Made by a program: the position numbers and the translations under genes. A DNA stretch of 64,000 bases, taken from Micromonospora echinaurantiaca (GTDB taxonomy: Bacteria; Actinomycetota; Actinomycetes; Mycobacteriales; Micromonosporaceae). The notes under the pieces were generated by a model that was not told the origin of the DNA, ran no database searches, and saw nothing but the letters and a program-made list of their open reading frames with translations. Of the stretch, positions 1-64,000 are shown one piece after another. Positions within the stretch are counted from its first letter, which is position 1. Each line of letters begins with the position of its first letter. Where the stretch lies: assembly GCF_900090235.1 (NCBI RefSeq), contig NZ_LT607750.1:2120501-2184500 (forward strand), written 5' to 3'.

Positions 1-1
1 G

Positions 2-352
2 AACGAGGACGCGGAGCGACTGCTCGCCGCGCGGGAGCCGCGGGTCGCCGAGCTGGCCCGGAGCCTCTCCGCGCTGATCCTGGCGGTCTACCCGGAAGCC
101 GTCGTCACGGTGGACGGAGGCGACATCGGGTTCGGCAGCGGCACCGGATACACCGGGCTGGTCTTCGTGGTGACACCGCACATCCGGCACGTCAACCTCG
201 GCATCGCCGGGGGCGCGACGCTTCCCGACCCGGCTGGCCTCATGGCCGGCACCGGCAAGGTGCACCGGCACGTGCAGATTCGCCACGCCGACGACCTGGC
301 ACGGCCGGAACTGCGCGAACTCATGGTCGCCGCGCTCGCCCGCCGGCACTGA
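2..352 (+). CDS. DUF1801/YdhG-like protein, 3' fragment
   Basis: The reading frame is already open at the first bases of the window, so the N-terminus lies upstream; 116 residues are visible before the TGA. The segment FVVTPHIRHVNLGIAGGA, the later HRHVQIRHADDL and the helical LRELMVAALARR tail follow the pattern of small DUF1801 (YdhG-like) alpha/beta proteins. The biochemical role of that family is unknown. It converges on the next gene and overlaps its 3' end by 32 bases. The family call rests on pattern only, without a profile search. Confidence 0.6.
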   Translation, partial: NEDAERLLAAREPRVAELARSLSALILAVYPEAVVTVDGGDIGFGSGTGYTGLVFVVTPHIRHVNLGIAGGATLPDPAGLMAGTGKVHRHVQIRHADDLARPELRELMVAALARRH

Positions 353-656
353 CCGGATCCGCCGTCGTCACGCCGCGAAGCACCGGGTCACCCGACGCGT
401 TCACAGGGCGGGGTGCTGGGTGCCGGCGCAGGCCGGCGAGCTGGACGTAGACCTCGCGTCTGGCGGCCGCCTCGCCCCGGCGATTGAGGACGTAGCCGGT
501 CAGCCAGACCCAGCCGGGGTACGTCGGCTGGCGCGAAACCGAGACGACGCGGAACCTCAGGGCGCGGTCTCCGGCGAACTGCACCGAGGCCCGGCCGTCG
601 ACGAGAAGCAGGTCGCCGGGGGAGGGCACCCGGTCACCAGGGTCGCTCGTTGACAT
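321..656 (-). CDS. Hypothetical small protein paired with DivIVA-like gene
   Basis: 111 residues starting MSTSDPGDR; I do not recognise the family. The sequence is mixed beta/loop with a compact core (RFRVVSVSRQPTYPGWVWL, then YVLNRRGEAAARREVYVQL), no membrane segment and no signal peptide. Its ATG lies inside the end of the upstream DivIVA-like gene (a 23-base overlap), so the two are translationally coupled and probably work together. A larger frame extends further upstream, but only this start fits the overlap with the neighbouring gene. The YVLNRRGEAAARREVYVQL segment suggests a protein conserved in this genus rather than a chance frame. Confidence 0.6.
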   Translation of the reverse strand: MSTSDPGDRVPSPGDLLLVDGRASVQFAGDRALRFRVVSVSRQPTYPGWVWLTGYVLNRRGEAAARREVYVQLAGLRRHPAPRPVNASGDPVLRGVTTADPVSAGGRARRP

Positions 657-927
657 GGTGCTCCTGCGGTGGCCGGCACTCCCGGGCGTGCATCGTCTGC
701 CAGTCGCGCAGCGCCCGCTTGATCCGGTCGTTCTCCTGACTGAGCAGCCGCACGGCCTCGTTGAGGGCGGCCAGTTCGTCGGCCACCCGGGCCTGGAACT
801 CGCGTACCTCCAGCGGGTCGACGCCACGCCGGCACGCGGCGAACGCGCGGGTCCGCACCTCGTGCGGCGTCAACCGGCCCGGATAGCCGGCCGGGTAGGG
901 CTGTCCACCCCGATACAGCTGAGCCAC
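634..927 (-). CDS. DivIVA-like coiled-coil domain protein
   Basis: 97 residues from a GTG start preceded by GGAGGGG seven bases upstream; an in-frame ATG at 966 lacks such a site. After a short Tyr/Gly/Pro lead (AQLYRGGQPYPAGYPG) comes the DivIVA signature LTPHEVRTRAFAACRRG, residues about 19-35, then a coiled coil to about residue 80 (VADELAALNEAVRLLSQEND). DivIVA/Wag31 proteins bind curved membrane and scaffold polar growth. This one is far shorter than Wag31, so it is probably an accessory coil rather than the essential polar protein. It forms an operon with the following small gene and is divergent from a GntR-type regulator, which suggests control by that regulator. Confidence 0.75.
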   Translation of the reverse strand: MAQLYRGGQPYPAGYPGRLTPHEVRTRAFAACRRGVDPLEVREFQARVADELAALNEAVRLLSQENDRIKRALRDWQTMHARECRPPQEHHVNERPW

Positions 928-1026
928 GACGATCCCCTCCAAAGCAGGCGGAAGCACCAAGGGCATGCGCGGGTGGGTCGGGACGGGCAGGCGCACCCGC
1001 CCCGACCAGGGAATGAGCCGAACTCG

Positions 1027-1135
1027 TTGCCACGCGAGGACCGGCCCGGAGTCAACATATCTAGATAAGTCAGATGAGTCAACGTCGCTTGTTAGGCGCG
1101 TCGCGGTGTGATCGAATCGGATTGCCACGCGAGGA
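1027..1135. promoter_or_regulatory. Divergent control region with palindrome and paired repeats
   Basis: Between the DivIVA-like gene and the GntR-type gene. It contains a perfect 10-bp palindrome TATCTAGATA (1058-1067), bracketed by two direct copies of GAGTCAAC (1049-1056 and 1076-1083). A 14-base direct repeat TTGCCACGCGAGGA occurs at 1027-1040 and again at 1122-1135, the second copy forming the ribosome-binding region of the GntR gene. AT-rich palindromes of this kind are typical operators for GntR-class dimers. The assignment to the adjacent regulator is inference. Confidence 0.5.
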
Positions 1136-1140
1136 GTGCC

Positions 1141-1379
1141 ATGCGAGAAGTGCCGGATTACTGGCGCATCGCCGACGATGTGATCGCCGACGTCAAAGCC
1201 AGGAGATTGAAGCCGGGGACAGGTTGCCCTCAATTGCCGAGCTGCGCGACAGGTATGGGGTCAGCCACGGAACTGTGCAGATGTCGTATGCCCGGCTGGA
1301 GGCGCTACGGGTGATCCGGCGACAGCAGGGCAAGGGTGTCTTCGTCACCGACCCCAAGACCTGGATGCGCGAGCCCTGA
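1141..1379 (+). pseudogene. GntR-type winged-helix regulator, frameshifted
   Basis: ATG at 1141 follows a GAGGAG Shine-Dalgarno. The first 26 residues (MREVPDYWRIADDVIADVKA, then RRLKPG) are the N-terminal part of a GntR winged helix. The conserved continuation DRLPSIAELRDRYGVSHGTV appears only in the next reading frame, up to the TGA at 1379. The break lies in the run of four G at 1215-1218; one missing G would account for it exactly. Joined, the product is about 79 residues: a stand-alone GntR helix-turn-helix without an effector domain, a common small actinobacterial form. It may be a real inactivation, a polymorphism or an assembly error in a homopolymer. Confidence 0.75.
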
Positions 1380-1391
1380 ACGTCGGGTTCT

Positions 1392-1454
1392 TGATCGTCT
1401 GATGGTGAGCAGGTGGAAACCGTCTTGCGGGACCTGCTGGGGATCAGACGATCA
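1392..1454. repeat. 63-bp hairpin element, copy A
   Basis: Outer arms TGATCGTCTGAT (1392-1403) and ATCAGACGATCA (1443-1454) are perfect 12-bp inverted repeats. A second inner stem AGCAGGT/ACCTGCT lies at 1408-1414 and 1432-1438. CGGGTT occurs directly on both sides (1384-1389, 1455-1460). The same arms and the same total length recur at 2521-2583. It could act as a terminator for the GntR gene, but the matching copy elsewhere argues for a dispersed element. Confidence 0.7.
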
Positions 1455-1566
1455 CGGGTTTCCATAGCACGAGCCGCGGTTGCTTGGGGTGGCGTCCACA
1501 GGGGGTTGTGGTGTCCACAGCGGGAGGGTGTGGGGTCGCTGGGGAGGTGGGCGCGGGGGCACGGTC

Positions 1567-2523
1567 GTGCGGGTGAACGACGTGCTTCAGCGACTGGTCG
1601 AGCGGAGCGGTGGAGTGGTCACCTGGGAGGCCGCGCTGCGGGTGACCCCGCCCTGGGCGTTGCAGGACGCCTGCCGCTCGGGTCGCCTGCTCCGGCTGCT
1701 GCCCGGGGTCTACGTGGACGCGCGACTGGTGGACGGCGTCGGGGGGCCACCGCTACGCCGCGTCGAGCCGGCGCTGGCGCGCCGGGCGGCGCTGGCGTAC
1801 GCGGGCGGGCGGGGCGCCCTGAGTCACCTCACCGCGCTCGACGTGTGGGGACTGCGTCGGCAGCCGGCGGGCGAGCCGGTGCACGTCGAGGTGCCCGCGG
1901 AGTGCGGAATCCGTAGCCGGGAGCAGGTGGTGGTGCATCACCGCAGGGGTTTCGCTGTCGGGCCCCCGCACGTGGTGGTGCGGGGCGGCGAGGCGGTGAC
2001 CCGGCTGGAACGAGCCTTGGTCGACGCCTGGCCGCTGCTGCCCCGGCCGGACCGACCCGCCCCGCTCATCCGCGCCGTCAACCACCGGCTGACCACGCCG
2101 CGCCGGATCGGCGTCGCGCTCGGGCAGGCACCCCGGCTGGCCGATCGGGCCGCGCTGCGGCGGCTGCTGGACCGGCTCGCCGCCGGGTGCCGCAGCCCGC
2201 TGGAGATCTGGGGGCACGACCACGTCTTCACCGGCCCCGGCATGCCGGCGTTCCGGCGGCAGGCCAGGGTGCGGGTGGCCGCGCGGACGTTCTACCTCGA
2301 TCTGTTCGCCGAGGCGGAGCGGGTCGACATCGAACTCGACGGCGCCACCATCCACGGCGACCCGCGTGAGCGCGAGATCGACCTGCGCTGGGACGCCCTG
2401 CTGGCCACCCGGGGCATTCTGGTGGTCCGCTTCACCCACCGACGCCTCACCCACACCCCCGAAGAGGTACGCCGCGAAACCCTCGCCATCCTCGCCACCC
2501 GCCGCGCGGCAGCTGCTTCGTGA
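1567..2523 (+). CDS. AbiEi-like / DUF559 (Vsr-fold) domain protein
   Basis: 318 residues from GTG 1567; GTG 1573 and a TTG at 1480 are alternatives because no clear Shine-Dalgarno decides. The N-terminal 70 residues (NDVLQRLVERSGGVVTWEAA, then SGRLLRLLPGVYVD) form the winged-helix lead of AbiEi-type antitoxin-like proteins. The C-terminal 100 residues carry the DUF559/Vsr-like nuclease pattern: YLDLFAEAERVDIELDG, then REREIDLRWDALLA and ILVVRFTHRRL. Stand-alone proteins of this architecture are abundant in actinobacteria and are often labelled type IV toxin-antitoxin components, but no toxin partner gene adjoins this one. The stop codon overlaps the left arm of hairpin copy B, so the gene sits exactly between two copies of that element. 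Confidence 0.75.
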   Translation: MRVNDVLQRLVERSGGVVTWEAALRVTPPWALQDACRSGRLLRLLPGVYVDARLVDGVGGPPLRRVEPALARRAALAYAGGRGALSHLTALDVWGLRRQPAGEPVHVEVPAECGIRSREQVVVHHRRGFAVGPPHVVVRGGEAVTRLERALVDAWPLLPRPDRPAPLIRAVNHRLTTPRRIGVALGQAPRLADRAALRRLLDRLAAGCRSPLEIWGHDHVFTGPGMPAFRRQARVRVAARTFYLDLFAEAERVDIELDGATIHGDPREREIDLRWDALLATRGILVVRFTHRRLTHTPEEVRRETLAILATRRAAAAS

Positions 2524-2583
2524 TCGTCTGATCGGCAGCAGGGCAGAAGCCCCTGTCTGCACCTCCTCAGCATCAGACGATCA
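2521..2583. repeat. 63-bp hairpin element, copy B
   Basis: Arms TGATCGTCTGAT (2521-2532) and ATCAGACGATCA (2572-2583) are identical to copy A, and the element is again exactly 63 bp. The 39-base interior has diverged but keeps AGCAGG near the left arm and an ACCT block near the right. The TGA stop of the DUF559 gene is the first three bases of the element, so this copy could also serve as that gene's terminator. Confidence 0.7.
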
Positions 2584-2960
2584 AGGAAGTCGATTCGCGG
2601 CAGGCTGCGAGAAATGGGGGGTTTACATCGATGTAGGGGTGGGGCATGATCGGCGACGCAACACAGTGGACAGTCGGGTGCGATGGCTGGCCACGGCTGG
2701 GCGGGACGTCCCCACCCTCGGCGTTCCGCCCGGCCCCAACCCACCTCGTCGCCCACCCCAACGGCGCAACGGGGCCACGCCCCACGACCGCCCCGCCCGG
2801 ACCCCCAGAGGCACCCGCATCCCGCGAGCCTGCCTTGCCAGGACCGGCCCATCGACGATCGGTACCCGTCCGACCACTGCCTGGTGGTAATCGACCTGGA
2901 CTGCGACCGTCGAACCCGTCCGGTAGGGCCGGGCGGCGATGCGGGTCGTAGAGTCTCGCC
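2584..2960. other. Intergenic region with one 12-bp palindrome
   Basis: No convincing gene is seen here; the open frames on both strands are Pro/Arg-rich and resemble no family. The only clear signals are a palindrome TACATCGATGTA at 2624-2635, in the style of a LacI-family operator with a central CG, and the -10 hexamer for the following gene at 2949. The palindrome lies about 325 bases from the next start codon, so its target is unclear. Confidence 0.5.
2949..2954 (+). promoter_or_regulatory. Extended leaderless-type -10 (TAGAGT)
   Basis: TAGAGT ends six bases before the GTG at 2961, the spacing expected when transcription begins at the start codon. No Shine-Dalgarno precedes the gene. Confidence 0.45.
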
Positions 2961-4043
2961 GTGACTGAGATCGGTGCGCAGGTCAACTTGTTCCACCCGG
3001 CCGACCGGGTGTGGCACGCGCTGACGGATCGGACGGCGCTCGCCCGGTGGTTCACCGAGGTCGAGCCGGTGGCCGGGGCGGAGCAGCGACTGCTGCTGCA
3101 CACCGCCGGGTTGCCGGGTTTCGACGCTGCCGTGGACGCCGAGGTGGTCGACCGGCGGGCACCGGAACTGCTCGCGCTGCGCTGCCAGGAGGCGAATCGG
3201 CGTACCCGGCTGACCTGCGCCATCGCTTCCACCGCCGAGGGCTGCCGGCTGTCGGTCACCGAGAGCCTGGAGCACGGCAACTGGCCGGACGACCAGCGCG
3301 CCCGCCGCGAGGAGTTCTACCAGCAGATCCTCACTGTGCAGTTGCCGGCCATCCTGGACTGGCTCGCCTTCCAGCAGATCGACCTGCGCCGCGGCGACGT
3401 CGCGATGACCGCCGAGATGCCGGTGACCGAGGTGCTCGGGGAGGAGCCGACGCCGGCCGACCGCCGCTTCCGTCCGGTGCTGGTCGGGGCGCTGGTCGGC
3501 GTCGTGCTGGTCGCCGCCGGGGTGGTGGCCTGGGCCGTGCTGCCCGGCGAGTCGGGCGGATCCGCCAGCCCCGACCCGCTCGCGTTGCCGACCGCCGCTA
3601 CCGCCACCGCCGAAGCGTCCCGGTCGACGCCCTCCGCGCGCCCGAGCCGGAGCGCCACGCCCGGCGCCGACCGGTCGAGCCGGACCCCCACGGCGAAGCC
3701 CACCCGCACGTCCGCCTCGGCCCCACCGTCGGCGCCCCCGTTGGCCGGCCGCTACGAGTCGGTGTCGACCCGGCTGCTCGGCTACACCGCGGAGGTGGTG
3801 CTCGACAACCCGGGCGACGCGGCGGCGACCGGCTGGACGCTGGTGCTCACGCTGCCCGAGGGCAGCACGGTCACCGGCGCCAAGAAGGTGGAGTGGCGCC
3901 AGGACGGGCGGGTCGTCACCTTCACCGGGCAGCCCGTGCCGGCGGGCGGGTCGCAGACGGTCGAGTTCGACGTCCGCGACGCCGGTATCCGCAAGGCGCC
4001 CGAGGAGTGCACCGTGAACGGCAACCCCTGCGCCGGCCTCTGA
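2961..4043 (+). CDS. Membrane-anchored SRPBCC protein with C-terminal CBM2-like domain
   Basis: 360 residues. Residues 1-140 form an SRPBCC/AHSA1-like helix-grip domain (ADRVWHALTDRTALARWFTE near the start, TESLEHGNW later). A single membrane helix lies at about 170-195 (VLVGALVGVVLVAAGVVAWA), followed by a Ser/Thr/Pro linker to about 260. The C-terminal 100 residues resemble a type 2 carbohydrate-binding or similar beta-sandwich module (GDAAATGWTLVLTLPEGSTV, then VTFTGQPVPAGGSQTVEFDV). The predicted topology puts the SRPBCC domain in the cytoplasm and the beta-sandwich outside, suggesting a sensor or linker between a surface ligand and the cytoplasm. No neighbour gives its partner. Confidence 0.7.
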   Translation: MTEIGAQVNLFHPADRVWHALTDRTALARWFTEVEPVAGAEQRLLLHTAGLPGFDAAVDAEVVDRRAPELLALRCQEANRRTRLTCAIASTAEGCRLSVTESLEHGNWPDDQRARREEFYQQILTVQLPAILDWLAFQQIDLRRGDVAMTAEMPVTEVLGEEPTPADRRFRPVLVGALVGVVLVAAGVVAWAVLPGESGGSASPDPLALPTAATATAEASRSTPSARPSRSATPGADRSSRTPTAKPTRTSASAPPSAPPLAGRYESVSTRLLGYTAEVVLDNPGDAAATGWTLVLTLPEGSTVTGAKKVEWRQDGRVVTFTGQPVPAGGSQTVEFDVRDAGIRKAPEECTVNGNPCAGL

Positions 4044-4194
4044 CCCCGACTCCGCGTCGGCCCACCGCGCCAGCCACCCACCGGACCAAGATCGACCAGC
4101 CGCCTGCCGGCGCGTCGGGCAGTGGCCCGCCGAGGTGGGTCAGGCGACCGCACCGAGGTCAGGCACGACCCACGCCACACCCGGTCGGACCTGC

Positions 4195-4572
4195 TCAGGC
4201 GGGGCTGATGTGTGCCGCGAGGATCCGCCAGCCGCGGTCGTCGTCGTACACCCAGGTGCGGGTGTAGCGCAGCCGGGCCGCGAACGGCTCCCCGCCGAAG
4301 AGCCCGGTCACCCGCCCGACGAAGATGGTCACCCCGGTGGTGCCCTCGACGATCAGGTCCAGCTGTTCCTCGACCAGCTCGTCGACGATCGACGTCCGGC
4401 TGCGGTGGGCGGCCAGGTCGTCGCGCTTGCCGTACCGCTGGCCGTCCGGGCCGATGGCGATCAGGTGGTCGTCGAGCAGCTCGTCGAGCGCGGCCACGTC
4501 CCCGGCGCGCTGGGCGGCCTGGAGGCGGCGCTCGGCGTCGAGCAGTTCGGCCTCGCGTTCGCTGTCCGGCAT
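4195..4572 (-). CDS. SnoaL-like / DUF4440 nuclear transport factor 2-fold protein
   Basis: 125 residues; the ATG has AGGAGGG upstream. A helical lead (LDAERRLQAAQRAGDVAALD) and the sequence LLDDHLIAIGPDGQRYGKRD are typical of DUF4440/SnoaL-like proteins, followed by strands GVTIFVGRVTG and RLRYTRTWVYDDDRGWRIL. The family forms a cone-shaped barrel used as an enzyme or small-ligand binder; the substrate cannot be told from sequence. It lies 13 bases downstream of the Gfo/Idh/MocA gene in the same direction, so the two are probably cotranscribed. Confidence 0.8.
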   Translation of the reverse strand: MPDSEREAELLDAERRLQAAQRAGDVAALDELLDDHLIAIGPDGQRYGKRDDLAAHRSRTSIVDELVEEQLDLIVEGTTGVTIFVGRVTGLFGGEPFAARLRYTRTWVYDDDRGWRILAAHISPA

Positions 4573-4585
4573 GCAACCCTCCTGG

Positions 4586-5677
4586 TCAGGCGTGGACGGA
4601 CGGTCCCGTCGGCGCCACGGTCAGCACCCGGCCCTCCGCGGCGGAGAGGTGGGCCAGCTCGATCAGCGCGACGGTGTCCACCGCGTCGTACGGGTCGACC
4701 GGCAGCGACGCGCCGTCCCGTAGTGCCGCCGCCACCTGCTGGTAGAAGCTCTGGTACCGGCCGGGCTCGGTGGGCACCGGGCGCAGGTCGCCGTCGACGC
4801 CGAGCTGGCCGTACCGCTCGGGGGTGACCTCGCCCCAGCCCGGCGTGCCGGGCCGCTCCCCGGCGCGCAGCGCGGCCTCCTGCACGTCGAGCCCGTAGCT
4901 GGTGTAGGCGGCGCGGTCGCCGAGGATCCGCAGGCGCGGTCCGAGCTGCGCGGCCAGCGTGGTCATCCAGAGGTGGGAGCGGACGCCGTTGGTGTGGGTC
5001 AGCGCGACGAAGGCGTCGTCGTCGACCTGGGCGCCCGGGCGCCGGCGGTCCACCTCGGCGTAGACGGCGCGCACCGGCCCGAACAGCTGCACCGCCTGGT
5101 CGACGAGGTGCGCGCCCAGGTCGTAGAGGGTGCCGCCGGCCTCGTCGGGGGTCCCGCTCTCCCGCCAGCCGGGCTTGATCGCCGGCCGCCAGCGTTCGAA
5201 GCGGGACTCGTAGCGGACCACCCGCCCCAGCGCGCCCTCCTCGACCAGCCGGCGGGCGGTCAGGAAGTCGCCGTCCCAGCGCCGGTTCTGGAACACCGTC
5301 AGCGGCACGCCGCGGCGGGCCGCCTCGTCGACCAGGTCGCGCGCCTGCGCCGCGGTGGCGGCGAGCGGCTTGTCCACCACCACCGGCAGCCCCGCGGCCA
5401 CCGCCGCCCGGGCCATCGGCACGTGCAGGCGGTTCGGCGTCGCCACCACGACCAGGTCCAGCTCGTCCGGCGTGCGCCACAGCTGGTCGGCGTCGTCGAC
5501 GATCCGGGCGTCCGGGTGCTCGTCGCGCGCCTGCTCGCGTCGCTGCGGGTCGCGGGTCAGCACCGCCGCCAGCCGCAGCCCGGGCGTCGCGGCGATCAGC
5601 GGGGCGTGGAACACCCGACCGGCGATCCCATAGCCCAGCAGACCCACCCGCAACGGCGCCCGCGTCGTGCCCGCCAT
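4586..5677 (-). CDS. Gfo/Idh/MocA-family NAD(P)-dependent oxidoreductase
   Basis: 363 residues. The N-terminal Rossmann fold starts with VGLLGYGIAGRVFHAPL (GxGxxG), followed by the conserved VVDKPLAATAAQA with the family's E/DKP lysine. The C-terminal half carries the dimer/substrate domain (ESRFERWRPAIKPGWRES, then GGTLYDLGAHLVDQAVQLFG). These enzymes oxidise or reduce sugar and inositol hydroxyls; the closest general resemblance is to the YhhX/YvaA-like subgroup. The start ATG at 5677 has a GGGGGTGG run upstream; the larger open frame beyond it is non-coding in character. It probably leads the two-gene unit with the SnoaL-like protein. The substrate is not identifiable. Confidence 0.88.
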   Translation of the reverse strand: MAGTTRAPLRVGLLGYGIAGRVFHAPLIAATPGLRLAAVLTRDPQRREQARDEHPDARIVDDADQLWRTPDELDLVVVATPNRLHVPMARAAVAAGLPVVVDKPLAATAAQARDLVDEAARRGVPLTVFQNRRWDGDFLTARRLVEEGALGRVVRYESRFERWRPAIKPGWRESGTPDEAGGTLYDLGAHLVDQAVQLFGPVRAVYAEVDRRRPGAQVDDDAFVALTHTNGVRSHLWMTTLAAQLGPRLRILGDRAAYTSYGLDVQEAALRAGERPGTPGWGEVTPERYGQLGVDGDLRPVPTEPGRYQSFYQQVAAALRDGASLPVDPYDAVDTVALIELAHLSAAEGRVLTVAPTGPSVHA

Positions 5678-5879
5678 GCCACCCCCGTCTCGTACCGCCG
5701 GACCGCCCGGCCCCGATGGCACCGAACTTACGCCCCGCGTGGGCGGCACTTCACTCCCATGGCGGCATTGCGGGTGGCGGCGGCGCGGGGGAGGGCCGCA
5801 CGCCGGTCGGCGTACGGCCCTCTCCACCTCGCGGGCCGGTCCGCCGCTCGCGGCGTGCCGGCCCTTCCCGGCGTACGGC

Positions 5880-7139
5880 TCAGTAGCGTGACCACTTCTG
5901 GTTGGCGCCGCCGGTGCAGTCCCACAGGTGCAGCTTGCCGCCGTTGGTGGCGACCCAGTCCCGCACGTCGACGCACCGGTTGCTGCTCAGGTTGACCAGG
6001 TCGCCGGCGGCGTTGAGGGTGAACCGTTGCGCCGGGTTGCCGTTGCAGGTGACCAGGTTGACCTCGGTGCCGTTGGCCGTGCCGGCCCAGGCCGGGTCCA
6101 TGCACTTGCCCATCGCCCGGACGGTGCCGTCGGCGGCGAAGGTCCACGCCTGCGCGGCGGTGGTGTTGCAGTCCCAGATCTGCAACTTCGCCCCGTCGAC
6201 CGGGTTGGCGCCGGGGATGTCGATGCACCGGCCGCTGTGCGCGCCCCGGAGCCGGGTGGTGCCGGACGGCGGCGGGGTGCCGCCCGAGGTGTAGCCGGAG
6301 ACCCGGACGTAGTCCACCAGCATCTGCTGCGGGAACTGGGTCGAGCCGTCCGGGTAGCCGGGCCAGTTACCGCCGACCGCCACGTTGAGGATCATGAAGA
6401 AGGGGTGGTCGAAGACCCAGCGGTTGCCGCCGAGCCGGCTCGGGTCGACCCGGTGGTACTCGACGCCGTCCAGGTACCAGATGATCGAGTTCGGCTCCCA
6501 GTCCACCCGGTAGGTGTGGAAGGCGTCCGCCAGCGGCTGGCCGATGGTGCGGCTGCCGGTGATGCCGCCACCGCCGGAGTAGCCCGGGCCGTGGATGGTG
6601 CCGTAGACGGTGTTCGGTTCCCGGCCGATGTTCTCCATGATGTCGATCTCGCCGGCGGCCGGCCAGCCGACGGTGCCCATGTCGTTGCCGAGCATCCAGA
6701 ACGCGGGCCAGATGCCCTGCCCGCGCGGGATCTTGATGCGGGCCTCGAACCGCCCGTACGCCTGGGTGAAGGTGGCCGCGGTCAGCAGCCGGGCGGAGGT
6801 GTACTCGCACCGGCCGTAGTGGCACTGGTAGTTGGCCGGGTTCTCCCGCCGGGCGGTGATGACCAGGTTGCCCTGGCCGTCGTGCACCGCGTTGCTGGTG
6901 CTGTTGGTGTAGTACTGCCGCTCGTTGTTGCCCCAGCCGTGGCCGCCGATGTCGAAGCGCCACTTGCCCTGGTCGACGGGGGTGCCGGCGGGCGCGTTGA
7001 ACTCGTCCTGCCAGGTGATGCCGCCGATGGCGGCCTCGGCGGTGTCGGAGCGGCCGGGCAGGACGAGGGCTGCGGTGAGGCCGACGATCGCGACCGCGGC
7101 GAGGACGAGCGCGCGTGGTCGGCGTAGTGCGGTGAACAT
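5880..7139 (-). CDS. Secreted GH16 beta-1,3-glucanase with CBM13 (ricin-type) domain
   Basis: 419 residues. A Sec signal peptide covers about residues 1-36 (RRPRALVLAAVAIVGLTAAL; cleavage near AEA). The GH16 catalytic domain spans about 40-285, with the active-site block GEIDIMENIG (nucleophile E164, D166, acid/base E169) and the FWMLGN and YRVDWEP strands of laminarinases. A Gly/Pro/Thr linker leads to a ricin-B CBM13 domain at about 295-419, with three QxW/F repeats (AQAWTF, AQRFTL, NQKWSRY). It should hydrolyse beta-1,3-glucan outside the cell. ATG 7139 follows AGGAGA. A LacI-type operator lies upstream, so carbohydrate-induced expression is likely. It is a single-gene unit. Confidence 0.92.
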   Translation of the reverse strand: MFTALRRPRALVLAAVAIVGLTAALVLPGRSDTAEAAIGGITWQDEFNAPAGTPVDQGKWRFDIGGHGWGNNERQYYTNSTSNAVHDGQGNLVITARRENPANYQCHYGRCEYTSARLLTAATFTQAYGRFEARIKIPRGQGIWPAFWMLGNDMGTVGWPAAGEIDIMENIGREPNTVYGTIHGPGYSGGGGITGSRTIGQPLADAFHTYRVDWEPNSIIWYLDGVEYHRVDPSRLGGNRWVFDHPFFMILNVAVGGNWPGYPDGSTQFPQQMLVDYVRVSGYTSGGTPPPSGTTRLRGAHSGRCIDIPGANPVDGAKLQIWDCNTTAAQAWTFAADGTVRAMGKCMDPAWAGTANGTEVNLVTCNGNPAQRFTLNAAGDLVNLSSNRCVDVRDWVATNGGKLHLWDCTGGANQKWSRY

Positions 7140-7288
7140 GGGTCTCTCCTGTGGACGGGTCGGGGATCGGGGCGGTGGCCGGGCCCTCGGCCGGGCACGG
7201 GTGGTCGGCGGGGCGGGCGGGCCGCCCCGGGGGGAAGTTCCGCTGCGATCCGGTGGTGGCACACGCCGCTGAGCCCTGCCGGAACGTG

Positions 7289-7302
7289 AGAGAGCGCTCT
7301 CT
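7289..7302. promoter_or_regulatory. LacI-family operator AGAGAGCGCTCTCT
   Basis: A perfect 14-bp palindrome with central GCGC, close to the actinobacterial CebR/CelR-type operator (TGGGAGCGCTCCCA). It sits just downstream of the glucanase promoter -10, where a bound repressor would block initiation. The cognate repressor gene is not in the window. Confidence 0.7.
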
Positions 7303-7306
7303 AGCG

Positions 7307-7336
7307 ATGCTTGTCGATGCCCGTCTCTTTTGTCAA
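7307..7336 (-). promoter_or_regulatory. Promoter of the GH16 glucanase gene
   Basis: On the minus strand a consensus -35 TTGACA (7336-7331) is followed after 18 bases by a weak -10 AAGCAT (7312-7307), then the LacI-type operator. The predicted leader is about 160 bases. Confidence 0.45.
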
Positions 7337-7433
7337 GACTGTTGCCAGTTGGTTGCGGCGGCGGGGCGCGGCGACCGCCGGCGGCTGGTGCGGCGGGCCC
7401 GGGCGGTTGCCGGTCCGGAGCGGGCACCGGGCG

Positions 7434-7439
7434 TAGGCT
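7434..7439 (+). promoter_or_regulatory. Leaderless-type -10 (TAGGCT)
   Basis: TAGGCT ends seven bases before GTG 7447, and no Shine-Dalgarno is present, which supports that GTG and a leaderless transcript. Confidence 0.45.
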
Positions 7440-7446
7440 GGCTTCC

Positions 7447-8544
7447 GTGGATCAAGAAGACCGGATCGCCCTGTTCCTCGACTACGAGAACCTCGCCCTG
7501 GGCGCGCGCGACCACCACGGCACGGCGTTCGACTTCCGCCCGATCGCCGACGCGCTCGCCGAGCGGGGGCGGGTGGTGGTGCGGCGGGCGTACGCGGACT
7601 GGTCCTACTTCGACGAGGACCGCCGGATGCTCACCCGGTCGCACGTCGAACTCATCGAGATCCCGCAGCGGATGGGCGCCACCCGGAAGAACGCCGCCGA
7701 CATCAAGATGGCCGTCGACGCCGTGGAGTTGGCCTTCGAGCGCGACTACATCTCGACGTTCGTGATCTGCACCGGCGACAGCGACTTCACTCCGCTGGTG
7801 CACAAGCTCCGCGAACTCAACAAGCAGGTGATCGGCGTCGGGGTCGAGAAGTCCACCTCGGCGCTGCTGCCGCCCGCCTGCGACGAGTTCCTCTACTACG
7901 ACCGGCTCGAAGGCGTCGACATCCCGACCACCCGGGGCCGGCGCGGGCGGCCGGCCCGGCCCAGCCGAGAACCGCAGCAGGTGGAGCAGCTGGAGCAGGC
8001 GGAGCCGGTGGAGCAGGAGCCCGAGGCGCCGCCGGCGGCCGAGGAGCCGGCCCGCGACGTCGACACGCTCTCCGTCCTGGTGGCCCAGACGGTGGCCGGC
8101 CTGCAGGGCAGCTCCGGCGGCGAGGTGACCGCGTCCCGGCTGAAGCGCACCCTGCTGCGCAAGGACCCCACCTTCAGCGAGTCCGACTACGGCTACCGCA
8201 CCTTCGGCGAGCTCCTGCGCCACCTGGCCGAGCACAACGTCGTCGAGCTGGCGGAGGGCCCGGCCAAGGGCGACCCCGAGGTCTCGTTGCCCGAGCACGG
8301 CGACCGCGAGGTGGCGTTCGGGCTGCTCCGCTCCGTCGTGCTCGACCTGGCCGCCGGCGACGGCGCGGTGGCGCTGTCCGGCCTGAAGAACCAGCTGCGC
8401 CGGGCCCGGCCCGACTTCAGCGAGAAGAAGCTCGGCTACCGCAGCTTCCTGCAGTTCTGCAAGGCGGCGGCCACCAGCGGCATCGTCGACCTGCAGTGGA
8501 GCCCGGAGGCGGACGACTACCTGCTGACCGCCCGGCCCGCCTGA
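7447..8544 (+). CDS. NYN (LabA/DUF88) RNase-fold protein with two OST-HTH/LOTUS domains
   Basis: 365 residues from GTG. The NYN domain (residues 4-155) carries the PIN-like acidic set: D12 in FLDYENL, D85 in AADIKMAVDA, and D111/D113 in CTGDSDF. A charged Glu/Gln/Pro linker (about 160-205) leads to two LOTUS/OST-HTH modules, about 208-275 and 285-360, each with an SxYGYR/LGYRSF-type core (ESDYGYRTFGELL, EKKLGYRSFLQF). NYN domains are predicted metal-dependent ribonucleases and LOTUS domains bind RNA, so this is probably a cytoplasmic RNA-processing or decay factor. It converges on the M14 peptidase gene, separated by a terminator hairpin. Confidence 0.88.
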   Translation: MDQEDRIALFLDYENLALGARDHHGTAFDFRPIADALAERGRVVVRRAYADWSYFDEDRRMLTRSHVELIEIPQRMGATRKNAADIKMAVDAVELAFERDYISTFVICTGDSDFTPLVHKLRELNKQVIGVGVEKSTSALLPPACDEFLYYDRLEGVDIPTTRGRRGRPARPSREPQQVEQLEQAEPVEQEPEAPPAAEEPARDVDTLSVLVAQTVAGLQGSSGGEVTASRLKRTLLRKDPTFSESDYGYRTFGELLRHLAEHNVVELAEGPAKGDPEVSLPEHGDREVAFGLLRSVVLDLAAGDGAVALSGLKNQLRRARPDFSEKKLGYRSFLQFCKAAATSGIVDLQWSPEADDYLLTARPA

Positions 8545-8585
8545 CCGGTACGGCGGTCCCGCCGGCCGCGGAGCGTCATCGCGGG

Positions 8586-8629
8586 CCTCCGGTGGCCCGG
8601 CCGCCGTCGACCGGCCGGACCACCGGAGG
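8586..8629. terminator. Bidirectional hairpin between convergent genes
   Basis: Arms CCTCCGGTGG (8586-8595) and CCACCGGAGG (8620-8629) form a perfect 10-bp stem, with further GGCCG/CGGCC pairing inside. There is no U tract, as is usual for GC-rich actinobacterial terminators. It serves the NYN and M14 genes. Confidence 0.6.
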
Positions 8630-8636
8630 GCGGGCC

Positions 8637-11444
8637 TCAGGCCACCACGGAGCGCAGTGGCACCCGGGCGTCCCGCAGCGCCCGTACCAGGTCACCGAGG
8701 AACGGGTGCTCGTCGGCCTGGCGGCCGTCCGGGTTCGGGATCACCAGGTAGGCCGAGCCGTTCGCCTCGGACACCCGGCTGTCGCCGGCGAACCCGGCGA
8801 CGACCGCCCGGGTCCGGGCCAGATCGCCGGGGGCGACCTCGATGGTGATCGGCCGCCAGCCGCCGCCGAGATCCGCCGGCACCGGCGCGGCCGCGGCGGC
8901 CGCCCGGGCCGGGCCGACGGCGGGCGGCGTCGCGGCGCGGCCGGCCGCGCCGCCGGGCAGCAGCAGCGCGTTGGCCACCAGGTGCAGCCCGTTCTCGTTG
9001 TACGCCCGGAACAGCGGGTTGAACGCGAACAGCACCGCCCGGCCGGCCCCGGTCGGCTCGTCGACCAGCGCGACCGTCCCCTTCAGCGCGTCCGCGCCGA
9101 CGGTGTAGCCGTTGGCCCAGAAGGTGTCGCCGCTGGGGTAGCGCAGCACGTTCGTCCCGGTGGTGCTCGGGGTCAGGATCGGGTCGTTGTTGTTGAACTC
9201 GAAGTCCTCCGCCGGTCGGCCCAGCGCGACCGGGCTGTCCCGGTCGACGTCCACCCGCAGGTGTGAGCCGATCACCGTGTAGCCGGTCGGTTTGGGCTGC
9301 TCGGTGGTGGAGGTGAGCCCGGCGGCCCGGGCCATCCGGGTGCCCTCGTTGCGCAGCCCCAGGTAGGTGTTGCCCTGGGCGATCCAGGTCCGCAGGTTGG
9401 CCTGCCCGGCGGCGGTGAGACCACCGGTCGGGCTGCTGCCGTCCGGTACGAGCAGCACGGTGCGCCCGGTGAACGCCTCGGTGTTGTCGTTGATGTCGGC
9501 GGTGGTCACCGGTTTGAGCTCCAGGCCCCACCGCTTGCCGAGCACGTAGCGGGCCTCGCCGTGCGAGCCGGCGGTGGTGGAGATGCCGGTGCCCTGGAAC
9601 AGCCCCACGTCCGGCAGGTCGAGCCGGGCGCCCGCGGCCGGTCCGCGCCGTGCGGTCAGGCTCACCCCGAGCGACCCGGCGAGCCGGTCGACCTCGCGGG
9701 TCAGGCTGGTCGCCGGCAGGCCGACCACGCCGCTGTCCAGGTCCCGCACCAGTGGCACGCCCCGACGCAGCAGCGCGAAGGTGAACTCCGCGGCGGCGGC
9801 GGAGTCCAGCGGGTACGCGTACGAGCCGGTGGGCCTGGCCCAGCCGGTGCGGCCACCGCTGATCTCCCGGACCAGCCGGGCCTGGGGCCGTACGTCGTCG
9901 CCGGTGTAGACCGTGGACACCCCCATCAGCAGCGGGTTGCTCCAGGACGACACGTCGTAGAAGTACGGGAACGGGGTGTACGGGTCCTCGCCCATGATCG
10001 CCTGGATCCAGTGCTTCTGCGGCTGGTCCATCGGGATCCAGTACGCGCCCTTCGGCACGGTCAGGTTGGTGGCGCTGCGCCCGCCGAAGATCCGCGCGGT
10101 CGGCAACCTCGTTGGCCGCTGCACCTCGTACACCTCGACGTCCATCCGCCGCAGCCGCTCGACCAGCTGGCGCACGTCGGCGAGCTGTCGGTCGGGCAGC
10201 AGGAAGTACGAGCGGATCCGGATGTCCGGCACCGGGAACTGCACGGTGTTGGTGGGCTGGACCACCTCGTTCGGCTCCAGCGCGCCGGCCCGGCCCTGGG
10301 CCAGCGCGTCGGTCCAGATCCGGAAGTAGCCGGTCAGCAGCTCACGCTTGTGCGCCGCGGCCCAGCCGAGTGTGGACCACTGGGTGTGGAACTGCTGCTG
10401 GACCCGGTCGGCCACCGCCGAGGCGCTGCCCTTCTCGAAGGTCATCCCGGCGGCGCCGAAGCCGGCGGCCGGGACGGTGTCGCCGTAGCCCATGAAGAAC
10501 AGGTCATAGGTGGAGTAGTTGAAGTAGCACTCGGTGGTGACCGCGCCGCCGCAGGCGCCGTTGTAGCCGAAGCCGGCCTTGTTGGCCTCGCCGATCCGGT
10601 TGATCCAGTCGACCGCCTCACCGGCGATCTCGTGGTGGATCGGGTCGGCGTTGGGCGGGAAGAAGTACTGCCGGCCGCCCATCTCGTGCGCGTCGATGAA
10701 CACCTGCGGCGGGTACCGGCGCATCAGCTCCAGCTTGCTGTCGGTCTCCCGCTGGGTGCGGGCGAACCAGTCGCGGTTCAGGTCGAAGCCGTACTCGTTC
10801 TGTCGGCGGCTGGCGTCCCGGCCGTCCGGGTTCTGCGTCGGCACGATGACGGTGACCAGGTTGTCGTTGCGCCGGGCGACCTCGCAGGACAGGCCCGACG
10901 CCAGCTCGTAGAGCGTCTTGAGCGCGGCGTCGGCGCCACTCTTCTCGCCGCCGTGCACGTTCCCGGTGACCCAGACGATGGCCGGGTCGCCGGCCGCGGT
11001 CGCGGCGGCCTTCCGCGCCGAGGTGCGGCGCGGGTCCCGCAGGTCGCGGACGTCCTCGGCGATCTTCCGCAGGGTGGCCGGCCGGACGTTCCGCTCGGTG
11101 GACACCACCGCGTACGGCAGCGGCTGGCCGAGCACGCTGGTGCCCAGGACGCCGGTGACGACGCGGTCGGAGGCGGCGTCGACGGCGCCGAGGTAGCGGC
11201 GGATCTCGTCGGTGCTGACCACCCGCTCCTGGCCGAGGCCGAGGGGGAAGCCGAGGGCCTGTTCCGGGCTGGGCACGGCGGCCAGCCGGGCGGTGGGGTC
11301 GGTGCTGCAGGGGGCGGGTCGTGGGGTGGCTGCGGCCGGCGCGGCGCCCAGCAGGGGCGTCATGCCGAGCACGAGCGCGAGGGCCGTGGCGCTGGCCAAC
11401 CGTCGGGGAGGAACCGTCCAGAGCGGACGCGTCGCTGGGGCCAT
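8637..11444 (-). CDS. Large secreted M14-family zinc carboxypeptidase
   Basis: 935 residues with a signal peptide (residues 1-39, ending AAAAT-type). The M14 domain spans about 75-400: zinc ligands H164 and E167 in GNVHGGEKSG and H253 in FIDAHEMGG; NPDGRD and DLNRDW supply the substrate Arg/Asn; MTFEKG carries the catalytic Glu. The remaining 500 residues are an extracellular region containing a ThuA/GATase-like stretch (VLLVPDGSSPTGGLTAAGQA, then FNNNDPIL) of the type seen in large actinobacterial M14 proteins. It should trim C-terminal residues of extracellular peptides. It is a single gene with its own promoter; an orphan peptide permease gene lies nearby, but the link is weak. Confidence 0.88.
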   Translation of the reverse strand: MAPATRPLWTVPPRRLASATALALVLGMTPLLGAAPAAATPRPAPCSTDPTARLAAVPSPEQALGFPLGLGQERVVSTDEIRRYLGAVDAASDRVVTGVLGTSVLGQPLPYAVVSTERNVRPATLRKIAEDVRDLRDPRRTSARKAAATAAGDPAIVWVTGNVHGGEKSGADAALKTLYELASGLSCEVARRNDNLVTVIVPTQNPDGRDASRRQNEYGFDLNRDWFARTQRETDSKLELMRRYPPQVFIDAHEMGGRQYFFPPNADPIHHEIAGEAVDWINRIGEANKAGFGYNGACGGAVTTECYFNYSTYDLFFMGYGDTVPAAGFGAAGMTFEKGSASAVADRVQQQFHTQWSTLGWAAAHKRELLTGYFRIWTDALAQGRAGALEPNEVVQPTNTVQFPVPDIRIRSYFLLPDRQLADVRQLVERLRRMDVEVYEVQRPTRLPTARIFGGRSATNLTVPKGAYWIPMDQPQKHWIQAIMGEDPYTPFPYFYDVSSWSNPLLMGVSTVYTGDDVRPQARLVREISGGRTGWARPTGSYAYPLDSAAAAEFTFALLRRGVPLVRDLDSGVVGLPATSLTREVDRLAGSLGVSLTARRGPAAGARLDLPDVGLFQGTGISTTAGSHGEARYVLGKRWGLELKPVTTADINDNTEAFTGRTVLLVPDGSSPTGGLTAAGQANLRTWIAQGNTYLGLRNEGTRMARAAGLTSTTEQPKPTGYTVIGSHLRVDVDRDSPVALGRPAEDFEFNNNDPILTPSTTGTNVLRYPSGDTFWANGYTVGADALKGTVALVDEPTGAGRAVLFAFNPLFRAYNENGLHLVANALLLPGGAAGRAATPPAVGPARAAAAAAPVPADLGGGWRPITIEVAPGDLARTRAVVAGFAGDSRVSEANGSAYLVIPNPDGRQADEHPFLGDLVRALRDARVPLRSVVA

Positions 11445-11484
11445 CTCGTGTTTCCCTTCCCGGGAACTGGCTCACATTGATCGA

Positions 11485-11514
11485 AGCCTATGACCTGCGA
11501 TTTTGGCCGGTCAA
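11485..11514 (-). promoter_or_regulatory. Promoter of the M14 peptidase gene
   Basis: On the minus strand TTGACC (11514-11509), an 18-base spacer and TAGGCT (11490-11485) form a good vegetative-type promoter, about 40 bases before the ATG. Confidence 0.55.
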
Positions 11515-11629
11515 GATCCCGCGCGCGGTCCACCGGTGTCGCGGGGTGCGGGGCCGGTGAGCGGGACCCCGGGAACGTTGGGCGCCACCTAGACTCCGGC
11601 TGTTCCGCAGCTCGACGGAGGGGAATGAC

Positions 11630-12142
11630 GTGCGTCGCTGGACGGCCGCCCTGGCCATGACCGTGGTGCTCGCCGGTTGCGGCGGCGGCGAACCGACCGA
11701 GACTCTGAACCAGCAGCCGGCCTGGCAGGGCGGCGCGTCGGCCGACCCGGCCACGCCGGCCGCGCTGACCCCCGAGGAGGCGAAGCGCCGCTACCTGGCG
11801 ATCGTCGAGCCGTACAACACCGCGCTGGAGAAGCTCGAGACGGCGGCCAACGCGGGGAAGCCGTGGCGGACGGTGCGGAAGCTGGCCGCCGAGGTGGCCC
11901 GGACGAACGCGACGCACGCGGCGGCGCTGCGGGAGACGACCTGGCCGGCGGCGGCCCGGGCGCCGATGGCCGCCCTGCTGGCCGAGAACGACGTCGCGCT
12001 GCGGCACTGGCGCCGCGCCGGCGAGGCGGCCGACGCCGAGGCGCTGATGCGGGAGATCCGGGCGGCGGCGGCGCACAGCGGCGCCGAGGAGGCCGGCCGG
12101 GTGCGGGCCGCGCTCGGGCTGCCCGCGTACCGGGAGGGCTGA
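11630..12142 (+). CDS. Small secreted lipoprotein of unknown function
   Basis: 170 residues from GTG, with GGAGGGG upstream and a TAGACT -10 at 11590. A lipobox VVLAGC places the lipidated cysteine at residue 17. After a short Gln/Pro linker the mature part is all-helical and Ala/Glu/Arg-rich (EEAKRRYLAIVEPYNTALEK, then RKLAAEVARTNATHAAALRE), resembling helical-bundle lipoproteins. I do not recognise a named family. It precedes the OppC-like gene by 96 bases in the same direction; a role as surface partner of that permease is possible, but the fold is not that of a peptide-binding protein. Confidence 0.75.
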   Translation: MRRWTAALAMTVVLAGCGGGEPTETLNQQPAWQGGASADPATPAALTPEEAKRRYLAIVEPYNTALEKLETAANAGKPWRTVRKLAAEVARTNATHAAALRETTWPAAARAPMAALLAENDVALRHWRRAGEAADAEALMREIRAAAAHSGAEEAGRVRAALGLPAYREG

Positions 12143-12238
12143 GCGCGTTCTGGCGGACCGTCTGTTGTGGCGCCATCACGTTCCTGGTAGACCTGCTGGT
12201 GGATCTGCTCCACGCCGCCCGGGACCGGAGGAGCCGTC

Positions 12239-13216
12239 ATGAGTGATCCGAGCACCGCGTCGATCGCCTCGGCGCCCCGCCCCGAGCAGCCGACCGAGAT
12301 CGGCGCGCCGGTCAACCCGGGGGTGCCTGGCGGCGCCCGCGCCGACAAGCCCCGGGGCCTGCTCGGCGACGCGTGGCGTGACCTGCGCCGCAAGCCGCTG
12401 TTCTGGATCTCGGCCACGTTCATCGTGATCTTCCTGGTGATGGCGGCGTTCCCGTCGCTGTTCACCAACGGCGACCCGGTCAACGGCTCGCTGTCGAACA
12501 GCCGGGTGGAGCCGGGGGCCAACGGCTGGTTCGGCTACGACGTGCAGGGCCGCGACGTGTACGCCCGGGTCATCTACGGCGCCCGCGCCTCGATCGTGGT
12601 GGCGGTGCTCTCGGTGGCCGGCACGCTGCTGATCGGCGGCACGATGGGCATCATCGCCGGCTACCGCGGCGGCTGGGTGGACGGCCTGCTGTCCCGGATC
12701 GCCGACGTCTTCTTCGGCCTGCCGTTCATCCTCGGCGCGATCGTCATCCTGACCACGTTCAACGGCTCGGGGTCCGACAACAGCACCGCGGAGATCATGG
12801 GGCTGGTCATGTTGTCGTTGACCGTTCTCATGTGGCCGGTGGTGATGCGGCTGATGCGCTCCTCGGTGCTGGCCACCAAGGAGGCGGACTACATCGTGGC
12901 CGCGCGGGCGCTGGGTGCCGGCACCGGCCGGATCATCCTGAAGCACCTGCTGCCGAACTGCCTGGCGCCGCTGCTGGTGTACGGCACGATCATGGTGGGT
13001 TCGTTCATCGGCGCCGAGGCGACGCTGTCCTTCCTGGGCGTCGGCCTGAAGACCCCGGTGGTGTCCTGGGGCATCATGATCAGTGAGGCGCAGAACTACA
13101 TCCGCGTCTCGCCGTTCCTGCTCTTCTTCCCCGCCGCGTTCCTCGTCACCGCCGTGCTGAGCTTCGTGATGCTCGGTGAGGCGGTCCGCGAGGCCCTCGA
13201 CCCCAAGCTCCGCTGA
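12239..13216 (+). CDS. Oligopeptide/dipeptide ABC transporter permease (OppC/DppC type)
   Basis: 325 residues; the ATG is preceded by GGAGGAG. An N-terminal cytoplasmic tail (about 45 residues) carries the OppC_N helix (FWISATFIVIFLVMAAFP), then GYDVQGRDVYARVIYGARAS. The BPD_transp_1 domain has five further helices and the EAA loop (ADYIVAARALGAGTGRIILK, then HLLPN). The length matches the family. It would form a heterodimer with an OppB subunit and import peptides with OppD/F ATPases, none of which is in this window, so it is an orphan here. A WGIMISEAQN loop and the C-terminal GEAVREALDPKLR are intact, so it looks functional. Confidence 0.92.
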   Translation: MSDPSTASIASAPRPEQPTEIGAPVNPGVPGGARADKPRGLLGDAWRDLRRKPLFWISATFIVIFLVMAAFPSLFTNGDPVNGSLSNSRVEPGANGWFGYDVQGRDVYARVIYGARASIVVAVLSVAGTLLIGGTMGIIAGYRGGWVDGLLSRIADVFFGLPFILGAIVILTTFNGSGSDNSTAEIMGLVMLSLTVLMWPVVMRLMRSSVLATKEADYIVAARALGAGTGRIILKHLLPNCLAPLLVYGTIMVGSFIGAEATLSFLGVGLKTPVVSWGIMISEAQNYIRVSPFLLFFPAAFLVTAVLSFVMLGEAVREALDPKLR

Positions 13217-13248
13217 GCCGACGACCCTCGAACCGGCGCGGGTGCGGG

Positions 13249-13653
13249 TCAGCCGCGGCGGGTTTCCCCGTCGTACCGGGCGGCCGAGTCGGTGAGGTCC
13301 CAGAACTCCGCCGGCAGGTGGGTGATGACGTCGTCGTACTCGCCGGGTGGGATGGCCTCGCGGAGGGTGTCGAACACCGCCCGCATGCCCGCCTTCGCCA
13401 GGTCGCCGTCCACCTCCGCCCGGCCGCTGACCTGCTGCACGAAGACGTCCAGCCCGAACCGCTGGGCCTTGTCCCGAGGCGCGAACGCGTACGCCCGCAG
13501 CCCTTCCGGGAGCCGGGCGGACAGGTCCCGTGCCTCGCCCCCGTCGATCCGCTCGGCGAGGGTCGTGAGCGTGGCGCGGGTGATGGCGGTCGCCTGCTCC
13601 GGTGAGGTGCGCAAGCGTCGCGCCACCGAGTCGATGAACTCGCTGTTCTCCAC
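13249..13653 (-). CDS. DUF2267 protein
   Basis: 134 residues from a GTG. DUF2267 hallmarks are present: EFIDSVARRLRTSPEQATAI near the start, TLAERIDGGEARDLSARLPE in the middle and a second half-repeat (EVDGDLAKAGMRAVFDTLRE). The family is helical, with two similar halves resembling a DnaA-like or stress-associated bundle; its function is not established, though it often sits near stress and universal-stress genes. It converges on the OppC-like gene and is separated from it by 32 bases. Confidence 0.82.
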   Translation of the reverse strand: MENSEFIDSVARRLRTSPEQATAITRATLTTLAERIDGGEARDLSARLPEGLRAYAFAPRDKAQRFGLDVFVQQVSGRAEVDGDLAKAGMRAVFDTLREAIPPGEYDDVITHLPAEFWDLTDSAARYDGETRRG

Positions 13654-13726
13654 CTGCCGGGCCTTTCTCTGCGTGGACAGCGGCGTCTACCCGCGTCTCC
13701 GCCCGGCAAACAGCGGCCGACCGCCC

Positions 13727-14680
13727 TCACCCGGCGGCCGCCAGGTAGCGGGCGGCCAGTTCGCGCAGCGTCTCGCGGAGCTCGGGCGGCTCCAGCACGG
13801 TGAACGGCACCTCGAACTTGGCCAGGTAGGTGGCCAGGTCGGTGAGCGAGTCGGTGCCGGTGACCAGCTCGCACGTCCCGTCGTCGAGCGGGACGACCTG
13901 CCCGGAGGTGGTGGTGCTGCGTTCGGCCACCACCGCGGCCGGCGCCTGCATCCGGATCCGCGCCCGGTACGTCCAGACCTCCGAGCGGACACCGCGCAGC
14001 ACGTGCGCGGCGGCGTCGCCACCGGGCGGCTCGCGCGGCACGAACCGCGGCCCGGCCGGCGGCAACGGCCGCACCCGGTCGGCCCGGAAGGTACGCCAGT
14101 CCCGCCGATCGGTGTCCCAGGCCAGCAGGTACCAGCGGCGGCCGGTGTAGACGAGGGTGTGCGGCTCGACGTCGCGCTCGGTGCTCTGCCCGTCGTGGCC
14201 CACGTAGCGGAACCGGAGCCGTTCGTGGTCGTGCGCGGCCGCCGCGATCGTGGTCAGCGTGTCGGCGTCGACCGTCGGCCCGCCGCCGGCCGCCGAGACG
14301 GTCGTCCCGCGCAGGGCGTCGACCCGCGGCCGCAGCCGGGCCGGTAGCGTCCGCTCCAGCTTGGTCAACGCCCGCAGCGACACGTCCTCCATGCCGGTGA
14401 CCGTGCCCGCCGCGGCGGCGCGCAGCCCCACCGCGACCGCCACCGCCTCGTCGTCGTCGAGCAGCAGCGGCGGCAGCGCGGCACCCGCGCCCAGCCGGTA
14501 ACCGCCGGCCGGGCCGGTGGTCGACTTCACCTGGTAGCCGAGCTGCCGCAGCCGGTCGACGTCGTTGCGCACCGTCCGCGTGGTGACCGAAAGCCGGCCG
14601 GCCAGCTCCGCACCGGACCAGTCCCGCCGCTGCTGCAACAACGAGAGTAGCCGCAGCAGTCGTGCCGAGGTTTCCAACAT
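13727..14680 (-). CDS. WYL-domain transcriptional regulator (YafY type)
   Basis: 317 residues from ATG 14680; an in-frame GTG 45 bases upstream falls inside the control region and is less likely. An N-terminal winged HTH (residues 1-60: SARLLRLLSLLQQRRDWSGA, then TTRTVRNDVDRLRQLGY) is followed by the WYL sensor domain (about 140-215, with GRRWYLLAWDTDRRDWRTFR) and a WCX C-terminal extension. WYL regulators sense nucleotide-like or small ligands and often control the divergent gene. Here the divergent pair is a VOC protein and a YdeI-type protein, with an inverted repeat between them. Confidence 0.88.
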   Translation of the reverse strand: MLETSARLLRLLSLLQQRRDWSGAELAGRLSVTTRTVRNDVDRLRQLGYQVKSTTGPAGGYRLGAGAALPPLLLDDDEAVAVAVGLRAAAAGTVTGMEDVSLRALTKLERTLPARLRPRVDALRGTTVSAAGGGPTVDADTLTTIAAAAHDHERLRFRYVGHDGQSTERDVEPHTLVYTGRRWYLLAWDTDRRDWRTFRADRVRPLPPAGPRFVPREPPGGDAAAHVLRGVRSEVWTYRARIRMQAPAAVVAERSTTTSGQVVPLDDGTCELVTGTDSLTDLATYLAKFEVPFTVLEPPELRETLRELAARYLAAAG

Positions 14681-14699
14681 TCCCTCATTCTGCGTCAGA

Positions 14700-14722
14700 T
14701 TGAGGAATCTAACGTTCCTCAA
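14700..14722. promoter_or_regulatory. Inverted-repeat operator between WYL and VOC genes
   Basis: TTGAGGAA (14700-14707) and TTCCTCAA (14715-14722) are perfect 8-bp arms with a 7-base spacer. The site overlaps the -35 region expected for the VOC gene and lies 20 bases before the WYL start, so one dimer could control both directions. Confidence 0.65.
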
Positions 14723-14729
14723 CACCTCC

Positions 14730-14735
14730 TAGCGT
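14730..14735 (+). promoter_or_regulatory. Leaderless-type -10 (TAGCGT) of the VOC gene
   Basis: TAGCGT ends seven bases before ATG 14743. The -35 region coincides with the inverted repeat at 14700-14722. Confidence 0.45.
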
Positions 14736-14742
14736 GAGGGTC

Positions 14743-15153
14743 ATGACGACGACACCGAAACTGCGGGGCATGGCCAACGTCAGCTACTGGGCTGCGGACT
14801 GGCCGGCGGCCAAGGCCTGGTACAGCGAACTGATCGGCTTCGAGCCGTACTTCCTGCGCGACGGCTACGCGGAATGGCGCCTCGGCGACCACCAGGACGA
14901 ACTCGGCCTGATCGACAGCCGCTACCGGCCGCCGGGCACGGCCGCCGGACCCGGCGGGGTGGTCCTCTACTGGCACGTCGACGACGTGCCCGCCATGGTG
15001 GCGCGGCTGCTCGCCATGGGCGCCACCGAACATGAGCCGCCGCAGGACCGGGGCGCGGGCTTCGTCACCGCCACCGTGGTCGACCCGTTCGGCAACCTGC
15101 TCGGCGTCATGTACAACCCGCACTACGTCGAGATCGTCGACGGGAAGGAGTGA
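14743..15153 (+). CDS. VOC-fold (glyoxalase/bleomycin-resistance-like) protein
   Basis: 136 residues. It has the paired beta-alpha-beta-beta-beta pattern of the vicinal oxygen chelate fold: ANVSYWAADWPAAKAWYSEL, then GLIDSRYRPPG, and a second half VVLYWHVDDVPAMVARLLAM with TVVDPFGNLLGVMYNP at the end. Such proteins bind or transform small electrophiles and antibiotics, and the substrate is unknown. The stop overlaps the next gene's GTG by four bases, giving a two-gene operon probably controlled by the divergent WYL regulator. Confidence 0.85.
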   Translation: MTTTPKLRGMANVSYWAADWPAAKAWYSELIGFEPYFLRDGYAEWRLGDHQDELGLIDSRYRPPGTAAGPGGVVLYWHVDDVPAMVARLLAMGATEHEPPQDRGAGFVTATVVDPFGNLLGVMYNPHYVEIVDGKE

Positions 15154-15731
15154 CCACCGTGGACGACGTAGAGATCCTCCGCTGCGCCGACGCCGGCGAG
15201 TGGGACCGGTGGCTCGCCGCGCACGGCACGAGCCGGTCGGACGTCTGGCTCGCCATCGCCCGCAAGGGCAGCGGCGCGGCCGCCATGACCGCGACCGAGG
15301 CTGGCGACGTGGCCATCTGCCACGGCTGGATCGACGGCCACCGCCGCCGCCTGGACGACACCCACTTTCTGCAGCGCTACTCGCCGCGCCGGCCGGGCAG
15401 CCCCTGGTCCCGGGTCAACGTCGATCGGGTCACCGCGCTGGAGGCGGCCGGCCGGATGCGCCCCGGCGGCCGGGCCCAGGTCGCGGCCGCGCAGGCCGAC
15501 GGCCGCTGGGCGGCGGCGTACGCGCCGCAGCGCACCGCCGCCGTACCCGACGACCTCGCCGCGGCTCTCGCGGCGAACGACCGCGCCCGCGCGGCCTACC
15601 AGGCGCTCGGCCGCAGCGACCGGTACGCGGTGTTCCTGCCGCTGCTCAAGGCACGCACCCCGGCGGCGCGGGCCGGGGCGCTGCGGCGAGCCCTCGCGGG
15701 ACTGGAAGCCGCGGGCGTGCCGCCGCGGTGA
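15150..15731 (+). CDS. YdeI/OmpD-associated family protein
   Basis: 193 residues; the GTG start overlaps the upstream stop (GTGA). Family features are EWDRWLAAHGTSRSDVWLAI near the start, AICHGWIDGHRRRLDDTHFL with the conserved GWIDG block, and the SPRRPGSPWSRVNVDRV segment, followed by a helical tail (AYQALGRSDRYAVFLPLLKA). In other bacteria YdeI-like proteins are linked to resistance to antimicrobial peptides or bacteriocins; the mechanism is unclear. Cotranscription with a VOC protein under a WYL regulator suggests a small stress or toxicant response unit. Confidence 0.85.
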   Translation: MTTVDDVEILRCADAGEWDRWLAAHGTSRSDVWLAIARKGSGAAAMTATEAGDVAICHGWIDGHRRRLDDTHFLQRYSPRRPGSPWSRVNVDRVTALEAAGRMRPGGRAQVAAAQADGRWAAAYAPQRTAAVPDDLAAALAANDRARAAYQALGRSDRYAVFLPLLKARTPAARAGALRRALAGLEAAGVPPR

Positions 15732-15739
15732 CCGCCGGT

Positions 15740-15777
15740 CGGCCGCCGGAGGGTCCGGGTGGACGCACCGGCGGCCG
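15740..15777. terminator. Bidirectional hairpin between YdeI and GNAT genes
   Basis: CGGCCGCCGG (15740-15749) pairs perfectly with CCGGCGGCCG (15768-15777) across an 18-base loop, directly between the two convergent stop codons. Confidence 0.6.
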
Positions 15778-16362
15778 TCACGGCCGGCGCCACATCGGGT
15801 ACGCGGTGGTGCCGTCGGGCAGCGTGAACGACCCGTGGGCGACATAGCCGTGCCGGGCGTACAGGTCCCGTTCGGTGGGCGTCGTCGCCTCGGTGTACGA
15901 GGGCAGCAGGCTGGCGTCCATCCGGGCGCGGCTGGTGGCGAGCAGCGTGCCGGACTGGTCGCCGCCCCGCGGCTCGGGTACGGCCGCGAAGAACGCCAGG
16001 TGGTTGTGCGGGCCGGTGGGCCGCCGGGCGGCGAGCACCTCGTCGAGGCGGAGGAACCGGTCGAGGTAGTCGCCGCAGGCGACGGCGAGCCGCTCGCCGT
16101 ACCCGGGCGGCGGCGGGATCGGGCCGTACCGGTGGAACCAGACGGCGGCGGCCGTACGGTCGCTGGCCAGGTACGCCTCGCCGAACAGCAGCGCGTGCTC
16201 GGTCCAGATCCGGGTGACGGCGCGGAGCACCCGACGCCGGCGGTGGACGTCGGGCACGAGCCAGGCGCCGGTGCCGGTGCGGGCGAGTGCGCCGGCGACC
16301 AGGTCCACGATGTCGTCGATGTCGCACCAACGGGCGCGGGCGACCGGCAGGGTCTTCTTCAC
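15778..16362 (-). CDS. GNAT-family N-acetyltransferase-like protein
   Basis: 194 residues from GTG 16362, which follows GGAGAGCTC; the longer open frame upstream is Arg/Pro-rich and lacks a start signal. The order of elements matches GNAT proteins of actinobacteria: ARWCDIDDIVDLVAGALART, the strand AYLASDRTAAAVWFHRYGP, a long helix (YLDRFLRLDEVLA), HNHLAFFAAVPEPRG in the position of the core strands, and a C-terminal ERDLYARHGYVAHGSFTLPD corresponding to the acetyl-CoA/YxxxGF region. The acceptor is unknown. Transcribed alone. Confidence 0.8.
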   Translation of the reverse strand: MKKTLPVARARWCDIDDIVDLVAGALARTGTGAWLVPDVHRRRRVLRAVTRIWTEHALLFGEAYLASDRTAAAVWFHRYGPIPPPPGYGERLAVACGDYLDRFLRLDEVLAARRPTGPHNHLAFFAAVPEPRGGDQSGTLLATSRARMDASLLPSYTEATTPTERDLYARHGYVAHGSFTLPDGTTAYPMWRRP

Positions 16363-16679
16363 GAGCTCTCCTTCCCAGGTGCGCGGGGAGCTGAGCCCGC
16401 GCGACGGAGTTGCGGTGGAGCAGGTCTTTCGTGACTGCGGGAGTCGGGCGCCGGCCGGAGCCTCGGCATCCCGTCGTGGTGGCGCGGCCGGCCGGGGCCG
16501 CGCATCGGGTCGGCGTGTCGGGGACGACCGGACCGGTTCCGGGAAGACCCGTCCGGCGGCCACCGCGCCGGTGTGCCTCGCGGGGTGGCCGGACGGCGAC
16601 GCTCACCGTGCGGGTGGTACCGGCACGAACGCCGGTCGCCCGGTCGGAGCGGTCGCGGCGGCCGCCGCCACAAGGGGTG
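16363..16679. other. Intergenic stretch without recognised content
   Basis: About 317 bases between the GNAT start and the end of the repeat protein. Open frames here have no recognisable family pattern and I see no hairpin stronger than expected for this base composition. It should hold the GNAT promoter, but no hexamer pair stands out. Confidence 0.5.
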
Positions 16680-18026
16680 TCAGGCTGGCCTGGTGTCCGG
16701 CCGACTCGCCCGGTGGGTCAGCTTGTCGCTCCGGGCCGGCTGACCGCCGAGCGGCCACAGCTCCGGGTGCCAGGCCCAGGACAGGGCACCCTCGGTGATC
16801 CCGGACCAGCAGCCCGCCGCGCTGTGGCCGGCCGTGCCGCAGCCGGCGGGCGTCCCGTGGTGGGCGTGCCCGGGATCACCGGCCGGCGGACGGTGCCGGA
16901 TCGCCTCGGGGTCGCCGGCGGCCGACCGGTCGCCACCCGACGGCCGGAACGTCGACCCGGACCAGCGCCCGTGCGGATCGACCGCGGGTGTCGGGTGGGC
17001 GGTCCTGGGCGGCGCGGTGGTCACCGGCGGCGGCGTGATCGCTGGTGACCGGACGCCGCCGGCACTCTCCGGTGGCGTCCGGGGACCGGCGGGCCCGCCG
17101 GGAACGGGCTGGACGACGTCGAGCACCGGGGTCAGCGCTTCCACCACCGGCTCGACCAGGCCCAGCACCGGTTCGAGGGTTTCCACGACCGGCTCCGCCA
17201 GGCCGAGCGCCGGCCCGATCGGCGTGGCCGGACCGAGCACCGGGTCGAGCGTGTCCAGGATCGGCGTGGCCGGGCGGAGCGCCGGGTCGAGCGTGTCCAG
17301 GATCGGCGTGGCCGGGCGGAGCGCCGGGTCGAGCGTGTCCAGGATCGGCGTGGCCGGGCGGAGCGCCGGGTCGAGCGTGTCCAGGATCGGCGTGGCCGGG
17401 CGGAGCGCCGGGTCGAGCGTGTCCAGGATCGGCTTGGCCGGGCGCAGTGCCGGGTCGAGCGTGTCCAGGATCGGCTTCGCCGGGCACAGTGCCGGCGCCA
17501 GCGGGTCCGGCGCCGGCTCGGCCGGCCCGGCCGTGGTGGGCGTCGCCTCGCCGGCGTTCGCGGCGCCCTGGCTCCGCCCGGGCGCGGTGGAGCTGTCGGC
17601 CCGCGACCCGTCCCGGGCCGGCGCGGCCGCCCCGCGGCCCACCGGTGCCGGAGCATTCGCCGACGGCATGCGGCCCGCCCGCTGCTCGGAGGGAGGGGCG
17701 ACCCGCTCGATCCACGCCGGTGGCTGACCGGTGCCGGGGCGCCGTGTTCCCTCTCCCGCCCCGGGCTCGGCTGCCCGCTCGCGTGCCGCGGGCTCGGCTG
17801 CCTCGTCGCCGTTTGGCCCGGCGGTCGGGACACAGGACAGTGGGGTGCCGAGGATCGTCCGCACGCCGTCGATCAGCTCGCCGAGCAGGCACGGCCCGCT
17901 GGAACCGGCGGCGTACGCGGGCTCGTCGGCGGCCGCGTCGTACGCGCCCCAGGCGCCGAGGGCGCCCCCGACCAGCAGCAGCCCACGCAGCATCGTCTGA
18001 GCCAGCCGGCCGCGACGCCGCACCAC
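16680..18026 (-). CDS. Secreted Pro/Ala-rich protein with 14-residue tandem repeats
   Basis: 448 residues from GTG 18026; GTG 18023 is equally possible, as both lie 5-8 bases after GGAGG. The N-terminus is an export signal (RRRGRLAQTMLRGLLLVGGA, then cleavage near PAYAAG). A short cysteine-containing segment (PCLLGELIDGVRTILGTPLS, then C) follows, then a disordered Ala/Pro/Arg linker. At about residues 175-290 it has tandem copies of the 14-mer ILDTLDPALRPATP, ending in degenerate versions (VVETLEPVLGLVEP). The C-terminus is Pro/His/Gly-rich. I do not recognise a family; the layout suggests an extracellular or wall-associated spacer protein. No partner is evident from the neighbours. Confidence 0.65.
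   Translation of the reverse strand: MVRRRGRLAQTMLRGLLLVGGALGAWGAYDAAADEPAYAAGSSGPCLLGELIDGVRTILGTPLSCVPTAGPNGDEAAEPAARERAAEPGAGEGTRRPGTGQPPAWIERVAPPSEQRAGRMPSANAPAPVGRGAAAPARDGSRADSSTAPGRSQGAANAGEATPTTAGPAEPAPDPLAPALCPAKPILDTLDPALRPAKPILDTLDPALRPATPILDTLDPALRPATPILDTLDPALRPATPILDTLDPALRPATPILDTLDPVLGPATPIGPALGLAEPVVETLEPVLGLVEPVVEALTPVLDVVQPVPGGPAGPRTPPESAGGVRSPAITPPPVTTAPPRTAHPTPAVDPHGRWSGSTFRPSGGDRSAAGDPEAIRHRPPAGDPGHAHHGTPAGCGTAGHSAAGCWSGITEGALSWAWHPELWPLGGQPARSDKLTHRASRPDTRPA
17236..17492. repeat. 42-bp tandem repeat, six copies, coding
   Basis: The word GTGTCCAGGATCGGC recurs at 17251, 17293, 17335, 17377, 17419 and 17461, exactly 42 bases apart. Because the unit is a multiple of three it adds 14 residues per copy to the secreted protein. 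The four central units are nearly identical in DNA, which indicates recent expansion. Confidence 0.9.
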
Positions 18027-18032
18027 GCGCAC

Positions 18033-18346
18033 CTCCGGGGTCCTCTTCAGGGCAGGTCTGATTGTGCCGAACGGTGACCGGGTGGACACGGTCCGACACA
18101 CGACAAATCGACATCAGCCGAAGGACCGCGGACCGGCGGGGGCCACGCCGAAACCGCCGGCCGTCGACCGGACACGGCGAACCGGCGGGGGCACGTCAGG
18201 ATCGGCCGGCGCCGCCGGCCGCCGACCGGCCACGCCGGAACCGCCGGCCGCCGACCGGGCGGGCGGGCGAGCAACCGGCCGCCGACCAGGCGCGGCGAGC
18301 CAGCCGGCCGGGCGCGGCGAACCGCGGACCGCTGGACTTGGCGCGT
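18033..18346. repeat. Intergenic region of degenerate CCGGCCGCCGACCGG-type repeats
   Basis: No gene is visible. Two almost identical 28-mers (18144-18171 and 18231-18258, starting CACGCCG and ending CGACCGG) and several shorter copies of the same CCGGCCGCCGACC word fill the space upstream of the repeat protein. It is noncoding, low-complexity sequence. Confidence 0.6.
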
Positions 18347-19153
18347 TCAGCCCAGCGGGTTCGCGGTGGGTAGCGGCAGGCCGGGCAGCGACGGGAGCAG
18401 CGGCGGCAGACCCCCGCTCGGCAGCAGGGTGGGCAGTGACGGCAGCGGGAGGATGTCGGGGAGACCGGGCTCTCCGGCGCCCGACGGTGACGGGGGTGGC
18501 GGCGAGCCGACCGGGCCGGGACCGGCCGGCGGGGCGGACCCGCCACCGGCGGTGGGTGCGGGCGTCGGGCCCGCCGTGGCGGGCGCGGGTGGCGGCGACA
18601 GCGCGGCCAGCAGGTCGCGGTGCAGGGCGTCGAGTTCCGCTCGCAGCCGGGTGGCCAGCGTCGGGTCGTCAATCCCGGCGAGGCCGCCGCGACCCTGCTC
18701 GATGAGCTGCGCGGCCTCCGCCAGCCGGCCGGCCGACAGTGCGGCCCGGGCGCGGTCGATGGTGTCCTCGACGGTGCGTACCTGCGCCTGCTGCGGGTGG
18801 AGCACCTTCGTCAGCGACCAGAGCGGGCTGCTCGGCCCGGCGTTGCGGCTGCCGACGCCGAGCGCGGTGGCGATGGCCACCAGGACGACCACCGCTGCCG
18901 CGAGGCGCAGCACGCGCCGCCCGAACGCCGCCGATCGGGGCGCGGGCGCCGCGGGCGGCGGCTGCACGGCGGGCCGCAGGACCGGCTCGTCGTCGGCGCT
19001 GTCGAGGTCGGCCCGCCAGGCGGCGAGCAGCGCGGCCACGTCGTCGCCGTCCGGCGCCGGCTCGCCCCGGCCGAGCGCGTCGAGCAGCTGGTCGTCCCGG
19101 GCGATGGTCGCCAGGTCCAGCTCGTCGCCCCCCTGGGGCCGCTGCTCGGTCAT
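18347..19153 (-). CDS. rsdA: Anti-sigma-D factor RsdA-like membrane protein
   Basis: 268 residues. The N-terminal sigma-binding segment (DELDLATIARDDQLLDALGR, then DDVAALLAAWRADLDS) matches the RsdA pattern. A single membrane helix lies at about 80-100 (VLRLAAAVVVLVAIATALGV). Outside, a helical region (RTVEDTIDRARAALSAGRLA) is followed by a Pro/Ala/Gly tail rich in LPSLPTLLPSG-type repeats. It should hold SigD inactive at the membrane until proteolysed. The ATG overlaps the sigD stop by four bases, as expected for a sigma/anti-sigma pair. Confidence 0.85.
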   Translation of the reverse strand: MTEQRPQGGDELDLATIARDDQLLDALGRGEPAPDGDDVAALLAAWRADLDSADDEPVLRPAVQPPPAAPAPRSAAFGRRVLRLAAAVVVLVAIATALGVGSRNAGPSSPLWSLTKVLHPQQAQVRTVEDTIDRARAALSAGRLAEAAQLIEQGRGGLAGIDDPTLATRLRAELDALHRDLLAALSPPPAPATAGPTPAPTAGGGSAPPAGPGPVGSPPPPSPSGAGEPGLPDILPLPSLPTLLPSGGLPPLLPSLPGLPLPTANPLG

Positions 19154-19731
19154 GCCGCCACCTCGTCGAGTGTGTCGCCTGCCAGGGTACGGAGGCGGGC
19201 CAGGGCGCGGGACTGGGCCACCCGCACCGCGGCGGCGGACATCCCGACGATCGCCCCTACCTCCTCGGCGGTGAGGCCGACCGCCACCCGGAGCAGGACG
19301 ATCTCCCGCTGCGCGTCCGGCAGGCGGTCGAGCAGCACCGACAGGCGGCGGGCGAGGTCGGTGGCGACGGCCTGCTGCTCCGGGCCGGGCTCCGCGGCGG
19401 GGGTGTCGAGGGAGGCGTCGACGGTCGCGGTCACCGCGGCGGCCCGCGCCGCGGCGCGCTGCGCGTCGGCCACCTTGTGCCCGGCGATGGCGTAGACGAA
19501 CGCGGAGAACGGAGTGCCCTGGTCGCGGTAGCGGGGCAGCGCCCGCAGCACGGCGAGGCAGATCTCCTGCGCGACGTCGTCCGCCGTGGTGTACGCCCCG
19601 CCGATCCGTCCCAGCCGGGCCCGGCAGTACCGCACCAGCCCCGGGCGCACGTCGGTGAGCAGGGCCGCCATTGCCCTGGAGTCGCCCTCTGCGGCCCGCC
19701 GGATGAGTTCGGGCTCGATCGTTGTGGTCAT
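19150..19731 (-). CDS. sigD: RNA polymerase ECF sigma factor, SigD/ShbA type
   Basis: 193 residues from ATG 19731; a GTG at 19773 would add 14 residues. Region 2 carries ADDVAQEICLAVLRALPRYR, then TPFSAFVYAIAGHKVADAQR, and region 4 carries DAQREIVLLRVAVGLTAEEV with the HTH MSAAAVRVAQSRALARLR. The DVAQE and AFVYAIAGHKVAD signatures, together with the downstream RsdA-like gene, point to the SigD (mycobacteria) / ShbA (Streptomyces) group, which in those organisms directs growth- and wall-related genes or hrdB. It is divergent from the mce operon, with about 180 bases between them; a regulatory link is possible but not shown. Confidence 0.85.
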   Translation of the reverse strand: MTTTIEPELIRRAAEGDSRAMAALLTDVRPGLVRYCRARLGRIGGAYTTADDVAQEICLAVLRALPRYRDQGTPFSAFVYAIAGHKVADAQRAAARAAAVTATVDASLDTPAAEPGPEQQAVATDLARRLSVLLDRLPDAQREIVLLRVAVGLTAEEVGAIVGMSAAAVRVAQSRALARLRTLAGDTLDEVAA

Positions 19732-19909
19732 CGCGTCGCGGAGCACCTTCGTTACCGGCCGGTTAACGCGCACGCTATCGAGCCGACCGGATTTTGCCTA
19801 GCTCACCGCGAGTAGCTCCGTCGTACCGCAAAGAAATCGCGAGAAATCTGTTACACCGCGCCACGCCGCAGCGATGTCCGAAGTAGCAGCACCGAGGAGA
19901 GGGGACCGC

Positions 19910-20911
19910 GTGGGCGTCGAGGTGGCCGTGCAGGGGCTGACCAAGTCCTTCGGCGGACAGCCGGTCTGGTCGGACGTCAGCCTGACGCTGCCGGCCGGCG
20001 AGATCTCGGTGCTGCTGGGCCCGTCGGGCACCGGCAAGTCGGTGTTCCTCAAGACCCTGGTGGGGCTGCTCCGGCCCGACCGCGGCGACATCTGGATCTC
20101 CGGCCACAACCTGCCCCGGCTCTCCGAGCGCGCCCTGTACGAGGTCCGCAAGCTGTTCGGCGTGCTGTTCCAGGACGGCGCCCTGTTCGGCTCGATGACC
20201 ATCTACGACAACGTGGCCTTCCCGCTGCGCGAGCACACCCGCAAGAGCGAGGCGCAGATCCGGGCGGTGGTCGGCGAGAAGCTGGAGATGGTCGGCCTGA
20301 CCGGCGCCGAGCGGAAGCTGCCCGGGGAGATCTCCGGTGGGATGCGCAAGCGCGCCGGGCTGGCCCGCGCACTCGTCCTCGACCCGCAGATCATCCTCTT
20401 CGACGAGCCGGACTCGGGGCTCGACCCGGTGCGCACCGCGTACCTCAACCAGCTGATCATCGACCTCAACCAGCGCACCGAGGCGACGTTCCTGATCGTC
20501 ACCCACGACATCAACACCGCCCGCACCGTGCCGGACAACATCGGGCTGATCTACCACGGGCACCTGGCCATGTTCGGGCCCCGGGAGATGCTGCTGTCCA
20601 GCACCGAACCGGTGGTCCGGCAGTTCCTCAACGCCCAGCGGATCGGGCCGATCGGGATGGCCGAGGAGAAGGACGCCGAGGAACTGCGGGCCGAGGCCCA
20701 GGCCGGTGTGGAACTGCCGCCGCTGCCGCCCATCCCGACCCAACTGCAGCCCTCCGACGGCCGACCCCGGCGGGCCGAGCGCCCGCCCGGCGCGTGGTGC
20801 CGCGAGCACGGCGTCACCCCGCCGCCGGGCTCCTTCGCCGACCGCCCGGCCGCCGACCGCCCGACGGTCGAGCTCCCGGTCGGCGCCCGGAACGGGGAGG
20901 CGGCCAAATGA
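19910..20911 (+). CDS. Mce-system ABC ATPase (Mkl/MceG/MlaF type)
   Basis: 333 residues from GTG 19910, with GAGGAGAGGGG upstream; the earlier in-frame ATG at 19874 has no such site. Walker A GPSGTGKS (37-44), Q-loop LFQDGALFGSMT, signature SGGMRKRAGLA, Walker B IILFDEPDSGLDP and the switch His in VTHDIN are all intact. GVLFQDGALFGSMTIYDNVA is the hallmark of lipid-transport ATPases of the Mkl/MlaF branch. The C-terminal 80 residues are a Pro/Arg-rich extension. It energises the YrbE permeases encoded next; ATGA overlaps tie it to them. In mycobacteria the ATPase gene is separate; here it leads the operon. Confidence 0.93.
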   Translation: MGVEVAVQGLTKSFGGQPVWSDVSLTLPAGEISVLLGPSGTGKSVFLKTLVGLLRPDRGDIWISGHNLPRLSERALYEVRKLFGVLFQDGALFGSMTIYDNVAFPLREHTRKSEAQIRAVVGEKLEMVGLTGAERKLPGEISGGMRKRAGLARALVLDPQIILFDEPDSGLDPVRTAYLNQLIIDLNQRTEATFLIVTHDINTARTVPDNIGLIYHGHLAMFGPREMLLSSTEPVVRQFLNAQRIGPIGMAEEKDAEELRAEAQAGVELPPLPPIPTQLQPSDGRPRRAERPPGAWCREHGVTPPPGSFADRPAADRPTVELPVGARNGEAAK

Positions 20912-21708
20912 GCGGGCGCGGCGAGCGAGTCGTCAGGTTCGGCGCCCCGCTGGCCGCCGTCCGCCGCTCCGGCGACTTCTTCGGCTTCTGCCTCGACACG
21001 CTGCGGGCCCTGCCCCGCCGGCCGGTGCAGGTGCGCGAGTTCGTCCAGCAGGCCTGGTTCATCAGCTCGGTGTCGATCCTGCCGGCCGCGCTCGTCTCGA
21101 TCCCGTTCGGCGCGGTCATCGCGCTGCAACTCGGCTCGCTGGTGCGGCAGCTCGGCGCGCAGTCGTTCACCGGCGCCGCCTCGGTGCTCGCCGTGGTCCG
21201 CGAGGCCGGTCCGATCGTCACCGCCCTGGTCATCGCCGGCGCCGGCGGCTCGGCGATCTGCGCCGACCTCGGCTCCCGCAAGATCCGCGAGGAACTCGAC
21301 GCGATGCGGGTGCTGGGCATCGACCCGATCCACCGGCTCGTGGTGCCCCGGGTGCTCGCCGCGATGCTGGTCGCCGTCCTGCTCAACGGCCTGGTCAGCG
21401 TCGTCGGCGTCACCGGCGGCTACCTGTTCAACGTGGTCATGCAGGGCGGCACCCCCGGTGCGTACCTGGCCAGCTTCCAGGCCCTCGGGCAACTGCCCGA
21501 CCTGCTGGTGGGCGAGGTCAAGGCGCTGCTGTTCGGCGCCACCGCGGCCCTGGTCGCGTCCTACCAGGGGATGAACGCGCGGGGCGGCCCGAAGGGCGTC
21601 GGCGACGCGGTCAACCAGAGCGTCGTGTTCACCTTCATGCTGCTGTTCGCGCTGAACTTCCTCGTCACGGCCGTGTACTTCCAGGTCGTACCGCAGAAGG
21701 GAAGCTGA
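20908..21708 (+). CDS. yrbEA: YrbE/MlaE-type permease, first copy
   Basis: 266 residues; ATG overlaps the ATPase stop and GGGGAGG precedes it. Several membrane helices are evident, with the MlaE signatures REAGPIVTALVIAGAGGSAI and KIREELDAMRVLGIDPIHRL, the latter being the ATPase-coupling region (EExDAMxVxGIDP). Two different YrbE proteins form the membrane channel of an Mce transporter that moves lipids or sterols across the inner membrane. Length is normal for the family. Confidence 0.93.
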   Translation: MSGRGERVVRFGAPLAAVRRSGDFFGFCLDTLRALPRRPVQVREFVQQAWFISSVSILPAALVSIPFGAVIALQLGSLVRQLGAQSFTGAASVLAVVREAGPIVTALVIAGAGGSAICADLGSRKIREELDAMRVLGIDPIHRLVVPRVLAAMLVAVLLNGLVSVVGVTGGYLFNVVMQGGTPGAYLASFQALGQLPDLLVGEVKALLFGATAALVASYQGMNARGGPKGVGDAVNQSVVFTFMLLFALNFLVTAVYFQVVPQKGS

Positions 21709-21709
21709 C

Positions 21710-22513
21710 GTGCCGGTGCTGCGACAGCTCGACGACCTGGGCGGACAGCTCGCCTTCTACCTGCGCGCCTTCGGCTGGGCGCCGCGCACCCTGCGCCGCT
21801 ACCGGCGCGAGGTGGTACGGCTGCTCGCCGAGGTCAGCTTCGGCACCGGGGCGCTCGCGGTGCTCGGCGGCACCGTCGGCGTCATCTGCTTCCTGACCTT
21901 CTTCACCGGCACCGAGGTCGGCCTGCAGGGCTACCAGGCGCTCAACCAGATCGGCAGCAGCGCCTTCACCGGCTTCATCTCGGCGTACTTCAACACCCGG
22001 GAGATCTCCCCGCTGGTGGCCGCGTTGGCGCTGTCGGCCACCGTGGGCTGCGGCTTCACCGCCCAGCTCGGCGCCATGCGGATCTCCGAGGAGGTCGACG
22101 CGCTCGAGGTGATGGGCGTGCCGTCGCTGCCGTTCCTGGTCACCACCCGGATGATCGCCGGCTTCATCGCGGTGATCCCGCTGTACGTGATCGGGCTGCT
22201 CTCCAGCTACCTGGCCACCCGCGCCATCGCCGTCTTCTACTTCGGACAGTCGGCGGGCACCTACGACTACTACTTCCACCTGTTCCTGCCGCCCGGCGAC
22301 GTGCTCTGGTCCTTCGGCAAGGTGCTGGTCTTCAGCGTGATCGTGGTGCTGGTGCACTGCTGGTACGGCTACACCGCCAGCGGCGGACCGGCCGGCGTCG
22401 GCGTCGCCGTCGGCCGCGCCGTTCGGCTGGCCATCGTCGCCGTCAACATCGTCGACTTCTTCCTGTCCCTGGCCATCTGGGGCGCCACCACCACCGTCCG
22501 GATCGCGGGGTGA
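21710..22513 (+). CDS. yrbEB: YrbE/MlaE-type permease, second copy
   Basis: 267 residues from GTG 21710, one base after the previous stop. Coupling motif RISEEVDALEVMGVPSLPFL is intact, preceded by SPLVAALALSATVGCGFTAQ. About six membrane spans, with an amphipathic N-terminal helix (AFGWAPRTLRRYRREVVRLL). It pairs with the first YrbE to form the heterodimeric Mce permease. The 3' end overlaps mceA (GTGA). Confidence 0.93.
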   Translation: MPVLRQLDDLGGQLAFYLRAFGWAPRTLRRYRREVVRLLAEVSFGTGALAVLGGTVGVICFLTFFTGTEVGLQGYQALNQIGSSAFTGFISAYFNTREISPLVAALALSATVGCGFTAQLGAMRISEEVDALEVMGVPSLPFLVTTRMIAGFIAVIPLYVIGLLSSYLATRAIAVFYFGQSAGTYDYYFHLFLPPGDVLWSFGKVLVFSVIVVLVHCWYGYTASGGPAGVGVAVGRAVRLAIVAVNIVDFFLSLAIWGATTTVRIAG

Positions 22514-23796
22514 GCATGAAACATCGCATCCTCGGCATCGTCTTCGTCGCCGTCCTGGCCGCGGCGCTGACCGGCTCCGTGCTGCAGTACCGCAAGGCGT
22601 TCACCCCGGTCGCCTGGGTCACCCTGCACGCCGACCGCGCCGGCCTGCAACTCGCCGACGGCGCCGACGTGAAGGTACGCGGCGTGCTGGTCGGCGACGT
22701 CCGCTCGGTACGCGGCGACGGCGACGGGGCCACCCTGCGGCTGGCCCTCGACCCGGCGACCACCGGCCGGATCCCGGCCGACGTCACCGCGCGCCTGCTG
22801 CCCAAGACGCTCTTCGGTGAACGCTACGTCGAACTCGTCCCGCCGACGGGCAGCACCGCCGGGCCGATCCGCGACGGCGCGGTCATCACCCAGGACCGCA
22901 GCCGCACCGCCGTGGAGCTGGAGCGGGTGCTCGACGAGGCGCTGCCGCTGTTGCAGGCGATCCGGCCCGACCAGCTGGCCACCACGCTGGGCGCGCTGGC
23001 CACCGCGCTGGAGGGCCGCGGCGAGCAGCTCGGCGCGAACCTGGCCCGGCTGGAGGCGTACCTCGAACGGCTCAACCCGGCCATGCCGGCCATCGCGGCG
23101 GACGTGCGCGCCCTGGCCGCGGTGCTGGACAGCTACGACGCCGCGCTGCCCGACCTGCTGGCGCTGCTGCGCGACGTCAGCGTCACCGCCCGCACGGTCA
23201 CCGACCAGCGCACCCAGCTGGCCGCGTTCCTCGCCGAGGCCACCGACGCCGCCGACGTCGCGCACGGCTTCCTCGACCGGCACGGCGACCAGCTCATCCG
23301 GCTCGGCGCGGTGAGCCGGCCGGTGCTCGAACTGCTCGCCACCTACGCGCCCGAGTACCCGTGCCTGATGAGCGGCCTGGTGGCCCTGCAACCCCGGGTG
23401 GAGGAGGTCTTCGCCGGCGGCCGGATGCGGATCACCCTGGAGGTCACCCGCGACGGCGGCAAGTACGAGCGTGGCCGCGACGAACCGGTCTACCGCGCCG
23501 ACGACGGCCCGCAGTGCCACGGCCTGCCCCGACCGGCCAGTCCCGCCCCGGAGAAGCCGATCGACGACGGCTACGACTACTCCGGCCCCCGGCCGCCGGT
23601 CACCCTGCCGGTCGGCCTGCCCGCCCCGGCCGCCGGCGCCTCCCCGGCCATGGGCCAGGCCGCCACCGGCCAGGAACGCGCCCTGGTGAAACCGCTGCTC
23701 GGCGCGGTCACCGGCACCCCGCCGGCGGAGGTGCCCGACATCGCGGTGCTGCTGTGGGGGCCGCTGCTGCGCGGAGCGGTGGTGAACGCCCGATGA
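22510..23796 (+). CDS. mceA: MceA-type lipid-transfer protein
   Basis: 428 residues from GTG 22510; ATG 22516 is an alternative. An N-terminal membrane anchor (ILGIVFVAVLAAALTGSVLQ) is followed by the MCE/MlaD barrel (about 35-115: VKVRGVLVGDVRSVRGDGDG, then LLPKTLFGERYVELVPP). A long helical region (about 135-300) and a disordered Pro/Gly tail rich in CHGLPRPA-like sequence follow. Six such proteins form the tube that carries hydrophobic substrate across the envelope. First of six; joined to mceB by ATGA. Confidence 0.92.
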   Translation: MSMKHRILGIVFVAVLAAALTGSVLQYRKAFTPVAWVTLHADRAGLQLADGADVKVRGVLVGDVRSVRGDGDGATLRLALDPATTGRIPADVTARLLPKTLFGERYVELVPPTGSTAGPIRDGAVITQDRSRTAVELERVLDEALPLLQAIRPDQLATTLGALATALEGRGEQLGANLARLEAYLERLNPAMPAIAADVRALAAVLDSYDAALPDLLALLRDVSVTARTVTDQRTQLAAFLAEATDAADVAHGFLDRHGDQLIRLGAVSRPVLELLATYAPEYPCLMSGLVALQPRVEEVFAGGRMRITLEVTRDGGKYERGRDEPVYRADDGPQCHGLPRPASPAPEKPIDDGYDYSGPRPPVTLPVGLPAPAAGASPAMGQAATGQERALVKPLLGAVTGTPPAEVPDIAVLLWGPLLRGAVVNAR

Positions 23797-24821
23797 CCGG
23801 CACCATCCGCCCGCTGGTGAAGCTGCTGGTCTTCGCCGCGGTGACGCTGCTGCTGACCGCGCTGCTCGCCCAGACCCTGGGCGCCTTCCCGGCCGGCGGC
23901 GTCAACTACCGGGCCCGGTTCACCGACGTCACCGGCCTGCTGCCCGGCGACGACGTGCGGATCGCCGGCGTCCGGGTCGGCCGGGTCGCCGACATCCGGG
24001 TCGTCGACGACACCGTGGCCGAGGTCGAGTTCACCCTCACCGAGGACGTCCCGCTGGCCACCGGCGTCCGCGCCGCCATCCGCTACCGCAACCTGGTCGG
24101 GCAGCGCTACCTCGCGCTCACCGAGGGGCCGGGGGAGCGCCGGCCGCTGCGGCCGGACGGGCTCATCCCGATCGGGCAGACCACCCCGGCGCTGGACCTG
24201 ACCGTGCTGTTCAACGGCTTCCGGCCGCTGTTCACCGCGCTGCGTCCGGAGGACGTCAACAAACTCGCCTACGAGATCATCCAGGTGCTCCAGGGCGAGG
24301 GCGGCACCGTGTCGAGCCTGCTGAGCCGGACCGCCTCGCTGACCAACACCCTCGCCGACCGGGACGCCGTCATCGGCCGCGTGGTCACCAACCTCAACAC
24401 CGTGCTGACCACCCTCGCCACCCGGGACCGGGACCTCGACCGGACCATCACCCAACTGCAGGAGTTCGTCTCCGGGCTGGCCGCCGACCGGACCGCCATC
24501 GGCGAGGCGCTGGTCAACCTTGGCGACCTCACCGAGGCGACCTCGTCGCTGGTGGGCGAGGCCCGGCCACCGCTCGCCGCCGACATCCGCGCCCTCGACG
24601 AGCTCGCCGGCACGCTCAACCGCAACTCCGCGGTCATCGACAGCACGCTCGGCCGGCTGCCGCAGCGCTACGAGTCGCTGACCCGGGTCGCCTCGTACGG
24701 CTCCTGGTTCAACTTCTACCTCTGCGACTTCGACGGCCGGGTGTCGGCCGCCGGCCAGACCCTGAACCCCGTCACCTTCAGCGCGCCGGCCGCGCGGTGC
24801 GCCACCGGAGGCAGCCGATGA
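23793..24821 (+). CDS. mceB: MceB-type lipid-transfer protein
   Basis: 342 residues; ATG overlaps the mceA stop. Anchor helix LLVFAAVTLLLTALLAQTLG, MCE domain with FTDVTGLLPGDDVRIAGVRV and YRNLVGQRYLALTEGPGE, then a helical domain (RTASLTNTLADRDAVIGRVV) made of heptad-like repeats. The C-terminus is short, with the conserved YGSWFNFYLCDFDGRV typical of MceB. No tail extension. Confidence 0.92.
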   Translation: MTGTIRPLVKLLVFAAVTLLLTALLAQTLGAFPAGGVNYRARFTDVTGLLPGDDVRIAGVRVGRVADIRVVDDTVAEVEFTLTEDVPLATGVRAAIRYRNLVGQRYLALTEGPGERRPLRPDGLIPIGQTTPALDLTVLFNGFRPLFTALRPEDVNKLAYEIIQVLQGEGGTVSSLLSRTASLTNTLADRDAVIGRVVTNLNTVLTTLATRDRDLDRTITQLQEFVSGLAADRTAIGEALVNLGDLTEATSSLVGEARPPLAADIRALDELAGTLNRNSAVIDSTLGRLPQRYESLTRVASYGSWFNFYLCDFDGRVSAAGQTLNPVTFSAPAARCATGGSR

Positions 24822-25798
24822 AACCGTTCCGCGAACGCAACCCCGTGGTCACCGGCGCCGTCGGGTTGACCCTGATCGTCGCCGCGCTGCTCGGCGCCTT
24901 CCAGCTCGACCGGCTCGCCGCGTTCACCGGCCGGGCCTACCAGGCGGCCTTCACCGACGCCAGCGGCCTCGCCGCCGGCAACGAGGTGCGGGTCGCCGGG
25001 GTCCGCGTCGGCAAGGTCACCGCCGTCGAACTCGCCCGCGACACCCGGTCGTACGTGCGGGTCCGGTTCCGGGTCGACGACGACGGCGTACGCCTGGGCG
25101 ACCGCACCGGCGCGACGATCCGGATCAAGACGGTGCTCGGGCAGAAGTACCTGGCCCTGGCGCCCGCCGGGGCGGGCCGGCTGCCGGAGGGCGGGCAGAT
25201 CCCGCTGGACCGCACCGCCGCCCCGTTCGACGTGGTCCAGGCGGTCACCGGGCTCGCCGACACCCTCGACAAGGTCGACACCGACCAGCTCGCCGCCGCC
25301 TTCGCCACCCTGTCGGAGACCTTCGCCGACACCCCCGCCAGCGTCGACTCCGCGCTGGGCGGGCTGGCCCGGCTCTCCCGCACCGTCGCCGACCGGGACG
25401 CCGAACTGCGGTCGCTGCTGACCCGGGCCCGCGAGGTCACCGACGTGCTGGCCACCCGCGACGAGGAGTTCCGCAAGCTGGTGACCGACGGCGAGGCGCT
25501 GCTGGCCGAGGTGACCCGCCGCCGGGACGCCATCCACAAGCTGCTGGTCGGCACCAACGACCTGGCCACCCAGTTGTCCGGACTGGTCGCCGACAACCGG
25601 ACCGAACTCGACCCGGCCCTGCGGGAGCTGCGGGAGGTGATCGCCGTGCTGCAACGCAACCGGGACAACCTGGAACGCAGCATCGCGCGGATGGCGCCGT
25701 TCGTCACCGCGTTCGCCAACGTGGTCGGCAACGGCCGCTGGTTCGACTCGTACGTGCACGGGCTGGTGCAGCCGTACGTGCCCACGGGTGGCCGGTGA
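24818..25798 (+). CDS. mceC: MceC-type lipid-transfer protein
   Basis: 326 residues; ATG 24818 follows GGAGGCAGCC and overlaps mceB (ATGA). Membrane anchor at residues 10-30 (VVTGAVGLTLIVAALLGAFQ), MCE domain with FTDASGLAAGNEVRVAGVRV and KTVLGQKYLALAPAG, then a helical stretch with regular Asp/Arg-rich turns (SRTVADRDAELRSLLTRARE). It ends with NVVGNGRWFDSYVHGLVQPY, a pattern shared with the MceB C-terminus. Confidence 0.92.
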   Translation: MKPFRERNPVVTGAVGLTLIVAALLGAFQLDRLAAFTGRAYQAAFTDASGLAAGNEVRVAGVRVGKVTAVELARDTRSYVRVRFRVDDDGVRLGDRTGATIRIKTVLGQKYLALAPAGAGRLPEGGQIPLDRTAAPFDVVQAVTGLADTLDKVDTDQLAAAFATLSETFADTPASVDSALGGLARLSRTVADRDAELRSLLTRAREVTDVLATRDEEFRKLVTDGEALLAEVTRRRDAIHKLLVGTNDLATQLSGLVADNRTELDPALRELREVIAVLQRNRDNLERSIARMAPFVTAFANVVGNGRWFDSYVHGLVQPYVPTGGR

Positions 25799-27042
25799 TG
25801 GCCGCCCACCGCTGGCGCCGGCCGGTCGCCGCCGCCACCGTCCTGCTCACCGCGCTGGCCGCCGCCGTGGTGGTCGCCCGGCACGAGCCGCCCCAGCGGC
25901 GGCTGACCGCCCACTTCACCCGGGCGGTCGGCGTACACCCCGGCTCCGACGTGCGGGTCCTCGGCGTCCGGGTCGGCGAGGTGGTGGCGGTGACCCCGCG
26001 CGGGCGCACCGTCGAGGTCGCCATGCGCTACGACCCGGGCGTGCAGATCCCGTCCGACGCGCAGGCGGTGATCGTCCCGCCCAGCGTGGTCAGCGACCGG
26101 TACGTCCAACTCACCCCCGCGTACGCCGGCGGCGCCCCGCTCGCCGACGGCGCCGAGATCCCGCTGACCCGCACCGCGGCGCCGATGGAGATCGACGACA
26201 TCTACCGGGCGCTGGACGACTTCAACCGGGCGCTCGGCCCGGATGGCGCGAACGCCGACGGCGCGCTGTCCGACCTCGTCGCCACCGGCCGGGCCAACCT
26301 GGAGGGCAACGGCGAGCAGCTGCGGGAGACCCTCGACGGGCTGTCCCGGGCGTTGACCACGCTCGCCGACGGCCGGCAGGACCTGTTCGGCTCGGTGGCC
26401 AACCTGCAACGGTTCACCACCACCCTGGCCGAGAGCGACCAGCAGGTGCGCGCCTTCCAGCGGCAGCTGGCCGACGTGGCCGAACAGCTCTCCGGCGAAC
26501 GCGACGAACTCTCCGCCGCGCTGCGCAGCCTGGCCGTCGCGCTGGCCGACGTCACCGCCTTCGTGAAGAAGAACCGCCAGCTGCTCACCGCCGACGTCGC
26601 CGCGCTCGCCGACATCACCGGGGTGCTGGTCCGCCAGCAGGAGGCGGTCATCGAGATCCTCGACGTGGCGCCGCTGGCACTGAACAACCTCGCGTTGGCG
26701 TACAACCCCCGGTCGGGCACCCTGGACACCCGCGACAACGCCACCGGCCCGTACGACCCGGCCGGCTTCGCCTGCTCGCTGATCGTCGACCAGCTGCCCG
26801 CGAAACAGGTCCCGGCCACCTGCCACGCGCTCGCGCAGACGCTGCACGCGCGCGGGCTGCCGATGACCGATCAGCTGCGCAAGCTGCTCAAGCTGCCGCC
26901 CGGCGCCCCGACGGCCGGCCCGGTCCCGCCGGGCGAACCTCCATCCACCCAGCCCGGTGGGCCGGCCCTCGACCTGGCGCCGGGCGGCCCCGTCGACACC
27001 CTGGACCGTACCCTCGGCGGCATCCTGCGAGGCCCGGCATGA
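25798..27042 (+). CDS. mceD: MceD-type lipid-transfer protein
   Basis: 414 residues from ATG 25798 (TGATG junction with mceC); GTG 25795 would add one residue. Anchor helix VAAATVLLTALAAAVVVA, MCE domain with HPGSDVRVLGVRVGEVVAVT and VVSDRYVQLTPAYAGG, then the helical domain (about 155-300). A C-terminal region with two Cys (FACSLIVDQLPA, ATCHALAQTL) and a Pro/Gly-rich tail follows. The Cys pair may form a disulfide outside the membrane. Confidence 0.9.
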   Translation: MAAHRWRRPVAAATVLLTALAAAVVVARHEPPQRRLTAHFTRAVGVHPGSDVRVLGVRVGEVVAVTPRGRTVEVAMRYDPGVQIPSDAQAVIVPPSVVSDRYVQLTPAYAGGAPLADGAEIPLTRTAAPMEIDDIYRALDDFNRALGPDGANADGALSDLVATGRANLEGNGEQLRETLDGLSRALTTLADGRQDLFGSVANLQRFTTTLAESDQQVRAFQRQLADVAEQLSGERDELSAALRSLAVALADVTAFVKKNRQLLTADVAALADITGVLVRQQEAVIEILDVAPLALNNLALAYNPRSGTLDTRDNATGPYDPAGFACSLIVDQLPAKQVPATCHALAQTLHARGLPMTDQLRKLLKLPPGAPTAGPVPPGEPPSTQPGGPALDLAPGGPVDTLDRTLGGILRGPA

Positions 27043-28442
27043 CCGCCCGGGCGCGCCGGCTGCTGGCCGCGGCCCTGGCCGTGGCGCTGCTGCCCGCCGG
27101 CTGCGGCCTGCCGGAGCTGACCGACCTGCCGCTGCCCGGCGGCGCGCCGGCCGGCCCCGGGTACCGGGTCACCGCCGAGTTCACCGACGTGCTCGACCTG
27201 GTGCCGCAGGCGGCCGTCAAGGTCGACGACGTCACGGTGGGCAGCGTCGAGAAGATCTCCCTCGCCGGCTGGACCGCCCGGGTCATCCTGCGGATCGACC
27301 GCGAGGTCCAGCTGCCCGCCAACGCCACCGCGGCGGTCCGGCAGAGCAGCCTGCTCGGCGAGAAGTACGTGACGGTCACCGCCCCGACCACCGAGCCGCG
27401 CCGCGGCCGGCTCGCCGACGGCGACGTCATCCCGCTGGCCCGCACCACGCGCGGCGCCGAGGTGGAGGAGGTGCTCGCCGCGCTGGGGCTGCTGCTCAAC
27501 GGCGGCGGCCTGGCCCAGCTGCGCACCATCGACCAGGAACTCGGCCGGGCGCTCGACGGCCGCGAACCCGCGATCCGCGACGCGTTGCACCGGCTCGACG
27601 AGTTCGTCGGCGGGCTGGAACGGCAGAAGGCGGACATCGTCCGGGCGGTCGAGGCGCTGGACCGGCTGACCGGCCGGCTCGCCCGGCAGCGGCAGGTCGT
27701 CGGCGAGGCCGTCGACGCGCTTGCCCCCGGGATGACCACGCTGGCCCGCCAGCGCGCCCAGCTGACCAGCGCGCTGACCGCCCTCGGCGAACTCGGGCGG
27801 GTCGGCACCCGGGTGGTCAACCGCAGCCGCGACGACACCCTGGCCAGCCTGCGGTCGCTGAAACCGATCCTCGAACAGCTGGTCCGTGCCGGGGACGACC
27901 TGCCGAAGTCACTGGACTTCATGCTGTCGTACCCGTTCCCGCCGAACGTGACCGGCGCGATCGTCGGCGACTTCGTCAACCTTTCCATCACCGCCGACCT
28001 GGACGCCGCCTCGATCCTGGCCAACCTGGTCGCCGCCGCCCCAGCGCCCGCCGGGTCGGCCACCGGCGGGCGGACGCCCGGCGCCGCACCCCCGCCCACG
28101 GCCGGCGGGTCCCGCCCGGGAGCCCGCCCCGACGGCTCCCTGCCGGACCTGCCGCTGCTGAAGTGCCTGCCGGACCTGACCAAGTTCCCGACGACCTGGA
28201 CGCCGCCGAAGGAGTGCCAGCTGCCGGAGGGCTGCCAGCTGCTCAAGCCCGGCTCCAAGGTGCCCGTCGGCGGGCTGATCCTGCCCAAGGGGATCGTGCC
28301 GCCCGGCACCGCCTTCCCCGCCGGCACGGAACTGCCCGCCGGCACGATCCTCTCCGCCGACTGCATCCTGCCGGTGACCGGCGCGATAACCGGCACGGTC
28401 GGCGGCCTGACCGACATCCTCGGAGGCGGGCTGCTGCCATGA
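27039..28442 (+). CDS. mceE: MceE-type lipid-transfer lipoprotein
   Basis: 467 residues; ATG overlaps the mceD stop. It is the lipoprotein of the set: lipobox LLPAGC with the lipidated Cys at residue 22. MCE domain FTDVLDLVPQAAVKVDDVTV, then RQSSLLGEKYVTVTAP; helical domain about 150-310; SLDFMLSYPFPPNVTGAIVG is the conserved MceE block. The C-terminal 100 residues are an unusual Pro/Leu/Lys region with clustered Cys (LLKCLPDLTKFPTTW, then CQLPEGCQLL), probably a disulfide-stabilised cap. Confidence 0.92.
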   Translation: MTARARRLLAAALAVALLPAGCGLPELTDLPLPGGAPAGPGYRVTAEFTDVLDLVPQAAVKVDDVTVGSVEKISLAGWTARVILRIDREVQLPANATAAVRQSSLLGEKYVTVTAPTTEPRRGRLADGDVIPLARTTRGAEVEEVLAALGLLLNGGGLAQLRTIDQELGRALDGREPAIRDALHRLDEFVGGLERQKADIVRAVEALDRLTGRLARQRQVVGEAVDALAPGMTTLARQRAQLTSALTALGELGRVGTRVVNRSRDDTLASLRSLKPILEQLVRAGDDLPKSLDFMLSYPFPPNVTGAIVGDFVNLSITADLDAASILANLVAAAPAPAGSATGGRTPGAAPPPTAGGSRPGARPDGSLPDLPLLKCLPDLTKFPTTWTPPKECQLPEGCQLLKPGSKVPVGGLILPKGIVPPGTAFPAGTELPAGTILSADCILPVTGAITGTVGGLTDILGGGLLP

Positions 28443-29686
28443 TCGGACGGACCGTGAAACTCCAGGTCATCGCCTTCGTACTGGTGAGCCTGCTCGGCGT
28501 CGGCTACGTCGGGGTGCGCTACGTCGGCCTCGGCGACCGGCTGCTCGGCGGCGGGTACGTGGTGCACGTCGACCTCGCCCGCGCCGGCGGCCTGTTCGCC
28601 AACGCCCCGGTCACCTACCGCGGGGTGCCCGTCGGCCGGGTCACCGCGGTCAATCTGCACGGCGACGGCGTCCGCGCCGACCTGCGGATCGACCGGGACG
28701 TCCGGGTGCCCGCCGAGCTGCGCGCGGTGGTGGCGCACCGCTCCGCCGTCGGCGAGCAGTACCTCGACCTGCGGCCGGACCGCGACGACGGCCCGTACCT
28801 GCGCGACGGGTCGGTGATCCCCGCCGACCGCACCGGCGTCCCGCTCGCCCCCGAGGTGCTGCTGTCCAACCTGGACGCGCTGGTCCGCTCGGTCGGCCCG
28901 GAGGACCTGGCAGTGCTGATCACCGAGCTGGGCACCGCGTTCCAGGGCAACGAGGCCGCGCTCGCCCGGATCCTCGACGCGGGGGACGCGCTGCTCACCG
29001 ACGCGACAGCGGCCCTGCCCGAGACCCTCGCCCTGATCCACGACGGGCGCACCGTGCTGACCACCCAGGCCGAGTCGGCGGAGGCGTTGCGGCGCTGGGC
29101 GCGCGGCCTGGCCGAGCTGGCCGCCACCGTTCGGGAAGCGGACCCCGACCTGCGGCGCGTCCTGGCCGCCGGCCCGCCCGCCGCGACCGAGACGATCGCG
29201 CTGCTGCGCGGCCTGGAGCCGACCATCGGCACCCTGCTCGGCAACCTGGTGACCGTCAACGGCATCGCCGCCCGGCGGCTGCCCGGCATCGAGCAGTTGC
29301 TCGTGGCGTACCCGATCGCGGTCGCCGGCGGCTTCACCGTCACCCCGGGCGACGGCACCGCCCACCTCGGCCTGGTGCTCAACGTCAACAACCCGCCGTC
29401 CTGCGTGTACCGGGGCGGCAGCCGGCAGTGCGGCCAGCAGGACCGGGCGGCCGGCGCCGGGGTGCGCGGCGCCCCGAACGCGCCCCGCCCGGGCGGGGCC
29501 GACCCGGCGCCCGCCACCGGCACCCCGCCCGCCGCTACGACCGGGATGGTCGGCTACGACCCGGCGACCGGGTTGGTGCTCGGCTCCGACGGGCGACCGT
29601 TGCAGTTCGGCGGGACCGGCGGCCAGTACCGGACGGCCGGTGACCAGTCGTGGAAGCAGTTGCTGCTCGCCGGGGTGACCCCGTGA
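28439..29686 (+). CDS. mceF: MceF-type lipid-transfer protein
   Basis: 415 residues; ATG overlaps mceE. Anchor helix LQVIAFVLVSLLGVGYVGVR, MCE domain LFANAPVTYRGVPVGRVTAV and HRSAVGEQYLDLRPD, then helices to about 300. The C-terminal block (LVLNVNNPPSCVYRGGSRQC) has the paired Cys and the YDPATGLVLGSDG motif usual for MceF. It closes the set of six Mce proteins. Confidence 0.92.
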   Translation: MIGRTVKLQVIAFVLVSLLGVGYVGVRYVGLGDRLLGGGYVVHVDLARAGGLFANAPVTYRGVPVGRVTAVNLHGDGVRADLRIDRDVRVPAELRAVVAHRSAVGEQYLDLRPDRDDGPYLRDGSVIPADRTGVPLAPEVLLSNLDALVRSVGPEDLAVLITELGTAFQGNEAALARILDAGDALLTDATAALPETLALIHDGRTVLTTQAESAEALRRWARGLAELAATVREADPDLRRVLAAGPPAATETIALLRGLEPTIGTLLGNLVTVNGIAARRLPGIEQLLVAYPIAVAGGFTVTPGDGTAHLGLVLNVNNPPSCVYRGGSRQCGQQDRAAGAGVRGAPNAPRPGGADPAPATGTPPAATTGMVGYDPATGLVLGSDGRPLQFGGTGGQYRTAGDQSWKQLLLAGVTP

Positions 29687-29709
29687 CCGGCAGATCCGAG
29701 GAGGAGCCC

Positions 29710-30504
29710 GTGCAGACCCGCAGGGACCGCAGACTGAAAGTGATCAAGGGTGCCAAGGCCGGCGCACCCGGCCGGCCGGCCCAGCGCCGGCTGGTCAGCC
29801 GTCCCGTGCCGCGGCCGGAGCCGTCGATCGAGGCCGTGCTGGAGCGGCTCGACCAGGAGCCGGTGGCGGACCCGGACGACGTCGACGAGCTGACGGCGCT
29901 GGGCGACCCGGCACGGGCCGACGACCCACCCGCCGGGGACGAGCCGTCCGCCACCGACGAGCCCGCGGCGGCCGACGGGACCGCCGCCGACCGCGCGGCG
30001 GTGGACCGGGCCGTGGCCGGCCGCCGGCGAGCTCTCGTGGGCCTGCTCGTCGTGCTGCTCGCCGCGGCCCTGGCCGGGGCCGGATTCTACGGGCACCGCT
30101 GGTACACCGTGCGCGCCGTCGAAGAGGCCCACCAGGCGGCGGTGGCCGCGGCCCGGCAGGCCAGCGTCGACTTCGTCTCGGTCAGCGCGGCCAGCGTCGA
30201 CCGGGACCTGCAGCGGATCTCCGCCGGGGCGACCGGCGAGTTCAAGGACGAGTTCACCCGTGGTCAGGCGCAGGTCCGCGCCGCTGTGGTGGAGAACAAG
30301 GTCGACTCGCGGGGGTCGGTGCTGCGCGCCGGCCTGGTCTCCGGCGACCGGAACCGGGCGGTGGTCATCGTGGCCGTCGACGCCACCGTGAAGAACGCCA
30401 AGGCGCCCGAGGGTCGGCCGTCGCACTACCGGATCCAACTGGACATGGTCCGCGACCGGGACTCCGGTGAATGGCTCGTGTCCCGACTGCAGTTCGTCGG
30501 ATGA
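29710..30504 (+). CDS. Mce-associated membrane protein (Mas), first
   Basis: 264 residues from GTG 29710, which has AGGAGG five bases upstream; GTG 29683, overlapping the mceF stop, is a reasonable alternative. A 100-residue charged, acidic N-terminal cytoplasmic region leads to one membrane helix (RALVGLLVVLLAAALAGAGF). The extracytoplasmic domain (about 130-264) has the Mas pattern ARQASVDFVSVSAASVDRDL, then GATGEFKDEFTRG, and ends SGEWLVSRLQFVG. Mas proteins stabilise Mce complexes at the membrane. It sits between mceF and a second Mas gene. Confidence 0.85.
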   Translation: MQTRRDRRLKVIKGAKAGAPGRPAQRRLVSRPVPRPEPSIEAVLERLDQEPVADPDDVDELTALGDPARADDPPAGDEPSATDEPAAADGTAADRAAVDRAVAGRRRALVGLLVVLLAAALAGAGFYGHRWYTVRAVEEAHQAAVAAARQASVDFVSVSAASVDRDLQRISAGATGEFKDEFTRGQAQVRAAVVENKVDSRGSVLRAGLVSGDRNRAVVIVAVDATVKNAKAPEGRPSHYRIQLDMVRDRDSGEWLVSRLQFVG

Positions 30505-30533
30505 CCCCGGCGCGACGACTCCAAGGAGGACCG

Positions 30534-31058
30534 ATGCGTCTGCTCGCCCGCATCCCACGCCCCCGGCTGCGGCCCGCCTGCCCGCCGCGGGTCCGGCCGG
30601 TGCCCGCGCTGGTCGTGGCGATCGTGCTGGCGGCGGGCGTCGCCGTCGCCGGCTGGTACGCCGACCGCGCGGCCGACCGCCGCGACGCCGCCGTCCGGCA
30701 GGCGCTGGCCACCGCCCCGGCGGCCGCGAAGGCCATCTTCTCGTACGACTACCGGACCTTCGACGACAGCGTCGCGAACGCCCGGACCTTCACCACCGGC
30801 GCCTTCGCCGACGAGTACGCGCAGACCACGGCGACGCTGAAGCAGACCGCCACCAAGCAGCAGGCGGTGGTGCTGGCGGAGGTCACCTCGACCGGCGTGG
30901 TCACCGCCACCGCCGACCGGGTGGAACTGCTGGTCTACCTCAACCAGTACCGGCGCAACGTCACCACGGCGGGGGAGAAGGTGGACCAGAACCGGGTCGT
31001 GCTCACCCTGGAGCGGGTCGGCGGCGACTGGAAGGTGACCCGGGCCACCGCCGTCTGA
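30534..31058 (+). CDS. Mce-associated membrane protein (Mas), second
   Basis: 174 residues from ATG 30534 with AAGGAGGA upstream. A short basic N-terminus, one membrane helix (VPALVVAIVLAAGVAVAGWY) and a Mas outer domain: AAAKAIFSYDYRTFDDSVAN, then FTTGAFADEYAQTTATLKQT, ending VGGDWKVTRATAV. FSYDYRTFDDS is the best family marker. It is the last gene of the mce operon; about 100 bases separate it from the next gene. Confidence 0.87.
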   Translation: MRLLARIPRPRLRPACPPRVRPVPALVVAIVLAAGVAVAGWYADRAADRRDAAVRQALATAPAAAKAIFSYDYRTFDDSVANARTFTTGAFADEYAQTTATLKQTATKQQAVVLAEVTSTGVVTATADRVELLVYLNQYRRNVTTAGEKVDQNRVVLTLERVGGDWKVTRATAV

Positions 31059-31154
31059 CTGTTGCCGGCGCCGGCATCCCGGCCCGGCGGGACCGGACTG
31101 TCGCCGCCGGCTCGACTAGGCTTTGCGCACGGGCGACGGTGGCGGGAGGCGACC

Positions 31155-31469
31155 GTGGGCAGGGAGAGCTGGCTCGACGTGGATCCGGCGGGCCTGGCGG
31201 GCCTGGCGGACCGGATGACCGGTGTCGCGGAGCGCCTGGCGGCGGTCGAGTGGCCCGACAGCGGCGATTTGCCCGCGACGGCGGGTCCGGACGGCCGGCC
31301 GCTGCGCGACGCGGCCACGCGCTGGCTGGACGAGCTGCCCCGCACCGCCAGCGAGCTGCGCGAACTCGCCGGCATCGTCCGACAGGTCGCGGGTTCCGTG
31401 CGGACGGTGGACGAGGAGATGGCAGCCCAACTGACCCGCCTGCTCCGGGACGTCTCCGATGGCCGGTGA
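31155..31469 (+). CDS. Small helical protein, EspC/type VII substrate-like
   Basis: 104 residues from GTG 31155 with GGGAGG upstream; a TAGGCT -10 lies at 31117. Two long amphipathic helices, DPAGLAGLADRMTGVAERLA and TASELRELAGIVRQVAGSVR, are separated by a Gly/Asp/Pro turn and end in a charged tail (DEEMAAQLTRLLRDVSDGR). This hairpin layout with an N-terminal D-P-x-x-L lead resembles EspC-like ESX substrates. The next gene overlaps it by 11 bases. Together they face the caspase-EccC gene and could be its cargo or regulators. The match is by layout only. Confidence 0.6.
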   Translation: MGRESWLDVDPAGLAGLADRMTGVAERLAAVEWPDSGDLPATAGPDGRPLRDAATRWLDELPRTASELRELAGIVRQVAGSVRTVDEEMAAQLTRLLRDVSDGR

Positions 31470-31944
31470 CCCGCACCGGCGGCTGGCCGTCGCCGGCACC
31501 GACGCGGTCGACCGGTGGGCGGACGCGGCACGGGCCGCCGGGCAGGCCGCGGACGAGCTCCATCGGGTGCACCGTGACCTGCCCGCGCACTGGCGCGCGG
31601 GGGTCGGGCTCGACAACGTCGATGAGACGCTGCGCCGCCTGGTCCGGCGCCTGGAGGACGCCCACGACACCTACCGAGCCGTCGCCGAAGCGCTGGCGAT
31701 CCGGGACCGGGAGGTGGCCCGGGCCGAACAGCTGATCAGCCGGACGGTGGCCGAGGCGCACCAGCTGGGGCTCGTCGTCACGCCGGACGGCGAGGTCGTT
31801 CCGCCGGCCGCCGGCGCCGCGCCGATGGCGGTGCGGGCGCTCGCCCGGCGGCTCTCCGCCGCGCTCGCCGAGGCGATGGCCCACGCCGACGCGGCGCGGG
31901 CCCGCGCCGCCGACGTCCTCGCCGCGCTGGCGGCGTCCCGCTGA
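31459..31944 (+). CDS. Helical WXG100-like hypothetical protein
   Basis: 161 residues from ATG 31459, inside the end of the preceding gene. It is almost entirely helical: DAVDRWADAARAAGQAADEL, a turn with AHWRAGVGLDN, then ETLRRLVRRLEDAHDTYRAV and AEALAIRDREVARAEQLISR. The W-R-A-G turn between helices resembles the W-x-G turn of ESX proteins, though the protein is longer than the usual 100 residues. A second helical hairpin fills the C-terminus (AVRALARRLSAALAEAMAHA). It is convergent with the caspase-EccC gene, 29 bases away. Function unknown. Confidence 0.55.
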   Translation: MAGDPHRRLAVAGTDAVDRWADAARAAGQAADELHRVHRDLPAHWRAGVGLDNVDETLRRLVRRLEDAHDTYRAVAEALAIRDREVARAEQLISRTVAEAHQLGLVVTPDGEVVPPAAGAAPMAVRALARRLSAALAEAMAHADAARARAADVLAALAASR

Positions 31945-31973
31945 CCCCGGCGGGGCACCGGCCCGCCGGGAGG

Positions 31974-34900
31974 TCAGGACTCGGCGAGGGCGGTCTGGAT
32001 GAGCCGGGCACCGTCGCGGCGGCGTACCAGCGTGCCACGACCGGGTGGCATCGGCTGCGGCCGGAGGTTGCCCAGCACCTGCCCCTCCTCGCGGTGGCCC
32101 GACATCAGCAGCCCGGGTGAATCCAGTTCGCGCAGCCGCTGGAGCACCGGCTCGTAGAGCGCCCGGGCGAGGCCGCCGACCCGGCGGGCGAGGATCAGGT
32201 GCAGACCGATGTCGCGGGCCTGGGGCAGCAGATCGTGCAGCACGCTGAGCGGGTTGTTGCCCGCCGACGCCACCAGGTCGTAGTCGTCCACCAGGATGAA
32301 CAGTTCCGGCCCCCGCCACCAGCTACGGGTCCGTAGCTGCTCCGTCGTGACGTCCGGGCCGGGCAGCCGGTTCGTCATGGCCTCCCGGATCGAGGCGAGC
32401 GCCTGGGCGAAGCCCTGGTTGGACGGTGCGTACTCGAGGAGGTGCTCGGCGGGCACGGCGCCGAGCAGGCTGCGGCGGTAGTCGGCGACCACCAGCCGGG
32501 CCTCGGCCGGCGTGCGGCGTGCCACCAGCTGTTGGGCGACCAGCCGGAGCAGGTTGCTCTTGCCGCACTCCGCGTCGCCGAACACGGTCAGGTGCGGGTC
32601 GCTGTCCAGGTCGAGGTAGACCGGCGCGAGCGAGGCCTCGTCGACGCCGATCGGCAGGCCCGCGGCGGACGGGTCGCTCACCTCGTTCAACTCCGCCCGG
32701 GTGAGGCGGCGCGGCAGCATCCGCACCGGCGGTGCGGACCGGCCCGGCCAGGCCTCGGCGACCTGGTCCGCCAGCGTGGCCGTCGCCTCGGCCAGGTCGT
32801 CGACGCTGTGCTTGCCGTCGAGGCGGGACAGGGCGGTGAGGAAGTGCAGCCGATCCCGGGTCAGGCCGCGGCCCGGCGCCGCCTCCGGGACGTTCGCCGC
32901 GATCCGCCGGTTGAACTCCGACTCGCTGGGATCACCGAGCCGCAGCTCCAGCTTGGTGCCGAGCAGGTCGCGCATGCTGAGCCGCAGCTCCGACCAGCGG
33001 ATGGCGGTGAGCACCACGTGCACGCCGTACTGGAGCCCGCGCTGGGCGAGGAGCGTGACGGTCTCCTCGAGCTCGGCGTACTCCAGGCGCAGGATGTTCC
33101 AGCCGTCCACGACGAGGAACACGTCGCCGAACGGGTCGTCGGGGAACTCGCCGGCCGCGCGCCGCTGGCGGTAGCTGGCCATGGACTCGACACCCTGCTC
33201 GGCGAAGCGGGCCTCCCGCCCGTCGAGCAGCGCCAACACCTCGGCGACCGTGCGGCGCACCGCCTCGGTGTCGCGGCGGCCGGCCACCCCGGAGACGTGC
33301 GGCAGCGCCGCGAGGCTGCGCAGCGCGCCGCCGCCGAAGTCGAGGCAGAAGAACTGCACCTCGCGCGGGGTGTGGGTCAGCGCCAGCGAGGCGATCAGCG
33401 AGCGCAGCATGGTGCTCTTGCCGCTGAGCGAGGCGCCGACGACGGCCACGTTGCCGCCGGCCCCGGCGAGGTCGACCAGCAACGGGTCGCGGCGCTGCTC
33501 GTACGGCCGGTCGACGAGGCCGACCGGCGCGGTCAGCGACCCGGCGCCGACGGTCGAGGTGAGGCCGCGGGCGGGCTTGCGGGTCAGCGGCAGCAGCTCG
33601 TCCAGGGTGGGCGGCTCGGCCAGCGGCGGCAGCCAGATCTGGTGCGCGGGCGGCCCGCCGTCGCGCAACTGGTGCACCACGACGTGGAGCAGGCTGCGAC
33701 CGGCGAGTTCCGGGGGCACGGTCGCGCCGGCGTCGACGCCGGTGAGGGCCGGCGGACCGGAGACGTACGTGGCCCGGAACCGGGTCATCGCGGCGCCCGT
33801 CTTCAGGTAGCCGTGGCCGGGGGCGTTGGGCAGCTCGTACGCGTCCGGCACGCCGAGCACGGTGCGGCTCTCGAACGCGGAGAAGGTACGCAGGCCGATC
33901 CGGTACGACAGGTGGGTGTCCAGCCCGCGCAGCCGCCCCTCCTCCAGCCGCTGGGTGGCCAGCAGCAGGTGCACGCCGAGCGACCGGCCCAGCCGGCCGA
34001 TCATCACGAAGAGATCGATGAAGTCGGGTTGCGCGGCGAGCAGCTCGCTGAACTCGTCACAGATGATCAGCAGGCTGGGTAGCGGCGCCAGCGGCGCCCC
34101 GGCGTCCCGGGCCCGCTCGTAGTCGAGCCGGGAGACGTAGTTGCCGGCCGTCCGCAGCAGCTCCTGCCGCCGGACCAGCTCGCCGGCGAGCGCCTCGCGC
34201 GTCCGCTCGACCAGGGGGAGCTGGTCGGCGAGGTTGGTGATGACCGCGCTGGTGTGCGGCAGTCCCTCCAGCGAACTGAAGGTGGCGCCGCCCTTGAAGT
34301 CGATCAGGACGAGGTTGAGGTCGGCCGACGAGTGTCGCGCCGCGAGCGCCACGACGATCGTACGGAGCAGCTCGCTCTTGCCCGAGCCGGTCGCGCCGAC
34401 GAGCAGCCCGTGCGGCCCCATCCCGTCCTGCGCCGACTCCTTCAGGTCGAGCAGCACCGGCGCCCCGCCATCGTCGACGCCGATCGGCACCCGCAGGTAG
34501 TCCGGTCCGAGCGGGGTCCGGTGCCCCGCGAAGCTCCACAACGCGGCGTAGTCCGGGATGCCGAGGACGGCCAACGGCTCGTCCAGCGCCCTGGTCGTGT
34601 CGGGGCGAGCGTCGATCCGGCCGGCGTCGACCCGGGGCATGCCCCAGGCCTCCGCGATCACCGACACCATCGCCCGGGCCCCGCCCGTCGGCCGACCTTC
34701 GGTCTCGATCTCCGTCTCCGGATCGGTCCCGCTGACCGTGAGGTCGGGCAGCGCCACCCGGAAGGTGCGCCGGCCGTAGAGGGCCCAGCCCGGCACGTTC
34801 ATCGGCAGGCGGGCGGCCTGGTCCGGGTTGACCCGCGACTCGTGCGGCTGCGACAGCCGGGTCTCGATCCGGGCCTGGGGCAGCTCCAGCAACTCCTCCG

Positions 34901-36320
34901 GGATGACCCGCCAGCTGCGTTCGAGCACCACGACGTGCAGCCCGTAGCCCAGCCCCTTGTTCGCGAGGTCCACCACCCGGGGGGCGAAGTCGGGCAACAG
35001 CGTCGCGAAGTCCTGCCACCGGTCGACGACCAGGAACACGTCCGGATAGGGGTTGGCCTCGACGCCGGCCCGCCAGGCCCGCAGGCTGGCCGGCGACTCC
35101 AGCTCGTGCCGCCGGAACAGCTGCTTGCGGTCGAGGACCTCCTGTTCCAGCAGGTCGAGCAGCGCGCGCACCGCACCGACCTCGTCGTCGCCGACCACCG
35201 CGCGGACGTGCGGCAGCCGCCGCATCGGCCCGAGCAGGTTTCCGCCCGACTCCAGGCAGTAGAAGGCGACCTCCCGGTCGGAGTGGGTGAGCGCCAGCCC
35301 GGCGATGAGGGAGCACAACAGCGTGGTCTTGCCGGTGCCGGTCCGGCCGACGAGCAGCAGGTGCCCCTCCGCGGCGGCCAGGTCGAGCCAGACCAGCTCA
35401 CCGGCCGGCTGGTCGATCCGCTGCGCCTGACCGATCGGCACCTTCAGCAGCCCTCGTCGCCGCCAGTCGGTGGCGCAGAGCTTCACGTCGCCACCGGGTT
35501 CCAGCGGACCCAGCAGGTCGCCGAGCCGCGGTTCGCGTTGGTCCCGCCGGCGCCGCTGGCGGTGGTGCCCCTCCCGGGACAGCGCGATGTGCACCTCGTC
35601 GCTGGCCTGCCCGAACTGGCACGGTGACTGGGAGGAGGTCCGCTTCGGCAGTTCCAGCCGGACGTACCGCCACAGGTCGTCCGGGGTGATGCGGCCCTGC
35701 CCGGTGATGTCGGCCGCGCCGGTGCTCAGGCCCTGGATGATCGTCTCGGTGAAGGCCGAGCGCAGCCGCGACGTGGTCTCCGAGGCCGGCCGGCCGTCGT
35801 CGGCCCGCTCCACCGAGTTGGTAGCGGTGATGACGTAGCGGCCGTAGCCGGTGCGCAGCTCGCCGTCGATGGCCAGGTCGTCGGTCGTCTTCAGGCCGTG
35901 CCCCTCGAACGCGCCGCTGTAACAGCAGTCCAGCAGGATCACGGAGCTGGCGGCGTCCGACTCGTCGAGTAGTTCCCGGACGAAGGACGCGGACACCGCC
36001 GTCGAGGAGAGGTGGTCCACCTCGGTGTTGGCGACCGCCAGGTAGAGCCGGCCCCGTTTGCTGCTGCGCACCCCGTGGCCGGAGAAGTAGAGCAGGACCA
36101 GGTCCTCCGGCCCGGCCGCCCGGAGCATCGACTCGATCGCCCGCTCGATCGAGCTCTTCGACTCGTTCTCCAGCAGCATGGTCTGGTCGAAGGCGCCGAC
36201 GTCCGCGTCGGCCAGCAGGCTCAGCAGGTCACGCGCCTCTTCCCGCGGTGCGTAGAGGTCCGTCAACGACTCGTCGATGTAGCGGTCGTTGGCGATCAGC
36301 AGGGCGCGGCGCTCTCCCAC
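31974..36320 (-). CDS. Caspase-like protease fused to four EccC/FtsK-type P-loop modules
   Basis: 1448 residues from GTG 36320. Residues 1-250 form a caspase (C14) domain with the His/Cys dyad visible: H82 in LLYFSGHGVRS and C133 in ILLDCCYSGAF. Four P-loop modules follow: Walker A at 325-332 (GRTGTGKT), 642-649 (GATGSGKS), 962-969 (GASLSGKS) and 1248-1255 (GDAECGKS). Only the second has a full FtsK/SpoIIIE set (LIDFKGGATF, LLIICDEFSEL with the catalytic Glu, LLATQRLEEG), as in EccC domain 1; the Walker B lines of modules 1 and 3 (FLVVDRW, FLVVDGW) lack the Glu. No membrane helix is seen, unlike true EccC, whose N-terminal membrane part seems replaced by the protease. The EACC1-like gene lies three bases upstream. 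Probably a soluble, ATP-gated protease effector. Confidence 0.9.
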   Translation of the reverse strand: MGERRALLIANDRYIDESLTDLYAPREEARDLLSLLADADVGAFDQTMLLENESKSSIERAIESMLRAAGPEDLVLLYFSGHGVRSSKRGRLYLAVANTEVDHLSSTAVSASFVRELLDESDAASSVILLDCCYSGAFEGHGLKTTDDLAIDGELRTGYGRYVITATNSVERADDGRPASETTSRLRSAFTETIIQGLSTGAADITGQGRITPDDLWRYVRLELPKRTSSQSPCQFGQASDEVHIALSREGHHRQRRRRDQREPRLGDLLGPLEPGGDVKLCATDWRRRGLLKVPIGQAQRIDQPAGELVWLDLAAAEGHLLLVGRTGTGKTTLLCSLIAGLALTHSDREVAFYCLESGGNLLGPMRRLPHVRAVVGDDEVGAVRALLDLLEQEVLDRKQLFRRHELESPASLRAWRAGVEANPYPDVFLVVDRWQDFATLLPDFAPRVVDLANKGLGYGLHVVVLERSWRVIPEELLELPQARIETRLSQPHESRVNPDQAARLPMNVPGWALYGRRTFRVALPDLTVSGTDPETEIETEGRPTGGARAMVSVIAEAWGMPRVDAGRIDARPDTTRALDEPLAVLGIPDYAALWSFAGHRTPLGPDYLRVPIGVDDGGAPVLLDLKESAQDGMGPHGLLVGATGSGKSELLRTIVVALAARHSSADLNLVLIDFKGGATFSSLEGLPHTSAVITNLADQLPLVERTREALAGELVRRQELLRTAGNYVSRLDYERARDAGAPLAPLPSLLIICDEFSELLAAQPDFIDLFVMIGRLGRSLGVHLLLATQRLEEGRLRGLDTHLSYRIGLRTFSAFESRTVLGVPDAYELPNAPGHGYLKTGAAMTRFRATYVSGPPALTGVDAGATVPPELAGRSLLHVVVHQLRDGGPPAHQIWLPPLAEPPTLDELLPLTRKPARGLTSTVGAGSLTAPVGLVDRPYEQRRDPLLVDLAGAGGNVAVVGASLSGKSTMLRSLIASLALTHTPREVQFFCLDFGGGALRSLAALPHVSGVAGRRDTEAVRRTVAEVLALLDGREARFAEQGVESMASYRQRRAAGEFPDDPFGDVFLVVDGWNILRLEYAELEETVTLLAQRGLQYGVHVVLTAIRWSELRLSMRDLLGTKLELRLGDPSESEFNRRIAANVPEAAPGRGLTRDRLHFLTALSRLDGKHSVDDLAEATATLADQVAEAWPGRSAPPVRMLPRRLTRAELNEVSDPSAAGLPIGVDEASLAPVYLDLDSDPHLTVFGDAECGKSNLLRLVAQQLVARRTPAEARLVVADYRRSLLGAVPAEHLLEYAPSNQGFAQALASIREAMTNRLPGPDVTTEQLRTRSWWRGPELFILVDDYDLVASAGNNPLSVLHDLLPQARDIGLHLILARRVGGLARALYEPVLQRLRELDSPGLLMSGHREEGQVLGNLRPQPMPPGRGTLVRRRDGARLIQTALAES

Positions 36321-36323
36321 GGG

Positions 36324-36800
36324 TCAGCTCCCGGCGCCGCCGCCACCGTGCTGACCGGCCACCGGCCGTCGCTCCGGCTGGGCCGGAAGCTCGGCGGTGC
36401 CCGCCTGGGCCGGAAGCTCGGCGGTGCCCGCCGGTGTGCCGCCGATGAGCTGCGTCAGCTCGGTGACGAGGCGCGCGTCGACCCGGGTCGACCCGGTGAT
36501 CACCAGCTCGTTGTCGCCGCTGCGCAGCGTGATCGACCGGGCCTTGACCCGGTCGGCGTAGGCGACGGCGACGTACGCGAGGGCGCGCAGGCTCGCGGCC
36601 GAGAAGAGGCCGCCCACCGCCAGCATCCCCAGCTCCCACGCCTGCTGCGACTTGCCGTGCCCGTCGGCCGCCGACTGGGCGTGCGCGATCCGCAGCCCCG
36701 GCACCGTACGCAGGTCGTCCGCCAGTTGGCCGGCGAGCCCGTCCACCCGCTCGGCGGGCGTCGACGGTCGCGGTTGGATCGACAGCAGCAGCTCGGTCAC
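36324..36800 (-). CDS. EACC1-like effector-associated constant component
   Basis: 158 residues; GTG 36800 has GGAGG six bases upstream. The first 120 residues match the small EACC1 family as I recall it: a Pro-containing first strand (LLLSIQPRPS), DDLRTVPGLRIAHAQS, a Gly/Ala/Leu helix that replaces the usual membrane-like segment (WELGMLAVGGLFSAASLRAL), and the strand pair ARSITLRSGDNELVITGSTR. EACC1 proteins occur next to caspase, trypsin or other effectors in actinobacterial NTP-dependent conflict systems. The tail has AGTAELPAQ twice. It is cotranscribed with and precedes the caspase-EccC gene, consistent with a sensor or adaptor for it. Confidence 0.72.
   Translation of the reverse strand: MTELLLSIQPRPSTPAERVDGLAGQLADDLRTVPGLRIAHAQSAADGHGKSQQAWELGMLAVGGLFSAASLRALAYVAVAYADRVKARSITLRSGDNELVITGSTRVDARLVTELTQLIGGTPAGTAELPAQAGTAELPAQPERRPVAGQHGGGGAGS
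36378..36431. repeat. Tandem 27-bp duplication in the EACC1-like gene
   Basis: Positions 36378-36404 and 36405-36431 are identical, adding nine residues (AGTAELPAQ) a second time to the C-terminal tail. Confidence 0.85.
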
Positions 36801-36998
36801 AGCACACCTCCGTACGAGTGTCTACATTCAACACCACTGCCGCGACGTCGATGGCCGTCGCCCGCCGCCGTCGAGGAGCGACCCTCCACCGTCCGGCGGA
36901 CAGGTCGGCGAGGGTGGACGCCTGGCGGCGCCCCATCGGGCGACGGCCCGCTGGACGTGTCGACCCGCGTCATCGCAGCGCCCGCCGGCCGTTTCCGG

Positions 36999-37064
36999 CG
37001 GCACCAGTGGCGGGCCTCAGCGGCACCAGTGGCGGGCCTCAGTGGCGCCGGCGGCGGGCCTCAG
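36999..37064. repeat. 22-bp tandem repeat, three copies, at a gene 3' end
   Basis: CGGCACCAGTGGCGGGCCTC, then AG, occurs twice exactly (36999-37020, 37021-37042) and once more with changes (37043-37064). The third copy contains the stop codon of the membrane protein gene. Confidence 0.85.
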
Positions 37065-37525
37065 GGGCGGCGTGCGCGGAGCCGGCGCAGCGCGTACACC
37101 GCGCCGCTGGCCAGGAACAGGACGCCGGTGGCCAGCAGCCAGCGGCCCAGGAAGGGCTGCTGGTCCTGGCCGGTCGCGGCGCGGTAGGTCGGCCCGCCCT
37201 GCCGGAGGATGCCGGGCAGGTAGACGAGGAACAGCAGCCCGGCGGCCAGCGCCGGCACCCGGATGTGGTTCACCAGCGAAGGCCCGGCCGCCGGCGGGCG
37301 GACGGCTGCTCGCAGGGCCCGGTCGGCCAGCGCGTAGACCGGGAAGAGCACCAGGTCGTGGGCGATCGCCGCGCCGACGAACCAGACCAGCATGGCCCCG
37401 GCGGTCGGCTCCCCGGCGAGCCGCAGCGCCACCCATCCGGTGACCGCGAAGGCGATCGCCATCAGCAGCAGGTGCCGCGCCCCGGCGCCGTACGCCGCGC
37501 GGAGCCGGGAGCGCAGCTCAGCCAT
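37061..37525 (-). CDS. Four-helix integral membrane protein of unknown function
   Basis: 154 residues from ATG 37525, overlapping the end of the molybdoenzyme gene by eight bases; GTG 37531 is an alternative. Four hydrophobic segments are clear: LLLMAIAFAVTGWVALRLAG, AMLVWFVGAAIAHDLVLFPV, VPALAAGLLFLVYLPGILRQ and LGRWLLATGVLFLASGAVYA. AIAHDLVLFPVY resembles a recurring motif of small actinobacterial membrane proteins but gives no function. Its overlap with the cytochrome b / sulfite-oxidase fusion suggests a membrane partner of that enzyme. A basic C-terminus (RRLRARRP) probably faces the cytoplasm. Confidence 0.75.
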   Translation of the reverse strand: MAELRSRLRAAYGAGARHLLLMAIAFAVTGWVALRLAGEPTAGAMLVWFVGAAIAHDLVLFPVYALADRALRAAVRPPAAGPSLVNHIRVPALAAGLLFLVYLPGILRQGGPTYRAATGQDQQPFLGRWLLATGVLFLASGAVYALRRLRARRP

Positions 37526-38891
37526 CGCCACGCGTCCGGAACTCGATCTCGCTGACCCACTTCGTGCAGTGCACGCCGGGCAGCGCGGGGACGATGATCC
37601 GCGCCGGGAAGCCGTGGTCGGGGGAGAGGTCCGCCCCGTTGACGGTCAGCGCGAGCAGCGAGTCGCCGTCGAGCACCTGGTTGGCCTGCAGCGTCGCCTG
37701 GTTGAACAGCCCGGCCCGCTCCAGCGAGCGGACGTGCGCCGAGTTGAGGTCGCCCGCCCCGGCGAGCGCGGCGAGGTCGCGCAGCCGGACGCCGGTCCAG
37801 GTCTGCAGGGTGGACCAGCCCTCCACGCAGGCGATCGGCAGCCGGGCGGTGTGCTGGGGCAGGGCCAGCAACGCCGCGCGGTCCAGGGCGACCGTCCGCC
37901 CGCCGGCCCGCAGCGTCACCCGCCACCCTTCGCCGGTGTCGTCGTCCCGGACGCCGGCGGCGGCAGCGGTGCGGTTGACCGGGAAGCCGTTCGGTCCGCC
38001 ACCGGGCTCGCGGCCGCGGGGCAGCAGCAGGGCCGTGCGACGCCACGCCCCGTCCAGACTCTGCCCGACGGTGAGTGCGCCCAGCAGCAGGGACAGCCCG
38101 CCGACCAGGGCGAGGGCGCCGCGCCGGCTGATCGTCGCCGCCCCGGGGTGGACGGGCACCAGAGCGTCCGGGTCCGGCGGCTCGGGGCGGGTGCCGGCCC
38201 GCGGGGTGGCCAGCTCGCGGCGGGGCGGGCGGGACCGCAGCGCGGAGACCAGCCGCGGCAGCTTCAAGCCCACGTGCGCGACCAGCGCCGCGGTGAACAC
38301 CCAGGCGCCGTAGTAGTGCGCGGTGTAGAAGTCGAACCCGAACAGGTACGCGTACTGGATGTTCAGCAGCCCGGTGGCGAACTGGAACAGGATGCCGCCG
38401 ACCAGCAGGAGCAGCGACAGTCGCTCCAGCACCTGCGCGACCGAGCGGGCCGGCGGCCAGTCGAACAGCTTCGGGATGACCGACCAGAGCTTCGCCAGCA
38501 CCACCGGGACCAGCATGATGCCGAGCGTCACGTGCAGCCCCTGGGTGAGCCGGAACAGCCAGGACGGGCGGGTCGGCCAGTCGAACGGCGGTAGCCGCAG
38601 CCAGCCCACGTCGCGGGGGAACGCCTGACCGAACTGCGGGCTGTAGGCGGCGTGGTCGAGCAGCCCGGTGACGATCAGCAACGGCAGGGTGACCAGCAAT
38701 ACCGCCCCGAACACGCTGGTCAGCCAGGGGCCGCGCAGCGGGCTGCGCCAGCGGCCGGCCACCGTCGCGGCGCCTGGTGGGGAATGCCGCGCCAGGAACC
38801 GCCACCACCGCCGGGGAAAGCCGTACGCCGCCCGGTCGGGCTCCGGCGTGACCGGGGCGCCGCCGGGCGGGGAACCGCTGTCGGTGCTCAC
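37518..38891 (-). CDS. Fused cytochrome b561-like / sulfite-oxidase-type molybdopterin protein
   Basis: 457 residues from GTG 38891. Residues 50-215 contain four membrane helices with heme-ligand candidates H80, H120, H192 and H206, as in b-type cytochromes of the Ni/Fe-hydrogenase/formate group. A fifth helix preceded by SRRGAL (about 256-278) leads to the outer domain, a sulfite-oxidase/YedY-like molybdopterin fold (about 300-457) with the molybdenum-ligand C355 in IACVEGWS and the downstream SPDHGFPARIIVPALPGVHC, then KWV. It combines in one chain what YedYZ (MsrPQ) does in two: electrons from the membrane heme to an extracytoplasmic molybdenum site, perhaps to repair oxidised sulfur. Substrate not known. 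Confidence 0.85.
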   Translation of the reverse strand: MSTDSGSPPGGAPVTPEPDRAAYGFPRRWWRFLARHSPPGAATVAGRWRSPLRGPWLTSVFGAVLLVTLPLLIVTGLLDHAAYSPQFGQAFPRDVGWLRLPPFDWPTRPSWLFRLTQGLHVTLGIMLVPVVLAKLWSVIPKLFDWPPARSVAQVLERLSLLLLVGGILFQFATGLLNIQYAYLFGFDFYTAHYYGAWVFTAALVAHVGLKLPRLVSALRSRPPRRELATPRAGTRPEPPDPDALVPVHPGAATISRRGALALVGGLSLLLGALTVGQSLDGAWRRTALLLPRGREPGGGPNGFPVNRTAAAAGVRDDDTGEGWRVTLRAGGRTVALDRAALLALPQHTARLPIACVEGWSTLQTWTGVRLRDLAALAGAGDLNSAHVRSLERAGLFNQATLQANQVLDGDSLLALTVNGADLSPDHGFPARIIVPALPGVHCTKWVSEIEFRTRGDG

Positions 38892-38897
38892 TCCCGC

Positions 38898-38903
38898 AGG
38901 CTA
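38898..38903 (-). promoter_or_regulatory. Leaderless-type -10 (TAGCCT) of the molybdoenzyme gene
   Basis: On the minus strand TAGCCT ends six bases before GTG 38891, with no Shine-Dalgarno between. Confidence 0.45.
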
Positions 38904-39050
38904 GAGGCGGCGCCGGCGGTCGGGCCCGGGTTGCGCGATTACCGGATCCTTACCGCCTGCGCCAGCCGCCGCCGCCACCGACGGGGGTGGCCGATGTTTC
39001 GGGGTGCTTACGGGCCCGGCGAACCGCCCCGGCGGCGGTGCCGGCCGACC

Positions 39051-39056
39051 TACCCT
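39051..39056 (+). promoter_or_regulatory. Leaderless-type -10 (TACCCT) of the epimerase gene
   Basis: TACCCT ends six bases before ATG 39063. The divergent molybdoenzyme gene has the same arrangement 150 bases away. Confidence 0.45.
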
Positions 39057-39062
39057 GACCGG

Positions 39063-40124
39063 ATGCGGGTACTGGTCACCGGCGCGGCCGGGTTCATCGG
39101 GTCCCAGGTCGTCGACCTGCTCACCGGCGCGGGGCACGAGGTGGTGGCGCTGGACGCGCTGCTGCCTCAGGCGCACGGCGCCGAGCTGCCGGAGTGGAGC
39201 CGCCCGCACGCCCCGGTGGTCGGCGACGTCCGCGACCCCGACCTGCTCGACCGGTTGCTGCCCGGGGTCGACGCGGTCTGCCACCAGGCAGCCATGGTCG
39301 GCCACGGGCTGGACCCGTCCGACGCCCCGGCGTACGCGAGCCACAACGACTACGGCACGGCGGTGCTGCTGGCCGCCATGCACCGCGCCGGCGTGCGCCG
39401 GCTGGTGCTGGCCAGCTCGATGGTGGTCTACGGCGAGGGCCGCTACGAGTGCCCCAGCCACGGTGTCGTCCGTCCCGCCCCGCGCCGCCCCGCCGACCTG
39501 GCCGCCGGCCGCTACGACCCGACGTGCCCGCGCTGCGCCGACCCGCTGACGTCGCTGCTGGTGCCCGAGGACGCGCCCCTGGAACCGCGCAGCACGTACG
39601 CGGCCAGCAAGCTCGCCCAGGAGCACCTGGCCGGCGCCTGGGCCCGGCAGACCGACGGGCAGGTGTGGGCGCTGCGGTACCACAACGTCTACGGCCCACG
39701 CATGCCGCGCGACACCCCGTACGCCGGGGTGGCCTCGATCTTCCGGTCCGCGTTGGCCGACGGCCGGCCCCCCACCGTGCTGGAGGACGGCCGGCAGCGG
39801 CGGGACTTCGTGCACGTCACCGACGTGGCGCGGGCCAACCTGCTCGCGCTGGCCACGGCGCCCTCGGAGCCCCTCACGGCGGTCAACGTCTGTTCCGGGG
39901 AGCCGCGCACCGTCGGCGAGCTGGCCGCCACCCTGGCCACCGCGATGGGCGGACCGGCCCCGATGGTGGTCGGCGGCGCCCGCCCGGCCGACGTCCGGCA
40001 CGTGGTCGCCGACCCGACCCGCGCGGCCGACCTGCTCGGCTTCACCGCCCGGGTCCGGTTCGCCGACGGCGTGGCGGCCTTCGCCACCGACCCGCTGCGC
40101 GAGCCGGCGGCCCTGCCCGCCTGA
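39063..40124 (+). CDS. NAD-dependent nucleotide-sugar epimerase/dehydratase with Cys/His insert
   Basis: 353 residues. Rossmann start VLVTGAAGFIGSQVVD (GxxGxxG), active-site SSMVVYGEG and Y179-x3-K183 (STYAASK) mark an extended short-chain dehydrogenase of the UDP-glucose 4-epimerase group, with FVHVTDVARANLLAL later. Unusually, between SSMVVYGEG and the YxxxK there is an insert of about 40 residues with C130, H133, C155 and C158 (ECPSHG, CPRCAD), suggestive of a zinc ribbon. It heads a cluster of glycan-type genes. The start is supported by the -10 six bases upstream. Confidence 0.9.
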   Translation: MRVLVTGAAGFIGSQVVDLLTGAGHEVVALDALLPQAHGAELPEWSRPHAPVVGDVRDPDLLDRLLPGVDAVCHQAAMVGHGLDPSDAPAYASHNDYGTAVLLAAMHRAGVRRLVLASSMVVYGEGRYECPSHGVVRPAPRRPADLAAGRYDPTCPRCADPLTSLLVPEDAPLEPRSTYAASKLAQEHLAGAWARQTDGQVWALRYHNVYGPRMPRDTPYAGVASIFRSALADGRPPTVLEDGRQRRDFVHVTDVARANLLALATAPSEPLTAVNVCSGEPRTVGELAATLATAMGGPAPMVVGGARPADVRHVVADPTRAADLLGFTARVRFADGVAAFATDPLREPAALPA

Positions 40125-40229
40125 CGGGCACCACGTCACCGATCCGCTGCGCGAGCCGGCGGCCCTGCCCGCCTGACCGGCGCCACGCCACCGACGCGTG
40201 GAGCGGAGCCGGCGACTCTGCCCGCCTGA
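40086..40229. repeat. Three tandem copies of ~52 bp spanning the epimerase stop codon
   Basis: The 3' end of the epimerase gene, including CTGCCCGCCTGA, is repeated twice downstream (the word starts at 40113, 40165 and 40218). Copies two and three lie outside the coding region and still carry the in-phase TGA. Confidence 0.85.
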
Positions 40230-40255
40230 CCGGCCGCCGCGCTGCCGCGACGTGC

Positions 40256-41644
40256 TCAGGAGACCGTCCAGAGCAGGTGGTTGACCGCGAGCGCGGTCAC
40301 CGCCTGACCGGCCAGCCACCAGCGGCGGGTCGCCGCCGGCAGGTGTGCGGTGGCAACCAGCAGCCAGACCGCGAAGGGCAGCCAGATCCGCTCCACCTCG
40401 GCCTTGCTCAGCCCGGACAGGTCCGCGGCGAGCACCGCGACCGCCGCGGCCACCGGCAGCACCACTGTCGGCCCGGCGGCCCGCGCAGCGAGCCGGAGGG
40501 TGGCGCTGCGCCACGCGGACCGGACCGCCACCACGCCGGCCGCCACCGCCCGGCGCAGCGCCGGCCCGACCGTGGGGCCGGCGCAGAGCAGCAGCGCCGC
40601 CAGGTTGGCCCACACCCAGTAGCCGTACGGCCGGTCGGCCGCCCACCCCTGGTAGTACCGCTCCACCACCAGCCGGTAGCCGTCCCACCACCAGAAGCCG
40701 GCCATGGTGAACGCGACCACCACGGTGCCGACTCCGGCGAGCCCGGCGGCCAGGGCGGCGACCCGCCCCGCCGGCCGCAGCGCCAGCACCGCCACCGCCA
40801 GCACGCCGACCAGCACGAAGCCGTACGACAGGTGCAGCGCGACGCCGAGCAGCAGCCCGCCGGCGGCGGGTGCCAGTCGTCCGCGGACCGCCAGCAGGGC
40901 CAGCCCCGCGGCGACCACGCCGGTGAAGACGCCGTCGGCCGAGGCACCCACCCACACCGCGCCCGGCAGCAGCACCAGGAACGGCAGCACCGCGCGGGCG
41001 GCCGGCTCGGCGCCGAGCGCCCGCAACGCGACCGGCACCGACACGGTGACGCTGGTGCCCAGCAGCACGCATGCCAGCGCGGCGGCGGTGCCCCCGCCGA
41101 GCCCCACCCGGTCCAGCCCGACGAAGAACAGCAGCGCGCCGGGTGGATGCCCGGCGGTGTGGGTGGACCACGAGTCCGGTTGGAAGTCCAGGATCCGTCC
41201 GGTGAACCCGGCCAGCATGGCGGGGACGTCCGTGACCCCGGGGACCTCGTGCAGGTACTCGGCCTGCGGGGTGAGCCGCTCGGTGAGCCCGGCCGACCAG
41301 CCGTCCACTAGCGCCAGGGACAGCGTCCACGCCGCCGACGCCAGCCAGGCCGTGCCGAGCAGCGGGCCCCAGCGGGCGGTCGACGCCCACCGCACCCCGG
41401 CCCCGACCGTCACGACCGCCACCAGCACCGCCGCCGGGGTGCCCCAACCGAGGTGCGGCCGCCAGGTCGCGTAGAGCGGCGCGGCGTCCGCGTGCAGGCC
41501 GGTGTCGCGGGCGTTGAGCACCGCGCCGACCGCCACGGCGAGGAGCAGCAGCGCCGCCTCGACCCCGAGCACGGTCAGGTCGACCCGCCGCCGGCGGGTC
41601 GGCGCCCGCCCGGGCGCGTCGGGTGGCCTCGTGGTCGTCCTCAT
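40256..41644 (-). CDS. Polytopic membrane protein, glycosyltransferase-C-like
   Basis: 462 residues from ATG 41644. At least ten hydrophobic helices; the first extracytoplasmic loop is long (about residues 60-190) and ends with DSWSTHTAGHPPGALLFFVG, in the position of the acidic/His active loops of GT-C (polyprenyl-phosphate sugar-dependent) transferases. LLLGVALHLSYGFVLVGVLA and GYWVWANLAALLLCAGPTVG are typical later helices. No strong catalytic motif is recognised, so the class is tentative. Divergent from the GT2 gene and convergent with the epimerase; in this context it probably adds a sugar on the outer face of the membrane. Confidence 0.65.
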   Translation of the reverse strand: MRTTTRPPDAPGRAPTRRRRVDLTVLGVEAALLLLAVAVGAVLNARDTGLHADAAPLYATWRPHLGWGTPAAVLVAVVTVGAGVRWASTARWGPLLGTAWLASAAWTLSLALVDGWSAGLTERLTPQAEYLHEVPGVTDVPAMLAGFTGRILDFQPDSWSTHTAGHPPGALLFFVGLDRVGLGGGTAAALACVLLGTSVTVSVPVALRALGAEPAARAVLPFLVLLPGAVWVGASADGVFTGVVAAGLALLAVRGRLAPAAGGLLLGVALHLSYGFVLVGVLAVAVLALRPAGRVAALAAGLAGVGTVVVAFTMAGFWWWDGYRLVVERYYQGWAADRPYGYWVWANLAALLLCAGPTVGPALRRAVAAGVVAVRSAWRSATLRLAARAAGPTVVLPVAAAVAVLAADLSGLSKAEVERIWLPFAVWLLVATAHLPAATRRWWLAGQAVTALAVNHLLWTVS

Positions 41645-41777
41645 GCCGACCGCACGGTACGTCCTCGACACCGTCCACGACAGGCGAACGGCGGGACTGT
41701 CACCGTCCGGTAAGAACCCATCCGTCGGTAACAGATCCGTAAGGGCCGATCTGCCCTCCGGCGCCCGGCTGGCGTCC

Positions 41778-41783
41778 TAGCGT
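41778..41783 (+). promoter_or_regulatory. Leaderless-type -10 (TAGCGT) of the GT2 operon
   Basis: TAGCGT ends seven bases before ATG 41791. No Shine-Dalgarno is seen. Confidence 0.45.
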
Positions 41784-41790
41784 CGGCGGT

Positions 41791-42465
41791 ATGCCGACCC
41801 AGATCGACGTGGTGCTGCCCTGCCTGGACGAGGCGGCCGCCCTGCCCGGCCTGCTCACCGCGCTGCCGCCCGGTTACCGGGCCATCGTGGTGGACAACGG
41901 ATCCCGGGACGGGTCGCCGCAGGTGGCGGCCCGGCACGGCGCCCGGGTGGTGCACGAACCGCGCCGCGGGTATGGCGCCGCCGTGCACGCCGGGCTGGAG
42001 GCGGCCGAGGCGGAACTGGTCTGCGTGCTCGACGCCGACGGCTCCTTCGATCCTGGCGAGCTGCCCGCCCTGGTCGCGCCGGTGGCCGACGGGGCCGCCG
42101 ACCTCAGCGTGGGACGGCGCCGGCCGGTCTCGGCCGGGGCGTGGCCGTGGCACGCCCGCGCCGGCACCGCGCTGATCGCGGCCCTGCTGCGGCAGCGGGG
42201 CGTACCGCTGCGCGACCTCAGCCCGATCCGCGCCGCCCGCCGCGACGCGCTGCTCGCCCTCGGTGTCGCCGACCGCGCCTTCGGCTACCCGCTGGAACTG
42301 CTGATTCGCGCCGCCGCCGCCGGCTGGCGCATCCACGAGCTGGACGTCAGTTACGCCCCACGCGCCGCCGGCACCCGGTCCAAGGTCTCCGGCTCGGTAC
42401 GCGGCACCCTGCGCGCCACCCGCGACTTCGCCGGCGTGCTGCGCACCGTCGGCCGGCCGCGATGA
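41791..42465 (+). CDS. GT2-family glycosyltransferase
   Basis: 224 residues. The GT-A start is VVLPCLDEAAALPGLLTALP, followed by AIVVDNGSRDGSPQVAARHG, RRGYGAAVHAGLEAAEAELV and the metal-binding VLDADGSFDPGEL (DxD-like). The C-terminal half, with LRDLSPIRAARRDALLALGV and YPLELLIRAAAAGWRIHELD, is typical of small dolichyl- or polyprenyl-phosphate sugar synthases such as DPM1-like enzymes, but lacks a membrane tail. It would transfer a sugar from a nucleotide donor to a lipid carrier in the cytoplasm. Overlaps the next gene by four bases. Confidence 0.9.
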   Translation: MPTQIDVVLPCLDEAAALPGLLTALPPGYRAIVVDNGSRDGSPQVAARHGARVVHEPRRGYGAAVHAGLEAAEAELVCVLDADGSFDPGELPALVAPVADGAADLSVGRRRPVSAGAWPWHARAGTALIAALLRQRGVPLRDLSPIRAARRDALLALGVADRAFGYPLELLIRAAAAGWRIHELDVSYAPRAAGTRSKVSGSVRGTLRATRDFAGVLRTVGRPR

Positions 42466-43139
42466 GCGTGCTGCTGGTGATGGCCAAGGCGCCGGTGCCG
42501 GGCGTGGTGAAGACCCGGCTGGCCCCGCCGGCGACCCCGGCCCAGGCGGCCCGGATCGCCGCGGCCGCCCTGCTGGACACCCTGGACGCGGTCCGCGCCG
42601 TGCCCGGCGCGGTCCCGGTGCTGGCGCTGTCCGGGCGGCTCGACGACGCCGAGCGCGGCGCCGAGCTGGCGGTGGCGCTCGCCGGCTGGACCGTGTTCGC
42701 CCAGCGCGGCGCGGGACTCGGTGAGCGGCTGGCCAACGCCCACGCGGAGGTCGCGGTCGCCTTCCCGGGACAGGCCGTGGTGCAGATCGGCATGGACACC
42801 CCGCAGCTGACCCCCGCCCGGTTGGGCGCCGCGATCCGCCGGCTCGCCTCGGCCGACGCGGCGCTCGGCCGGGCCGTCGACGGCGGCTGGTGGGCGCTCG
42901 GGCTGCGCGACCCGCGGCACGCCGCCGCCCTGCGTACCGTGCCGATGTCCACCGCGCGGACCGCGTGGCACACCCGGGCGGCGCTCGACGAGCGAGGGCT
43001 GCGGCCCGCGGCGCTGCCCGTGCTGCGCGACGTGGACGAGTGGCCGGACGCGCTCGCGGTGGCCGCCGAGGCCACCGGAAGCCGGTTCGCCCGTCAGGTG
43101 GCGGCGGTGCGGCCGCTGCCCGCCGGTGGTCGCCGGTGA
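42462..43139 (+). CDS. TIGR04282/DUF2064 glycosyltransferase-like protein
   Basis: 225 residues from ATG 42462. LLVMAKAPVPGVVKTRLAPP is the nucleotide-binding lead of the TIGR04282 (DUF2064, rSAM/selenodomain-associated transferase 1) family; VVQIGMDTPQLTPARLGAAI and GRAVDGGWWALGLRDPRHAA carry the conserved acidic and Gly/Trp blocks. The fold is that of nucleotidyl or GT-A enzymes such as CofC. It is coupled to the GT2 and methyltransferase genes by ATGA/GTGA overlaps, implying a shared pathway. The product is unknown. Confidence 0.88.
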   Translation: MSVLLVMAKAPVPGVVKTRLAPPATPAQAARIAAAALLDTLDAVRAVPGAVPVLALSGRLDDAERGAELAVALAGWTVFAQRGAGLGERLANAHAEVAVAFPGQAVVQIGMDTPQLTPARLGAAIRRLASADAALGRAVDGGWWALGLRDPRHAAALRTVPMSTARTAWHTRAALDERGLRPAALPVLRDVDEWPDALAVAAEATGSRFARQVAAVRPLPAGGRR

Positions 43140-43915
43140 CGGTGCACGCCGTCGGGGCGGCCAACCGCGACCTGGGTCCCGGTAGTGTCCCGGACGCCCC
43201 TGACGTCGCCTTCGCCGCCGCCCTGCGCCCCCACCCCGGCACCCACTGGCTGGAGCAGAGCGACGGCCACCACGCCCCGCTGCCGGTACGCCGGTGGCAC
43301 GGCCCGCCCGAGCCGGCGACGGCGGCGGTGGTGGTCCGCTGCGCCGGTCCGACACTGGACGTCGGGTGCGGGCCGGGCCGGTTCACCCTCGCGCTGGCCC
43401 GGGCCGGCCGCACCGCGCTCGGCGTGGACGTCTCCGCGCACGCGGTACGGCTCACCCGGATGCGCGGTGCGGTCGCCATCCGGCGGGACGTCTTCACCGC
43501 CCTCCCCGCCGAGGGCCGCTGGCGTCACGTGCTGCTGATGGACGGCAACATCGGCATCGGCGGCGACCCGGTGGCGCTGCTGCGGCGGTGCCGGCACCTG
43601 CTCCATCCGACCGGGACGATCGTCGTCGAGCTGGAACCGCCCGGGCCGGGCCTGTGGCGCGGGCACGCCCGGCTGGCGTCCCGGTCGACCGACGGCGTGC
43701 TCCGTCGCGGCCGGACGTTCCGGTGGGCCCGACTGGACACGGCCGCGGTGCACGGCGTGGCGGAGACGTCCGGCCTCGCGGTGCGGGACATCTTCGAAGC
43801 GGGCCCGCGCAGGTTCGCCGAACTCGCCGGGCCTTTCGCCCAACCGGCCGGGTCGTCCGCCGAACTCGCCGGGCCGTTCGCCGAACCGGCCGGACCGGCG
43901 GCGACGCCTAGCTGA
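43136..43915 (+). CDS. Class I SAM-dependent methyltransferase
   Basis: 259 residues from GTG 43136. The SAM motif TLDVGCGPGRFTLALARAGR (motif I), VDVSAHAVRLTRMRG (motif II) and HLLHPTGTIVVELEPPG (motif III region) are clear. The C-terminal 35 residues are a repeat tail, FAELAGPFAQPAGSSAELAG, not seen in the family's core. It ends the three-gene operon started by the GT2. A methylated lipid-linked sugar or related metabolite is a reasonable guess. It overlaps the convergent hydrolase gene by eight bases. Confidence 0.85.
   Translation: MTVHAVGAANRDLGPGSVPDAPDVAFAAALRPHPGTHWLEQSDGHHAPLPVRRWHGPPEPATAAVVVRCAGPTLDVGCGPGRFTLALARAGRTALGVDVSAHAVRLTRMRGAVAIRRDVFTALPAEGRWRHVLLMDGNIGIGGDPVALLRRCRHLLHPTGTIVVELEPPGPGLWRGHARLASRSTDGVLRRGRTFRWARLDTAAVHGVAETSGLAVRDIFEAGPRRFAELAGPFAQPAGSSAELAGPFAEPAGPAATPS
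43816..43893. repeat. Two 36-bp copies, 42 bp apart, in the methyltransferase 3' end
   Basis: CGCCGAACTCGCCGGGCC and following bases at 43816-43851 recur at 43858-43893 with two changes, giving the protein tail its ELAGPFAxPAG repeat. Confidence 0.8.
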
Positions 43916-44780
43916 GGAACGTCAGCAACTGCCGGGTCGTCTCCTCGGGCGCCTCCTCGGGCAGGAAGTGGCCGGCCGCCACCGGCCCGCCGGTCACCTC
44001 GTCGGCCCACGCCCGCCACACCTCCAGCGGCCGGTACCAGCTCGCCACGGGGCCCGCGTGGCTCCACAGCACCAGCACCGGGCAGGTGATCCGGCGGCTG
44101 CCCCGGTCGGCCTCGTCCTGCCGGTAGTCCAGCGTGGCGGCGGCGCGATACTGCTCGCAGACGGCGTGGACCCGGTCCGGGTCGCGCAGTGTCCGGACGT
44201 AGGCGGCCCGGACGTCGGTCGGAAACGCGTCGGGCACCTCGGAGAGGTCGTCGAGCATGTGGTCGACGATCACCTCCGGCGCCCCGGCGATGAGCCGTTC
44301 GGGCACCGGCTCCGGCGCTGCGAGGAACGACCAGAGCCAGAACCCGAGGCTGAAGTCCATGTCGGCGCGGCCGAACGCGTCGCCGGTGGGCACGATGTCG
44401 AGCACCGCGAGCCGGGTGACGACATCCGGATGGTCCAGCGCCATCCGGTAGCCGCAGCGGCCGCCGCGGTCGTGCCCGACGACGGCGAACGTGTCGTGCC
44501 CGAGTGACCGCATCACCGCCACCTGCTCGCGGGCCACCTCGCGCATGCCGTACGGGGTGTGCTCGGCGTCGCTGGGCGGGCTGCCGCTGTCGCCGAAGCC
44601 GCGCAGGTCGGTGGCGACGACGGTGAAGCGCTCGGCCAGCCGCGGCGCGACCCGGTGCCACATCAGGTGGGTCTCCGGCATCCCGTGCAGCAGCAGGACC
44701 GGCGGGCCACCGCCACCCCGGCGGAGGTGGATGACGCTCTCGGCGGTGGCGACGTCCAGTTCCTCGAAACCGTCGAACAC
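43908..44780 (-). CDS. Alpha/beta hydrolase, epoxide hydrolase / haloacetate dehalogenase type
   Basis: 290 residues from GTG 44780 with GGGAGGAAG upstream. The oxyanion block is LLLHGMPETHLMWHRVAPRL; the nucleophile is D104 in VVGHDRGGRCGY (an Asp, as in epoxide hydrolases and dehalogenases, not Ser); the general base is the His in AAGHFLPEE. A cap domain lies at about 130-210 (LGFWLWSFLAAPEPVPERLI). The family hydrolyses epoxides or C-halogen bonds; the substrate cannot be deduced. It is divergent from the PTS operon and transcribed alone. Confidence 0.88.
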   Translation of the reverse strand: MFDGFEELDVATAESVIHLRRGGGGPPVLLLHGMPETHLMWHRVAPRLAERFTVVATDLRGFGDSGSPPSDAEHTPYGMREVAREQVAVMRSLGHDTFAVVGHDRGGRCGYRMALDHPDVVTRLAVLDIVPTGDAFGRADMDFSLGFWLWSFLAAPEPVPERLIAGAPEVIVDHMLDDLSEVPDAFPTDVRAAYVRTLRDPDRVHAVCEQYRAAATLDYRQDEADRGSRRITCPVLVLWSHAGPVASWYRPLEVWRAWADEVTGGPVAAGHFLPEEAPEETTRQLLTFLS

Positions 44781-44897
44781 CAGCTTCCTCCCTACCCGTC
44801 GGATGTCGGACGCCGGATCGGCGGCGCGCGACAGGGGCGGGCCCATCTGCTCAACGAGGAGGTCGACCCTGACGGCGTGCGCGGGGCGAGGCAACCC

Positions 44898-44926
44898 TTG
44901 ACACCCCACATGAACGGGCGTAAACA
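44898..44926 (+). promoter_or_regulatory. Strong vegetative-type promoter of the PTS operon
   Basis: TTGACA (44898-44903), a 17-base spacer and TAAACA (44921-44926): the closest match to a consensus sigma-70-type promoter in the window. The DeoR-type regulator encoded first may repress it; no clear operator palindrome was found. Confidence 0.7.
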
Positions 44927-44960
44927 AAAAGGCACCAACTCGAAACGGCGGTGAAACCAC

Positions 44961-45722
44961 ATGTACGCCGAGGAGCGACAGCAGGAGATCGTCCGGTTGG
45001 CACGGTCCAACGGACGCGTCGACGTGGCGACGCTCGCCGACAGCCTCCAGGTCACTGCCGAGACCATCCGGCGCGACCTGACCACGCTGGAGCGGGCCGG
45101 CGTCCTGCGTCGGGTGCACGGCGGCGCCATCCCGATGGAACGGATCGGGTTCGAGCCGGCGCTGGCCGCCCGGGACTCGGTCCTGATCGAGGAGAAGGAA
45201 CGCATCGCGAAGCTCGCCCTGGCCGAGGTGCCGCAGGAGGGCGCCATCATCCTGGACGCGGGCACCACGACGGCCCGCCTCGCCGAGGCGCTGCCGACCG
45301 ACCGGGAGCTGACCGTCGTCGTCAACTCCCCGGTCCTCGCCACCATCCTCGGCACCCGGCCGAACCTCAACGTCCTGCTGCTCGGCGGGCGGCTGCGCGG
45401 CCGCACCCTGGCGACCGTGGACGACTGGGCGCTACGCCCACTCGCCGACCTCTACGTCGACGTCGCGTTCCTCGGCACCAACGGCTGCTCCGTCGAGCGG
45501 GGCCTCACCACGCCCGACCCGGCCGAGGCGGCGGTGAAGCGAGCCATGATCAGCGCGGCCCGCCGGGTGGTGCTGCTCGCCGACCACACGAAGATCGGTA
45601 ACGACTACTTCGCCCGGTTCGGGTCCCTGTCCGACCTCGACCTGCTCATCACCGACCTCGGCGTCGACGAGGAGCTGGCGTCCGATGTGGAGGCCGCCGG
45701 GGTGCGGGTGGTGCGGGCATGA
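44961..45722 (+). CDS. DeoR-family transcriptional repressor of the PTS operon
   Basis: 253 residues from ATG 44961. The HTH covers residues 3-55 (YAEERQQEIVRLARSNGRVD, then TAETIRRDLTTLERAGVLRR, VHGGA), with the DeoR signature. The effector domain (about 75-240) carries DAGTTTARLAEALP and DVAFLGTNGCSVERGLTTPD, the sugar-phosphate-binding pattern. In actinobacteria such FruR/GlpR-like proteins repress fructose or polyol PTS operons and release on sugar phosphates. It is the first gene of the operon; its stop overlaps the kinase ATG. Confidence 0.9.
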   Translation: MYAEERQQEIVRLARSNGRVDVATLADSLQVTAETIRRDLTTLERAGVLRRVHGGAIPMERIGFEPALAARDSVLIEEKERIAKLALAEVPQEGAIILDAGTTTARLAEALPTDRELTVVVNSPVLATILGTRPNLNVLLLGGRLRGRTLATVDDWALRPLADLYVDVAFLGTNGCSVERGLTTPDPAEAAVKRAMISAARRVVLLADHTKIGNDYFARFGSLSDLDLLITDLGVDEELASDVEAAGVRVVRA

Positions 45723-46693
45723 TCGTGACGCTCACCCTCAACCCGAGTCTCGACCGCACCATCGAGATCGGCGAACTCGTCCGCGGTGACGTCATCCGTG
45801 CGACCGCCGCGCATCTCGAACCGGGTGGCAAGGGCGTGAACGTGTCCCGGGCGCTGCTGGCGAACGGGGTGCCGTCGCGGGCGCTGGTGCCCTGCGGTGG
45901 TGACGAGGGTGGGCAGCTCATCCGCCTGCTCCGCGCCGAGGGGGTCGACGTGCGGGCGCTACCGATCTCCGGTCGTACCCGGTCGAACATCACCCTCGCC
46001 GAGCCGGACAGCACCGTCACGAAGATAAACGAGCCGGGTCCGGAGCTGAGCGCCGGCGAGTTCACCGCGGTCACCGACCAGGTGCTCGCCGAAGCCGGAG
46101 CGGGCGGCTGCGTGGTCGCCTGCGGCAGCGCACCACCCGGCCTGCCGGCCGAGGCGTTCCTCGAACTCTGCACACGGGTCGTGGCCGCGGGGGACACGCT
46201 GGTCGTGGACACCAGCGGGCCGGCCCTGCGGGCGGCCGCGACGGCCGGCGCGGCCCTGCTGAAACCCAACCGGGACGAACTGGCCGAGGTGGTCGAGCGC
46301 CCGCTGACCTGCTTCGACGACGTCGTCGACGCCGCGCAGGAACTGCGCTCGTGGGGGGCCGGCGCGGTCCTTGCCAGCCTGGGGGCGGACGGCGCCGTCC
46401 TGGTCGACGCTGGCGGCGTGCTCGCCGGCGCGGCGCCGGTGCCCCGGCCACGCAGTTCTGTCGGTGCCGGCGACGCCCTGCTCGCCGGCTTCCTCGCCGC
46501 GGGCGGTGTCGCCGCCGCCGGCGAGGGCGACCCGGAACGGGCCGCGGTGGCGCTGACCGAAGCGCTGGCCTGGGGCGCCGCCGCCGTGAGCCTGCCCGGC
46601 AGCCGGATGCCCCGCCCCGCCGACATCCGCCGGGAGACCGTCCGCCTGCATCCCCGGCCGGACCGGGCCCGGCCGCTGCCCACCCTGAACTGA
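45719..46693 (+). CDS. fruK: PfkB-family sugar-phosphate kinase (1-phosphofructokinase / tagatose-6-P kinase type)
   Basis: 324 residues. IVTLTLNPSLDRTIEIGELV and AAHLEPGGKGVNVSRALLAN mark the FruK/LacC branch of PfkB kinases; the catalytic SSVGAGDALLAGFLAAGGVA with Asp is intact. ALLKPNRDELAEVVERPL is the usual mid-block. It phosphorylates a hexulose phosphate to the bisphosphate. The neighbouring EII is mannitol-type rather than fructose-type, so the actual substrate may be a keto-hexose phosphate made by the MDR dehydrogenase. The symbol is by similarity only. Confidence 0.87.
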   Translation: MIVTLTLNPSLDRTIEIGELVRGDVIRATAAHLEPGGKGVNVSRALLANGVPSRALVPCGGDEGGQLIRLLRAEGVDVRALPISGRTRSNITLAEPDSTVTKINEPGPELSAGEFTAVTDQVLAEAGAGGCVVACGSAPPGLPAEAFLELCTRVVAAGDTLVVDTSGPALRAAATAGAALLKPNRDELAEVVERPLTCFDDVVDAAQELRSWGAGAVLASLGADGAVLVDAGGVLAGAAPVPRPRSSVGAGDALLAGFLAAGGVAAAGEGDPERAAVALTEALAWGAAAVSLPGSRMPRPADIRRETVRLHPRPDRARPLPTLN

Positions 46694-46736
46694 CTCCACC
46701 CGACCCCCATCCCACCTGGCGTCGAAGGAGCACCTG

Positions 46737-47951
46737 ATGGCCACTCCCTACACACCCCCGGTCCACGGCACCGGCGTCAAGGCGACGATCCAGCGGCTCG
46801 GCGGCCACCTCGCCGGCATGGTGATGCCGAACATCGGCGCCTTCATCGCCTGGGGTCTGATCACCGCCCTGTTCATCCCCACCGGGTGGCTGCCCAACGA
46901 GGACTTCGCGGCCCTGGTCGGGCCGATGATCACCATGCTGCTGCCGGTGCTCATCGGCTACACCGGCGGTCGCCTGGTGCACGGTCAGCGCGGCGCCGTC
47001 GTCGGCGCCGTCGCCACGGTCGGCATCGTGGTCGGCTCCGAGGTCCCCATGTTCCTCGGTGCGATGATCATCGGGCCGCTGGCCGCGTATCTCGTGAAGC
47101 TGGTCGACGGGCTCGTCCAGGACCGGGTCCGCCCCGGGTTCGAGATGCTGGTGGACAACTTCTCCGCCGGTATCGTCGGCGCGGGCATGGCCCTGGTCGG
47201 CGTGTGGGGGATCGGCCCGGTCGTCCGCGCCCTGACCAACGTGGCCGGCGACGGCGTGGACTGGCTGGTCACCAACCATCTGCTCGGGCTGGTGTCGGTC
47301 ATCGTCGAGCCGGCGAAGGTCCTCTTCCTCAACAACGCCATCAACCACGGCGTCCTCGGGCCGCTGGGGGTGACCGAGGCGGCCGAGAACGGCAAGTCGA
47401 TCCTGTTCATGATCGAGACGAATCCCGGTCCCGGGCTCGGCCTGCTCCTGGCGTACTTCCTGTTCGGCCCGCGGTCGCTGCGCCCGACCGCACCCGCCGC
47501 GATGATCATCCACTTCCTCGGCGGCATCCACGAGGTCTACTTCCCGTACGTGCTGATGAAGCCCCGCCTGATCCTCGCGATGATCGCCGGTGGGGCGGCC
47601 GGCGTCTCCACCTTCATGGTCACCGGCGCCGGCCTGGTCGCCACACCCTCGCCGGGCAGCATCTTCGCCTACTTCGCGGTCACCCCGAAGGGCGGCTGGT
47701 TCGGCGTCACCCTCGGCATCCTGATCGCCGCCGCGGTCACCTTCGGCGTCGCGGCGGTGCTGCTCGCGTTCGGACGCAAGGAGCCGGACGACGCCGACGG
47801 CGAGGCCGTCACCCCCGAGGAGCAGGCCGACCTCGAGCGGGCGGAGCTGGCCGCCGCGCAACGCCGGTCGGCCGCCAACAAGCGGCCGGCGCCGACCGCC
47901 CGCGAGTCGCTCGACGACGGCAGCAGCCCCAGCCCCGTGAGAGAGGCCTGA
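46737..47951 (+). CDS. mtlA: PTS mannitol-type transporter EIIC component
   Basis: 404 residues; ATG preceded by GAAGGAG. The EIIC domain (about 10-345) has the MtlA sequence pattern: GGHLAGMVMPNIGAFIAWGL, then IIGPLAAYLVKLVDGLVQDR, NHGVLGPLGVTEAAENGKSI, LFMIETNPGPGLGLLLAYFL and HFLGGIHEVYFPYVLMKPRL with the conserved GGIHEVYFPY motif. The C-terminus is a hydrophilic tail (EEQADLERAELAAAQRRSAA) instead of fused EIIB/EIIA domains, which are encoded by the next two genes. It imports and phosphorylates mannitol or a related hexitol. Confidence 0.92.
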   Translation: MATPYTPPVHGTGVKATIQRLGGHLAGMVMPNIGAFIAWGLITALFIPTGWLPNEDFAALVGPMITMLLPVLIGYTGGRLVHGQRGAVVGAVATVGIVVGSEVPMFLGAMIIGPLAAYLVKLVDGLVQDRVRPGFEMLVDNFSAGIVGAGMALVGVWGIGPVVRALTNVAGDGVDWLVTNHLLGLVSVIVEPAKVLFLNNAINHGVLGPLGVTEAAENGKSILFMIETNPGPGLGLLLAYFLFGPRSLRPTAPAAMIIHFLGGIHEVYFPYVLMKPRLILAMIAGGAAGVSTFMVTGAGLVATPSPGSIFAYFAVTPKGGWFGVTLGILIAAAVTFGVAAVLLAFGRKEPDDADGEAVTPEEQADLERAELAAAQRRSAANKRPAPTARESLDDGSSPSPVREA

Positions 47952-47956
47952 TCACC

Positions 47957-48265
47957 ATGACCACCATCCACGGCACCGCCATCCGCAAGGTCGTCGTCGC
48001 CTGCGACGCCGGCATGGGCAGCAGCGCGATGCTCGCCGGCCAGCTCCGCCGCCAACTCGGCAAGCACTCGGTGACCGTCGAGCACACGCCGGTCGACGCC
48101 ATCCCGGCCGACGCCGACGTGGTGATCTGCCACCAGGGCCTCGCCGAGCGCGCCCGACGCAGCGCACCGGACGTGATCGTCATCCCGATCCGGGTCTTCA
48201 TCGGCGACCCGGCGGTGGCCAAGGTCGTCAAGGCCGTGCAGACCGGCGGTGAGCTGAATGGATGA
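47957..48265 (+). CDS. PTS EIIB component, mannitol type
   Basis: 102 residues from ATG 47957. IRKVVVACDAGMGSSAMLAG contains the phosphorylated C16 in the standard EIIB-Mtl loop. VEHTPVDAIPADADVVICHQ and DVIVIPIRVFIGDPAV complete the small Rossmann-like fold. It passes phosphate from EIIA to the sugar bound by the EIIC. Overlaps the EIIA gene by eight bases. Confidence 0.92.
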   Translation: MTTIHGTAIRKVVVACDAGMGSSAMLAGQLRRQLGKHSVTVEHTPVDAIPADADVVICHQGLAERARRSAPDVIVIPIRVFIGDPAVAKVVKAVQTGGELNG

Positions 48266-48725
48266 CAACCTGCTGACGCCGGACGCCATCCGGCTCGACG
48301 AGCAGGCCAGCACCCGGGAGGACGCCGTCCGGCGCTGCGGCGCCGTGCTGGTCGAGATCGGCGCCGTCGACCCGGCGTACGTCACGACCATGCTGGACCG
48401 GGAGAGATCCATCTCCACCTACGTGGGGGAGGGGGTCGCCATCCCGCACGGCACCTCCGGCGGCCGGACGGCGATCCGCCGGGACGCCCTCGCCGTCCTC
48501 CGCTTTCCCGCCGGGGTGGACTGGGGCGGCGACCGGGTCACGGTCTGCGTGGCCATCGCCGCCCAGGGCGACGGTCACGTCGACCTGCTCGCCGAACTCG
48601 CCGAGATCCTCCTGGACCCGGACCGGGCCCGCGCGCTGCGCGAGGCGGACCACCCCGAGCAGGTACGACGGCTGCTGTCCGGCGCGGCCGTTGACCTCCA
48701 GACCCGAGAGGAACCAGCGGCATGA
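48258..48725 (+). CDS. PTS EIIA component, mannitol/fructose type
   Basis: 155 residues. The phosphorylated H64 lies in GEGVAIPHGTSGGR. EDAVRRCGAVLVEIGAVDPA and MLDRERSISTYVGEGVAIPH are the usual EIIA-Mtl/Fru signatures, and DLLAELAEILLDPDRARALR the helical end. It accepts phosphate from HPr. Its last codons overlap the ATG of the dehydrogenase gene. Confidence 0.92.
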   Translation: MDDNLLTPDAIRLDEQASTREDAVRRCGAVLVEIGAVDPAYVTTMLDRERSISTYVGEGVAIPHGTSGGRTAIRRDALAVLRFPAGVDWGGDRVTVCVAIAAQGDGHVDLLAELAEILLDPDRARALREADHPEQVRRLLSGAAVDLQTREEPAA

Positions 48726-49762
48726 AGGTCCTGCGTTTCCACGCTCCCGGCGACGTCCGGCTCGAGAACGTACCGGAGCCCGAGCCCGGGCCGGGGGACG
48801 TGAAGATCCGGGTACGCAACTGCTCCACCTGCGGCACCGACGTGAAGATCTCCCGCTTCGGCCACCACCACATCGTCCCGCCCCGGGTGATGGGGCACGA
48901 GATCGCCGGCGAGGTGGTGGCGGTCGGCGCGGGCGTCGACAGGTGGACGCCGGGCGACCGGGTCCAGGTCATCGCCGCCATCCCCTGCGGGCGGTGCGGC
49001 GAGTGCCGCCGGGGGCGGCGCACGGTCTGCCCCAACCAGGAGTCGATGGGCTACCACTACGACGGCGGCTTCGCCGAGTACCTGGTCGTACCGGCCAAGG
49101 TGCTCGCCGTCGGCGGGCTCCACCGCATCCCCGACGGGCTCGGCTACGCCGAGGCGTCGGTGGCCGAGCCGCTCGCCTGCGCCCTGAACGGGCAGAACCT
49201 CGCCCGGGTCGGCGCGGGCGACGACGTGGTCGTGATCGGTTCGGGCCCGATCGGCTGCCTGCACGTCCGCCTGGCCCGGGCCCGGGGCGCCGCCCGGGTC
49301 GTCCTCGTCGAACTCAACCGGGACCGGCTCGACCGGGCGGCGGCCCTGGTCGCACCGGACGCGGCCGTCTGCGCCGCCGACGTCGACCCGGTGGACGCCG
49401 TCCTGAAGCTCACCGACGGGCGCGGAGCCGATGTCGTCGTCACCGCCGCCGCGTCCGGGGCGGCGCAGGAACAGGCCGTCCAGATGGCTGCCCGGCAGGG
49501 CCGGATCAGCCTCTTCGGTGGCCTCCCCAAGGACCAGCCGGTGATCAACCTGGACGCCAACCTGGTGCACTACCGCGAACTGACGATCGTCGGCGCGAAC
49601 GGATCCAGTCCCGACCACAACGCCGAGGCGCTGCGCCTCATCGCATCCGGCGCGGTGCCGGTCGGCGACCTGATCACCCACCGGCTGCCGCTCGACGGCG
49701 CGCTCGACGCGTTCGACCTGGTGGCCGCCGGCGAGGCGATCAAGGTGACCATCGAGCCCTGA
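48722..49762 (+). CDS. Zinc-dependent MDR (polyol-phosphate / sorbitol) dehydrogenase
   Basis: 346 residues. Catalytic zinc site residues are C37 (in NCSTCGTD) and H59/E60 (RVMGHEIAGEVV); the structural zinc site has four Cys in PCGRCGECRRGRRTVC. VVVIGSGPIGCLHVRLARAR is the NAD(P) Rossmann motif. Overall it resembles galactitol-1-phosphate or sorbitol dehydrogenases. Given its place in a hexitol PTS operon, it probably oxidises the imported polyol phosphate to a keto-hexose phosphate, which the PfkB kinase then phosphorylates. Substrate identity is inference. Confidence 0.88.
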   Translation: MKVLRFHAPGDVRLENVPEPEPGPGDVKIRVRNCSTCGTDVKISRFGHHHIVPPRVMGHEIAGEVVAVGAGVDRWTPGDRVQVIAAIPCGRCGECRRGRRTVCPNQESMGYHYDGGFAEYLVVPAKVLAVGGLHRIPDGLGYAEASVAEPLACALNGQNLARVGAGDDVVVIGSGPIGCLHVRLARARGAARVVLVELNRDRLDRAAALVAPDAAVCAADVDPVDAVLKLTDGRGADVVVTAAASGAAQEQAVQMAARQGRISLFGGLPKDQPVINLDANLVHYRELTIVGANGSSPDHNAEALRLIASGAVPVGDLITHRLPLDGALDAFDLVAAGEAIKVTIEP

Positions 49763-49818
49763 CCCGGCGAGCGCCACCCCTCAACCCCGCCGCCCCCTCC
49801 CCGCGAAGGAGCCAGCGA

Positions 49819-50109
49819 ATGCCCACCCGAACCGTCACGGTCGGCTCCGCCAGCGGCCTGCACGCCCGGCCCGCCGCGATCTTCGTCGCCGCCGCCGCGG
49901 CCCAGCCCGTCCCAGTGACCATCCGGACCAGCGGCAGGTCCCCGGTACCCGCCCGCAGCATGCTGTCGGTGCTCTCCCTCGCCGCCAAGCACGGCACCGA
50001 GGTGATCCTCGAAGCCGACGGCCCGGCCGCCGACGCGGCGCTCGACGCGTTGGCCGCACTGATCGCCCGTGACCTGGACGCCGAGGAAGGGCAGCAGGGC
50101 GATGGTTGA
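49819..50109 (+). CDS. ptsH: HPr phosphocarrier protein
   Basis: 96 residues. The phosphorylated H15 is in SGLHARPAAIFV. The Ser-46 region (ARSMLSVLSLAA) is present. The final residues TEVILEADGPAADAALDALA make the C-terminal helix. It transfers phosphate from EI to the EIIA. It is encoded here with EI, so the operon is self-contained. Confidence 0.95.
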   Translation: MPTRTVTVGSASGLHARPAAIFVAAAAAQPVPVTIRTSGRSPVPARSMLSVLSLAAKHGTEVILEADGPAADAALDALAALIARDLDAEEGQQGDG

Positions 50110-51739
50110 ATCGTTGCGCGGCATCGGCGTCAGCCCTGGCCGCGCGGCCGGCCCGGCGTACCGGATGACGCCGCCGCCACCAGTGCCCGCACCCACCCCC
50201 GTGACCGATCCCGACGCTGAGGCCGGCCGAGCGGCGGCGGCGCTGGCCGCGGTGGCCGCGGACCTGACCCGCCGCGCCGCGGCCGCCGCGTCCGGCGCCG
50301 GCGCCGAGATCCTGCGAGCGCAGGTCCTGATGGCGGAGGACCCCGAGTTGACCGCCGCGGTGCTCGCGCAGGTGCGTTCCGGGTGCAGCGCCCCGGTCGC
50401 CATCGACCGCGTGCTCGCCGTGCACCGGCAGGCCTTCCAGTCCGCCGGGGGCTATCTCGCCGAACGGGTCGCCGACCTGGACGACATCCGGGACCGGGCC
50501 GTCGCCGCGTGTCTGGGCCTGCCGCCGCCCGGCATCCCCGACCCCGGCCATCCGTTCGTGCTGGTCGCCCGCGACCTCGCGCCGGCCGACACCGCCGGGC
50601 TCGACCCCGGGCGGGTGCTCGCTCTGGTCACCGAGGACGGCGGCCCGACCAGCCACACCGCCATCCTGGCGCGCGCCGCCGGGCTGCCGGCCGTGGTCCG
50701 CTGCCCGGGCGCGCTGGAGATCGCCGACGGCGTACCGGTCGCCGTCGACGGCTCGACCGGCGAGGTCGCGGTGGGCGTCGACCGGCACGCCATCGCGGCG
50801 AGCCGGATCGCCGAGCAACGCCGCCGGCGGCGGCTCGCCGCCGGGCAGGGGCCGGGCCGCACCGCCGACGGGCACCCGGTCGCGCTGTACGGCAACATCG
50901 GGTCGGCCCGGGACCTGCACGGCAACCTGGAGGGCGTCGGGCTGTTCCGCACCGAACTGCTCTACCTGGACCGGGCCGACGCGCCCGGCCGCGACGAGCA
51001 GGCCGCGGCGTACGCGGAGGTCTTCGCCGCACTGCCCGGGCGGCGGGTGATCGTCCGGACCCTGGACGCCGGGGCCGACAAACCCCTGCCGTTCCTTCAT
51101 CACGGCGACGAGCCAAACCCCGCGCTGGGGATTCGCGGCCTGCGCCTGGCGCGGCGGCGACCGGACGTCCTGCGCGCTCAACTGGAGGCGATCGCGCAGG
51201 CGGCCCGGTCCGCGACGGCCGACGTCTGGGTGATGGCGCCGATGGTGGCGACGGTCGCCGAGGCGGCCGGGTTCGCCGCCGTCTGTCGCGATGTCGGTCT
51301 GCCGACGGCGGGGGCGATGGTCGAGGTGCCGGCGGCGGCGCTCCGGGCGCGGGCGCTGCTCGGCGTGGTCGATTTCCTGAGCATCGGCACGAACGACCTG
51401 AGCCAGTACACCTTCGCCGCCGACCGCCAGTGTGGGCAACTCGCCGACCTGCTCGATCCGGGGCAGCCCGCGCTGCTCGAGCTGGTCGCCGCCTGCGCGG
51501 CCGCTGGCCAGGCGGCCGGCAAGCCGGTCGGGGTCTGCGGCGAGGCGGCGGCCGACCCGAGGCTCGCACCCGTTCTCGTCGGCCTCGGCGTGACCAGCCT
51601 GTCGATGGCGCCCCGGGCCGTGCCCGAGGTGCGGGAGGCGCTCGCCGCGCACACCCTCGCGGACTGCCGACGACTGGCCGCCGAGGCGTTGGCAGCGGGC
51701 GACGTCAGCGCACCGTCATCGCGCACGAACACTCCGTGA
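50102..51739 (+). CDS. ptsI: PTS enzyme I (phosphoenolpyruvate-protein phosphotransferase)
   Basis: 545 residues from ATG 50102, overlapping HPr by eight bases. The phosphorylated H185 is in EDGGPTSHTAILARAAGLPA. LYGNIGSARDLHGNLEGVGL, then FRTELLYLDR, begins the PEP-binding barrel; IVRTLDAGADKPLPFLHHGD, NPALGIRGLRLARRRPDVLR and FLSIGTNDLSQYTFAADRQC are conserved, and the catalytic Cys lies in GKPVGVCGEAAAD. It autophosphorylates with PEP and donates to HPr. Length is near normal for the family. Last gene of the operon. Confidence 0.95.
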   Translation: MVESLRGIGVSPGRAAGPAYRMTPPPPVPAPTPVTDPDAEAGRAAAALAAVAADLTRRAAAAASGAGAEILRAQVLMAEDPELTAAVLAQVRSGCSAPVAIDRVLAVHRQAFQSAGGYLAERVADLDDIRDRAVAACLGLPPPGIPDPGHPFVLVARDLAPADTAGLDPGRVLALVTEDGGPTSHTAILARAAGLPAVVRCPGALEIADGVPVAVDGSTGEVAVGVDRHAIAASRIAEQRRRRRLAAGQGPGRTADGHPVALYGNIGSARDLHGNLEGVGLFRTELLYLDRADAPGRDEQAAAYAEVFAALPGRRVIVRTLDAGADKPLPFLHHGDEPNPALGIRGLRLARRRPDVLRAQLEAIAQAARSATADVWVMAPMVATVAEAAGFAAVCRDVGLPTAGAMVEVPAAALRARALLGVVDFLSIGTNDLSQYTFAADRQCGQLADLLDPGQPALLELVAACAAAGQAAGKPVGVCGEAAADPRLAPVLVGLGVTSLSMAPRAVPEVREALAAHTLADCRRLAAEALAAGDVSAPSSRTNTP

Positions 51740-51871
51740 TCTGTCGGGCCACCGCGGCGGCCGCGCCGACGAACGGCGCCGGTACGGCCGGCGCCGGCCG
51801 GTCGCGCCGCCGCTCGGACGCGCTCCGATAACGGCACCCACCTGCCACTACTGCTTCCGATCCGGGTGCTC

Positions 51872-51877
51872 TACGGT
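51872..51877 (+). promoter_or_regulatory. Leaderless-type -10 (TACGGT)
   Basis: TACGGT ends seven bases before GTG 51885, supporting expression of the small gene from that codon. Confidence 0.4.
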
Positions 51878-51884
51878 CGGGGTT

Positions 51885-52103
51885 GTGACTCTTGAGCAGC
51901 ATTGGTGGAACGGCGACCCCACCCCCCGCGGGCGCCGGGACGTGTACATCCGCACCGACGGGCAGCGCTGGGAGGTGCAGGCGCAGATCGGCGGAGCCTC
52001 TGGCCGGTCGCAGGTGCAGGGTTGCCCGAGTCGCGCCGCCGCCGTCATCCTCGCCAGCGCCTGGCGCGGTGGCCGGTCGACCTGGCGTGAGGTGCCCTGC
52101 TGA
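51885..52103 (+). CDS. Small conserved-looking hypothetical protein
   Basis: 72 residues from GTG. A compact beta pattern (RRDVYIRTDGQRWEVQAQIG) followed by a helix (SRAAAVILASAWRGGRSTWR) looks like a real small domain, with no membrane segment. I do not recognise a family. The reading is supported by the -10 hexamer seven bases upstream and by amino-acid composition that is not Arg/Pro-biased like the shadow frames. It lies between the PTS operon and dinB, with no obvious partner. Confidence 0.55.
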   Translation: MTLEQHWWNGDPTPRGRRDVYIRTDGQRWEVQAQIGGASGRSQVQGCPSRAAAVILASAWRGGRSTWREVPC

Positions 52104-52183
52104 ACACGGCGGCGGCCCGCTGACGGTGCCCCCGTCCGGCGGCTGCTGCTTCGGGCCGGCGCGATCCCCGGCGCGGCCGCCGG

Positions 52184-53371
52184 TCAGTCCGGCAGTCGGG
52201 GCATCTCCGGGCCGGTGTCCCGACCGAGCAGCACCGCGCGGGTGAGTGCGGCCGATCCGAACCGGTCCCGCACCGCGTCGACCGCGGCGTCGAGGTCGGC
52301 GCCCGGATCGCGCTCGAACGGCAACGGCGGCTGCACGTGCCCGCCGTCCAGGTTCGCCACCGAGACCCCGAGCAGGGTGATGCCGCGCCGGTCGATCTCC
52401 GGCAGGGCCGCGCGCAGCAGCGCCCGGGCGGCGGCGAGCAGCGGCTGGGTGTCCGCGGTCGCCTTCGGCAGGGTGTGTGAACGGGTCGCCCGGGTGTAGT
52501 CGGCGAAACGCAGCCGCAGCGTCACCGTCCGGCCGGTGCGGGTGGCTCCGCGCATCCGCCGGGTCACCCGGTCGACCAGGCCGGCGAGGACGGCGTCCAG
52601 CTCGGCCGGCGAGTGCGCCGGGCCGCCGAGGGCGTGTTGCGCCCCCATCGACGCGCGGCGCCGGCCCACCTGCACCGGCCGGGGGTCGCGGTTGTGCGCC
52701 AGGGCGTGCAGGTGCCGGCCGGCGCCCGCGCCGAGCAGCGAGACCAGGGTCGCCTCGCCGAGCCGGGCGACCTGGCCGACGGTACGGATGCCGCGCTCGC
52801 GCAGCTTCGTCGCGGTGACCGGCCCGACGCCCCACAGCCGCTCCACCGGCAGCGGATGCAGGAAGGCAAGCTCGCCGTCGGGCGGCACGACCAGTAGGCC
52901 GTCCGGCTTGGCCACCCCGCTGGCCACCTTGGCCAGGAACTTCGTCCGGGCCACGCCCACCGTGATCGGCAGGCCAACCCGATGGCGCACCTCGTGCCGC
53001 AGCCGGGCGGCGATGTCGGCCGGCGGCCCCGCCAGCCGGCGCAGGCCACCCACGTCGAGGAACGCCTCGTCGACCGAGAGCCCCTCGACCAGCGGGGTGG
53101 TCTGCCGGAAGATCTCGAACACCGCGCGGCTGGCCGCCGTGTACGCCGACATCCGGGGCGGCACCACGATCGCCTCCGGGCACAGCCGGCGGGCCTGCCG
53201 GCCGCCCATCGCGCTGCGTACGCCCCGGGCCTTCGCCTCGTAGCTGGCGGCGAGGACCACCCCGCCACCGACGATCACCGGCCGGCCGCGCAGGCGCGGG
53301 TCGTCCCGCTGCTCGACCGACGCGTAGAACGCGTCCAGGTCGGCGTGCAGGATGCTCGCCTCGCCCGACAC
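52184..53371 (-). CDS. dinB: DNA polymerase IV (Y-family, DinB)
   Basis: 395 residues from GTG 53371; GTG 53377 adds two residues. Palm and finger motifs: ILHADLDAFYASVEQRDDPR (first catalytic Asp), LSVDEAFLDVGGLRRL (second Asp/Glu pair) and VGVARTKFLAKVASGVAKPD. The little-finger domain covers about 230-345. The C-terminus (LPFERDPGADLDAAVDAVRD) has no clamp-binding Q-x-x-L-F motif that I can see clearly. It performs error-prone translesion synthesis. A LexA box overlaps the start codon, so it should be induced by DNA damage. Confidence 0.93.
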   Translation of the reverse strand: MSGEASILHADLDAFYASVEQRDDPRLRGRPVIVGGGVVLAASYEAKARGVRSAMGGRQARRLCPEAIVVPPRMSAYTAASRAVFEIFRQTTPLVEGLSVDEAFLDVGGLRRLAGPPADIAARLRHEVRHRVGLPITVGVARTKFLAKVASGVAKPDGLLVVPPDGELAFLHPLPVERLWGVGPVTATKLRERGIRTVGQVARLGEATLVSLLGAGAGRHLHALAHNRDPRPVQVGRRRASMGAQHALGGPAHSPAELDAVLAGLVDRVTRRMRGATRTGRTVTLRLRFADYTRATRSHTLPKATADTQPLLAAARALLRAALPEIDRRGITLLGVSVANLDGGHVQPPLPFERDPGADLDAAVDAVRDRFGSAALTRAVLLGRDTGPEMPRLPD

Positions 53372-53384
53372 GAACACATGTTCG
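53371..53384. promoter_or_regulatory. LexA (SOS) box CGAACACATGTTCG
   Basis: A perfect 14-bp dyad, CGAAC-N4-GTTCG, matching the actinobacterial SOS box. It overlaps the dinB start codon, so bound LexA would cover the promoter or initiation region. Confidence 0.8.
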
Positions 53385-53525
53385 CACGGCCGCCGCGATT
53401 CCGGCACTGACCTGCCGGAACGTGCGCACTCACGGCCCCTTCGGCGGCGGGCCGAACGCCGGCCGGGCACGGACGGCGGACCGGCTGCGGGACGCCCGGG
53501 CCGCTGCCGGGTGCCGGCCCGGACG

Positions 53526-53897
53526 TCAGGCGACCCGTGGCGCCGGCACGATCGGCAGCGCGGCGCGGTGCGCCGGGCGGGCGATCTGGCCGGTCTGCTC
53601 GACCGGATCGGGGGCCGGTGCGGGCACCGCCGCCGTCGCGCGGGTGCCCTGCCTGGTGGTCGGGTCGTCCGGCGGTGCCCCGGGCGCCGCGGCCGCGCTG
53701 ACCTGGCCGAGCAGCGACAGCAGCCGGGGCGCGTCGCCGACGGCCAGCCGGAAGGACCCCCGGCACACCGTGCCGCTCCACAGGGACAGCACCACGGCCC
53801 CCCGCTCGGGGTGGTAGCTGACTCGCATCGTCCGATCGTCGCCCCGCGCGTCGGCGAACAGGTCGCCGAACCCGGGCATCGGCAACACCTCTCCCAT
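53526..53897 (-). CDS. Hypothetical protein, esterase/phosphatase-unrelated small domain
   Basis: 123 residues from ATG 53897; a CATTCT hexamer sits seven bases upstream. The N-terminal half is well ordered: FGDLFADARGDDRTMRVSYH, then RGAVVLSLWSGTVCRGSFRL and AVGDAPRLLSLLGQVSA. The C-terminal half is Pro/Ala/Thr-rich and probably disordered. I do not recognise a family. It lies between dinB and a GNAT gene, all on the minus strand; the 155-base gap to dinB contains the SOS box, so it is a separate unit. Confidence 0.55.
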   Translation of the reverse strand: MGEVLPMPGFGDLFADARGDDRTMRVSYHPERGAVVLSLWSGTVCRGSFRLAVGDAPRLLSLLGQVSAAAAPGAPPDDPTTRQGTRATAAVPAPAPDPVEQTGQIARPAHRAALPIVPAPRVA

Positions 53898-53935
53898 GGC
53901 AACCAGAATGCAACAATCGGTGATCCCGCGAAAGG

Positions 53936-54460
53936 TCAGAGATCGTCGAACGGCGCCGCGTACCGGAATTCGCCGCGGATCGACGGTCGCCAGGCGCTCA
54001 TCGGGCGGGCCATGAAGTAGCGCGGCCCCCACGGCCCGGGTGGCGTGACGCCGAGGTCCACCGCCGGCCGGAAGCCGAACCGGGGGTAGTAGTCGGGGTG
54101 GCCGAGCAGCACCACCAGCGGCTCGCCGAGCGCCTCCGCCGCGCCGAGCACGGCGTGCATCAGCGCGCTGCCCACGCCGCGCCGCTGCCACGCCGGCAGC
54201 ACCCCGAGCGGCCCGAGCCCGAGCGCCACCGGCTCGCCGGCCACCCGACCGCGGGTGCACACCACGTGCCCGACGACCTGCCCGTCCGGATCCGCCGCGA
54301 CCAGGGACAGCGCCGGCAGCCAGCCGTCGTCGGCGCGCAGCGCGTCGACCAGGGTCGCCTCCACGGGTACGGCACCGGGCTGGTCCGCCTTGGCGAACGC
54401 GGCGGTGTGCACCGCCCGGACGGCCTCGACGTCGCCCGCGGTCTCGCGTCTGATCAACAT
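53936..54460 (-). CDS. GNAT-family N-acetyltransferase (YhbS-like)
   Basis: 174 residues. IRRETAGDVEAVRAVHTAAF, then GHVVCTRGRVAGEPVALGLG, and the acetyl-CoA loop GVLPAWQRRGVGSALMHAVL (Q/RxxGxG/A) are classical. VVLLGHPDYYPRFGFRPAVD gives the YYxxxGF motif of YhbS-type proteins. The acceptor is unknown. The start is supported by a leaderless-type -10. Confidence 0.92.
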   Translation of the reverse strand: MLIRRETAGDVEAVRAVHTAAFAKADQPGAVPVEATLVDALRADDGWLPALSLVAADPDGQVVGHVVCTRGRVAGEPVALGLGPLGVLPAWQRRGVGSALMHAVLGAAEALGEPLVVLLGHPDYYPRFGFRPAVDLGVTPPGPWGPRYFMARPMSAWRPSIRGEFRYAAPFDDL

Positions 54461-54466
54461 CGCGTC

Positions 54467-54472
54467 ACCATA
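54467..54472 (-). promoter_or_regulatory. Leaderless-type -10 (TATGGT) of the GNAT gene
   Basis: On the minus strand TATGGT ends six bases before ATG 54460. Confidence 0.45.
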
Positions 54473-54583
54473 GGACGCGCGGTCGCCCGGCCGCGACGGC
54501 GTTTCCGGCGGCCGGTAACCGCAGAGCCGGCATCCGGCGGCGGCCGCCGTCCCGCGACCGGCGGCGCGGCGGTGCGGCTCGGC

Positions 54584-56158
54584 TCAGCCGACCGCGGTGG
54601 GGGAGGGCGGGGCGGAGCCGCCCTGCGGCGCCTCGGCGGTCATCAGCCGGACGATCTCCGCCCGGTCGGCCGGTGCCGGCAGGCCCCACTCCGGCCGGTA
54701 CCCGTACACCTCGCGCAGCGGCGTGGACGAGGTGCGTCCGTCGAGCACCTCGACGGCGTCGGTGGAGATGAGGCCGGGGTGTTCCACCCCGCACGCCTCG
54801 GCCACCTTCATCAGGTCTCGGCGCAACGTCCGGACGTAGTTAGCCGCGCGGACCGACTTCGACGCCGGGTCCAGGCCCCGGGCGAGCCACGCGTTCTGGG
54901 TGGCCACCCCGGTCGGGCAGGTGTCGGTGTGGCACTTCTGCGCCTGGATGCAGCCGATCGCCAGCATCGCCTCCCGGCCGACGTTGACCAGGTCGCAACC
55001 GAGCGCGAGGGCCACCACCGCGTTGTCCGGCAGGCCGAGCTTGCCGGCGCCGACGAAGACCACCTGCTCGTGCAGGTCCCGCTCGGCGAAGGTCTGGTAG
55101 ACCCGGGCGAAGCCCTGCTGGAAGGGGAGCGACACCGAGTCGGTGAAGATCAGCGGGGCGGCGCCGGTGCCGCCCTCGCCGCCGTCGATGGTGACGAAGT
55201 CGACGCCCCGGCCGGTGTCGCGCATCAGCGTGGTCAGTTCCGCCCAGAAGCCCAGGTCGCCGACCGCGGACTTGATGCCGACCGGCAGCCCGGTCTCGGC
55301 GGCCAGCAACTCCACCCAGTCGAGCAGGCTGTCGCAGTCGGAGAACTCGGCGTGCCGGGACGGGCTGACGCAGTCGCGCCCCGGCGGGACGCCCCGGGTG
55401 GCGGCGATCTCCGCCGACACCTTGGCGCCGGGCAACAGCCCGCCGAGGCTGGGCTTCGCGCCCTGGCTGAGCTTGATCTCCAGCGCCCGCACCGGCGCGC
55501 CGGCGACCAGGTCCTTGAGCCGGTCCAGGCTGAACCGGCCGTGCTCGTCGCGGCAACCGAAGTACGCGGTGCCGATCTGGAAGACCAGCTCACCACCCTT
55601 GCGGTGGTACGGCGACAGGCCACCCTCACCGGTGTTCTGCAGGCAACCGGCCAGCGCCGCGCCGCGGTTCAACGCCTCTACCGCGTTGCCGGACAGCGAC
55701 CCGAAGCTCATCCCGGAGATGTTCACCACCGACCCGGGCCGGAAGGCACCGGCCCGTCCCCGCGCGCCGCCGAGCACCTTGGCACACGGCAGCCGTACGT
55801 CGTGACCGGCGCCCGGCGTGGACGGCGGCACCGCCCGGCCGAAGGTGCGGTGCTTGATGATGGGGTAGCCGGGGGTGAACTCGATGTCGTTGTCGGTGCC
55901 GAAGCCGAAGTAGTTGTTCTGCCCCTTCGCCGACGCGTACACCCAGCGCCGCTGGTCCCGGGTGAACGGCCGTTCCTCGTTGTTGCCGGCCACGATGTAC
56001 TGGCGCAGCTCCGGGCCGATCGCCTCGAGCAGGTAGCGGGCCCGCCCGAGCACCGGGAAGTTGCGCAGCAGCGCGTGGTCGCGTTGCAGGAGGTCCCGCG
56101 TGGCCAGGGCGGCGACGGCGGCGGCGACGGCGGGTACGGCTCGGCTGGCCCACTTCAT
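54584..56158 (-). CDS. FMN-binding glutamate synthase-like (GltS-domain) protein
   Basis: 524 residues from ATG 56158; GTG 56167 would add three. A short hydrophobic N-terminus (VPAVAAAVAALATRDLL) may anchor it. The Glu_synthase domain (about 90-470) is evident: NISGMSFGSLSGNAVEALNR, LEIKLSQGAKPSLGGLLPGA (FMN/Fe-S barrel), FVTIDGGEGGTGAAPLIFTD and the Cys cluster CIQAQKCHTDTCPTGVATQ in the position of the 3Fe-4S ligands. It lacks the amidotransferase and FAD domains of full GltB. It is similar to the stand-alone FMN-binding glutamate synthase family whose substrate is not fully established. Preceded by a strong hairpin. Confidence 0.9.
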   Translation of the reverse strand: MKWASRAVPAVAAAVAALATRDLLQRDHALLRNFPVLGRARYLLEAIGPELRQYIVAGNNEERPFTRDQRRWVYASAKGQNNYFGFGTDNDIEFTPGYPIIKHRTFGRAVPPSTPGAGHDVRLPCAKVLGGARGRAGAFRPGSVVNISGMSFGSLSGNAVEALNRGAALAGCLQNTGEGGLSPYHRKGGELVFQIGTAYFGCRDEHGRFSLDRLKDLVAGAPVRALEIKLSQGAKPSLGGLLPGAKVSAEIAATRGVPPGRDCVSPSRHAEFSDCDSLLDWVELLAAETGLPVGIKSAVGDLGFWAELTTLMRDTGRGVDFVTIDGGEGGTGAAPLIFTDSVSLPFQQGFARVYQTFAERDLHEQVVFVGAGKLGLPDNAVVALALGCDLVNVGREAMLAIGCIQAQKCHTDTCPTGVATQNAWLARGLDPASKSVRAANYVRTLRRDLMKVAEACGVEHPGLISTDAVEVLDGRTSSTPLREVYGYRPEWGLPAPADRAEIVRLMTAEAPQGGSAPPSPTAVG

Positions 56159-56181
56159 GCCCGCCACTCTTTCCGCGATCG

Positions 56182-56233
56182 TGACCGGCCAAACTGCCCG
56201 GCCGGCGCCGGCGCCGGGCAGTTTGGCCGGTCA
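56182..56233 (-). terminator. Strong 21-bp stem-loop terminator
   Basis: Positions 56182-56202 pair perfectly with 56213-56233 across a 10-base loop; the core is CCGGCCAAACTGCCCGGC. The PP2C gene's stop codon is the right end of the stem. There is no U tract. It separates the PP2C and glutamate-synthase-like genes, which run in the same direction. Confidence 0.75.
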
Positions 56234-57451
56234 GTGGCCGGTCGGGTGGCGGCGGACGGCCAGCAGGGCGATGTCGTCGGTGGGACGCTCGACCCCGAAC
56301 GCGTTCATGACGGTGGCGCACACCTCCTCCGCCGGCCCCGGCCCGACCGCGCCGAGCAACTGCTCGACCCCGACGTCGATCACTTCGCCGCGCCGTTCCA
56401 CCAGGCCGTCGGTGTAGCAGACCAGCACGGCGCCGGGCGGCAGCCGGACGGTGGTCTGCCGCCGGTGCGGCAGTCGCCGGCCGGTGCCCAGCGGCGGGTC
56501 GACGTGCGCCGGCAGCAGGGTGGCCGGTTCGCCGGGAGCGGCGAGCACGGGGAGCAGGTGCCCGGCCACGGAGAGGTGGACGGTCTCCCGGTCCGGCGAG
56601 ATCATCGCGTAGAGCGCGGTGGTGAGGCTGCCCGCCTCGAAGTGGGCGACCTTGCGGTCGAGGAGGGTCAACGCGTCCGCCGGTTCGTCGCAGACCAGCG
56701 CGTACGCGCGCAGCGCGCTGCGTACCCGGCCCATCACCACCGCGGACTGCAACCCGTGGCCGGACACGTCGCCGATGACCAGACCGAGCCAGCCCGACGG
56801 CAGGGTGAACACGTCGTACCAGTCGCCGCCGATGCCGGCGACGTGGCCCGGCACGTACCGGGCCGCCATCTCCAGCCCCGCCACCTCGGGCAGCCGGGTG
56901 GGCAGCAGGCTGCGTTGCAGGGCGAGAGCGGCGTTGTGGTCGAGGTTGTCCGAGCGGGTCAGGCTGGCCAGGCCGGCCCGGTCGGCGACCAGTTCGAGCA
57001 GGCGTACGTCGTCGGCGGTGAAGGTGCGGGGGCGCAGTGTCCCGACGTGCAGCACGCCGATGAGCTGACCGCGGGCGAACATCGGCACGCCGAGCAGGGC
57101 GCGCAGTCCCATCTCCAGCAGGACCGGGTTGACCACGTCACCCGGGCTGACGTCCTCGATCAGCACGGGCCGCCGGGTGAGCGCGATCCGGCCGGCGAAT
57201 CCACGGCCGAGCGCGACCCGGAAACCCTGCCGGACCTCCTCCTCCAACCCCTTCGCCGCGGTCGCCACCAACTGCCGGGCGTGCGCGTCGAGCAGCAGGA
57301 TCGCGGCGGTGTCGACGTCCAGCAGGTCCCGGACCCGCTCCAGCAGTTCGTCGAAGAGGTCGGCGACATCGAGGCGGGACAGGGTCGCGTCCGTCACCGC
57401 CTCGATGCGGCGCAGCCGCTCGTCGTCCTGGATGAGCCCTGTGTCGACCAC
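56231..57451 (-). CDS. GAF-domain PP2C/SpoIIE-type serine phosphatase
   Basis: 406 residues from GTG 57451. A GAF domain (about 20-170: DVDTAAILLLDAHARQLVAT, then GVPMFARGQLIGVLHVGTLR) is followed by a linker helix (NAALALQRSLLPTRLPEVAG) and a SpoIIE/RsbU-type PP2C domain with metal Asp in GGDWYDVFTLPSG and VIGDVSGHGLQSAVVMGRVR, and later YTDGLVERRGEVIDVGVEQL. Such proteins dephosphorylate anti-sigma-factor antagonists in stress signalling. No kinase or antagonist gene adjoins it. A leaderless-type -10 supports the start. Confidence 0.92.
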   Translation of the reverse strand: MVDTGLIQDDERLRRIEAVTDATLSRLDVADLFDELLERVRDLLDVDTAAILLLDAHARQLVATAAKGLEEEVRQGFRVALGRGFAGRIALTRRPVLIEDVSPGDVVNPVLLEMGLRALLGVPMFARGQLIGVLHVGTLRPRTFTADDVRLLELVADRAGLASLTRSDNLDHNAALALQRSLLPTRLPEVAGLEMAARYVPGHVAGIGGDWYDVFTLPSGWLGLVIGDVSGHGLQSAVVMGRVRSALRAYALVCDEPADALTLLDRKVAHFEAGSLTTALYAMISPDRETVHLSVAGHLLPVLAAPGEPATLLPAHVDPPLGTGRRLPHRRQTTVRLPPGAVLVCYTDGLVERRGEVIDVGVEQLLGAVGPGPAEEVCATVMNAFGVERPTDDIALLAVRRHPTGH

Positions 57452-57457
57452 GCAAGG

Positions 57458-57463
57458 ATCCTA
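57458..57463 (-). promoter_or_regulatory. Leaderless-type -10 (TAGGAT) of the PP2C gene
   Basis: On the minus strand TAGGAT ends six bases before GTG 57451. Confidence 0.45.
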
Positions 57464-57522
57464 GTCGCGCTGTGCTGCGGGGAGGTGTCTGACCTGCGGC
57501 GGCCGGGTCGGGCCGGGTACAC

Positions 57523-58602
57523 CTAGGGCAGGGCGAGCACCGCGACGTGCCCCAGGTGGTCGGAGGCCCAGCGGCCGTCCGGCGTACGCCGTTCGACCCC
57601 GAAGACCTCGCTGGCCACCGGCACCACCGTGCCGCGGACCAGCACCATGTCGATCCGGTGCTCGACGTCGTCGGCCGGTTCGGTCAGGTCGTCGCCGAGG
57701 CCGGCGGTGTAGCCCGGGTCGCCCGGGTGCAGGATCGGCCAGGTGTCCACCATCCCGCCGGCGACCAGCGTGAAGTAGGCCAGCCGGTTGACCGGCTCCG
57801 GCAGCTCCGGCCCGGTGTTGAGGTCGCCGACGAGGACCACCCGGCCGGGTACGTCCAGCGGCCCGGCCAGCAGTTCCTCGGCCTGTCGCACCCGGACGCC
57901 GGGGTGGAACGCCTCCAGGTGGGTGTTGACCACCCGGAACGCCCGCCGGCCGTGGACCACGTCCACCGCTGTCCAGCCCCGCGTGCTGGTCACGGAGTCA
58001 CCGGTGGCGGGCAGCGGGGTCACCATGTTGGTGACGAAGTTCCCCGACGAGGTGCCGGTGACCTTCACCCGTCCGCCGTGGCGGACCAGGATCACGTCGC
58101 GCATGGTGAGCCGGGCGTCCACCAGGTGCGGTGCCCCGGCCGGAGCCTCGAGGTCCGCCTCGTCCTGCACCACGGCCACGTCGTAGCGGTGGCCGGCCAC
58201 CGCCAGTTCCGCCATCAGCAGGGCCAGGTAGTCGTAGCGGACAGTGGTGGCCGGGGCCGGGTCACCGAGTGGCCCGGTGCGCCACAGCGCCACCTCCTGC
58301 AGGCCCACCACGTCGGGCTTGTGCTCGCGGATCTCCGCCGCGACCAGCTTCGCCCGGGCGGGGAAGTCGACCAGGTCCACGTGACCGAGCAGGGCCGCGT
58401 TCGCCGCCAGGAACGCCGGCAGGTTCGGCGCGGTCATCGACGGGGTGAGGTCGCCACCGAGGTAGAGGTTCCGGGTCATCACCGTGATCTTGGCGCCCGG
58501 CTGGGCCTGCGCGGGCGGGGCGACCAGCCCCAGACCGGCCGCCACCAGGGCGGCGGCGGTGAACAGTCGGGTCAGTCGGTGCGGGCGCGCCCTACCGTCC
58601 AT
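57523..58602 (-). CDS. Secreted endonuclease/exonuclease/phosphatase-fold protein
   Basis: 359 residues with a signal peptide (about 1-34: LTRLFTAAALVAAGLGLVAP, cleavage after AQA). The EEP fold is shown by ITVMTRNLYLGGDLTPSM, KPDVVGLQEVALWRTG (metal Glu), FRVVNTHLEAFHPG, VVLVGDLNTGPELPEP (DxN) and the final SDHLGHVAVL. It may be an extracellular nuclease, sphingomyelinase-like phosphodiesterase or inositol phosphatase. The length and the LYLGGDL start fit the secreted actinobacterial group. It lies alone; ATG 58602 has GGGGAG upstream. Confidence 0.9.
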   Translation of the reverse strand: MDGRARPHRLTRLFTAAALVAAGLGLVAPPAQAQPGAKITVMTRNLYLGGDLTPSMTAPNLPAFLAANAALLGHVDLVDFPARAKLVAAEIREHKPDVVGLQEVALWRTGPLGDPAPATTVRYDYLALLMAELAVAGHRYDVAVVQDEADLEAPAGAPHLVDARLTMRDVILVRHGGRVKVTGTSSGNFVTNMVTPLPATGDSVTSTRGWTAVDVVHGRRAFRVVNTHLEAFHPGVRVRQAEELLAGPLDVPGRVVLVGDLNTGPELPEPVNRLAYFTLVAGGMVDTWPILHPGDPGYTAGLGDDLTEPADDVEHRIDMVLVRGTVVPVASEVFGVERRTPDGRWASDHLGHVAVLALP

Positions 58603-58767
58603 CTCCCCGGTCCTCTCCTCGCAGGAGATCCGCGTCGCGGAAGCCTGCCGTACGCTAGCGCCGCCAGGGCCCTTCCGGATACGCCCGATCGGCCGGTTTC
58701 CGGACCGGACGGTGCGCGCGGCGGTTCCTGACCGCCGTCGCGCTGCACCTGGCGTCGTCGCGGCGGG

Positions 58768-59181
58768 TCAGCGCTGGGCCTGGCTGATGTTCACCAGCCA
58801 CCCGATGCCGAACCGGTCGACGCACATGCCGAACTCGTCGCCCCACATCTGCTTCTCCAGCGGGACGGTCACCGTGCCGCCGACGGTGAGCTTGTCCCAG
58901 TAGCCGCGCAGCTCGTTGCCGTCGTCGCCGCTGACGCTCACCGAGACGTTGTTGCCGGGGACGTGCTGCATGCCCGGGGCGGTGTCGGAGGCCATCAGGG
59001 TGTAGCCGGACGGCGTCTCCAGCATGCCGTGCATGACCTTGTCGGCCAGCGTCGGGTCGTCGGTGCCGAACTCCCCGAAGGTGCTCAACGTCAGGTCGCC
59101 GCCGAACACCTGCCGGTAGAACTCCATCGCCTCCCGGGCGTTGCCGTCGAAGCTGAGGTACGGGTTGAGTCGCGAGGTCAT
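58768..59181 (-). CDS. PhnB-like VOC-fold protein
   Basis: 137 residues; ATG preceded by AAGGAGGG. LNPYLSFDGNAREAMEFYRQ, then VFGGDLTLSTFGEFG, and MLETPSGYTLMASDTAPGMQ are the PhnB/YjdN-like markers (3-demethylubiquinone-9 3-methyltransferase-like glyoxalase fold). The end, QMWGDEFGMCVDRFGIGWLV, then NI, is also typical. The family's reaction is generally unknown. No operon partner: the amidase gene upstream is 134 bases away. Confidence 0.9.
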   Translation of the reverse strand: MTSRLNPYLSFDGNAREAMEFYRQVFGGDLTLSTFGEFGTDDPTLADKVMHGMLETPSGYTLMASDTAPGMQHVPGNNVSVSVSGDDGNELRGYWDKLTVGGTVTVPLEKQMWGDEFGMCVDRFGIGWLVNISQAQR

Positions 59182-59315
59182 GGCGCCCTCCTTGGTCCTG
59201 GCCAGGGGCCATCGTCGCAGAGCAGGGGTGCCCGAGCACGCGAATCGCCCGGCGGTCGCCCGGGCGGGCCGTGGCGGAGGTGGCCGGCTCACCACCCCCG
59301 CCACGGCGCGGCTCG

Positions 59316-60449
59316 TCAGCGGTGCCGGAAGGACTGCCGGACCACCCCGCCGACCAGGACGCACCAGGTGCTGGTGGTGACCTTGCCGTTGCGCGGCAGG
59401 CCGTGCAGGGCCTGGAGGTCCTGGACCGCCTTCTTCGTGGCGTAGTCGTACTCGCCGGTGACGGCGACCTCGGTCCATCCCTTGAAGTTGAGCATGAACT
59501 GCACAGCGCTGACCGGGATGCCGCTGGCGTCCTTGTCCAACTCCGGCACCAGGGTCTCCCAGGTCGGGGTGGTGAGGGTGGCGTCCACGTCGACCGGGAT
59601 GCCGTTGCGGGACTGCCAGTCCTGCACGGCTGCCACGGTCGCCGCGTCGAAGACGCTGTTCACCGGCACGGTGTAGCCGCGGTGGGCCAGCAGGTACTGC
59701 ACCACGCGGACCGACGGCGAGCCGACGAACCGCCACAGGTCGGGCCAGCGACGCGCCGGCACGTCCGCGAGGTCGGTGCCGAGCTCGCGGAACACCCGCC
59801 GGCGCAGCATCGGGAACTGCCGGTAGAACGCGGCGCCCGGGCACAGCGTGGTGCGGAAGTCCCAGTGGCCGAAGATGTCGTGGGCGGAGAGGCCGTACTG
59901 GCGGCAGATCGTGGTGCAGAGCTTCACCAGCGAGTCCAGCAGGGCCTCGGGCGGCGTCTCGGTGACGTAAGTGCCCTCGTTCTCGATGCCGATGGCCCGG
60001 CCGTTCTCGCCCGGGCAGTGCGCCGAGATCATCTGCCGGTCGCCGGCCTGCAGGCGCTCCAGGCTGCCGCGCCGGCCCTCCAGCACGTAGCCGCCCCGGC
60101 TGATGGTGAAGTGCTGGCCGGTGTCGGACCAGCCGTTGCCGTCCATGTGCAGGTCCTGGCAGTCGCGGGCGAGCTTGATCGCCTGCGCCTCGGAGTAGTC
60201 GGTGACGTTCGGGAACGCCATGTGGTGCACGATGATCTTGTTGGTCGGGATGGCGCTGACCGACAGCGGATCGGCGGGCGGGCGCGCCCCCCACTCGTCG
60301 CAGCTGTAGATCCAGTCCAGGTCCGCGCCCGGGTCCGCCTGCGCGGCCGCCGGGAAGGCGAGTTCGCTCCCGACGACCGCCACCGTGGCGGCGCCGAGGC
60401 CGGCCCGCAGCAGGGTACGGCGGTCCAGTTCGGAATGGTCGACGTGCAT
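59316..60449 (-). CDS. Tat-exported N-acetylmuramoyl-L-alanine amidase with peptidoglycan-binding domains
   Basis: 377 residues from ATG 60449 with GAGGAG upstream. A twin-arginine signal (DRRTLLRAGLGAATVAVVGS) is followed by an amidase_2/PGRP domain (about 50-225): NKIIVHHMAFPNVTDYSEAQ with zinc H75, and HDIFGHWDFRTTLCPGAAFY supplying the second His and Cys ligands. Two peptidoglycan-binding helical modules follow (VVQYLLAHRGYTVPVNSVFD and VQFMLNFKGWTEVAVTGEYD). It should cleave the muramoyl-alanine bond in the wall, for turnover or for lysis of neighbours. Tat export suggests folding before export. Transcribed alone. Confidence 0.92.
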   Translation of the reverse strand: MHVDHSELDRRTLLRAGLGAATVAVVGSELAFPAAAQADPGADLDWIYSCDEWGARPPADPLSVSAIPTNKIIVHHMAFPNVTDYSEAQAIKLARDCQDLHMDGNGWSDTGQHFTISRGGYVLEGRRGSLERLQAGDRQMISAHCPGENGRAIGIENEGTYVTETPPEALLDSLVKLCTTICRQYGLSAHDIFGHWDFRTTLCPGAAFYRQFPMLRRRVFRELGTDLADVPARRWPDLWRFVGSPSVRVVQYLLAHRGYTVPVNSVFDAATVAAVQDWQSRNGIPVDVDATLTTPTWETLVPELDKDASGIPVSAVQFMLNFKGWTEVAVTGEYDYATKKAVQDLQALHGLPRNGKVTTSTWCVLVGGVVRQSFRHR

Positions 60450-60680
60450 CGCATCTCCTCTGCGGCCGACGACGGGGGAAGGGCCGAGTGGGTGAAAAGT
60501 AGCTCCATCGGCCGCGCGTCCTGTGGAGGATATTGCCATTCCTCCGGCCCGCGCTAGAGGTCAATCTCCGTCCGTGCCCGCCAGCACCGTCCGCCCTGGA
60601 CCGCCAGCCCCGCCCCGCCCGCGGAGAACTGGATACCGCTGTTCAACCGCGTCCACAACCGGCTCCGCGATCGGAAAGGC

Positions 60681-61577
60681 TCAGCGCAGGGTGAGTGGCG
60701 TTTCGGATTCGATGCGGGACAACTTCTCCGGGTTACGGACGTAGTAGATGCCGGTGACGCGGCCGTCCTCGATCCGCAGCGCGGCGACGCCGTCAGTCTC
60801 CCCGTCGAGGCGAAACAGCAGTGCCGGGTTGCCGTTGATCACGGTCGGTTCGGTGGTGAGCGTCCCTCCGACCTTCTGCATGCTACCGACGAACATGCGG
60901 ACCGCCTTCTCTGCGCCGACGATCGGCCGCAGCGCGGCCTGTTTGACGCCGCCGCCGTCGCTGACCACGACCACCTCGGGCGCCAGCACGTCGAGCAGGC
61001 CCCGCAGGTCGTTGGTCTCGACCGCGCGCTGGAACGCCTTCAGCGCCGCCCGCCTCTCGTTCTGGGAAACCGCCTTGCGGGGGCGGCGGGCACCGACGTG
61101 CCGCCGGGCGCGGAGCGCGATCTGGCGTACGGCCGCGGGGCTCCTGCCGACGGCCGCCGCAATCTCGTCGTAGCTGATTTCGAATGCCTCGCGCAGCACG
61201 AAGACGGCGCGCTCGGTCGGCGAGAGCGTCTCGAGGACGACCATCGTCGCCATCGACACACTCTCGGCCAGCTCGGCATTCTCGGCTGTGTCCGGCGCGG
61301 TGAGCAGCGGCTCGGGCAGCCAGGGACCGACATACGCCTCCTTGCGCCGCTGCATGGTGCGCAGGCGGTTGAGCGACTGGCGGGTGGTGATCCGGATCAG
61401 GTAGGCGCGCTGATCGCCTACCTGATCCAGATCGACCTTGACCCACCGTAACCAGGCCTCCTGCAGTACGTCCTCCGCGTCGGCCGCCGATCCGAGGATC
61501 TCGTAGGCGACGGTGAAGAGCAGGTTTCGGTGGGCGACGAAGGCCTCGGTCGCCGGGTCACCGGCGTGGTCGCTCAT
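60681..61577 (-). CDS. sigJ: ECF sigma factor of the ECF41 / SigJ type with SnoaL-like C-terminus
   Basis: 298 residues. Region 2: FTVAYEILGSAADAEDVLQE, then RAYLIRITTRQSLNRLRTMQ. The linker contains WLPEPLL, and region 4 has LSPTERAVFVLREAFEISYD with HTH AVGRSPAAVRQIALRARRHV. The extra 110-residue C-terminal SnoaL_2-like domain carries SDGGG and the NPEKL variant of the ECF41 NPDKL motif. In that group the extension regulates the sigma factor itself, without an anti-sigma, and the neighbour encodes an oxidoreductase or related enzyme, as here. It follows the FAD enzyme gene by 14 bases in one operon. Confidence 0.92.
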   Translation of the reverse strand: MSDHAGDPATEAFVAHRNLLFTVAYEILGSAADAEDVLQEAWLRWVKVDLDQVGDQRAYLIRITTRQSLNRLRTMQRRKEAYVGPWLPEPLLTAPDTAENAELAESVSMATMVVLETLSPTERAVFVLREAFEISYDEIAAAVGRSPAAVRQIALRARRHVGARRPRKAVSQNERRAALKAFQRAVETNDLRGLLDVLAPEVVVVSDGGGVKQAALRPIVGAEKAVRMFVGSMQKVGGTLTTEPTVINGNPALLFRLDGETDGVAALRIEDGRVTGIYYVRNPEKLSRIESETPLTLR

Positions 61578-61591
61578 CTCGATACCTCTCC

Positions 61592-62794
61592 CTAGGCCCG
61601 CCGGCCGGTGACCGTCGGCGCTTCACCGGCCTTGGTGTGCCGCAACTCCTGGCGCCGGCGATCCGTGAACCACAGATTGAGCGAGCCGGGCCTACGTGCC
61701 TCGTGCGCCATCTGCCAGACGGTGCTCTTGCACACGGCTTCCTTGAGTATCGCCATGGACCGGCCGCCCAGGTGAAACATCCCTGTCACGGTGTCGTCCT
61801 TCTTGGCGTACTGGACGATTCCGGCGCCGCGCCCCAGGCTGATGCACTGGCCGAAGAGCCCGACGTTGAAGTCGGCAGGCTGCTTGCCGGAGATCCTGTT
61901 CAGCACCGTCTCGGCGGCCTGCGGGCCCAACTGGACTGCGGACTGGCAGCTCATCCGCACCGGCAGGTTCGACGGTGCCCCCGAGTCCCCGGCCGCGACG
62001 ATGCGTGCGTCGTCCACACTCGTGAGCGTCTCGTCGGTGAGCAGGCGCCCCAAGGCGTCCGTGCTCAGCCCGCTGCGGGCGGCCAGATCCGGCACGCCGA
62101 ACCCCGCGGTCCAGATGGTCACGCCGCTGGGCAACTCGCGGCCGTCGGCGAGCTGGACTGCATCACCTGTCACGCCGGTCACCGTCGCGCCGGGGCCCTC
62201 GATCATGGTCACGCCGAGCTTGGTGAGCCGCTCGGCCACCGAGCGCCGGGCACGGGGATGCAGGTAGGGTCCGAGTACCTTTCCGCACACGAGGGTCACC
62301 TTCCGGCCCAGCTCCGCCAGCTCGGAAGCGGTTTCAAGGCCGGTCGACCCGGCTCCCACCACCGTGACCGTGGCCGATGCGGGCGCGGCGTCGATGACCG
62401 GCCGCAGCTGCTGCGCATCCTCCAGGGTGGCGATCGGGTAGGCGTGCTCTGCCGCGCCGGGCACGCTCGGGTCGGCGTTGCCGCTGCCCACAGCGTAGAT
62501 CAGATAGTCGTAGCCGAGCGTTCCGCCGCTCGCCAAGGTCACGCGACGCCCGGCCGCGTCGATCCGGGTCACGGTGTCGACCACGAGCCCGACGCCGCCG
62601 GCCAGAATCCTCTGGTAGTCCACAACCGCGTCGTCCGACCCGCCGACGAGCTGGTGCAGGCGGATCCGCTCGACAAAAGCCGGACGCGGGTTGATCAGGG
62701 TTACCGTCACGCCGTCGCGCCGAGTCAGGCGGTTGGCCGCCATCACGCCGGCGTATCCGCCGCCGACCACGATGACATCGGTGTTCTCAGCCAT
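61592..62794 (-). CDS. FAD/NAD(P)-dependent oxidoreductase, NDH-2-like
   Basis: 400 residues from ATG 62794, preceded by GAAGGAG. DVIVVGGGYAGVMAANRLTR binds FAD; TVTVVGAGSTGLETASELAE is the second dinucleotide motif; TIWTAGFGVPDLAARSGLST and IVAAGDSGAPSNLPVRMSCQ, then SAVQLG, form the type II NADH dehydrogenase-like C-terminal FAD block. It has no membrane tail of the classic NDH-2, so the acceptor may be something other than quinone. It is the likely target and partner of the ECF41 sigma factor encoded next. Base composition looks less GC-rich than that of the flanking genes. Confidence 0.9.
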   Translation of the reverse strand: MAENTDVIVVGGGYAGVMAANRLTRRDGVTVTLINPRPAFVERIRLHQLVGGSDDAVVDYQRILAGGVGLVVDTVTRIDAAGRRVTLASGGTLGYDYLIYAVGSGNADPSVPGAAEHAYPIATLEDAQQLRPVIDAAPASATVTVVGAGSTGLETASELAELGRKVTLVCGKVLGPYLHPRARRSVAERLTKLGVTMIEGPGATVTGVTGDAVQLADGRELPSGVTIWTAGFGVPDLAARSGLSTDALGRLLTDETLTSVDDARIVAAGDSGAPSNLPVRMSCQSAVQLGPQAAETVLNRISGKQPADFNVGLFGQCISLGRGAGIVQYAKKDDTVTGMFHLGGRSMAILKEAVCKSTVWQMAHEARRPGSLNLWFTDRRRQELRHTKAGEAPTVTGRRA

Positions 62795-63000
62795 GGCCTC
62801 TCCTTCGTCTTCAAGGTGCGGCATCAAGACACCGCGCGCCCGGCGGCGCGTGACGATCAGTGCGTCAGATCACGCGCTGAGCGCCGAGTCGAGCACCAGA
62901 TGGATCAGCCCCCGCCAGCTCGCTGTCGTCGTGGGGCGCGTGGTTGGCGTACTTCTGGGCGATGAGCAGGCGGCTGTGGGTCTTGAGCACCAGCTCCGCG

Positions 63001-63162
63001 AAGCTCGACCCGGCGCTGCCGCCCACCTGGCTGGCCGCCACCACCATCGCCCTGGGCCACGCCGCCGGCGCCGAGGTCGCCGCCGGGCGGATGGCCGCCG
63101 ACCAGGCCGCCGCCGCGCTGCGCACCAGCATCCTGCGGGTGTACGGCGCCGCCCGGCCCTGA
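63001..63162 (+). pseudogene. Remnant of a TetR-family regulator C-terminus
   Basis: The frame LDPALPPTWLAATTIALGHA, then AGAEVAAGRMAADQAAAALR and TSILRVYGAARP, is the typical C-terminal end of TetR/AcrR proteins. Nothing upstream in this frame resembles the ligand or DNA-binding portion: before about 63001 the sequence changes character, and the ECF41 operon begins 200 bases away. It probably survives from a gene interrupted by insertion or deletion. It ends four bases before the RraA-like gene's stop, converging on it. Confidence 0.6.
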
Positions 63163-63166
63163 CCGG

Positions 63167-63859
63167 TCACTCCTCGATCGCCCCACCCACCCGGCGCAGG
63201 TGCTGGCGGAAGGTGTAGCCGGGCTCCGCCGCGCGCCGGGCCAGGTAGTCGTCGAACGCGGTCTGCTGGCGCAACGTCTCACCGGCGCGGATCCGGGCCG
63301 CCTGGGTCCGCTCGGTGCGCCGGATCCGCGCCGCCGCCGCCAGCACCTCCTCGGCGCGGGCGGCGGGCAGGAAGAGCACGCCGTCGTCGTCGGCGCAGAC
63401 CAGGTCGTCGGCGGTGACCAGGTGCGCGCCCACCCGCGCGCTGACCAGCGTCTGCGCCTCCCGATCGTCCAGCCGGGTCGGCCCGAGCGGGCAACTGCCG
63501 TAGCTGAACACCGGCAGGCCGATCTCCACCAGCTCGGCGGTGTCGCGGTGCAGTCCCCACACCACCAGCCCGGCCACCCCGGCCGCGGCGGCCTCCAGCA
63601 CCGCCAGGTCGCCCACGCACGCCTCGTCCGTCCGCCCGCCGTTGTCGATCACCAGCACGTCCCCGGGCGCCGCCGAGCCGTACGCCTCCAGGAACACGTC
63701 CACGCTGCCGTGGTGCCGCACCGGCAGCACCCGGCCGGCCACCCGCTGGCCGGGCACGACCGGCCGGACGCCCGCGGGTGCCACCCGCAGCGGCACGTCC
63801 AGTCGTACGCAGGCGTCGGCCAGCAGCGGCGTGGGCAGGTCGGCGAGGTGCTCCACCAT
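63167..63859 (-). CDS. RraA-like / HMG aldolase-type protein
   Basis: 230 residues; ATG 63859 with CCGGAGGACG upstream. LPTPLLADACVRLDVPLRVA, then LEAYGSAAPGDVLVIDNGGR, GDLAVLEAAAAGVAGLVVWG and ADDLVCADDDGVLFLPAARA follow the RraA/menaquinone-methyltransferase-like fold. The GDLAVLEAAAAGVAG and DDDGV blocks are those of class II 4-hydroxy-4-methyl-2-oxoglutarate / 4-carboxy-4-hydroxy-2-oxoadipate aldolases. A role as aldolase in aromatic breakdown is more likely than RNase E inhibition. The C-terminus (FDDYLARRAAEPGYTFRQHL) is an extra helix. Confidence 0.85.
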   Translation of the reverse strand: MVEHLADLPTPLLADACVRLDVPLRVAPAGVRPVVPGQRVAGRVLPVRHHGSVDVFLEAYGSAAPGDVLVIDNGGRTDEACVGDLAVLEAAAAGVAGLVVWGLHRDTAELVEIGLPVFSYGSCPLGPTRLDDREAQTLVSARVGAHLVTADDLVCADDDGVLFLPAARAEEVLAAAARIRRTERTQAARIRAGETLRQQTAFDDYLARRAAEPGYTFRQHLRRVGGAIEE

Positions 63860-64000
63860 GGCGTCCTCCGGGGCGACTGGGAATAGTGGGTCGCCATCGT
63901 AGGGAGGCCGACCGGCGCGGCAGCCAGGTCCAATCCGGATCGGCTGGCCCGCGTACGCCCGAAAATCGGTCTCCGCCGGCGACCGAGATCATCTAGTCTT
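63860..64000. promoter_or_regulatory. Upstream region of the RraA-like gene and of a gene beyond the window
   Basis: No coding sequence. At the very end TAGTCT (63994-63999) on the plus strand could be the -10 of a gene starting just outside the window. Otherwise nothing distinct is seen. Confidence 0.3.

What the first reader, a model, noticed from the sequence alone, without database searches (positions are those of the whole stretch)
31974..36320. Caspase-like protease fused to an EccC-type secretion ATPase, apparently soluble
Seen: a C14 dyad (H82, C133) in residues 1-250 followed by FtsK/EccC-type P-loop modules in one chain, with no membrane helix where canonical EccC has two. Known: EccC is the membrane motor of type VII secretion; bacterial caspases act as effectors in conflict and cell-death systems. 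Inference: the secretion motor has been repurposed as an ATP-driven sensor or oligomerisation platform that gates a suicide or processing protease.
Basis: partly seen in the sequence, partly recalled or inferred. Interest (0 to 1): 0.9.

Follow-up and report, generated by a model that had tools for sequence, protein, structure and literature searches.

The report
Caspase fused to secretion-motor ATPase domains
A soil bacterium carries a caspase-type protease built onto motor domains of a protein-secretion machine, with a dedicated partner gene and, in some relatives, a pair of small secretion-substrate-like proteins that may switch it on or off; it is a new variant of a predicted bacterial defence or cell-death system.

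Summary
In detail: window 31974-36320, MINUS strand, is one intact 1448-codon gene with an N-terminal caspase (H82/C133), EccC-type ATPase modules and no predicted membrane helix. It is a family: the 120 best database hits align with it (some partial; named ones are actinomycetes, mostly called "EccCb"), and 24 of 160 genomes of the genus have it. Order: caspase - M0 (extra D2-like module) - D1 - D2 - D3. An EACC1 gene lies three bases upstream (also in 24 of 24 further loci), so this is a form of the EACC1-caspase system predicted by Kaur et al. 2020, whose text names no EccC version. Caspase-M0 has one origin; D1-D3 comes from each lineage's own EccC. New here: a convergent pair of small EspC/WXG100-like genes (31062-31944) lies next to the fusion in the window and 9 of 22 other Micromonospora loci; its second gene occurs in 11 of 160 genomes, all with the fusion (p 8e-11). 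Fusions with the pair keep the canonical substrate pocket better (0.95 against 0.74). I infer an EccC-derived platform, bound by its WXG100-like pair, that gates an arginine-cutting paracaspase. No function has been tested. It fails membership of EccC.

The parts
36324..36800 (-). EACC1-type gene, 158 aa; ends 3 bases before the fusion starts
   Evidence: its Micromonospora family matches EACC1 proteins upstream of other caspases, hhalign 95.4%, E 1.7e-8; PF19953 hits 7 of 15 of the joint set but not this member; adjacent upstream in 24 of 24 further loci
31974..36320 (-). Caspase-M0-D1-D2-D3 fusion gene, 1448 aa, GTG start
35601..36320 (-). Caspase (C14, MALT1-like) domain, residues 1-240; H82 at 36075-36077, C133 at 35922-35924
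35535..35582 (-). Arg-rich linker after the caspase, residues 247-262; candidate self-cleavage region
   Evidence: Arg in columns 247-252 in 116 of 121 members. Cleavage is inferred
34620..35453 (-). M0, extra FtsK-type module, residues 290-567, closest to D2
   Evidence: 38% identity to D2, 30% to D1; M0 on one side of a branch from D2; fold matches EccCb1 D2 9jv8, TMt 0.85
33750..34523 (-). D1, EccC ATPase domain 1, residues 600-857, intact Walker A and B
32781..33548 (-). D2, EccC ATPase domain 2, residues 925-1180
31977..32708 (-). D3, EccC ATPase domain 3, residues 1205-1448, with the substrate-pocket positions
31459..31944 (+). Small helical WXG100-like gene, 161 aa, convergent, ends 29 bases from the fusion's stop
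   Evidence: PF25547 WXG100_2 in 6 of 9 relatives, best E 1e-5, window member 19 bits under the cut-off of 27; found in 11 of 160 genomes, all with the fusion
31062..31469 (+). EspC-like small gene, up to 135 aa (start uncertain), overlapping the WXG100-like gene
   Evidence: PF10824 EspC in 5 of 9 relatives, best E 0.0025, below cut-off; beside the previous gene at 9 other loci

Best explanation
This is an EACC1-caspase conflict system whose variable C-terminal half is an EccC-derived ATPase array. Shown: the EACC1 pair, the intact caspase dyad, four intact ATP-binding loops, loss of the membrane and DUF parts, one origin of caspase-M0, lineage-specific origin of D1-D3, and a strict link in Micromonospora to a convergent pair of small EspC/WXG100-like genes. 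Inferred: the EccC part works in the cytosol as an ATP-binding, oligomerising platform. Its D3 pocket binds the WXG100-like pair as EccC binds EsxB, and this binding, together with EACC1, sets whether the chains assemble. On assembly neighbouring paracaspase domains activate by proximity, cut after arginines behind the caspase, and the freed protease cleaves cell proteins, leading to dormancy or death of an invaded or damaged cell. Whether the pair triggers or restrains assembly is open. Copies without the pair would use another ligand.
For: NF047832 above cut-off; EACC1 gene 3 bases upstream and adjacent in 24 of 24 further loci. The 2020 paper describes this two-gene plan. Pair: in the window and 9 of 22 other Micromonospora loci, 35-147 bases (match edge) beyond the fusion's stop and convergent; the 161-aa gene in 11 of 160 genomes, all 11 among the 24 with the fusion, Fisher p 8e-11. 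Pocket identity to canonical 0.95 with the pair (n 10), 0.74 without (n 12). Paracaspase traits: MALT1 fold; D131 in 120 of 121 and acidic residue 28 in 98 of 121, positions that I recall as MALT1's S1 pocket; Arg-rich linker. Walker A in four modules; D1 Glu in 114, R543- and R616-equivalents (roles recalled) in 120 of 121. Purifying selection, omega 0.21-0.36.
Against: No activity, ligand or phenotype tested. WXG100/EspC likeness rests on matches that for the window members are below curated cut-offs. The pocket effect is weak once background is removed: D1-D3 as a whole is more canonical with the pair (D3 without pocket 0.83 against 0.74); residual p 0.07; 138 of 5000 random ten-position sets do as well; six of the ten pair bearers are one clade. 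Outside that clade the pocket differs (p 0.03) and D3 does not (p 0.67), but on four sequences with the pair. Thirteen of 22 other Micromonospora loci lack the pair, one of them the broken copy, and none was found beside the G107 and G249 copies. EssC oligomerises without substrate (PMC4925161, passages). EACC1's model shows no clear membrane helix, against the published membrane-sensor role. An Arg follows the caspase also in eight shorter caspase proteins, so it is not special to EccC.
Confidence: 0.5

Rival explanations
1. Effector-release model (Kaur et al. 2020 applied here): the EACC1-triggered caspase cuts itself off, and the freed M0-D1-D2-D3 ATPase is the payload, for instance jamming the resident type VII secretion motor by co-assembly or by soaking up its substrates.
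For: The paper proposes effector deployment by autoproteolysis. Arg behind the caspase in 116 of 121. D1-D3 comes from the resident lineage's EccC. Weaker constraint on D1-D3 than on the caspase. In the window protein 9 of 10 pocket residues equal those of the first canonical EccC of the genome.
Against: Within Micromonospora fused D1-D3 copies differ far more (67-71% mean identity) than canonical ones (90-96%), odd for a subunit that must fit one conserved partner. A dedicated WXG100-like pair is not expected for a plain payload. No cleavage shown.
Confidence: 0.25
2. Integrated decoy: D1-D3 is bait that imitates the resident secretion motor, and an invader's protein or foreign WXG100 substrate that binds EccC trips the caspase.
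For: Lineage-specific capture of D1-D3 while caspase-M0 is inherited as one unit; loss of motor constraint on D1 with ATP sites kept.
Against: No foreign ligand known; recombination between long similar stretches could give the pattern without selection; where the WXG100-like pair exists a partner encoded at the locus is the simpler ligand.
Confidence: 0.12
3. A working part of a type VII secretion system: a soluble motor that processes and exports the EspC/WXG100-like pair.
For: D1-D3 scores far above the EccC cut-offs; public names say EccCb; the pair resembles type VII substrates.
Against: No membrane helices or DUF domain; nearest EccB 1.3 Mb away, nearest WXG100 hit above cut-off 1.9 Mb away; D1 constraint reduced; only 24 of 160 genomes; two canonical EccC genes elsewhere.
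Confidence: 0.04
4. Artefact: misassembly, frameshift or a chance fusion.
For: None for the window; one relative (L009/L128) is broken early in its own frame.
Against: Uniform frame; same architecture in the aligned family and in 24 of 160 genomes.
Confidence: 0.01

Closest known systems
EACC1 two-gene conflict system (System 4 of Kaur et al. 2020, eLife 9:e52696, PMC7159879)
   Same: 5' EACC1 gene, 3' gene with N-terminal caspase and variable C-terminal half, actinomycete hosts
   Different: The text speaks of up to 50 C-terminal domain types and lists several, but no EccC or FtsK array for this system (figures and supplements not seen); no WXG100-like third and fourth gene is described in section 33
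EccC, motor of the actinobacterial type VII secretion system (T. curvata 4nh0/4n1a, M. tuberculosis EccC5/EccCb1)
   Same: D1-D2-D3 order, ATP sites; median identity 75-80% per domain to 71 canonical copies, mostly Micromonospora; small EspC/WXG100-like genes nearby
   Different: No membrane helices, no DUF domain, a caspase and an extra D2-like module instead, no EccB or canonical WXG100 gene in the window
MALT1 paracaspase
   Same: Caspase fold (TMt 0.74), LLDxC motif, acidic residue two before the catalytic Cys; activation on an oligomeric scaffold (recalled)
   Different: Eukaryotic; scaffold is a filament, not an ATPase array (recalled); sequence match weak (E 0.0016)
Bacterial caspase homologs with NACHT or other P-loop domains
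   Same: Protease joined to a P-loop ATPase; NACHT with metacaspase in 15 sequences in the 2012 survey (PMC3501461, passages)
   Different: There the ATPase is a NACHT-type switch; here it is a translocase-type FtsK/EccC array

Membership tests
EACC1-caspase two-gene system | 5' gene encoding EACC1 | tested here: met
   hhalign 95.4%, E 1.7e-8; PF19953 hits 7 of 15 of the joint set, best E 2.9e-5, but not the window member; adjacent in 24 of 24 further loci
EACC1-caspase two-gene system | 3' gene with N-terminal caspase of the EACC1-associated type | tested here: met
   NF047832 168 bits, cut-off 140
EACC1-caspase two-gene system | EACC1 has one conserved membrane helix with small residues in the middle | tested here: inconclusive
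   VGG patch present, hydropathy peak 1.56, but AlphaFold2 models strand plus helix (mean pLDDT 79)
EACC1-caspase two-gene system | Conflict or defence function | not testable with these tools
   Prediction in the 2020 paper only
Type VII secretion motor EccC | Three FtsK/SpoIIIE ATPase domains D1-D3 | tested here: met
   TIGR03924 and TIGR03925 above cut-off
Type VII secretion motor EccC | Two N-terminal membrane helices and DUF domain | tested here: not met
   No hydropathy peak reaching 1.6; TIGR03924 best stretch starts at model position 383 of 673
Type VII secretion motor EccC | Encoded in an esx locus with WXG100 and EccB | tested here: not met
   WXG100 (PF06013) hits above cut-off at 4.05 and 6.78-6.95 Mb, EccB at 3.48 and 6.94 Mb, fusion at 2.15 Mb; the adjacent pair is only WXG100-like, window members below cut-offs
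WXG100/EspC type VII substrates (for the pair 31062-31944) | Match to WXG100 or EspC profiles | tested here: inconclusive
   PF25547 6 of 9 relatives (best 1e-5), PF06013 3 of 9 (best 0.046), PF10824 5 of 9 (best 0.0025); window members below cut-off
Caspase/paracaspase (C14) | His-Cys dyad in a caspase fold | tested here: met
Caspase/paracaspase (C14) | Proteolysis after Arg | not testable with these tools
   Only inferred from D131, residue 28 and the Arg-rich linker

The most novel reading that the evidence does not exclude
A bacterial inflammasome-like device built from a secretion motor: an ancient caspase-M0 cassette captured the D1-D3 array of each lineage's own EccC, lost export, and now uses the motor's substrate pocket as a receptor for a dedicated WXG100-like pair; loss, capture or arrival of that ligand assembles the ATPase and fires an arginine-specific paracaspase.
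Probability: 0.24. Interest if true: 0.9.

Novelty: new variant of a known kind. Interest (0 to 1): 0.65.

Why it matters
If the EccC part gates the protease, a translocase-type ATPase array, rather than a NACHT-type switch, would be the scaffold of a bacterial caspase, and the substrate pocket of a secretion motor would have become a receptor. The four-gene form (EACC1, fusion, EspC-like, WXG100-like) gives a direct binding test. It also bears on annotation: many proteins now called EccCb in Micromonospora, Nocardia and Streptomyces are unlikely to be secretion motors.

Tried and rejected
Within-genus replacement of D1-D3 by the local EccC: the 119-row tree put Micromonospora P0029/P0031 beside a canonical EccC and Nocardia P0060/65/69/72 with Nocardia canonical copies, while the caspase-M0 tree kept them inside the fusions. 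On D2 alone, however, the window's D2 sits with canonical Micromonospora D2 (97/96*) and P0060's with a Nocardia one (98/93*). I leave it unresolved and keep only the between-lineage result. The groups in the AU tests were named after one search had been seen.

Neighbours: (E 1e-8) I first wrote that nothing but EACC1 recurs generally and that the weak WXG100/EspC hits of 31062-31944 were coincidence at the end of an Mce operon. For that reason I raised the platform reading from 0.45 to 0.50, lowered payload (0.30 to 0.25) and decoy (0.15 to 0.12), and raised the novel case (0.17 to 0.24) and the interest (0.58 to 0.65).

Same-substrate sensor in general: 27 of 33 Micromonospora fusions differ from the commonest canonical pocket. 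EACC1 fold search gave nothing under E 0.001. Promoter and terminator scans empty. PADLOC gave FtsK/HerA-type models (best mad8, E 1.2e-80) and a caspase model (E 7e-11) among 16 families for the fusion, none for EACC1; I did not take these as a known system.

Full report
WHAT IS THERE. Window 31974-36320, minus strand, is one 1448-codon gene with a uniform coding signature. Profiles give a caspase at 4-235 and EccC-type domains at 568-1444; FtsK_SpoIIIE matches four stretches. The genome is 7.20 Mb in one contig. The nearest protein, 99% identical over residues 1-560, is named Micromonospora echinaurantiaca, so I call the genus Micromonospora.

ARCHITECTURE. Caspase 1-240; Arg-rich linker; M0 290-567; D1 600-857; D2 925-1180; D3 1205-1448. 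M0 is closest to D2 (38%; D1 30%). A model of residues 1-600 (mean pLDDT 84.7) matches T. curvata EccC, M. tuberculosis EccCb1 D2 and MALT1. Canonical EccC has two membrane helices and a DUF domain (PMC6954902, passages); I found neither here.

CATALYTIC STATE. Over 121 proteins (the window's and the best 120 of 523 hits) H82, C132 and C133 are present in 120, with one gap; the Walker lysine is present in 121 (M0), 117 (D1, plus three Arg), 117 (D2) and 114 (D3). D1 Walker B has Asp in 108 and Glu in 114 of 121. Positions equivalent to R543, E593 and R616 of T. curvata EccC (numbers and roles recalled; paper not held) are kept in 120, 114 and 120. D131 is kept in 120 and residue 28 is acidic in 98 of 121; by the MALT1 alignment these fall where I recall its S1 pocket. 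Arg occurs in columns 247-252 in 116 of 121; of 1155 six-column windows without a fixed Arg seven reach that share, this one and two overlapping it included, though 159 of all 1411 windows do. Eight shorter caspase proteins (476-661 aa; EACC1-like ORF upstream in seven) all show at least one Arg there, six show two or more. Self-cleavage is inferred.

EACC1. The gene 36324-36800 ends three bases before the fusion. It has no Pfam hit of its own, but its family matches EACC1 proteins upstream of other caspases (hhalign 95.4%, E 1.7e-8); PF19953 hits 7 of 15 of the joint set. It is adjacent upstream, same strand, in 24 of 24 further loci: 22 of the genus, G107 and G249; an EACC1-like ORF also precedes the L055 copy. 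Kaur et al. 2020 (passages and section 33) define this as System 4 and suggest EACC1 as membrane sensor and the C-terminal part as effector freed by autoproteolysis. The passages mention FtsK only for other systems; figures and supplements were not seen.

THE WXG100-LIKE PAIR. Two small overlapping genes, 31062-31469 and 31459-31944 (plus strand), run towards the fusion's end. Homologues lie there, convergent, 35-147 bases from the fusion's stop to the match edge, in 9 of 22 other loci of the genus (L131, L135, L143-L149), without the window's Mce genes in the four such loci searched for them (L010-L012, L014). The 161-aa gene is found in 11 of 160 genomes, all among the 24 with the fusion (Fisher 8e-11); in the eleventh, G430, it lies on another contig and the fusion's contig ends at once. 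The protein database gave eight relatives, seven named, all Micromonospora. Profile likeness is remote: WXG100_2 in 6 of 9, WXG100 in 3 of 9, EspC in 5 of 9, window members below cut-off. Presence needs at least four changes on the fusion tree, so it is gained and lost or exchanged. No such gene was found beside the G107 and G249 copies.

DISTRIBUTION. 24 of 160 genomes of the genus hold residues 1-560 at E 1e-100 or better, one with a stop inside. Of 394 genomes drawn across the class 20 match at E 1e-40, but only three (own, G107, G249) over most of the query. Named hits include Nocardia, Streptomyces, Plantactinospora, Dactylosporangium, Kibdelosporangium, Saccharomonospora and Actinokineospora.

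EVOLUTION. D1, D2, D3 of the window protein have median identity 79.7, 76.6, 75.3% to 71 canonical copies (mostly Micromonospora), 77.0, 71.4, 72.8% to other Micromonospora fusions and 65.7, 54.1, 48.0% to other fusions; caspase and M0 are closest to Micromonospora fusions (86.3, 74.1%). So caspase-M0 arose once and D1-D3 is lineage-specific; finer exchange is unresolved. Omega: caspase 0.21, M0 0.31, D1 0.34, D2 0.36, D3 0.36 in ten Micromonospora fusions; 0.06, 0.16, 0.11 for D1-D3 of ten canonical copies (45 pairs each). The species sets differ and dS is higher for fusions (medians 0.52-0.63 against 0.31-0.37).

POCKET. Ten D3 positions that hold EsxB in M. tuberculosis EccCb1 (PMC6954902, sections 7 and 8) were mapped by alignment; the remark there that two of them are Ala in T. 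curvata agrees. The window and its genome's first canonical EccC share 9 of 10; the second differs more. Over 33 Micromonospora fusions pocket identity is 0.66 (D3 0.708), over 47 canonical copies 0.975 (D3 0.923). Split by the pair, identity to the canonical consensus is 0.95 (n 10) against 0.74 (n 12), p 0.0007; but D1, D2 and the rest of D3 are also more canonical (0.81-0.83 against 0.69-0.74), the residual effect is p 0.07, and 138 of 5000 random ten-position sets do as well. Leaving out a six-member clade the pocket still differs (p 0.03) and the rest of D3 does not (p 0.67). These tests ignore relatedness.

MECHANISM. I favour an EccC-derived cytosolic platform, bound by the WXG100-like pair where present, gating a paracaspase (0.50). 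Payload 0.25, decoy 0.12. A secretion role is unlikely: no membrane part; nearest EccB 1.3 Mb and nearest WXG100 hit above cut-off 1.9 Mb away (a sub-threshold one lies 0.24 Mb away); two canonical EccC genes elsewhere.

IN PRINT. Ten searches listed no paper whose title or abstract start described a caspase-EccC fusion; the 2012 survey of prokaryotic caspases (PMC3501461) does not hold the words FtsK or SpoIIIE. The pair was not searched in print. Most subscription papers are not held.

Noticed in passing
L127:1064-5822 (own genome, G000:C1:1237563-1242321): The same genome has a second EACC1 domain (PF19953, E 5.7e-9) directly before a 1427-aa TPR-S plus CHAT protein, i.e. EACC1 beside a different caspase-fold protease family (CHAT as caspase fold is recalled).
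   Followed up: partly
L009:8001-12320 (same as L128): The Micromonospora sicca copy has a stop after 52 codons in the frame of its start; broken gene or sequencing error. Left as it is.
   Followed up: no
window 20794-29686 (+): Mce-type operon (two MlaE permeases, several MlaD/Mce4_CUP1 proteins) just upstream of the WXG100-like pair in the window; not found at the four other pair loci searched.
   Followed up: partly
P0205 (protein search): An 1818-aa protein has FHA domains beside an EccC-type ATPase part and no caspase match.
   Followed up: no
window 37518-38891 (-): Molybdopterin oxidoreductase domain upstream on the same strand; probably unrelated.
   Followed up: no
window 36324-36800 (-): The EACC1 C-terminus carries two copies of a GTAELPAQ repeat and its tail is poorly conserved.
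   Followed up: no
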